IMG/VR virus record: IMGVR_UViG_3300037071_007185
Coordinates: 1-27,020 of that record
Source of the DNA: a virus
Direction: 5' to 3' (one strand)
Length of the DNA: 27,020 nucleotides
Under the pieces are notes generated by a model that saw only the letters and a list, made by a program, of their open reading frames with translations, searched no databases and was not told the DNA's origin. This document shows positions 1 to 27,020 of this stretch, piece by piece (within the stretch, counting starts at the first letter, position 1; every line of letters starts with the position of its first letter). The translations under genes were made by a program, and so were the position numbers.

Positions 1-207
1 GAAGCGACCCATGTCGTGGAGAGCACCACCGACTTCAACTTGAAGCGTGCGAGGCGGAGCTCCAATCCGCAGGCTCGGCATGTTGGAATAATACCACGTC
101 AAAACGCCATCTGGCATTTCCGAATCCCACGTCTCGCGGCTGGCCTGCATCAACTCGGGGTACGGAGGCTCAGGAGACCCTATGACGAATATCAGGACGG
201 TTTTCAC
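1..207 (-). CDS. Glycosyltransferase-like protein, N-terminal part (cut by window edge)
   Basis: Only the first 69 residues lie inside the window; the gene runs off the left edge. It opens with VKTVLIFVIGSPEP, a beta-strand followed by a short loop as in nucleotide-sugar binding folds, and then ASRETWDSEMPDGV, which resembles the RETW segment of beta-1,3-galactosyltransferase-like proteins. The GTG start at 207 overlaps the stop of the preceding gene (GTGA) and has an AAGG about nine bases upstream. It is the last visible member of a run of glycosyltransferase-like genes, so a role in glycan modification is inferred from fold and context. The catalytic region is not visible, so the family call is tentative. 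Confidence 0.6.
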   Translation of the reverse strand, partial: MKTVLIFVIGSPEPPYPELMQASRETWDSEMPDGVLTWYYSNMPSLRIGAPPRTLQVEVGGALHDMGRF

Positions 208-974
208 GCGAGAATCCTTTCGGCAAACTCGGCCGGCGTGTACATGCCGCCGTGCGCAACCTCCTGCGGCTTGTCCACTGGACTGTGTGACCAAAACTGA
301 ATCAGTTTTTCTTTTGGCATTCCATACTCCGTCGTGTCGTGCCAGTGATACTGCTTGTGAAATTCCGGATCGGAAAATGCGAACGCGCCGATGACGTTGT
401 GCTCCGTGAATCCCCACGGGAAGTCTGGCTTGCGCGACATCACAAAGTGGTCGAACTGAGTGTGGTGGACCTTATCAATGTGATCGCGCAATGCCGGATA
501 AACCCCAATCGGATTGACCTGCGGATGCCGGCGCATGAATTCGTGAGACACCCGATTTTTAAGAGCGGCTGTGACTATTGGCTGCCACGGCACTTTCTCT
601 TTTAGGCGCGAGTATTCCGTGTAAACCATCACCGGATTTCCAGCCACGAAGTAATCCTCCGGCGTAACGGGCTCGATGAACATGCAGTCTGAGTCAGTGT
701 GCAAAACGAAGTCGGCATCCGGGCACCACGAGTCGGCACGGCACTTCTGAAGCTGGTGCATCAGATGCCATTTGTTCGGAGGGCAACTTCGCGGGTAGTA
801 AACGAGCGAAATCTGGTAACGGCCCGTAAGGTCTTTGAATCCGTCGTACTCCTCCTGCGGCACGAGCACAGCTACATCGTGAAACCCGGTCGCGAACTTC
901 TGGATCGATCGGAGGTTAAGCTCCAAGTAAGGCCGGTCTTTGAGGTAGGTGACAATGAGGATTGATGTTTTCAT
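204..974 (-). CDS. Glycosyltransferase-like protein (GT-A fold, DxD)
   Basis: The protein is 256 residues. It opens with MKTSILIVTYLKDRPYLELN, a typical GT-A first strand and helix, and has TDSDCMF with a D94-S-D96 metal-binding DxD. The later stretch WGFTEHNVIGAF resembles the acceptor-side region of DUF6492-type glycosyltransferases. It would transfer a sugar from a nucleotide-sugar donor in the cytoplasm; donor and acceptor cannot be read from sequence. The ATG at 974 was chosen over upstream in-frame starts because it forms an ATGA overlap with the DHH gene and because the protein fold begins there. The stop overlaps the next gene's GTG. It is one of four glycosyltransferase-like genes in a row. 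Confidence is good for the fold, low for the substrate. Confidence 0.75.
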   Translation of the reverse strand: MKTSILIVTYLKDRPYLELNLRSIQKFATGFHDVAVLVPQEEYDGFKDLTGRYQISLVYYPRSCPPNKWHLMHQLQKCRADSWCPDADFVLHTDSDCMFIEPVTPEDYFVAGNPVMVYTEYSRLKEKVPWQPIVTAALKNRVSHEFMRRHPQVNPIGVYPALRDHIDKVHHTQFDHFVMSRKPDFPWGFTEHNVIGAFAFSDPEFHKQYHWHDTTEYGMPKEKLIQFWSHSPVDKPQEVAHGGMYTPAEFAERILA

Positions 975-1900
975 TGCATGAACGGGAGTTTTTCGGTCTG
1001 GAAGCCGCACGCTCCCTTGTGACCTCCTCCGCCGTATTTCACGGCGATCTTGGACAAGTCGTAGTGCTCTTTTCCGGGAGCATGGTAAAGCGAGATGGAC
1101 CACGTTTTTCCAGTCCACTTGAATCCGAAACAGGCGTCGTGATCTGGCGTCAGTCCTGCCGTGAAAAGGTGTGAGTTGTAACGGGCGGAATTGCAGCACA
1201 GAAACATCAATCCTTCCCAGCGCATCGTGAAACCAATGGCCTTGATTATTGAGGCGTTTTCCTGAGCTCGGGAGTATTGGAGAACCTTTCCTCCTTCGAG
1301 AAGATCGGCCACGCAATTATCTCCGGCAACCTTGTCCTCTCCAAGAAGATACTTCCAAGTGATGTCTTTCAGCTCTCGACTTCTCAGCCCATGCTGAAAC
1401 AACTCCGCGTCCGGATCGCGCTTGTCCCAAATATCGTATTCGCCGGCGAGGCGGACGGCGAGTGGTTCTTTCACGATGCGATCAATAAAAGACTGCTTAA
1501 ACGGAAGGTGGCAATCATCACGAGGCTCATCAAAGGCAAGCCACTGCCACGCGAGCCGGCACGCTGCCACGCCGTCAATACGGTATCCGGGAATGCTGGT
1601 CGGGTGCGTCTCGATTGAGGATTTGTGATGGTCAATCCAGACGATGCGAGTCAATGGCAGCGCAACGGCCAGCGGCTCGATGGTGGGATGATTTCCAAAT
1701 TTCAATCCGAACGGCCTGTCTATTGGCAAGTCCAGAATGTAAATCTGGCCCGCCTTCTCGATGCACTCTTGATTAAGAGCCAGCGGCGGATCGGAGAAGT
1801 CCCATCCGATCAATTCGGCGTCGGGAAGAAACTTGCGCGCTATCTCTCGGCAGAAAATTCCGTCGTAGTCAGCGGAGTGGTGAATGACTGTGGTTTGCAT
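971..1900 (-). CDS. DHH/DHHA1 family phosphoesterase
   Basis: The 309-residue protein shows the DHH family layout: motif I as IHHSADYDG with D11 and D13, motif II as YILDL with D57, motif III as WIDHHKS at 90-92, an acidic EYD at 154-156, and a C-terminal DHHA1 signature GGGGHKGACGF at 290-300. Known members are Mn-dependent phosphodiesterases such as NrnA nanoRNases and cyclic-di-AMP hydrolases. This one lacks membrane segments and regulatory domains, so it is a free cytoplasmic enzyme. Its substrate is open: short RNA recycling, cyclic dinucleotide hydrolysis, or turnover of a defence signal. The ATG at 1900 has AGAGAAAG upstream, and motif I needs these first residues, so the start is firm. 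The first 61 bases overlap the end of the preceding gene in another frame. The gene sits inside a glycosyltransferase run, which is odd. Confidence 0.88.
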   Translation of the reverse strand: MQTTVIHHSADYDGIFCREIARKFLPDAELIGWDFSDPPLALNQECIEKAGQIYILDLPIDRPFGLKFGNHPTIEPLAVALPLTRIVWIDHHKSSIETHPTSIPGYRIDGVAACRLAWQWLAFDEPRDDCHLPFKQSFIDRIVKEPLAVRLAGEYDIWDKRDPDAELFQHGLRSRELKDITWKYLLGEDKVAGDNCVADLLEGGKVLQYSRAQENASIIKAIGFTMRWEGLMFLCCNSARYNSHLFTAGLTPDHDACFGFKWTGKTWSISLYHAPGKEHYDLSKIAVKYGGGGHKGACGFQTEKLPFMQ

Positions 1901-2610
1901 TGGTGTTTTCTTTCTCTTAATCGCTCAATGAGCGTGGTGTTTTTGGATCGGTGAAATAGGACGGCCCTCGGATCCACCCATGCGTCCACGTCGGCCTGAG
2001 ATTTGAACACTGCCGGGTCGCCGTTAAAAGGCAAAGCCTTGCCGTTCTTCACGCCCCACACATGGCACATCAAGTCTGGCGCGTTCTCGGTAAGGTGGAT
2101 CGTCTCCGGCTTCATCAACCCATCCCAAGCAACGTCCGTGCAGGTCATTGCCTTGCGGCTCAAATGTGGAAAATTTGCGGGATAAACCGCGGTTCCGTTG
2201 CAGTGACCCAGTTGCGGCACAATGCACCCCATGATCGGCTTTCCAGAGGAAAAGTATCGCTCGTTCCAGATCGTCAACCACCCGGGGCGCAAAGCGAGGC
2301 AATCCGCCTCCATCCAAAACCACGGATCGCCTTGGCGATGCATAAAGCGGGCGGTGTGCTGGAACACCCAATTCGGGGCGTTCGGCCATTTCGGCTTTGG
2401 GGCTCGCGGATAGAAAAATGTTGCGACGTCTGAATACGACTTCGCTGCCTCTTTTGTGCAAATATCAACAAGTCCAGACGAGGTTCCTGACTCGACGGCG
2501 ATGATGCAGGCGAAATCTTTCCGGCCGTCCAATTCCGTCTGCCATCTCAGATTTTCATAAAGGAGCTTGCCGTCTTTTTGGCAAAGCGGAAATACGACCC
2601 GGATTTTCAT
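1840..2610 (-). CDS. Glycosyltransferase-like protein with ExD in place of DxD
   Basis: The protein is 256 residues. It begins MKIRVVFPLCQKDG and carries WFWMEADCLALRPGW at about 97-111, where E101-A-D103 stands at the usual DxD position of GT-A enzymes. The stretch GHCNGTAVYPANF further on is a loop also seen in phage nucleotide-sugar transferase-like proteins. The role is inferred as sugar transfer or sugar-nucleotide binding in the cytoplasm; a Glu in the metal site may mean altered metal use or an inactive relative. The ATG at 2610 overlaps the stop of the large glycosyltransferase gene (ATGA). The 3' end runs 61 bases into the DHH gene in another frame, so the last 20 residues or so are dual coding. 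An in-frame start upstream exists but would intrude deep into the previous gene. Confidence 0.68.
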   Translation of the reverse strand: MKIRVVFPLCQKDGKLLYENLRWQTELDGRKDFACIIAVESGTSSGLVDICTKEAAKSYSDVATFFYPRAPKPKWPNAPNWVFQHTARFMHRQGDPWFWMEADCLALRPGWLTIWNERYFSSGKPIMGCIVPQLGHCNGTAVYPANFPHLSRKAMTCTDVAWDGLMKPETIHLTENAPDLMCHVWGVKNGKALPFNGDPAVFKSQADVDAWVDPRAVLFHRSKNTTLIERLRERKHQCKPQSFTTPLTTTEFSAER

Positions 2611-4118
2611 ACAATGTTGCCAGCGTGAAATGCCAATGCTGGCAGGTGCTCCGCTGACCACTTTCGAAAGGCCAGACGATTGTGCTTTTGAGAGGCCGCC
2701 GTGGAGACATTCCGCCGGTCGGCCCACGCCGGCACATGGAATTGATGAATCAGGAATCCACGCGGCAACTCCGCTGGGTGAAGGTTCTGTTCGAGGTTCT
2801 TGCGCGTGCTCTCGATCCCGTGATGTTTTCGGATGAGGCAGGCAAGGTGCAAATCAAAATCCGAAGCCCCAAGCACTGGGTCTCCAATCTGCTCCCACAC
2901 CGACAACCACCATCGCTTCGTGCCAGCAAACAAATCGCGCCCCATGTGCAGACGGCCAAGCGATGCGATCTGCTCTGGTGGCAGCGTCAGCTTGGGAATG
3001 TTTCCGCGGAACTCGCACCGTTGCGACGAGCACGGGCCATGCGCGAGAACGTGACGAAGCAACCGGTCTGGAAGCTGGGGATGGATCACAATGTCGTCGT
3101 TGGTCAGAAACACTACGTCGTCATCGTTGGCATTCTCCATCGCAAAAGCGAGCACGTCTTTAAGGAACGGCAGTTTGCGCTTGTCGCCAATGCTGGTGGC
3201 GTCGCGGCCGTATTTCCAGTAGTGGCTCGGCACGACTCCCTGAGCGTAGATCGCTTTCCACGAATCCCACGCCTGTTCCTTGCGACGATTTGTCGGTTCT
3301 TCGTGTCGCTCGACGGCGTGGACCAGCTTGACATTGGACGCGCGCAGGGTTTCTCCGGGCGAAATGGTCGCCAAATGCTGTTTGGACGCAAGGAATGTGG
3401 CAATGCGCTCGGCTGGCGGCACTTTAATGTGGGGCGCGAGGACAATCCTGCCAGTTTTGACCGTGCCGCTGCGAATGCGGCGCTCGAGGTCGAGGCGAGA
3501 TCGCTCCCATGCCGTGGCGCGACCGGGTTTGTCGTCGCCTTGGCCGGATATGTGCCAGACAGAGTTGGCCCACCCATAAAGAAATTTTGGGACGAAACCC
3601 TCTTGTGGAATGCGGACGCCCGTGAATCCACTGGTGATCTTACCGACAAGTGCCCGGTCCTCTCCGACGCTCATCTCCTCAGGATAGCCGCCCACCGTTT
3701 CAAAAGCGCGTCTAGTAAACGCGAGGACGTTGGCCGACCCCGGAACAATCTTCCGAATCAGCCCGGCCTCCGAGTAAAACTGAAGCGGATGGAAAACCCA
3801 CTCCACACCTTCCTTGAAATGAGCCGCAAACGTGGAAAGGAAGTCGTCGGCGTACAAATCGTCGTCATCATAGTTGGCTAGAACTTCCCCATCAGAGTTC
3901 CGCACGGCGATGTTGCGAGCGGATCCCAAGGAAATTGGTCTGGCCTCCAAATTGATGATCTTCACGTTCGGAAAATCGCCTTCGAGAGTTTGCGAGGCGA
4001 GCGTGTTTACGATAACAAGCTGCTTGTTCGGCCAGTCTTGAGCCAGAAAGCAATGCATTGCCTCGTTCAGTTGCGGCACTCGGCCGGCAGTGACGCAGAG
4101 TGCGGAGATTCGCGGCAT
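2607..4118 (-). CDS. Family 2 glycosyltransferase, probably two GT-A modules
   Basis: The 503-residue protein begins MPRISALCVTAGRVPQLNEA, the classic GT2 first strand. The donor-site segment is SLGSARNIAVRNSDGE (about 64-78), followed by the metal-binding run YDDDDLYADDF at 83-93. CAZy GT2 enzymes transfer sugars from nucleotide-sugars with inversion. The second half looks like another GT-like module: DDDVVFLTNDDIVIHPQL at about 332-349 repeats the strand-then-acidic pattern, and FDLHLACLIRKHHGIE follows. A bifunctional enzyme is therefore possible. The ATG at 4118 was preferred to a TTG three codons upstream that overlaps the HNH stop; an AAGG lies about ten bases upstream of the ATG. The stop overlaps the next start (ATGA). 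Acceptor unknown; likely a cell-surface or virion glycan. Confidence 0.85.
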   Translation of the reverse strand: MPRISALCVTAGRVPQLNEAMHCFLAQDWPNKQLVIVNTLASQTLEGDFPNVKIINLEARPISLGSARNIAVRNSDGEVLANYDDDDLYADDFLSTFAAHFKEGVEWVFHPLQFYSEAGLIRKIVPGSANVLAFTRRAFETVGGYPEEMSVGEDRALVGKITSGFTGVRIPQEGFVPKFLYGWANSVWHISGQGDDKPGRATAWERSRLDLERRIRSGTVKTGRIVLAPHIKVPPAERIATFLASKQHLATISPGETLRASNVKLVHAVERHEEPTNRRKEQAWDSWKAIYAQGVVPSHYWKYGRDATSIGDKRKLPFLKDVLAFAMENANDDDVVFLTNDDIVIHPQLPDRLLRHVLAHGPCSSQRCEFRGNIPKLTLPPEQIASLGRLHMGRDLFAGTKRWWLSVWEQIGDPVLGASDFDLHLACLIRKHHGIESTRKNLEQNLHPAELPRGFLIHQFHVPAWADRRNVSTAASQKHNRLAFRKWSAEHLPALAFHAGNIV

Positions 4119-4123
4119 CGTGA

Positions 4124-4915
4124 TCAAGCCTTCGGTCTCCGATTATTCCCCATCGCTGGCTTATGTGTCATTGCCATATCCACTGGCCAATCGTTCTTAA
4201 TCCGCCAATTGAGCAATGACGCATCAATTCCGACAACCGCTGACCACTCGGACACATTTTTAGTGACGCCATTCCAAGTCACTCGGATATTGCTTCGGCG
4301 ATTATTGGCCTGTTGTTTCACAGTCGCCCATCGGCAATTATCCGGAGAATACCCCTTTCTTCCATCCCGCCTGTCGAGTGTTAATCCCGGCGGGCAAACC
4401 CCCATGTCGGCAAAGAAGTTCTCAAATGAATACCTCCACTTGTCGCATACAGTAATCCCAACAGCACCGTATTTCTGATACGGAGTCGAACCCTTGCAAT
4501 AACACCTATCATTCATCGCCATCCAGAGGTTGTGCTCTCTGGTTTCTGACATGCCGTGAGTTTTTAACCGCGCGGTGGAGCGCTCCCTTCCAAGGCATCC
4601 ACATGAAAGGGTTGTTCCTCTCTTGAGGCATCCAGACCTAACAATTGTTTCTGCGCCGCAATCGCAAACGCACTTCCACAACGAAGCTCGCGACGGAGCC
4701 TTTCCTGCATACTCCATCACAACAAGTTTTCCAAATCTTCTACCAGTGAGAATTTCGAGTTCCACATGACCTCCATCAAAATCACCCGCGCACCAAAAGT
4801 TAGTCCGCAACAACGGGGCGTCGTCGCCATTCGGCGGCGGGTGAAGATTTGAATTTGCGATCTCATCGGGGACTAATCCGATCAACGCGACGAAGATAGC
4901 CAGAAGCGCGGCCAT
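4124..4915 (-). CDS. HNH endonuclease with zinc knuckle and an extra exported-looking N-terminus
   Basis: The 263-residue frame has two parts. Residues 52-263 match free-standing phage HNH proteins: GRRFGKLVVMEY, a Cys cluster KCVCDCG...C...SCGC at 81-107, the nuclease core LTLDRRDGRKGYSPDNCRW at 178-196 with NNRR after it, and a C-terminal TWNGVTKNVSEWSAVVGI helix module like NUMOD/AP2-type DNA-binding tails. Such enzymes nick or cut DNA and often spread as homing elements. Residues 1-50 do not belong to that family; they begin MAALLAIFVALIGLV, a short hydrophobic segment. The ATG at 4915 has a good GAGG seven bases upstream. A GTG at residue 51 also has GGAGGT just upstream, so the nuclease may have its own start. 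The nuclease part looks more AT-rich than its neighbours, a sign of transfer. Confidence 0.82.
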   Translation of the reverse strand: MAALLAIFVALIGLVPDEIANSNLHPPPNGDDAPLLRTNFWCAGDFDGGHVELEILTGRRFGKLVVMEYAGKAPSRASLWKCVCDCGAETIVRSGCLKRGTTLSCGCLGRERSTARLKTHGMSETREHNLWMAMNDRCYCKGSTPYQKYGAVGITVCDKWRYSFENFFADMGVCPPGLTLDRRDGRKGYSPDNCRWATVKQQANNRRSNIRVTWNGVTKNVSEWSAVVGIDASLLNWRIKNDWPVDMAMTHKPAMGNNRRPKA

Positions 4916-4916
4916 G

Positions 4917-5159
4917 TCAATCCTCGTCGTCCTTGGGCGTCTCGTTTCTCACATGCTGCCTCTGGCTTATCAACCACTGTTCTATCTGCCCAAGCTGCGC
5001 GTAATAATTTCCCCCTCCGGTGGTATTTCCAGCCGTCTCCTGCTTGCCGCTGTCGTTTCGGGAAACGAATATGCGACACGCATCGCAATGTTCCATCAGT
5101 TCAGCACAGTGCTGCTCGATGATTTTCTGAATCGGGTCTGGCGTGGCGTCCTCGCTCAT
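4917..5159 (-). CDS. Small hypothetical protein, 80 residues, Cys-containing
   Basis: I do not recognise this family. The protein starts MSEDATPDPIQKIIEQHCAE and contains HCDACRIFVSRND near residues 28-40, then a Gly/Asn-rich link and a helix GQIEQWLISQRQHV. The two Cys in CDAC could bind metal but no second pair is seen. The ATG at 5159 overlaps the stop of the zinc-ribbon gene (ATGA), which I prefer to a TTG three codons upstream. Its stop lies one base before the ATG of the HNH frame, and its last codons contain the ribosome binding site for that gene, so the two are translationally linked. It is a soluble, mostly helical small protein; function unknown. Confidence 0.6.
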   Translation of the reverse strand: MSEDATPDPIQKIIEQHCAELMEHCDACRIFVSRNDSGKQETAGNTTGGGNYYAQLGQIEQWLISQRQHVRNETPKDDED

Positions 5160-5320
5160 CTCGGACAAGCCTTAAGTGGGCACGCCTTCCTACGGTGAAT
5201 CCCGAATTCCGTATCGTAATAAGTGCCACACACTGAACCGCAATGCGGGCAATGCGGCTTTCCAGAGTTGAAGAATTTGCGCCGGCTGTTGGCGCGTTCG
5301 GATTTTTGTTTGCGAGTCAT
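5156..5320 (-). CDS. Small zinc-ribbon-like protein, 54 residues
   Basis: This short frame encodes a Lys/Arg-rich protein that starts MTRKQKSERANSRRKFF and carries HCPHCGSVCG at 23-32, then HRRKACPLKACPR at the end. The CxxC and the C-terminal CxxxxC can make one zinc site, as in small phage zinc-ribbon proteins that bind nucleic acid or partner proteins. The gene fills an otherwise empty gap and overlaps the next gene by ATGA, which supports it as real. A weak TTGGA lies just upstream of the ATG. There is a 59-base gap to the LamG-like gene before it. The family is not identified. Confidence 0.6.
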   Translation of the reverse strand: MTRKQKSERANSRRKFFNSGKPHCPHCGSVCGTYYDTEFGIHRRKACPLKACPR

Positions 5321-5368
5321 GAGTCCAATTTTTACCCCGCCTCAAAAACGAAGTCAAATCAAACTGCC

Positions 5369-5405
5369 AAAAATGTCAGTCAGTGCGGCGTGTCCGAGCA
5401 CGCCG
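5369..5405 (-). terminator. Possible intrinsic terminator at the end of the LamG-like gene
   Basis: On the minus strand a perfect 7-bp stem (CGGCGTG / CACGCCG, at 5386-5392 and 5399-5405) with a six-base loop spans the last codons of the LamG-like gene. A run of five T lies about 12 bases downstream of the stem. The distance to the T run is longer than usual, so this may be a weak or partial terminator that lowers expression of the zinc-ribbon to glycosyltransferase genes. Confidence 0.3.
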
Positions 5406-6216
5406 TCAAAGTTCCGGTCACAGTGAAGTCGCCTCCCGTGCCAGCGTTGATGTGGAAAGTCGCTGAGCTATTCTTCAAAAACACGATTGGCGCCGTGCCG
5501 GTTGGAGTGCTGCCATCCGACCCAAGATTCACAGCGCCGTCGTTGTACCAGCGCGTCCGCGTCGAGTAATCGCTCAAGTCCGCAAACTCCGCCATGTTCA
5601 GGTAGAACTCGGAGACGCACGCGTTCATTTTCTGAGTCCCGTCCTGAAACGCGCCAAAGGCCCAATCAGACTGCGTGTAATCGAGTGTGTCGTCCGTCGT
5701 CACCGCGGACTCCGAATCCTCGGCGTTGGCGCCGTTGATGTACACCCGGCAGACGCCGGCCGCCAAGTCCCAAGACGCCATGAAGTGCATCCATCCATTC
5801 GCCACGATGAACGAGAACGCGCCTCCGGAGAGGGTTTTCCGCCTGAGAATTACCGATCCGGCGGAGTTGTAACCATCAACGAACATGCGCGCCTGCGCAC
5901 CACGATAAACTACGATGCCAGACTGTGAGAATCCACCAGCGGGGTAGTTCCCGATGAACACTGGAGTATCAACCTCGCTATCGTTGTGGTATTTTATCCA
6001 GAACGCGACAATCCCAACCTTGCCATCAGATGCCCCCGTAAGCCCCGCGCCGCGATTCAAATAATCCAACGCGTTGAAATCCGTAGCTGGCGGCGTGTAA
6101 AACACGCGCGGAATGCCGACCTTAAGCGATCCGACGAACGACGGACTATGGAAGCTGAATTGCGCTGAAGCGATCCAGCACCCGATGAGCGCAAAAACGA
6201 GAAGTATCTTTTTCAC
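5380..6216 (-). CDS. Exported LamG/concanavalin-like lectin-fold protein
   Basis: The 278-residue protein begins VKKILLVFALIGCWIASAQ, a Sec signal peptide with likely cleavage after ASA near residue 18; LIGC at 10-13 also resembles a lipobox, so a lipoprotein cannot be excluded. The rest reads as a concanavalin-like beta-sandwich: VGIVAFWIKYHND, ARMFVDGYNSAG, FIVANGWMHFMASWDL, VCRVYINGANAED and SEFYLNMAEFADLS follow the usual LamG strand order. Such folds bind glycans. The GTG start at 6216 overlaps the fibre stop (GTGA). Together with the upstream fibre it is likely a receptor-binding or surface-displayed appendage protein. A signal peptide is unusual for a virion protein, which normally assembles in the cytoplasm. 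Confidence 0.72.
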   Translation of the reverse strand: MKKILLVFALIGCWIASAQFSFHSPSFVGSLKVGIPRVFYTPPATDFNALDYLNRGAGLTGASDGKVGIVAFWIKYHNDSEVDTPVFIGNYPAGGFSQSGIVVYRGAQARMFVDGYNSAGSVILRRKTLSGGAFSFIVANGWMHFMASWDLAAGVCRVYINGANAEDSESAVTTDDTLDYTQSDWAFGAFQDGTQKMNACVSEFYLNMAEFADLSDYSTRTRWYNDGAVNLGSDGSTPTGTAPIVFLKNSSATFHINAGTGGDFTVTGTLTACSDTPH

Positions 6217-9200
6217 GGTTGTAGCGTGGCGGCCCAGTTTGTTCCGGTCTCGAAATCAAACGCCACCTTGCCCTTCCGGCCCGGTGGAATGACGAAGGAG
6301 TTGTTCGTGATCGCTCCGCCGTACGAGATGATCGACGCGTGAGTGCGAAGCGTGCAATTCGTGCCAACACTGTTGGTCAGCGAGAATGTTCCCGATGAGG
6401 GGAAGCCGGCCATATTTCCGATGATTCCGGTCACGCCAACATCCGAAGTCATCACGTAGCTGGAAGCAGTGTATGGATACGAAAGCGTTATTCCATTCGT
6501 CGAGCTATCCCAGACGATGATCAACGGTGCAATCAGGTCGCCGTTCGTTCCAAACCCAGAGCGAAAAGTGAAGTCCGATCGCACAGCTTGGAAGATTGCG
6601 CCTTGCTGATTCGTTCCTGCTCTGGCGTACAAAAACGGCTCATAAATTTGCTGTTGTGGGCCAGTGAAAACTGCCCCTCCCTGAGCAAGCCAGCTTTCCC
6701 CGCCATACATACTTGGAGTTAGCTCCGCATCTGGAATTGGAGGGGCAAAAAACCTCCCGATGTGCCGCGTGCCAGTTCCGCTCGCATCGTTAGTTGTCGT
6801 GTAAATTTTGATCTTGTGTCCTCTTCGCTGGTCGTTGAGGACAAGCATCCCGTTGTCAACTGTTGCGGCCGTAACCGTGCCAGCCCGAATGTCGTAGCTT
6901 GGCTTGATGCCGTCAACCGTTGGAGTTCCCATCCTGAAAATGTCGTTCGTTTTTGAGAATGAACCCAGCGTCCAGTTGTCGATGACGATGTGAGATGCCT
7001 CTCGCGTCCCATCAATGACTGGTTCTGTTTCGGATGTGCCGCCCTCCATGTGAAGGCCGATAATGTGATTGTTGATGCCGCCAAGAATGAGCGCGCTCTG
7101 CGACCACGCTTCGATGTTCAGCGTAAAAAAATACATGAAGAGCGCCCCTTGACCATCGCCGGCAGCCGCTCGCATATCTATTCCGACTTCACAGGGCCCG
7201 ATTTCGAGGTTTGCAAAGTGCGCCTGCTGTCCGTAAAGCCGGAGTCCAAGCCGCACGTTTCCGATGCGCAAATTATTGATGTGGGACTGTTGCTGTACGT
7301 TCATTTGAACACCGCCGATGTTGGTGTAAATCTGGCCGTTGACGTACACATCCTCGATGTGAACCTTGACTAGACTGTAAGCCTCCGAATCCATGAATCC
7401 AGAGCCGTCGGTTGTCAGGTTTATGCGCGTCGAGTCGGCGACGTTGGCTTTGATCGTGAGCGCGGTTGCCGAGCTGGTCACGGCGTAATACGGGATGCCG
7501 TTCGTCAGCGGCGACGGGAGTGTTCCAGCGCCCATGTCGTAAAACACCACAACCGCGTTTGATGGCGATCCGGGCGGAAGCCATCCCGCAGGCACGGTGA
7601 TAACATCCGTGCTCGCGCTGGCAGTGAAAGCGTTTCGTGCGCCCTGTCTGGAGCCTAACAGGTAAGCATTTGTGTTCCCTTGTGGTGTCAAAGAATTGGC
7701 GTTGATCTGGATATTTCTCAACCGGGTGCTATTCGGAATCACCAGAGGCACGCCACCCGATATTGCGCTACCGGCTCCGTTGTAAATCACTCCAGCATTC
7801 CCCGCTTCATTCATCCCCTTCAGCATTTCGTAACCGGAGTTGTTACCGATTCCGGGAGATGTTTTGAACGCGGTTGGATACACTTCGCCTTGATCGTTCC
7901 AGACCACCCTCTCGCCTGCTGTGTGCGCCCTTGCCAGAGAGATATTGAATGACGCTGTGGCGCTTGAAACCGTGCTCACGGATCGGATTTCGGCATTCGT
8001 TGTCCCCCACCCAACGTAAACCCTGCCAGCCGTTCCAGCCGGGAACGCCGCCGGCCGGTCGAGGGTGACGCTGGTTGCGCCGACCAGAGTTGAAGCTGAA
8101 AGGTTGTACGAGAAAATCTCATTCGTGAACGCGGCAGACCCGTTGAATGTCAGCGACCAGTTCGTGATCCATCCACCGTCCAAAGACACAACGTCGGTGG
8201 CGTACAGCCCCCAAGAGCCGTTTGGAATCGTCCCGTTGAACACGCTTAAGTTCGTTGAGTAAGGACCGTTGGCAGGCGTTCCGGCAGCGGTTCCGTCGCG
8301 AGAGGTCGGGCGGTATGTTCCGTTTGTGATGGTCGCCTCCGGGACAAATTCGGTGGCGGAAGTCGTAAACACCATGTTCGCGTATGCGGGCGGAGCAAGT
8401 GAGTCGCTCCCGCACCCGTCCATCAGTTTAATCTGCTGCCCGTCCGGTCCGACCAGCACCAGCACAACGTCGCTTGGAACGCTGTGGCTAAACCCATTGA
8501 TGCTGACGCTCATTGAGACAATCGTTCCGTCAATTCCTGACACGACAATGCTGGACGGATACGGGGTTGCGTCTCCGGATTCGGAAATGGTTATCACCGA
8601 CGAGTTCGTGAAGCTTCCCGACGCCGAATCGCCAGACCCTCCGGATCCGGATGCGGTTGATGAAATCGTCCATGCACGCCCATTGGCGTTGGTGCCAATC
8701 GTGATGTTGCTTCCGGGGATGAGGTCGAGTGCGTTCGACATGCCGATCGCGTTTCCGTAAACCTGACCATTCAAGACTATCCCGCCTGTTGGAGCTTCGA
8801 CCTGAAACCGTCCGTACACATCGTTGGTGTAAAGACGTTCCGACGAGCTCCCGGTGTTCGTGCCGACCCATATGTAAGAATACTCACCTAAAGCCGTGCC
8901 TTGTCCGTGTGCCTGAGAGGCATACGCGCCGGCAATTGCCTCAATCCCGGTAGTAATGCTGTAATCTCCGGCCGCGCGCGTGTTTAGACCGCTCCCGTGA
9001 GCCGACCTCCCGTTGACGACGTTTGATTCTCCCTCCACATGCCCGTAGATCGCTGGAGAATTTATCGTGTTCCCATTTCCCTCTGCATGAGAACCGGAGG
9101 CATTGGCGGCGGTTCCAAATCCTTCCGAGTGCGAAAAAACACCAGCCGCACGAGTTCTTCCGCCTTCTGCATGGGAGAATTTTCCGACGGTTGACAGCGC

Positions 9201-9479
9201 GTTCGATCCGTTGTCTAACCGCGCGACATTCGTGAGGGAAAAAAGCGCTCCATTGATGTCGCTGAGCCAAGGTGTTTGGGATTGACTGAACAGATTGCTC
9301 GACGACAGGTTGTAATTTGTCTCACCCACGCGCCCGATGATGAACACGTCCGACCCAAGAAGGTTGGTTGTGTACGGATACTTTGCACCGTCTGATGTGC
9401 GCCGGAACTGCCCAGAAGCAGGCAGTCCAAACGATAGCATTAGTGCAAGAGTTGCAAGTTTCAAAATTGTGTTTTTCAT
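6213..9479 (-). CDS. Large exported fibre: YadA-like head, P-domain, beta-helix
   Basis: The 1088-residue protein has a Sec signal (MKNTILKLATLALMLSFGLP, cut near residue 24). Residues about 98-200 hold YadA-like head repeats such as FSHAEGG, FSHSEGF, GSHAEGN and YGHVEGE. Residues about 290-447 match a proprotein-convertase P-domain: VPSDVVLVLVGPDG, then IPNGSWGLYATDVVSLDGGW and WSLTF. From about 560 to 850 there are short strand turns with many N and G (LRNIQINANSL, INNLRIGNVRLGL, NHIIGLHMEGGT) as in a right-handed beta-helix tailspike. The likely role is receptor binding or host-surface contact, probably as a trimer. The ATG at 9479 has no clear ribosome binding site and lies nine bases after the vWA stop. 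The stop overlaps the LamG-like gene. The P-domain is rare in phage fibres. Confidence 0.8.
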   Translation of the reverse strand: MKNTILKLATLALMLSFGLPASGQFRRTSDGAKYPYTTNLLGSDVFIIGRVGETNYNLSSSNLFSQSQTPWLSDINGALFSLTNVARLDNGSNALSTVGKFSHAEGGRTRAAGVFSHSEGFGTAANASGSHAEGNGNTINSPAIYGHVEGESNVVNGRSAHGSGLNTRAAGDYSITTGIEAIAGAYASQAHGQGTALGEYSYIWVGTNTGSSSERLYTNDVYGRFQVEAPTGGIVLNGQVYGNAIGMSNALDLIPGSNITIGTNANGRAWTISSTASGSGGSGDSASGSFTNSSVITISESGDATPYPSSIVVSGIDGTIVSMSVSINGFSHSVPSDVVLVLVGPDGQQIKLMDGCGSDSLAPPAYANMVFTTSATEFVPEATITNGTYRPTSRDGTAAGTPANGPYSTNLSVFNGTIPNGSWGLYATDVVSLDGGWITNWSLTFNGSAAFTNEIFSYNLSASTLVGATSVTLDRPAAFPAGTAGRVYVGWGTTNAEIRSVSTVSSATASFNISLARAHTAGERVVWNDQGEVYPTAFKTSPGIGNNSGYEMLKGMNEAGNAGVIYNGAGSAISGGVPLVIPNSTRLRNIQINANSLTPQGNTNAYLLGSRQGARNAFTASASTDVITVPAGWLPPGSPSNAVVVFYDMGAGTLPSPLTNGIPYYAVTSSATALTIKANVADSTRINLTTDGSGFMDSEAYSLVKVHIEDVYVNGQIYTNIGGVQMNVQQQSHINNLRIGNVRLGLRLYGQQAHFANLEIGPCEVGIDMRAAAGDGQGALFMYFFTLNIEAWSQSALILGGINNHIIGLHMEGGTSETEPVIDGTREASHIVIDNWTLGSFSKTNDIFRMGTPTVDGIKPSYDIRAGTVTAATVDNGMLVLNDQRRGHKIKIYTTTNDASGTGTRHIGRFFAPPIPDAELTPSMYGGESWLAQGGAVFTGPQQQIYEPFLYARAGTNQQGAIFQAVRSDFTFRSGFGTNGDLIAPLIIVWDSSTNGITLSYPYTASSYVMTSDVGVTGIIGNMAGFPSSGTFSLTNSVGTNCTLRTHASIISYGGAITNNSFVIPPGRKGKVAFDFETGTNWAATLQP

Positions 9480-9488
9480 AAATCAAAA

Positions 9489-12200
9489 TCAGTCTGGGAA
9501 GGGTTCACCGCCTTCACCGCCAATCGGATCGTCTTCGTCTTCACCGGCGATGAAGTTGCCTTCCTCGTCCACGCAGACCAGCGCATCCTCCGCAGCTTCC
9601 CGCGCGGCATCCTCGGCCATTATTCTGGCCTCGTCCGCACTGTTAAAACTGTGGCCGACGGCGCTCGACGACGACTCTCCGAATGTTCCAAATGGGCAAG
9701 TGGCGACGTACGTCGCGGTCGCCGTGTATCGGAACATGCAATTCAACTCTGCGTTTGCGAGCGCTTCAGCTTTGGCTATGGCATCGTTATCTGCGGCAGA
9801 TTGGCTGCTTCCCTCGCCATCGCTCTCAGCGCACGCCAAAGCTTCGACGTCGCCGAACAGGGACAACGCCATCACCTTTCCGTCGGCGCTTGGGAATCCC
9901 GGTCCAAGGCTGATTCGGTAGTACAGGTAGGCGTCAGAGGCGGCTGGAAGCTCGTATGCCGCCGTCAGTCCGGGAATGACGAACCGCTGGATAGTCGAGT
10001 CCAGCGGGAACCACGTTACCCGGTCAAATGACCCCTGAAAGAACATCGTCGAATACGGGAAAAATCCGCTCGGATTCCAAATTCGGTTGAACGTGACACG
10101 GTATCGCCTGACTGCCGTCGCGGTATCGAGTCTGACAATTGTCTGGTATTCCGCATTGCCGAGTTCTCCGGATTCGAGCGTTTCACCAGACAGTTCCGGG
10201 CCGAAGTTGACGTAGCCATCGGGGCACGAAGCGCAACCAGTTTGAGTTGATGTGAAGTTTCCGGGCGGCACATTTCCAGCCTCCAAAATCGGCAGCGGAT
10301 TCGGGTCTTCAAGCTGGGCCACTGGCGGAGTATCGAGGCAACCGTCGCCGTAGCAGTTGTAACCGTAAGCGTAGCCAACCAGCGTCGCGTACTCGCCAAC
10401 CGGCGCGGTTGGGTCTCCCGAAACTGGAACCCACTCTCCGACTGGGAAATCATTCGGTGCGCAGGTGTAAAGCACGGACGCCATCGAGTCGCGAATTTCC
10501 CATGCGCCACTATCCTCGCTGAAGATGATTTGGTTTGTGCCTCCACTGGCTTGAGTCCACTCGGTCTCGCTGACCTTGGTATATTCTCCATTTACATCGG
10601 CGGTCCCGGAGCCGAAAAGCGTGAGGGAGTTCGTATCCGTTCCAATCTCCTGCGGGATGGTGCCTTGGCCGCATTGAGGCCCGACATACACTGGGTTCTC
10701 GGAGTCGAAGTTGTCCGAGAACAGGATCGTCCCGTGCGTGACACTGCTCAGGGTCACGGAGTTCACTAAGATGCCGGACATTTGATCCGGGTCAGGAATC
10801 GGAAACCCAATCGAGGCAATCTGCTGAACCTCGATCTTCACCATGCACTCAACGGGCGGGATGAACGTGAAAAGGTAGTCGTGAAACCCGCTCAAATAGT
10901 CTTCAATCAGGATATTCTGAATCCAAAGGTCCGCGGAATCTTGGCTGCGAACCTTAATTTGTACCGTCGCAAGCGAGTCTGCGAAAACGTGGTTGCCGGC
11001 CATGTTCAGCACGACACGGTATTCCTCGCCGGCAGCCACGGCGAATGAATCCTTCGTGATCAACAGCGGGTTGGCCGGCGTGCCGCTTCCAACCAGATCG
11101 AGATAGAGGCCGTTTCCGGGCAGGTAATCGAAGAAGCCGTTTCCCAATAAATCAACCGACCCGCCTCCCGAGATATCCCATTTCAGCAAATCCGTGAATG
11201 CGAGCGTGCCTTGGTTTTCAACCTCGTCTCCGGCCGGCGTGCAGTTTCCGGCGCAAAGATACCCCTTGAGCGCAACGACGTAATCGAGCGCGGCGTCCTC
11301 AGTGGCTTGGAACGCGTTGACGAAGAATCCTCCCGTAGAAATTCCCGAGAGAAGGTTGTAGCCGGCGCCGTGAGCCCTCACACCCAACGCCACGATGATT
11401 CCACCAGCCGATTTGAAATCGTCGGCGAGTTGGATTGGGTTCGGAAACTCGACGTAGCTGGGCGTCGTGTCCTCGCCGTCGGAAATCAGGACCAGCAGCT
11501 TACGGTCTGCCGTCGTCGCGTTGAGAGAGTCGATGGCTGCCGCGAGCGCATCGTAAAACGTCGTGTCGTCCTGCGTCTGTAGAATCTGAGGCACGAGCGC
11601 GGCGACAGCAGCCTTGTCGGATATTGGCGGCGAGAGAACCGTGGCTTGCTCCTTCGTGAACCGGGCCAAACCGACCAAATCCTTGTCTTCGTTGACGCTT
11701 TCAATCAGAGCCGTTGCCGCAGTTTTTGCGAACACGAGCTTCTTCGTGTAAGACGAGGAGAACTGCTGGGACATGGACCGGGTTTGGTCCACCAGAACCA
11801 TGATCGCAACCGTCAGGTCGTCGCAGCAATCCGCGCCAGACATTACCGTGATTTCCGCCTGCGCTGTCTGCGATTGGTAGGTGGCTGTAATCGTGGCCGA
11901 GCCAGCACCGGTACCGGTCGCGTTTCCGGTTGTTGCTCCGATTAGCGCAACGTCCCCGTTCGAGCTTTGGAAGATCGTAGATGAAGTGACATCCGTTTCC
12001 GCGCCGTTGATAACCGTGAACGCGCGGAATGAGACGCTTCCGAGTTCGCAGATCAAGGAGACGCCCGGCTTGATGATGAAGCGCTCCTCAGCCGGGCAAA
12101 GGTCAGGGTGCGCCAAAGCATACGCGAGGTCGTCGCACCTTGTATCGGGCGGCGGAGGCGTGTTTACGCACTGAATGGTGCTGATGCGCCCAAGGTTCAT
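9489..12200 (-). CDS. von Willebrand factor A domain protein with Ig-like and carbohydrate-binding-like modules
   Basis: The 903-residue protein has no signal peptide. Residues about 40-120 resemble a BIG2-type Ig domain (FIIKPGVSLI ... SATITATYQSQTAQAEITVM). A vWA domain follows at about 128-340 with the metal site DQTRSMS at 138-144 (Thr replaces the usual first Ser), DDTTFYDAL near 211-219 and ISDGEDTT near 239-246. The next part, LPGNGLYLDLVGSG ... EEYRVVLNMAGNH, resembles DUF642/galactose-binding-like sandwiches. The end carries one and a half Cys-containing repeats like those of the adaptor, then an acidic tail. vWA domains bind protein ligands through a metal. The ATG at 12200 overlaps the adaptor stop (ATGA); a longer frame upstream was not used. 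The likely role is an adhesive tail or neck appendage. Confidence 0.82.
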   Translation of the reverse strand: MNLGRISTIQCVNTPPPPDTRCDDLAYALAHPDLCPAEERFIIKPGVSLICELGSVSFRAFTVINGAETDVTSSTIFQSSNGDVALIGATTGNATGTGAGSATITATYQSQTAQAEITVMSGADCCDDLTVAIMVLVDQTRSMSQQFSSSYTKKLVFAKTAATALIESVNEDKDLVGLARFTKEQATVLSPPISDKAAVAALVPQILQTQDDTTFYDALAAAIDSLNATTADRKLLVLISDGEDTTPSYVEFPNPIQLADDFKSAGGIIVALGVRAHGAGYNLLSGISTGGFFVNAFQATEDAALDYVVALKGYLCAGNCTPAGDEVENQGTLAFTDLLKWDISGGGSVDLLGNGFFDYLPGNGLYLDLVGSGTPANPLLITKDSFAVAAGEEYRVVLNMAGNHVFADSLATVQIKVRSQDSADLWIQNILIEDYLSGFHDYLFTFIPPVECMVKIEVQQIASIGFPIPDPDQMSGILVNSVTLSSVTHGTILFSDNFDSENPVYVGPQCGQGTIPQEIGTDTNSLTLFGSGTADVNGEYTKVSETEWTQASGGTNQIIFSEDSGAWEIRDSMASVLYTCAPNDFPVGEWVPVSGDPTAPVGEYATLVGYAYGYNCYGDGCLDTPPVAQLEDPNPLPILEAGNVPPGNFTSTQTGCASCPDGYVNFGPELSGETLESGELGNAEYQTIVRLDTATAVRRYRVTFNRIWNPSGFFPYSTMFFQGSFDRVTWFPLDSTIQRFVIPGLTAAYELPAASDAYLYYRISLGPGFPSADGKVMALSLFGDVEALACAESDGEGSSQSAADNDAIAKAEALANAELNCMFRYTATATYVATCPFGTFGESSSSAVGHSFNSADEARIMAEDAAREAAEDALVCVDEEGNFIAGEDEDDPIGGEGGEPFPD
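9573..9809 (-). repeat. Protein-level Cys repeats at the end of the vWA gene
   Basis: Residues about 798-876 of the vWA protein contain a half repeat ending in AELNC and a full unit FRYTATATYVATC to AEDALVC. The unit has the same order as in the neighbouring adaptor: aromatic start, ATAxCP, a strand, then an Ala-rich helix that ends with Cys. It resembles DUF5977-type repeats. The resemblance is at protein level only. Confidence 0.55.
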
Positions 12201-13987
12201 GGTGGGTTGCAAATGGACTGATCTGGCAGCGGTGTCAGGCTGGTGTTGAAATGCTGCCCGACCTGCTCGGGGCACGGGTCGCTCGGACTTCCAGATTGGA
12301 GAATCTGACATTGCGTCGCCGCGAACTGGTTCGCCTTAACTTGCGCCATGCTGTCCGCTAAGTTGTTTGCGGCCGTCTGATTGGAGGCAGTAACGACTCC
12401 AGCAGGGACAGAGACCCTGATTTCCAAACTACATGTTCGGTTTGATGGGGCGACGTAACAGCCAACAAAGAATGTTAGGGTGCCGCGGTCTTGATTGCAA
12501 AACACCTGAACCGGATCCGGGCAGAGACCCGCAAGCAGCAATGTCGCCTGACGCAGCGCTTCCTCGTAGGCGAGTTGGTTCGCCTTGGCTTGCCCACCTT
12601 CTGCCGTCGTTGCGCTGAACGTGCTTTCTGCCACGGTGTAGGTTTGAGGATTCGAATCATCCTCGCAGGCCACGTCCGCCGTCTGCGGCGCGTTGTAAAA
12701 CGTGCAGGCGAGTTGGGCCGCGGCAAGCTCGTCGGCGGCATCTTGAGCATCTTCTGTAGCAGCATCCTCGCTGACCGTCGAACTGTATCCGTGCCCGGGC
12801 CCGCCGGCAGGTATGCTGACGGACACGTTATCGCCAGCCGCTGCCGGAGTGTCGCCGCTTGCCGCCGGGCAACTCGCGTGGCCGACCACTGCCCGGTTGT
12901 AGTAAATCACATCTTGCGTCTGGCAATCGAGTTGCGCCTGAGCCATCTCGCGGGCTTGGTCGATCGCCTTCTGATTCGCGTCTCCTTTTGAAATCGTCGA
13001 GGCGATCGTTTCCGCCGGCACAATAACCGTAACTGGTTCTCCGGTCTGATTTGCCGGGCAGGTCGCCGTGGCCTGCTGCTGGTCATTGTAGAATAGCTTG
13101 ACCACCGGGGCGATGCCGCGCGCGCCTCCAGAGCCGCCATCACGTTCGGATTCGCAGGACCGCACACGGTTTTCTTCGGCGCAGTCATACATCAATTCCG
13201 AGAGAGCTTTGCGGTACTCGAGCTCGTAGAGGCTCGCGGCATTGGCGTCGCGATCCCAGTCACGAGCGTGCTCCCAGCGCAGGAACAACTCGACGGCTCG
13301 AAACAGTCCCGGATCATCATCAACGAGGTCTGCGTCCACCCAGTCGCGTTTGATGCCGTTCCATCGCAGCAATGCCGATTCGGTTGTCTGGAGCCATGGC
13401 GCAACCAGCACGCGTCCGTTCTCGACGGCCCACACTCCCGCCTGCGCACGTCCAAAATCGGAGTCCGTGGAAGCCTGTGGGTATTTGTAGCCAAGTTGGA
13501 GCGCTGGCAGACCGGCTGGCACGCCCTCGTCGGTTGGCACTGGCACGGTGTTCTTGTTTCCGCAGAGGCCGGCTGGAATCGCGAAGAATCCGGACAGCGT
13601 GAACCCAAAGCATCCAGCCTCACGTGACCGACCAAGCCAATTCCGTATGTGGCACGGATCCACCTGCTGGTATTCGATCTCTGAACAATAATCGTCAGGA
13701 GACTCAGGATCCTCTCGGCCCGTCTCCGGGTTGATCTTGTCGATCACGGATAGTCTCATGATGCGCGCGCGCGGGAAGTCGAACGATGTCAGGCCGCAGT
13801 TGAAATACGTGGCGCAGTGGGGGACGATGTGCGTGTTGTTGTTCTGGAGGCATTCAACCCAACGCTGGAGGTCCACCAGCGCGTCCAAGATGGACTTGTC
13901 GTGCGCGATCCTCAAATTACGCGCCTCGCCGGCCGGGAACACCCGCGAGCGAACGGCGGTCTTGAATTGGAGGAACGTCAGTGGCAA
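12197..13987 (-). CDS. Neck adaptor (head-tail connector) fused to four Cys repeats
   Basis: The 596-residue protein has two parts. Residues 1-285 resemble portal-side adaptors of short-tailed phages: MPLTFLQFKTAVRSRVF, a VECLQNNNTHIVP segment, then ALLRWNGIKRDW with FRAVELFLRWEHARDWDRD and LYELEYRKALSELMYDC, a helical pattern shared with tail tubular/adaptor proteins. Residues 299-560 hold four units of about 57-67 residues that start FYN or a variant, contain ATAxCP or similar, VxVPAG, and end in an Ala-rich helix with Cys, as in DUF5977-type repeats. The TTG start at 13987 is supported by GAGGA seven bases upstream and by the stop of the previous gene four bases before it. The stop overlaps the vWA start. 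The adaptor would join the portal ring to the tail; the repeats may project from it. Confidence 0.72.
   Translation of the reverse strand: MPLTFLQFKTAVRSRVFPAGEARNLRIAHDKSILDALVDLQRWVECLQNNNTHIVPHCATYFNCGLTSFDFPRARIMRLSVIDKINPETGREDPESPDDYCSEIEYQQVDPCHIRNWLGRSREAGCFGFTLSGFFAIPAGLCGNKNTVPVPTDEGVPAGLPALQLGYKYPQASTDSDFGRAQAGVWAVENGRVLVAPWLQTTESALLRWNGIKRDWVDADLVDDDPGLFRAVELFLRWEHARDWDRDANAASLYELEYRKALSELMYDCAEENRVRSCESERDGGSGGARGIAPVVKLFYNDQQQATATCPANQTGEPVTVIVPAETIASTISKGDANQKAIDQAREMAQAQLDCQTQDVIYYNRAVVGHASCPAASGDTPAAAGDNVSVSIPAGGPGHGYSSTVSEDAATEDAQDAADELAAAQLACTFYNAPQTADVACEDDSNPQTYTVAESTFSATTAEGGQAKANQLAYEEALRQATLLLAGLCPDPVQVFCNQDRGTLTFFVGCYVAPSNRTCSLEIRVSVPAGVVTASNQTAANNLADSMAQVKANQFAATQCQILQSGSPSDPCPEQVGQHFNTSLTPLPDQSICNPP
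12308..13093 (-). repeat. Four tandem Cys repeats inside the adaptor gene
   Basis: The units cover residues about 299-355, 362-428, 430-489 and 497-560. The first three start FYN, YYN and FYN; all carry one Cys near the start and one at the end of an Ala/Gln-rich helix (AQLDC, AQLAC, LAGLC, AATQC). The fourth is more diverged. The repeat is visible in protein but not as near-identical DNA, so it is old. Spaced Cys pairs could make disulfides outside the cell or bind metal. Confidence 0.65.
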
Positions 13988-13990
13988 TGG

Positions 13991-14638
13991 TTAATCCTCG
14001 GTCGGTGTCAGACTCACCAGTGACCGGCCAGCAGCTTTCTTGATGACAGGCATTTTGATGTGCTTCCTGCCAGTCGCCGGGTGGAACTCGCCGTGATGGT
14101 CAGGCGCGGGAACGGGATCGGTTGCCGCTTTCCCGGAGTCGGCAACCGTCCCGCCACCACCAACGGCGACACCATCACCGCTGGAAATTGGATGCGCTCG
14201 CGCGAATGGCTTAGCCACCACAACACCGCCGTCTCCCCGTTGGAGCGGCTTTTGGTTTTTTGGTGGCATTGTCGGCGCCACGCGCAGCCCTTGCTGCGAT
14301 GATTTTGGCTCGGGCGACCTGAATGGGAGGTTTTTTTTTAAGTCCTCGTAGGTCAGCTCGTCAATCGCAACGATGCCGCCGCGGCCTTTGCCGCCGTTGG
14401 CGCGCGCTGAAGCAGTGAGCGCGGATGACACAGGATCGTTTGCGGCAATCCTCAATACGCCGAGGTTTCGGTCGAGGGGCTCGAATTGAACCGGCTTCCC
14501 GTTGACGTAATAAGTGGTCGAGAACAAGACCTTCTTGAAGAAAATGAACTCGATCGTCGGTGTGTGGGATTCAGCCTGCAAATTGACCGTTGGCGCTGAG
14601 GCAGGCTGCTCAGCGTCCAGTGTCTCTGTTCCATTCAT
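13991..14638 (-). CDS. Hypothetical structural-region protein, 215 residues
   Basis: I do not recognise this family. The N-terminal half (to about residue 100) looks folded: TIEFIFFKKVLFSTTYYVNG, VQFEPLDRNLGVLRIA, and GGIVAIDELTYEDLKK. The second half is a low-complexity linker rich in Pro, Gly, Lys and Ala that ends in KMPVIKKAAGRSLVSLTP. It lies between the capsid and adaptor genes, the usual place for a head-decoration, stopper or capsid-linked protein, but that is only positional. The ATG at 14638 has no Shine-Dalgarno; an A/C-rich leader ending AAACACC precedes it. An unbroken run of nine A in the coding strand at residues 100-103 may cause slippage. The stop is four bases before the adaptor TTG. 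Confidence 0.7.
   Translation of the reverse strand: MNGTETLDAEQPASAPTVNLQAESHTPTIEFIFFKKVLFSTTYYVNGKPVQFEPLDRNLGVLRIAANDPVSSALTASARANGGKGRGGIVAIDELTYEDLKKNLPFRSPEPKSSQQGLRVAPTMPPKNQKPLQRGDGGVVVAKPFARAHPISSGDGVAVGGGGTVADSGKAATDPVPAPDHHGEFHPATGRKHIKMPVIKKAAGRSLVSLTPTED
14331..14339 (-). other. A9 slippery run in the 215-residue gene
   Basis: In the coding strand the codons TTA AAA AAA AAC at residues 100-103 contain nine A in a row, including the heptamer A AAA AAC in the correct phase for a -1 slip. A -1 shift would replace the Pro/Gly-rich tail with a basic tail of under 40 residues that ends at a TAA at 14211-14213. Whether any slippage happens cannot be told from sequence. Confidence 0.3.
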
Positions 14639-14677
14639 GGTGTTTGGTGTGTTTTTGTTGGTGGTTTTGTGTGAGAA

Positions 14678-14706
14678 GGGCGGGAGAGTTTATCACTCCC
14701 CCGCCC
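14678..14706 (-). terminator. GC-rich hairpin after the capsid gene
   Basis: A stem of GGGCGGG with CCCGCCC (14678-14684 and 14700-14706), one A-C mismatch and about four more inner pairs around a five-base loop lies in the 109-base gap between the capsid stop (14748) and the next ATG (14638). On the minus strand it is followed by TTCTCACAC, not a strong T run, so it is a weak terminator or an RNA-end stabiliser for the capsid message. The rest of the gap is A/C-rich leader for the next gene. Confidence 0.5.
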
Positions 14707-14747
14707 ACGAATTCATATCTGTCCTCTCAGTGAACGGGACTGCGGGA

Positions 14748-16493
14748 TTACGACGGCGTGGTCGTGGTCGTGCTCGTGGCCGGATACCGCAATCCGTTGA
14801 TCTCCTCGTGATTCGGCAAGCCCTCTGCAAAATTCTCCAAGATCAAGTTCTCTGCCGGGCATTCCACGATTGTAGTGCCGGTGACGCTCATCAGAGTCTG
14901 CTGCCGCGTGTGAACCTTCATCACGCAGGCGAAGTCGGCGTGGACAGACGCGAGCGCTTTCAAATCTCCCGTGTTTTGAACCAGACGATTGCTGGCCATG
15001 ATGCCGGGGTAGATTCCGGCGAAGTTGAGCACCCAAAGGCGACGGGCCGTGTCGCCGATTCCGGCAAACTCCGCAACCGCGATTTCGTCGTCGAAGGCAT
15101 AGTGCGTCAGGACGTTGAACACAACACCCGCCGGCCAGTGGAGATTGTAGCTCCGGTAAAGGAAACCGAACTCCGCCTGTTTCTGAACACCGAACGGGCC
15201 GGCGTCAGCGTTGATCCGCAGAATCGCCTCGCCATTGTGATCTTCGGCGCGGGCGCTGTAATACTTGATCATCGCTCGGTTAATCCACTCAGCGGTCGTC
15301 GTATCGACGAACGCATCGATCTGCTTATTGTTGTCCCCGCGCGCATTGCGAATCCGGATGATGTCGTAGAACGCGTGGAAAAGGGCGATGAGGTTCAACT
15401 GCTCGCCGAGCAAATCCACTACTCGGTCACACTCAGCCAACTGCTCATAAACACCTACCGGCTCCGCGCGCTTGCCGACGCAGATGCCACCGTCCACACC
15501 AAGCGCTGGAGTAATCGTGCTGCCTTCGGTCGCATCGAAGCTTTCGATGTCGTCCAACTGGTCATACGTGGCGACGTTCTGGTTTTCGAGCGGCTTCGCC
15601 CAAAAGAAGTCCTGAACTTCGGCGCGTTGAAACTCCATCGCCAACTGGCGATTGCGCTCCACGTCGGGCACGTCGCCGAACTCACGGAACAGCGGGTTGT
15701 TGGAGAGCATCAGAGTGCGCCATTCGTCGTAAGCGCTCGACTTGCACATGCTCCAGCGGCGCGTCTTGATCCAGTATTGAATCAACTTCTTCGTGTTGTA
15801 GGCAGGCTTCTCCTGACACTCCTTCTCGAAGTCGTCCACGTTGTTGTTGCCGCGCGTGAGGTAGCCACCAGTCGGCGTCAAATCCAGCTTCGAGGCGTCG
15901 AGATTGGACTCACTGTTTTGAGACGACAGCACGAGGTCGATAGCGGCGCCATTCAGTGTCGCCGTTACTACCTTCCACGCCGTGCGGCTCGCGGCGCCGC
16001 CGCTGCCGGCGGAGTTCAGGAACACATTTATTCCAATTGGAAAGCTGCGAACGTCGAGCGGCACATTGCCGGCGCTGGTGACGGAAACCTCCCAGTTTCC
16101 ACCGCTGGCGTTGCCGCCAGCGAACAGCCAATACTCGTTGTTGATCGGAGAGAATTGGCGGGCGTTGATGAATGGGGCAATCCGCATGAGCGCAGAACTG
16201 CCACCGATGGGCACGCGCTTGCCGGATATGTTTACCTTGTTCGCCATCAGGAAGTCGTAGAGGCCGTTCTGCTTCGCCTCGCACGATTTGATTTCCATCT
16301 GGCTTTTGAGCAAATGCTCCATGACTCGGTATTCGCCGGATTTGGCGTACACCGACTCAAGATCGCCGGAGGTCAGCGGGCGGGCGTTACAGAGCGCGAC
16401 GGATCCGCACTGCCGAAGGTTGGTTGAAATGTTTGGCGCGCACTTGGAAAAGGCGTTCTCCGTCAACAGGAGGTTGTTGTCAATCGTGGCCAT
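14748..16493 (-). CDS. Probable major capsid protein
   Basis: The 581-residue protein follows the scaffold-like gene and precedes the adaptor, the standard place for the major capsid protein. It has no signal peptide, and its mixed composition (DFEKECQEKPAYNTKKLIQYW, SSAYDEWRTLMLSNNPLFREF, EFQRAEVQDFFWAKP, FDATEGSTITPALG) fits a large HK97-type shell protein. The end is LPNHEEINGLRYP plus a Thr-rich tail. It is longer than many capsid proteins, so an inserted domain is possible. The ATG at 16493 lies one base after a strong hairpin and lacks a free ribosome binding site. A GC-rich hairpin follows the gene. The call rests on order, size and absence of other motifs, not on a diagnostic signature. 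Confidence 0.75.
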   Translation of the reverse strand: MATIDNNLLLTENAFSKCAPNISTNLRQCGSVALCNARPLTSGDLESVYAKSGEYRVMEHLLKSQMEIKSCEAKQNGLYDFLMANKVNISGKRVPIGGSSALMRIAPFINARQFSPINNEYWLFAGGNASGGNWEVSVTSAGNVPLDVRSFPIGINVFLNSAGSGGAASRTAWKVVTATLNGAAIDLVLSSQNSESNLDASKLDLTPTGGYLTRGNNNVDDFEKECQEKPAYNTKKLIQYWIKTRRWSMCKSSAYDEWRTLMLSNNPLFREFGDVPDVERNRQLAMEFQRAEVQDFFWAKPLENQNVATYDQLDDIESFDATEGSTITPALGVDGGICVGKRAEPVGVYEQLAECDRVVDLLGEQLNLIALFHAFYDIIRIRNARGDNNKQIDAFVDTTTAEWINRAMIKYYSARAEDHNGEAILRINADAGPFGVQKQAEFGFLYRSYNLHWPAGVVFNVLTHYAFDDEIAVAEFAGIGDTARRLWVLNFAGIYPGIMASNRLVQNTGDLKALASVHADFACVMKVHTRQQTLMSVTGTTIVECPAENLILENFAEGLPNHEEINGLRYPATSTTTTTPS

Positions 16494-16494
16494 A

Positions 16495-16547
16495 ATGATG
16501 TTCTCGTTAATGCCTCGGCGACGCGCCTTGGCTTACGAGAACATCAT
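16495..16547 (-). promoter_or_regulatory. Strong hairpin filling the scaffold-capsid gap
   Basis: A perfect 13-bp inverted repeat (ATGATGTTCTCGT at 16535-16547 on the minus strand, complement at 16495-16507) encloses AAGCC/GGC pairing and an inner GGCG-CGT-CGCC loop, so almost the whole gap folds. The 5' arm starts inside the scaffold stop and holds a four-codon frame (ATG ATG TTC TCG TAA) that restarts at TGATG. The 3' arm ends one base before the capsid ATG. There is no T run. Likely roles are translational coupling, RNA processing or message stability. Confidence 0.75.
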
Positions 16548-18031
16548 CAGCCGAAAATAGACTTGACGAAACTATCCACCGCATTTCCTGATCCGCCTCG
16601 CCCGCCGTTCTTTCCGGCTGACGTTTTTGGCGATAGCGAGAAGGCCGGCGATAGCGGCTTGTCTGCGTCGTCATCGCCCGCAGATTCGTCTTCTTCGCTT
16701 TCGTTGTGCCGTGCTGATTGCTTGCGTGTTGTCCGTGCTGTGGGTTCTTCGTCGTCCCGAATCAAGCCCCGCGCCTTGGCTCGTCTTGAGAATTTCTCAT
16801 CTTCCGCTTGCAAATCCGCCTTGGCCCGCTTGGCGACGTCATGCACCCAGAGGGCTTTTAACTCGTCCACCGAGAATACCCAGTGGCGTTTCCGTTGCTC
16901 TGGTGTCATGGCTGAGTACTGCTGCTTTGTGCAGAACGATCTGCCTGAATCATCAGTCCGGTCCTCCTCTGAACGCGCCAGCATCCGTTGCTCCATGTCG
17001 TAGGCGAATTGGTTCACTGCAACATGCTGGGGGTTCTCTGGGTTGTTCTTCTCCAACCCGTTCGCGAGCATGTGAATCTTCATGGCGCCCAGTTCTGCAA
17101 ACTTCGCGGCGCTCACAACAATATCGTGCTTCACGGGGTCGGCTTTGTTGATCGCTGAAAGGGCTTCGAGGTTGATGGATCCGTCCTTCTTCACGACTTC
17201 CGAGAATTCGTCTCCAAGCGCCTTCCAGCAATCGTTGCCGGCGGCATACGCCACGTCGGCGAGTTCGCGCGCTGAATTGCGCACCGCCTCCGCGCGCTCG
17301 ACCTCTGAAAGTCGTTCGTCGAGCTTGGCCTCGCGCGGCGCAAGCTTCTCCTCCAGCTTCTTATCGGCGCGCAAATCGACCCGGGCATCCTCGTAATCCT
17401 CGTCATCCCACTCGGCTTGCGATTCGAGGTCGTCTGCGAATTTGGCCTCCTCAGCGAATTCCGGATGGCTATCAGGGTCGGCCTCGTAAGCCTCCAGCAT
17501 GTCCGCATAGCTCTCTCCCGGGTGATCCTTCTCCCAAGTGGTCACACGGCTCTTGAGGGTCGCCTGATTTGTTTTGTAGCGGCCGGACAGACCTTTGTAG
17601 CGCTCCGGGTTCGCGGTCTCCATGCGCTCAAGTACGGCGATGCGGCGCGCCTCCTTCTCCTCTTTTGCCGTCAGCGCCGGCTTATTCTGCTCGGCTTGAG
17701 CGCGCTCGGCTTTCTCAGCGGCATCGCTTTTCGAGTGGCCAGCAAGACTCCGGCCGATTGCGGCTCCGAGCTTATCCTCGTCGATGACTGGCGCTGGCGG
17801 CGCGGCAGGTTTCTTCTTTGGTGCCGGCTTCGGCTCGGGCTCGCCTCCATCCTCTGGGTCCGGCTTCTTCTTCGGATCAACCTTCTTCGGCTGAACGCCA
17901 ACGACCTCGCGCATGAATTTGGCTGACGGCGAATCTTCACCGAGCGGCTTCTCGCCGGCCCTTTTCTTCGCCTCGGCTTCTGCGGCTACCTTGGCTGGGT
18001 CAATCGGTGGGTTCGTTTGTGGTGTTGGCAT
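16547..18031 (-). CDS. Scaffold-like protein, 494 residues
   Basis: The protein is highly charged with little hydrophobic core. It has a Lys/Pro-rich region (KKKPDPEDGGEPEPKPAPKK) at about 53-72, long helical stretches such as LEEKLAPREAKLDERLSEVE, and an acidic Ser-rich end before GGRGGSGNAVDSFVKSIFG. This composition and its place directly before the capsid gene match phage scaffolding proteins, which guide capsid assembly and leave or are digested. The conserved-looking C-terminal segment could be the capsid-binding helix seen in other scaffolds. No protease motif was found. The ATG at 18031 overlaps the previous gene by 32 bases and has no Shine-Dalgarno, but an A/C-rich leader (AAAACCACCACCGACA). 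The stop is at the base of the hairpin before the capsid gene. Confidence 0.7.
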   Translation of the reverse strand: MPTPQTNPPIDPAKVAAEAEAKKRAGEKPLGEDSPSAKFMREVVGVQPKKVDPKKKPDPEDGGEPEPKPAPKKKPAAPPAPVIDEDKLGAAIGRSLAGHSKSDAAEKAERAQAEQNKPALTAKEEKEARRIAVLERMETANPERYKGLSGRYKTNQATLKSRVTTWEKDHPGESYADMLEAYEADPDSHPEFAEEAKFADDLESQAEWDDEDYEDARVDLRADKKLEEKLAPREAKLDERLSEVERAEAVRNSARELADVAYAAGNDCWKALGDEFSEVVKKDGSINLEALSAINKADPVKHDIVVSAAKFAELGAMKIHMLANGLEKNNPENPQHVAVNQFAYDMEQRMLARSEEDRTDDSGRSFCTKQQYSAMTPEQRKRHWVFSVDELKALWVHDVAKRAKADLQAEDEKFSRRAKARGLIRDDEEPTARTTRKQSARHNESEEDESAGDDDADKPLSPAFSLSPKTSAGKNGGRGGSGNAVDSFVKSIFG

Positions 18032-18332
18032 TGTCGGTGGTGGTTTTCAGTCTCGCAATGTGAAAGTGTTCTTCGATCGGCTTGGTGATGGCGGCCTCAA
18101 TAATCTTCAAAGCTGTGTCGTATTCGGCGGCTGTATCCATCTCGGCGCGAGACAGTAGGTCGCTCACATCTCCGGATTTGGCGTGAAGCGCCTGTTGAAG
18201 CGCGGCGCTTTGAGCGAACTGGCATTCAGCGGCGAGGACTTTTCGGAGCAGGTCGGCTTCTGGTTTGGCAAGCCATTGACGCAGCTTGGCTTCTTGTGGG
18301 GCGGCGAGACGTTCTCGAATCAACTCAATCAT
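18000..18332 (-). CDS. Hypothetical helical protein between portal and scaffold, 110 residues
   Basis: I do not recognise the family. The protein starts MIELIRERLAAPQEAKLRQW and appears all-helical and charged (LRKVLAAECQFAQSAALQQAL, EYDTALKIIEAAITKP), ending in a Thr/Asn-rich tail. Start choice is uncertain: the ATG at 18332 was preferred to a TTG at 18368 because the helix begins there, but neither has a clear ribosome binding site. The 3' end overlaps the scaffold start by 32 bases. Its position between portal and scaffold suggests a head-assembly role such as a small accessory or portal-associated protein; nothing in the sequence proves this. Confidence 0.6.
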   Translation of the reverse strand: MIELIRERLAAPQEAKLRQWLAKPEADLLRKVLAAECQFAQSAALQQALHAKSGDVSDLLSRAEMDTAAEYDTALKIIEAAITKPIEEHFHIARLKTTTDNANTTNEPTD

Positions 18333-18373
18333 CAATTTGGATATGCACCCAATCTCACGGAGCGGCAAGGGAA

Positions 18374-20908
18374 TTATGATGAGGAGTCGCCAGTTTTGGC
18401 GGAAGCTTTCGCCGTCTTTCGCTTCGCACTCGCCGCAGCATCCGCTTTAACTCGCGCAGCATCGGCATTGGCTGCCGCGAGGACTTGCTTGTTTTGAACG
18501 TCAACCGCGGCTTTTGTGCTGGCGATGCTGACGTCCAACTGCGCCTTTTCAGCGTCGCGCGCCAACTGGGCATGGTGCTCGGTATCGAGCCTCTGCTGCT
18601 CGGCTATCTGGGCCTCATTGAGCCGCTGCTGCTCCGCCTGCGCCACCTGCGCGTCGAGTTGAATCTTTTGAGCGGTCTCCGCAGCTTTCACATTCGCCTT
18701 ATCGCTCGCGTTCTTTGCGAGGGCGTAAATGCCTTCGAGTTGCTTGACGGTTTCCTGAAGCTGCTGAATCTCCTGCTCCTGCTTCGCTGCGCTCTCGGCG
18801 GCCGGCTTGGCGACATTCTCAGTGATGCCTTGCTCAATTGTTTGCTTTAACTGCTGGAGGATCGGCGCAATCTGCTGAAGGATCGCCGGTGACACTTGCT
18901 GGTCGGGAGATTCGGAGGTCAAGTCGTAGTCGTCGGGCCCGCCGGTCAATTTGACGACGTGTTCGAGCATTTTTATGATTCGCTTCACGCCGACGGCAGC
19001 CGTGAATTCCGCATTGGATGCGATGACTTGAACGCCTTGCATGATGGCCTGCGCGGCCTGCGCATCATTGCTCTCGCTCGGATCCACGTTGGTTCGCGCA
19101 AACGCGACGTAGGGGATGCTCGACTTCCTTCCAACCACCAGCTTCTTGTACGGACCGTCGCCGGTGATCTTGAATCCCATCTCGAACAAAATCTTGTCCA
19201 ACCCCGGCGTGTTGTCCGACACCTGTGCCGTCACTTCGTCATCCCGATAAGCCCGGTTCGCCTCGACGAGTTGCTGCATCCACGCGTCGCGCCCTGCGTC
19301 GATGGACGAGCTCGTGAATCGCAACCGGCTGTCCCCGGAGTTTCTCACCGTTACTACCTCCTCCTTGCTCTGGTAGTGGGATGCTGCCGCACCCGTCTCC
19401 TGCGCCGTGATCTGAAGCACGCGCTCCATGAGGTTCAGCGCTGTGCTGAGCATGGACTGTAATTCCACGATGGAGCGATACTGGAACTGCGGCGAGAAGA
19501 ACGCCTGCTTCACGTCGAGCCCAGCGCGGGCCATCTTCAGCGAGTCGTACCCGAGATAGTTACGGCTACGGTAACGTCGCTCGCCCAGATTCTCCTGAGA
19601 TTTGATGTCCTTCTCTGTGACGATGTTTTTGTCGTAGAAAATCGTGTTGTCCAAGTTCTGCTTCGCTGTGAGGATCATCTGGCTCAGGATATTCCCAAGG
19701 TGGTCCTGCCACGGAATGGTCTCCAAGCTGAAGCTCGAAGGCGTGCCGGCCTGCGCGTCGAAATCATAGCCACCGAAAATCATCGGGTTGTACGCGCACG
19801 GCGCCGCCCAAAGAATCGTGTCGTCGCTGGCGACCGTGAACCGATGCCATACTGGGTACTTGTAATCGCCCAAGCCCCAGTTGCTCGGGATGAGTTTCCA
19901 GAAAAACTCCGTCTTGAATACCGCGGCATCACGTTGGCTCGTGCCGTAGTATGCTGCCTTGTCCTCGCGCTTTGCGGTCGGATCCGTCGGTGTCGGGAAC
20001 TTCAGCCGGCACGGGAAAACCTCGTTGAAGTATTGCCGGTACATCGGCTTGTCCATCCAGTTCGTGCCGAACGTAATCGCGCTCCGATTCCAGAGCATCC
20101 GATTGTCGAGAATGTCGCCGTAGCGCATCACGTCCCAGTGCCAGCCAAATTCGCAGCCAGTGTCCGTGTTGATCGTCGGCGCTGGATGGTTAAGATCAAT
20201 CCCCATGCGAGTCGGGTGCGGCAGGTGGTAGCGCAGACCCTCCTTCTGTACGCGTGACTTCCCGTCCACAACCTGCTTCTCGCAATGCCACTCCTCCATC
20301 GGGAACATGACGCAAATCCCGTACTTCAGGATTTGCTGGATGAACTGCTTAAGGTACTCGGTGTGGCCATACCACTGTGTGGTCGTGTCGCAAATATCCG
20401 TCCAGATTTCGCAGGCAACCCGGTTCGCGTCAGTATTTTTTGCCGGACGGTATTTGAACAGCGGGCTCGTGTCCCGCTCGTTGTAAATGCGCGCCGTCTT
20501 CGCCATGTGATACGCGCGCACGATCGGGATGAGGATTTGAAAGAAGATCGGCGGGTTGAGGTATTTTTTGACCGTGCCGTCGCCTTGATCTACGGACAGG
20601 AATAATTCCTTCTCGGAAAGCCCCCACGATTCCAATTGGTCGAGCACCCCTTTCGCGTCGAGATTTTTGCTCAGGAGGTTGCTGACGAGCGTCGGTGTGG
20701 TCTGTGCGAATGGCGTTTCATGCGCGAGGTCGATCGCCCAGTAAAGCCGGTAGTCGGCGAGATTGGCTTCGCGGCCGTCCACGATGCGCTGGGAAATGGT
20801 GTCAACCAACTTTTGAATCTTCGGCGATTTCTTAGGGGCCGTGAACAATTCCTTGTATGCCCCGCTGGAGACGCCGCGCTTTTTGAGTTCCGAAAGGTCG
20901 TAACTCAT
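18374..20908 (-). CDS. Portal protein with long coiled-coil C-terminus
   Basis: The 844-residue protein shows the build of large portal proteins: an N-terminal helical and loop region (MSYDLSELKKRGVSSGAYKE), a central part rich in Trp, Tyr and Pro (TQWYGHTEYLKQFIQQILKY, PFQ-like turns, DIKSQENLGERRYRSRNYLG, FFSPQFQYRSIVELQSMLST), then a helical stem and crown. Residues from about 690 onward form a long coiled coil rich in Ala, Gln, Lys and Glu (AEQQRLNEAQIAEQQRLDTE), like the barrel of long podovirus portals. Portals form the dodecameric ring through which DNA enters and leaves. The ATG at 20908 overlaps the stop of the small Tat-like gene (ATGA), so the longer frame upstream was rejected. 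It is followed by the 110-residue gene and the scaffold. The long barrel is a useful class marker. Confidence 0.82.
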   Translation of the reverse strand: MSYDLSELKKRGVSSGAYKELFTAPKKSPKIQKLVDTISQRIVDGREANLADYRLYWAIDLAHETPFAQTTPTLVSNLLSKNLDAKGVLDQLESWGLSEKELFLSVDQGDGTVKKYLNPPIFFQILIPIVRAYHMAKTARIYNERDTSPLFKYRPAKNTDANRVACEIWTDICDTTTQWYGHTEYLKQFIQQILKYGICVMFPMEEWHCEKQVVDGKSRVQKEGLRYHLPHPTRMGIDLNHPAPTINTDTGCEFGWHWDVMRYGDILDNRMLWNRSAITFGTNWMDKPMYRQYFNEVFPCRLKFPTPTDPTAKREDKAAYYGTSQRDAAVFKTEFFWKLIPSNWGLGDYKYPVWHRFTVASDDTILWAAPCAYNPMIFGGYDFDAQAGTPSSFSLETIPWQDHLGNILSQMILTAKQNLDNTIFYDKNIVTEKDIKSQENLGERRYRSRNYLGYDSLKMARAGLDVKQAFFSPQFQYRSIVELQSMLSTALNLMERVLQITAQETGAAASHYQSKEEVVTVRNSGDSRLRFTSSSIDAGRDAWMQQLVEANRAYRDDEVTAQVSDNTPGLDKILFEMGFKITGDGPYKKLVVGRKSSIPYVAFARTNVDPSESNDAQAAQAIMQGVQVIASNAEFTAAVGVKRIIKMLEHVVKLTGGPDDYDLTSESPDQQVSPAILQQIAPILQQLKQTIEQGITENVAKPAAESAAKQEQEIQQLQETVKQLEGIYALAKNASDKANVKAAETAQKIQLDAQVAQAEQQRLNEAQIAEQQRLDTEHHAQLARDAEKAQLDVSIASTKAAVDVQNKQVLAAANADAARVKADAAASAKRKTAKASAKTGDSSS

Positions 20909-21147
20909 GTGGAAAAGCTTTCGACCACGGGGCAGCCTTCTGGAAACATTGCATTCCACGTCATCGAGTGGAGCGTTGTCTCAGGTGTTGCGCGCACGAT
21001 TACGCAAGAGTATGTGGAATCAACCTCGAAACGTCGTTCAGGAAGTAGAAGCGCTTCAAATCGCCTTGAAAATGCAATCTGCGGCGCGACCGCAACAACA
21101 GCAGCGAACGCGGTGAGTCGCTTGAACAGTGATCGTCGGGAGATCAT
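20905..21147 (-). CDS. Small protein with a Tat-like signal, 80 residues
   Basis: The protein begins MISRRSLFKRLTAFAAVVAV. The SRRSLFK segment resembles the twin-arginine motif S/T-R-R-x-F-L-K, and it is followed by a hydrophobic stretch and a possible cleavage region near APQIAFS. The mature part is short (RRFEVDSTYSCVIVRATPE ... EGCPVVESFST) and has two Cys. I do not recognise the family. Its ATG overlaps the upstream stop (ATGA), and its own stop overlaps the portal ATG, so it is tightly coupled to head genes. A Tat-exported protein in this place is unexpected; a small virion or portal-associated protein whose basic N-terminus only mimics a Tat signal is the main alternative. Confidence 0.62.
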   Translation of the reverse strand: MISRRSLFKRLTAFAAVVAVAPQIAFSRRFEALLLPERRFEVDSTYSCVIVRATPETTLHSMTWNAMFPEGCPVVESFST

Positions 21148-21329
21148 GCCGCAGCTTTAGCCTTTGTTTTCGCTCTCACAAAGACGCGCTCTCCACGAGC
21201 AAGGCTTTCTCGAATTTCAGCGGTGAATTGGCGTTTAAGCTTCAGGCAGGCAAACGTCACGCCGCTTCCCAAGCCGCATTTTTCAACGCCGAGGACTTTG
21301 GCTGGTCCGATTATTTTGAGTTCTTTCAC
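21144..21329 (-). CDS. Small basic protein, 61 residues
   Basis: The frame encodes VKELKIIGPAKVLGVEKCGLGSGVT and then a helix-rich basic end, LARGERVFVRAKTKAKAAA. I do not recognise it. The GTG at 21329 is the first standard start, but it has no ribosome binding site, and the same frame is open for 13 more codons upstream (GSITVDLAELKKH), which would extend the N-terminal helix in a natural way. A rare ATC start at 21362 or a +1 shift out of the preceding zinc-ribbon gene would include it. The stop overlaps the next ATG. It may be a DNA-binding or structural accessory protein. Confidence 0.5.
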   Translation of the reverse strand: MKELKIIGPAKVLGVEKCGLGSGVTFACLKLKRQFTAEIRESLARGERVFVRAKTKAKAAA

Positions 21330-21351
21330 GTGTTTTTTTAGTTCAGCAAGA

Positions 21352-21549
21352 TCAACCGTGATGCTCCCTCATTCCGCATTTGCAGCGAATCATCACGCGA
21401 GTTTTTGGCTGGCGTATTTCGATAACAAACGAGTCGCTTGGAATTTCTGAAAGCATCTCCAGTTCGCCGTTGGTGTAAGTCACTTGCTCCAAGCCCGAGC
21501 CGCATTGAGGACAGGTTTTCACTGGCGCAGTTTTTGTGGAATTGGTCAT
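21352..21549 (-). CDS. Small zinc-ribbon-like protein, 65 residues
   Basis: The protein has KTCPQCGSGLEQVTY at about 11-25 and MIRCKCGMREHHG at the end. A CxxC knuckle, a hydrophobic middle strand region and a CxC close to the end fit a zinc ribbon. Such small ribbons in phages usually bind nucleic acid or a protein partner. The ATG at 21549 overlaps the previous gene's stop (ATGA). It is the second member of the leftward array after the divergent promoter region. No family name can be given. Confidence 0.6.
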   Translation of the reverse strand: MTNSTKTAPVKTCPQCGSGLEQVTYTNGELEMLSEIPSDSFVIEIRQPKTRVMIRCKCGMREHHG

Positions 21550-21863
21550 TCCTCGTCCATCATCCCACGCACGGCTTTGTTCATCTTGCCGCCGTAGCTC
21601 TTGGGCTTGGCTGGCGCGGCTTCCTCGTCATCCCCCTCCACTTCCTCCTCTGCCTCGCCGCCGACAATCTCAAACTCACCCGGCGAAAGTTGGTCCATCT
21701 CCAATGATATGCCGCCGATGGTGACGTGATACCTCCCGCCATCTTCCCATTTCGCCAGCATCTTTTTCCAGCGCCGGTCGTTTGGATCGAGGGAGAGTCG
21801 ATTATCCACGGCGCCGGGGTCAGTGCCTTCGGCGCTTCGTGTTTGGAGGTTGGCAATTGCCAT
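21546..21863 (-). CDS. First gene of the leftward array, acidic 105-residue protein
   Basis: I do not recognise this protein. It starts MAIANLQTRSAEGTDPGAVD, has a compact middle (RWKKMLAKWEDGGRYHVTIG) and a very acidic Glu-rich linker before PKSYGGKMNKAVRGMMDEE. The short folded core with an acidic linker could be a small head-assembly factor, but position is the only support. The ATG at 21863 has no Shine-Dalgarno. It is the first gene after the divergent gap, so it sets the start of a very long operon reaching the left edge. The stop overlaps the zinc-ribbon start (ATGA). Confidence 0.6.
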   Translation of the reverse strand: MAIANLQTRSAEGTDPGAVDNRLSLDPNDRRWKKMLAKWEDGGRYHVTIGGISLEMDQLSPGEFEIVGGEAEEEVEGDDEEAAPAKPKSYGGKMNKAVRGMMDEE

Positions 21864-21974
21864 AAATGACAGTGTGGTTCAGTGTTTTCGGTTGCGTGCG
21901 CCCCGGGTAGCGCGTTTATTACTAATGCACTAAAGCAGCAAGATTGGCTCGCTGCAACCGAAATCGCAAACACC
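21864..21974. promoter_or_regulatory. Divergent gap that should hold both array promoters
   Basis: This 111-base gap separates the leftward array from the terminase gene and is the only place in the window where both arrays could start. On the plus strand TTGCGT (21892) and TTTATT (21915) are 17 bases apart, a weak sigma-70-like pair. On the minus strand TAATAA lies over the same AT-rich core. Neither match is strong, and a GTG in the gap could extend the terminase frame, so exact start sites are not called. Confidence 0.35.
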
Positions 21975-23549
21975 ATGCCAGAAGCGTTCAGTATCTCTCC
22001 AAAGCAAAAGGAAGGGATGGAGATTTGCCGGCGGAAGCAGTTCGTGCTCTTTTCAGGGCCACGTCTGACCGGTAAAACTCAATGCTCGCTTCACTGCCTG
22101 CCTGATCACGCTTGGCGCACTGATCGCGGGAACATCTCAATTTGCGCCATCAGCCAGTCAACCGGCCTCGACTCAGGTGTCTGGAAATCGCTCACTCAGG
22201 TCACGATACCAAGCTGGATCAAGTCGGGCATGGGGATGAAATGGGCGCGGAAGCCTTACACGCAGAACGTCACGAAGCGCCCGTGCTGCTCCGTCACGAA
22301 TTCCTTCGGCGGCATTTCTGAATTCCAACTAGACTCGCTAAAAATCGAGCGCGAGGTCGAGGACCGCTTCAAAAGCCGTGAGTTTACCGCGCTTTATGTC
22401 CCCGAGCTTTCTCACTTCCGCGAGAAAAAGACATTCGACATCTGGAGCGAGTGCCTGCGCGCGCCGCACCTGACCGACGACAAGTTCCTGTTTCTGGCCG
22501 ATACCAACCCGTCAGACGATGGCGAGCAAAGCTGGATTTATTTCCAGTGGTTCATCCTTCCCAAGCTCAACTACGATGAATACTGCCAATACGCCAACAA
22601 ACGGGATTTGCCGATCCTCTCGGAGAGCGCGCTCGAAAGCTACAAGGCGTCGCTTGGTCTTCTCGAATTCCAGATTTCGGATAACGTATTTCTGTCCAAG
22701 GCGCGCGTCGAGCGGTTGGAGGCGACGTATGCTAGCGATCCAGACCTGCACGACCGGTACATCAAGGGTCTATGGAAGCAAGCGAGCACGGATGCCCTTT
22801 TCTCAAAGGTTTTCAGGCCGAGGTTTCATGTCGTTGGCGAGATCGAGACTCCCGGAAATCCAGACCCGGAAATCCTCGTCCCCGAACTGTCAACGTCTCG
22901 AATGCCGACCGGATGGGATCCCGGAGACGGCGTGAACAGCGCCTTCTGCATCGTTGAAAAGACGGAGGGAAAGATTTACCTGCCGAGTGGAAAAGCAGTT
23001 GTGAAGTCCATTTTCAAAGTCCTCGACGAGCTTGTCATCACGGGTGAGGACCACAGCCTCGACGACTTCACCGAGGAAGCTGTGAAACTGATGGAGTGGT
23101 GGGAAGATCGCGAGGGAAAACCTTTTGAGTGGGAATTCTGGAGCGACCGATCTGTGTTCGACCGCAAGGAGCCGCGCCACAAAAAGCTGTACCACCAAAT
23201 CATCTACGAGGCATCCGGTGGCTCGGTCGTTCTGCGGGCCGCGGATCGCGGGCCGGGCAGCGTGCAGCAGCGCATTCAGCTTTTGAGGAAGCTTTTGTTC
23301 GAGGGTCGCATTCGATTCAGCAACGACAAATGCCCGCGCACGATCGAGATGTGCCGGTCAATGCGGCCCGGAAAGAGCGGCTTGCAGCCGATTCAGAAGG
23401 GCAGCGTCCACAAGCACCCTTTCGACAGTCTGATGTATTGCATTGCCAGCGAGTCCTACGACGAGCTTGAAGAAATGATGATCAATCAGATGAGAACGTC
23501 CCGCGACGAAAACCAAAATGAAAGCTCGGTCATTGCGATACCGATGTAA
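21975..23549 (+). CDS. terL: Terminase large subunit
   Basis: The 524-residue protein has a Walker A loop SGPRLTGKT at 27-35, a Walker-B-like strand ALYVPELSHF at 139-148, a coupling motif FLFLADTNPSD at 171-181, and an RNase H-like nuclease with acidic residues in GWDPGDG (D315), WSDRS (D391) and HPFDSLMY (D484). It packages DNA: ATPase pumps it through the portal and the nuclease cuts. The Walker B strand has Pro where Asp is usual, with Glu after it. The ATG at 21975 was chosen because the ATPase begins soon after; a GTG at 21882 would add 31 residues without known motif. Its leader ends AAACACC, as in the 215-residue gene, and lacks a Shine-Dalgarno. It is divergent from the portal, unlike the common terL-portal order. 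No small subunit was identified. Confidence 0.92.
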   Translation: MPEAFSISPKQKEGMEICRRKQFVLFSGPRLTGKTQCSLHCLPDHAWRTDRGNISICAISQSTGLDSGVWKSLTQVTIPSWIKSGMGMKWARKPYTQNVTKRPCCSVTNSFGGISEFQLDSLKIEREVEDRFKSREFTALYVPELSHFREKKTFDIWSECLRAPHLTDDKFLFLADTNPSDDGEQSWIYFQWFILPKLNYDEYCQYANKRDLPILSESALESYKASLGLLEFQISDNVFLSKARVERLEATYASDPDLHDRYIKGLWKQASTDALFSKVFRPRFHVVGEIETPGNPDPEILVPELSTSRMPTGWDPGDGVNSAFCIVEKTEGKIYLPSGKAVVKSIFKVLDELVITGEDHSLDDFTEEAVKLMEWWEDREGKPFEWEFWSDRSVFDRKEPRHKKLYHQIIYEASGGSVVLRAADRGPGSVQQRIQLLRKLLFEGRIRFSNDKCPRTIEMCRSMRPGKSGLQPIQKGSVHKHPFDSLMYCIASESYDELEEMMINQMRTSRDENQNESSVIAIPM

Positions 23550-24006
23550 TCGGCTGCGCCGCGGGCTGCGCCTCAAGCTGCGCCTCAGCGCCGCCCTGCT
23601 CATCGCCGCCCTGCTCTCGCTCTCACGGCCTCTCGAAAGCTGGCCGCGCGTCTCTGGCGCGTTCAAGACGTGGTTGCGGTGGGCGCGTGAGCCCGTGAGC
23701 ACGCCGAAGTGGATTTATTACGGCCGCGTGCGCACCTGCTTTCGTTGCCCGTTTCTTCACCCGACGCTGAAAACCTGCGGAAGCCCGCTTTCAAAAGACT
23801 TGCGCGACATGGGGTGTCATTGCAGTGTTGTCCACATGGCAGCCATTCCTGAGAAGGGTTGCTGGTTTCGAGAGAACTCAAATGGAGACGACAGTTTTGG
23901 ATGGCCAGACCACCTCACAAGAATCAGCGGGCTTGAATCCGGTGGGCAAACCGCAACCACCCGCCGACGCTGCGGCGGCTGCGGACATGTCAAGCAGCCT
24001 GCCTGA
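23518..24006 (+). CDS. Membrane-anchored Cys-rich protein, 162 residues
   Basis: The N-terminus is strongly basic and then hydrophobic (LKLRLSAALLIAALLSL, about 19-35), giving a likely single inner-membrane segment with a positive cytoplasmic face. The rest has a Cys pattern CFRCPFLHPTLKTCG at 74-88, GCHC at 99-102 and CW at 115-116, which fits one or two zinc sites and resembles small Cys-rich proteins found near phage terminases, which also often have GWPD. The last part adds CGGCGH. The ATG at 23518 overlaps the terminase end by 32 bases. The 3' end overlaps the next gene by 125 bases in another frame, so the final 40 residues are less certain. Function unknown; a membrane or virion-associated role is possible. 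Confidence 0.65.
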   Translation: MKARSLRYRCNRLRRGLRLKLRLSAALLIAALLSLSRPLESWPRVSGAFKTWLRWAREPVSTPKWIYYGRVRTCFRCPFLHPTLKTCGSPLSKDLRDMGCHCSVVHMAAIPEKGCWFRENSNGDDSFGWPDHLTRISGLESGGQTATTRRRCGGCGHVKQPA

Positions 24007-24460
24007 CCGTGAGCAGATGAAAGCCTTCGGGCTCACGAAGAAGGCTGCAATGCGGCTTCTGGCCAACGGAAAATCCAAGGCATACCTCAACACCCGGATC
24101 ACCTGCAAAGTCTTGCTCATCCACGCCGCAAATTCCGCCGAGCAAATCCAGATGGCTCAGAAAACCGCGAACAAGATGAGCAAGGATCCAGCTTTCGACG
24201 GCCGAACCCGGGCTGCCTGCCTGACCGTCGTTACACAGTGCGGCATGTCCCTTGCCCGTCTTAGTGAGGTCGCCATCGCCACTGCGCGCAATCTCGACAT
24301 GCCAGAGGAAGAAGGCGACAAGCCTCCAGTAAAGGCTACGCAGAACAATTATTACGGGTTCCCGCCGGTCTCAGACGGGCGTGAGCGACGTGTGTCCGAA
24401 CCTGCCAATAATGGCGGGTCGCAAGTCACAGATATTCCATCGGAAGTAAAATCTGCCTGA
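23882..24460 (+). CDS. Hypothetical protein after terminase, 192 residues
   Basis: I do not recognise the family. It starts METTVLDGQTTSQESAG, has a Pro/Ala-rich link, a helical core (QMKAFGLTKKAAMRLLANGK, EQIQMAQKTANKMSKDP, LARLSEVAIATARNL) and a Gly/Asn-rich tail with NNYYGFPP. The helical core could bind DNA, and its place near terL would allow a small-terminase or packaging role, but no helix-turn-helix is certain. The ATG at 23882 has GAGAG seven bases upstream. It starts inside the previous gene; an ATG at 23987 would cut the overlap to 20 bases and is the main alternative. Its stop is 39 bases before the next ATG. Confidence 0.65.
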   Translation: METTVLDGQTTSQESAGLNPVGKPQPPADAAAAADMSSSLPDREQMKAFGLTKKAAMRLLANGKSKAYLNTRITCKVLLIHAANSAEQIQMAQKTANKMSKDPAFDGRTRAACLTVVTQCGMSLARLSEVAIATARNLDMPEEEGDKPPVKATQNNYYGFPPVSDGRERRVSEPANNGGSQVTDIPSEVKSA

Positions 24461-24476
24461 CCGCCCGCCAGCGCTC

Positions 24477-24502
24477 CTCATGGGGTATGCTCATCGGGTA
24501 TG
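24477..24502 (+). repeat. 13-base tandem duplication around a start codon
   Basis: CTCATGGGGTATG at 24477-24489 is followed directly by CTCATCGGGTATG at 24490-24502, differing at one base. The second copy contains the ATG (24500) of the small fibre-like gene; the first offers another ATG in a different frame. It is a recent local duplication with little expected effect. Confidence 0.7.
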
Positions 24503-24853
24503 GCACAGGATCAATATGGAAACTTCGTCGGCGAGAGCGATCCCGCGCCGGCGCCGTATCCGCCTTCGAGCCGCTGTTGCGGTTCTGGAGTTGGTCCACC
24601 TAACGACGCTGACGGCAGCAATGGCCAGACCTACGTTGATACTTCGACCGGCGATCTTTACGTGAAGTCTGGAGACACGTGGACCATTTTCAGCGGCGGA
24701 GGGGGCGGCGCCACCGAGGTTTATTTCGGAACTGGAGACCCAAATGGCGTCCAGACCGCAACTCGGCCCGCGATATTCTACGATGCCATCGGGTCGGTCT
24801 GGATCAAAACTTCCAGCGGGAGCAGTAACACTGGATGGGAGCAGCGCCTATGA
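24500..24853 (+). CDS. Small fibre-like protein, 117 residues
   Basis: The protein has no signal peptide. It has two similar beta-type stretches, GQTYVDTSTGDLYVKSGDTW at about 43-62 and AIFYDAIGSVWIKTSSGSSN, that follow the Y-D-x-x-x-G-x-L/V-Y/W-x-K pattern common at junctions of phage tail fibres and collar proteins. A Gly-rich turn links them, and a Pro-rich start contains RCCGSG. It probably is a short fibre or an adaptor for the next, exported fibre. The stop overlaps the next ATG (ATGA). Its start lies in a 13-base tandem duplication and has only a weak ribosome binding site. Confidence 0.65.
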   Translation: MAQDQYGNFVGESDPAPAPYPPSSRCCGSGVGPPNDADGSNGQTYVDTSTGDLYVKSGDTWTIFSGGGGGATEVYFGTGDPNGVQTATRPAIFYDAIGSVWIKTSSGSSNTGWEQRL

Positions 24854-26496
24854 GACTAGCAGTCGCAATCATTTTGGCAGCATTCGTTTTTCACGCGGAT
24901 GCAGCCGTCGTGAAAATCTGGAACAACTTCGCCACAACAAACGCGCCGGCCGCCGCGACCAACGTCGTAAAGAGTCTTGCGACAAACGTGGTCCAAAACG
25001 CGCCATTGCCCGCGGCGAACCTGACTGGATCAGTCGCCGACGCCCGACTCTCGGCAAATGTGGCTCTTAAGGACGCTGAGAATGTGTTCACGGCCTCAAA
25101 CTCAATCGCTGGCGCTTTCACCGGAAACGGAGCTGGACTCACGAACTTGGCAGCCGGAACCACTTACGCCAGCAATGTAATTTCAGGTGGCGTCCTTCCT
25201 ATGGGAACGGTGTCGGCCAGCACCGCTACGGCTGGATATGTTTTGGCGACAGACGGCACATTGCGACAGTGGACAAACCGAGTCTCGCTTGCTCGTGTCG
25301 ATGGACTTGGCGGCCTTGGAAGCACCAACTTGGTAACCGGCAGAATCGTCTCAACAAACGCAAATGTCGCAAACACGCAGATCGTGATCAATGGAGCCCA
25401 GAATGGAGTTACCGGAAACGTAATAGATTATTCGTCGAATAACGTCAGCGTCTTTTCGGTGAACAGTAGCGGCAGGGCTTCTTTGGGTTCTGGTGGGAAT
25501 TTAATCGGTGCTCCGAGCAGCCGGTTTTACGATATTTACAGCTTCGCCAATCTCATATCTGTTGCCGGAACTAGCGGCGGTTACGCCATCGAGCCGGGGG
25601 CAACAATATCCGGAAGTGCTCAAGCAGTTGGGATATTCGGTGATTCGTCAGCGGCGGGAGGGATGAGGGTTATGCGCGTGAATGGCGGTACGGTGAGTGG
25701 ATTTACAAACCTCTCTGCTGGAAATTTTACGGCCAATGGCCTCATGCGTGTCACCAATAGCGTGACTGGGAACTATACCGATATTGGGGCAGATGGCGCC
25801 GTAACCAATGTGAATCTAAACGGGGGTGGCCTTGTAATGCTCACCAACGCGGCAGCGGCTGGGACATACACCTACATTCAATCTCCCTCCAACGGCGTGA
25901 ACGTGAAGGTATTCGGAAGCGTTTCCAATTCGGTTGAAACTTCATCCATAACATCGGCGGGTGTGGTAACTGCACCCACAATGACAGCGTCTGGAACTAT
26001 CACTGGCGGTGCGGTCACATCTGGAAACAATGTGACCGCTGGTGGAGCGTCCTCGTTGATCTTGATAAGTCGGTTATCAATCTTTTCTCCGGAGGCTGGC
26101 ATTATGGCTCCGCTTGGATCAGGTTTAAGTTACTTCAAGTTACTATTTGGTGGTGTGAACGCTGCTTCGGGTTTGGCTGCTTCAACAAACTGGCCGATGC
26201 TTGTTCCGTGGTCTAAAACAAACGGTAATAATTACGCAGAGTTGGACCTGATGGCAGGAACAAATCAGACAGAGTTCGCAAGCTTCAAAGCGAATCAACT
26301 TTACTCGACAAACGCAACCGGAAACACGGTTGTGATTACTAACGGCGCGGTGAATGCCTCTACTTTTTTCAGCCTGTTGACCAACTACGTCGCTGCGAAC
26401 TTCGTTCCCGTCGCCGGCCAAGTCAAAGTCGCGTCAAGCAATGGCGCTCTGTATTCCATCACGCAACTATCCACAAACCTAATATCCGGACCATAA
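24850..26496 (+). CDS. Exported fibre-like protein, 548 residues
   Basis: The protein starts with a Sec signal, MRLAVAIILAAFVFHADA. The rest is rich in Gly, Thr, Ser, Asn and Ala. LPAANLTGSVADARLSANVA at 53-72 and AFTGNGAGLTNL at 89-100 are motifs of large adhesin-like fibres in Verrucomicrobiota-type genomes. Later repeats such as TMTASGTITGGAVTSGNNVT look like short beta turns of a fibre shaft. No C-terminal chaperone domain is visible. The ATG overlaps the previous stop (ATGA), so the shorter start was used. The likely role is host contact, either in the virion or as a surface protein; the signal peptide favours a surface or periplasmic route. The stop is followed two bases later by the next ATG. 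Confidence 0.72.
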   Translation: MRLAVAIILAAFVFHADAAVVKIWNNFATTNAPAAATNVVKSLATNVVQNAPLPAANLTGSVADARLSANVALKDAENVFTASNSIAGAFTGNGAGLTNLAAGTTYASNVISGGVLPMGTVSASTATAGYVLATDGTLRQWTNRVSLARVDGLGGLGSTNLVTGRIVSTNANVANTQIVINGAQNGVTGNVIDYSSNNVSVFSVNSSGRASLGSGGNLIGAPSSRFYDIYSFANLISVAGTSGGYAIEPGATISGSAQAVGIFGDSSAAGGMRVMRVNGGTVSGFTNLSAGNFTANGLMRVTNSVTGNYTDIGADGAVTNVNLNGGGLVMLTNAAAAGTYTYIQSPSNGVNVKVFGSVSNSVETSSITSAGVVTAPTMTASGTITGGAVTSGNNVTAGGASSLILISRLSIFSPEAGIMAPLGSGLSYFKLLFGGVNAASGLAASTNWPMLVPWSKTNGNNYAELDLMAGTNQTEFASFKANQLYSTNATGNTVVITNGAVNASTFFSLLTNYVAANFVPVAGQVKVASSNGALYSITQLSTNLISGP

Positions 26497-26498
26497 TA

Positions 26499-26921
26499 AT
26501 GAAAACAAAACACATCGCACTATCTGTTCTGCTCGCTTCCTTGGCCTTTCTAATTGCGCCATCGTCGCACGCTGGAGTTACGAACATCACCGCCAAGCTG
26601 ACGACCGAGATCGCCGGGGATTCAACCAACAGCGTCAGCATCAAATTCCAGCAAGACGGCAGCGCCAAAGACGCGCTCACCGTGGATTCCTTGGTATGGT
26701 ACTTCAACTATGCCAAGTCGAGCGGTTTGACCACGAACGATTTCACCGGCTGGCTTAAAGACACCACCAAGGGTGCGCTGCAAAGCCATGTGGCGGAAAA
26801 AAGCGCGAACGATTTGGGGGCAGCGATGGCGAAGGTTTCCGCCGCCGCCGCGACGGACGCCAGCCTTCTCAGTACCACGCAAAAGAACCAGATCATCGCC
26901 ATTGCTGCTAGTTTGCCGTGA
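26499..26921 (+). CDS. Small exported protein, 140 residues
   Basis: The protein begins MKTKHIALSVLLASLAFLIA with a Sec signal, probably cut after SHA near residue 25. The mature part has a beta-like first half (ITAKLTTEIAG, SVSIKFQQDGSAKDA) and a helical second half (SHVAEKSANDLGAAMAKVSA, TQKNQIIAIAASLP). I do not recognise it. It follows the exported fibre after two bases and may act with it in the cell envelope, for example as a partner or chaperone. The ATG at 26499 has only a weak GGA upstream. It ends 30 bases before the next start. Confidence 0.65.
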   Translation: MKTKHIALSVLLASLAFLIAPSSHAGVTNITAKLTTEIAGDSTNSVSIKFQQDGSAKDALTVDSLVWYFNYAKSSGLTTNDFTGWLKDTTKGALQSHVAEKSANDLGAAMAKVSAAAATDASLLSTTQKNQIIAIAASLP

Positions 26922-26951
26922 AGCGATTTCACATCAAAAGAAAGATTCCAA

Positions 26952-27020
26952 ATGGAAGCAGTAATAATTGACCCAATCCCGATTCAGCCCCTATGGCGCC
27001 GTTTTGGGCGGGAGTACGTT
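26952..27020 (+). CDS. Start of an unknown gene cut by the right edge
   Basis: Twenty-three residues are visible, MEAVIIDPIPIQPLWRRFGR and a few more, with no stop before the window ends. AAAGAAAG lies about seven bases upstream of the ATG. The segment is too short to name. It continues the rightward array. Confidence 0.5.
   Translation, partial: MEAVIIDPIPIQPLWRRFGREYV

Follow-up and report, generated by a model that had tools for sequence, protein, structure and literature searches.

The DNA analysed here, a virus record 27,020 bases long that is referred to as the window, carries one set of genes on the minus strand and another on the plus strand. The minus-strand set comprises a portal-like gene (18374..20959), a probable scaffold gene, a probable major capsid protein gene (14748..16493), a gene for a signal-less, adaptor-like tail protein with a DUF5977 repeat (12197..13987) and a VWA/Big_2 gene (9489..12311), beyond which lie a pair of genes encoding exported proteins, an HNH-like gene and then glycosyltransferase-like genes. 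The probable portal protein, which was the basis of the clade search, and the probable capsid protein, which was used to find relatives, were assigned by position and conservation, with no family match. The VWA/Big_2 protein, whose true start is probably the ATG at 12200, lacks a signal and is conserved along its length in the relative G001 described below (50% and 40% identical), making it a candidate virion appendage; it keeps a MIDAS-like DQTxS motif, as does the G001 version, and could possibly act as a metal-dependent adhesin in the particle. The glycosyltransferase-like genes, a run of probable members past the tail genes (204-4127, minus strand) that is conserved in G001 and in a second relative, G002, have a possible role in modification of the virion or of the host's surface.

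On the plus strand the large terminase gene (21882..23549; phrog_2, E=5e-14) comes first, followed by small genes and two genes encoding exported proteins (24850-26496 and 26499-26921) in what is here called the exported-fibre slot. Adjoining the terminase, the small gene 23518-24006 (plus strand) encodes a protein with a hydrophobic segment in its N-terminal region and a conserved part rich in Cys (CFRCP..CGSP..GCHC), and its position is conserved in G001, L011, L014, L035, L036 and L041. Another small gene, 20905-21147 (minus strand), overlaps the portal start and has a twin-arginine-like signal at the N-terminus of its product (MISRRSLFKRLTAFAAVVAVAPQIAFS). Similar N-termini occur on small near-portal genes of L038 (3633-3965), L045 (12543-12788) and L069 (5830-6096), and in L082 (536-1360) and L073 (2385-3335) the gene immediately following a fibre-like one encodes a protein of 260-320 aa with a Tat-like signal.

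The larger gene of the minus-strand pair (6213..9479) encodes a fibre-like protein of 1088 aa that begins with a predicted signal peptide (9411..9479; MKNTILKLATLALMLSFGLPASG^QFRR) and contains a YadA-like stalk and a proprotein-convertase P-domain-like module (P_proprotein, E=4e-4, scoring slightly below the gathering threshold), the remainder being a probable beta-rich body. The YadA-like region is 39-47% identical to the immuto tailspike and to the tail fibre of Verrucomicrobia phage P8625. The similarity is confined to the stalk, and the C-terminal outer-membrane beta-barrel anchor of YadA was absent in a Pfam scan. A search of viral contigs with the 1088-aa sequence returned no relatives, and an AlphaFold model built without an alignment was unusable (pLDDT 30). 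Its neighbour (5380..6216, minus strand) encodes a LamG/concanavalin-like lectin protein of 278 aa (Laminin_G_3, E=3.8e-6) from a GTG start at 6216 that overlaps the stop of 6213-9479. Its predicted signal peptide spans 6163..6216 (MKKILLVFALIGCWIASA^Q, with the GTG start read as M; N-terminus with the predicted cleavage point, VKKILLVFALIGCWIASA^QFSF). The earlier note had described both proteins as appendages, a term that suits the stalk-bearing protein; its neighbour has a LamG-type lectin domain and is not a demonstrated fibre. In G001 and G002 the VWA gene is directly followed by the glycosyltransferase-like genes and the minus-strand pair is absent, so that the pair sits in an insertion of 5.4 kb relative to these genomes (4128..9488), together with an 83-aa ORF and the HNH-like gene. 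The latter (4124-4915, minus strand), an HNH-endonuclease-like gene assigned by eye, lies at the edge of the insertion and suggests possible homing-type mobility.

The plus-strand pair is preceded by a small signal-less fibre-type protein gene (24500..24853), whose position is occupied in relatives by short 'GSPEGVV..GNTGW' proteins. Its stop overlaps, as ATGA, the start of 24850..26496 at 24850, which encodes a fibre-like protein of 548 aa with a predicted signal peptide at 24850..24903 (MRLAVAIILAAFVFHADA^AVV). The small protein encoded by 26499..26921 (140 aa) has a weak match to phrog_27054 and a signal peptide predicted at 26499..26573 (MKTKHIALSVLLASLAFLIAPSSHA^GVT); neither member of this pair has a Pfam match. 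The counterpart of 24850-26496 in G001 (66228-68138, minus strand) also bears a signal, while the mature parts of the two proteins have no similarity detectable by BLAST. A frameshift fusion of the signal-bearing gene with the small gene upstream was considered and rejected in both genomes: in the window the signal gene starts at the stop codon of 24500-24853, and in G001 just past the corresponding stop.

In each of the four proteins an n-region with positive charges is followed by a hydrophobic core and by a cleavage site with A or G at -1. At the sequence level this confirms textbook Sec/SPase I signal peptides at the starts of the genes. The prediction was made with a hand-written n/h/c-region score, on which all signal counts given below rest. 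With this score the Sec signals that the earlier note had seen on the two minus-strand genes were recovered at their N-termini, and its two further exported proteins in the rightward array correspond to 24850-26496 and 26499-26921. Since the starts of 24850-26496 and 5380-6216 are fixed by start/stop overlaps, their signals lie at true N-termini. Immediately beyond each of the four signals, no other start codon preceded by a Shine-Dalgarno-like sequence was found; a hidden signal-less form made from an internal start was considered unlikely for this reason, although such sequences are sparse throughout the clade. Contig L009 is 100% identical to the window across a 9.9-kb overlap that includes the plus-strand pair, and continues for 6.4 kb past the window's right end. 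Scans of the four proteins against Pfam and PHROGs yielded no muralytic catalytic domain, and sequence searches of PDB with three proteins gave no match.

The capsid search led to G001, a complete relative of 78,085 bases with 127-bp direct end repeats, and the portal-based search to 37 and later 172 related viral contigs, of which 80 were kept. Identity between the window and G001 reaches 69% for the portal, 65% for the capsid and 65% for the terminase; no relatives of the capsid or portal were found in 50,697 phage genomes. After the terminase, G001 has four consecutive signal-bearing genes (63312-68219) encoding a fibre-like protein, one without assignment, a right-handed beta-helix protein (Beta_helix) and a fourth that looks like a glycoside hydrolase, and G002 has a comparable run at 44489-49085. 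Where the slot contains a long Asn/Thr-rich fibre-like gene, the gene has a signal: such a gene follows the terminase in L011, L022, L035, L037, L041/L046, L043/L050, L056 and L061, and in L051, L073 and L075 such genes lie elsewhere, near the portal. The mature parts encoded in the slot are unrelated across lineages and include alpha-galactosidase, polysaccharide deacetylase, beta-helix and lectin modules. Some of the exported proteins are chimeras in which fibre-type repeats are joined to Melibiase_2 (alpha-galactosidase; L037 and L046) or Polysacc_deac_1 (polysaccharide deacetylase; L022), modules that could elsewhere be annotated as auxiliary metabolic genes. Pfam scans covering the window proteins and ten relatives gave no match to Peptidase_S74. 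Based on this evidence, the exported proteins are best read as a hypervariable, glycan-acting fibre module of an uncultured clade of short-tailed (podovirus-like) phages.

Other features were observed in these genomes. Small proteins with lipoprotein-type signals (LLAGC, ALAFSAC) are encoded near the module in L009 (12452-12934, plus strand) and G001 (60600-61022, minus strand), with further examples in L028 and L050; these are possibly outer-membrane exclusion proteins or spanins. On the opposite strand of G001, a 3306-aa ORF (12892-22812, minus strand) probably encodes a giant ejection or internal virion protein.

The association of signals with this gene class was evaluated in a set of non-redundant clade genes, in which signals were found on 18 of 23 Asn/Thr-rich genes (at least 150 aa) compared with 16 of the 297 others (Fisher p ~5e-16). 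The Asn/Thr criterion was chosen on this same set, and more weight is therefore given to the set fetched later, where 4 of 8 Asn/Thr-rich genes and 8 of 233 others bear signals (p = 2e-4). One of the five exceptions in the first set is an ORF-start error (G002 44489-47665, with the real start well inside the ORF), and two of the four in the later set are canonical fibres of the distant-branch members L101 and L105. The gene 42305-43930 of G002, examined as a signal-less exception, was rejected as such: it encodes a Gln/Asn-rich protein beside probable ejection-protein genes. When the same score was applied to T7, P22, N4, P8625 and immuto, 4 of 120 genes were positive (GtrC, the N4 spanin, the N4 endolysin and one small immuto protein) and none of them encodes a fibre.

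Two features of the residues around and beyond the signal bear on its use. Gln directly follows the predicted cleavage site in 17 of 28 signal-bearing proteins, including two of the four exported proteins of the window, compared with a mean of 3.2 and a maximum of 9 in 5000 trials in which the downstream residues were shuffled. This bias argues for real SPase I cleavage, as an uncleaved hydrophobic N-terminus gives no reason for it, and the signals are likely cleaved. A preference for Gln at +1 after SPase I cleavage, the Q-rule, has been described for Bacteroidetes (PMC5837995) and may or may not apply to the host of these phages. In addition, 11 of 15 lineages have a [YFI]TT[NGQ] motif after the signal, counted within mature residues 4-18 with one extra residue allowed after the first position; shuffling gives a mean of 0.17 and no more than 3. 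The motif was defined after part of the data had been seen, and it was present in all three lineages fetched after it had been proposed (L056, L061 and L073). The retention of the signal and of a short docking-like segment on dissimilar mature cargo, as between the window and G001, suggests that the cargo is exchanged. Support for export thus extends beyond the window: syntenic genes keep the signal as their mature parts change, and the +1 Gln bias accompanies it. Homologues without the N-terminal segment, which the earlier note had named as counter-evidence, do exist; they were seen only in the distant P8625, immuto, L101 and L105 and in none of the syntenic relatives.

No match to the portal profile was obtained in 84,980 bacterial and archaeal genomes, and thus neither a prophage nor a host was found. 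Shine-Dalgarno-like sequences precede 25% of genes in the window and G001, against 11-12% expected by chance, 21% in P8625 and 54-69% in T7, P22 and N4, and GC content is 50-59% in the signal-bearing members sampled. The combination is in keeping with Verrucomicrobiota and would be atypical of Bacteroidota, so that a verrucomicrobial host is suspected as a guess.

Export of the products of the four genes is well supported by sequence, and the explanation favoured here, with somewhat better than even confidence, is that they constitute a Sec-exported, SPase I-cleaved cargo module acting outside the cytoplasm on glycans of the envelope or matrix. According to this model, the preproteins would be made together with the virion proteins, exported by the infected host via Sec and cleaved by signal peptidase I. 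The mature products are fibre-like stalks, in many cases fused to modules that bind or cut glycans. The module is encoded mainly downstream of the terminase, with an extra pair in the 5.4-kb insertion by the VWA tail gene in the window phage. Late in infection the proteins may act on host envelope or matrix polysaccharide, either within the periplasm or, once the cell has lysed, beyond it. Receptor glycans would be removed or masked and the matrix loosened, so that neighbouring cells and debris do not trap the progeny. The sequence itself shows the signals, their retention in the slot, the bias at the cleavage site, the make-up of the modules and the order of the genes; from these we infer actual export, its timing, the site of action and the benefit. 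The glycan-degrading modules found in several relatives favour action on envelope or matrix polysaccharide; this target, which the earlier note did not name beside surface coating, marking of infected cells and assembly of an outside appendage, is considered the most likely. Counted against the model are the failure to find any outer-membrane sorting or anchoring domain that would explain how the exported proteins leave a diderm cell before lysis, and the location beside virion genes combined with extreme variability, which is also the look of receptor-binding proteins.

This last point underlies the main rival proposal, unlikely but deserving serious attention, in which the proteins are receptor-binding fibres of the virion that are exported, fold outside and dock after lysis through the segment following the signal, perhaps onto the product of 24500-24853. 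The slot does lie beside structural genes, directly after a small fibre-type gene; hypervariable mature parts behind a conserved N-terminal motif form the pattern of receptor-binding proteins, and the motif could equally be a virion-docking element. Moreover, the VWA protein aside, G001 and G002 show no other trimeric-fibre-like genes. That protein, however, is signal-less and conserved along its length, and as a candidate appendage it could take the receptor-binding role in place of the exported fibres. Some of the cargo, comprising small proteins, beta-helix proteins and stand-alone FnIII, does not resemble fibres, and we know of no tailed phage that assembles its fibres in this way. A clade of tailed phages completing its adsorption apparatus outside the cytoplasm, with Sec-exported, periplasm-folded fibres docking at or after lysis, is regarded as improbable. 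The alpha-galactosidase, polysaccharide deacetylase and beta-helix modules could also be explained if the proteins were auxiliary carbohydrate-active enzymes, exported so that the infected host can be nourished by the products of polysaccharide breakdown. This seems quite improbable, given that many members are just stalks and lectin-like modules without a recognisable enzyme, that the enzymes present are flanked by fibre-type repeats, and that the variability suits surface glycans more than nutrition.

The two remaining explanations question export itself. The signals might be unused, either structural hydrophobic N-termini or relics of host secreted domains on fibres assembled in the cytoplasm as usual, and the distant homologues of the stalk module in P8625 and immuto indeed work without them. 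A functioning signal would, however, divert cytoplasmic fibres, and useless signals should therefore be lost; instead they persist over unrelated mature parts, and Gln at +1 after A/G/S(-1) in 17 of 28 proteins would have no role in an uncleaved helix, all of which makes this explanation very doubtful. Finally, a 27-kb virus record without a known host could be a mis-joined contig, include host genes in a viral bin or carry wrong start codons. Such an artefact is largely refuted by the identity of L009 over 9.9 kb, by independent complete relatives with the same layout and by the two starts fixed by start/stop overlaps, and its probability is considered close to negligible.

Tailed phages are assumed to build their fibres in the cytoplasm. 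If a clade routinely exports its most variable host-interaction proteins, this would imply either a phage secretome that remodels the outer glycans of the host during infection or an extracellular step in assembly of the particle. Viral glycoside hydrolases and deacetylases that are reported as 'auxiliary' in soil and water may likewise belong to fibre modules of the exported kind. The enzyme modules offer direct substrates for testing.

Known tail fibres and tailspikes assemble on the particle in the cytoplasm. The exported proteins resemble T7 gp17 and virion tailspikes or depolymerases such as P22 gp9 in having hypervariable fibre stalks, glycan-active modules and a location beside virion genes; they differ in bearing signals, which were absent from the fibres of T7, P22 and N4 when these were tested. 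As this defining no-signal feature fails, they are not classed as ordinary tail fibres. Phage P8625 (NC_029047) shares the YadA-like stalk module and the low use of Shine-Dalgarno sequences, but its fibres lack a signal and it belongs to another phage type, with a tape-measure gene. Trimeric autotransporter adhesins of the YadA type have a stalk similar to that of 6213-9479 and a C-terminal anchor that is missing here. Use of the host Sec pathway is shared with SAR endolysins and spanins, and the N4 endolysin and spanin also score positive; those proteins serve lysis, acting on peptidoglycan and membranes, whereas the proteins described here have fibre or glycan modules and predicted cleavable signals. 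PblA and PblB of Streptococcus phage SM1 resemble phage tail proteins and occur on the surface of the host; they belong to a Gram-positive prophage and are described as reaching the surface after permeabilisation, not by signal peptides.

In the literature searched, of which coverage was partial, exported fibres were not found described for any phage clade. The closest analogue is the MAT (mosaic adhesive trimer) proteins of Bdellovibrio bacteriovorus, signal-bearing, modular fibres resembling phage tail fibres, in which a conserved beta-rich domain of ~130 aa directly follows the signal and a C-terminal S74 peptidase/chaperone is present in 13 of 21 members (PMC10769870). MATs are encoded by a bacterium and serve predation, while the proteins described here are phage-encoded and, unlike MATs, without S74; the conservation seen after their signal is limited to the short [YFI]TT[NGQ] region. 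Being viral and devoid of S74, the exported phage proteins are not filed as MATs. They nevertheless share with MAT fibres an N-terminal signal peptide and a variable, modular fibre architecture (PMC10769870) and, as presumed for the phage proteins, a place of action outside the cytoplasm.
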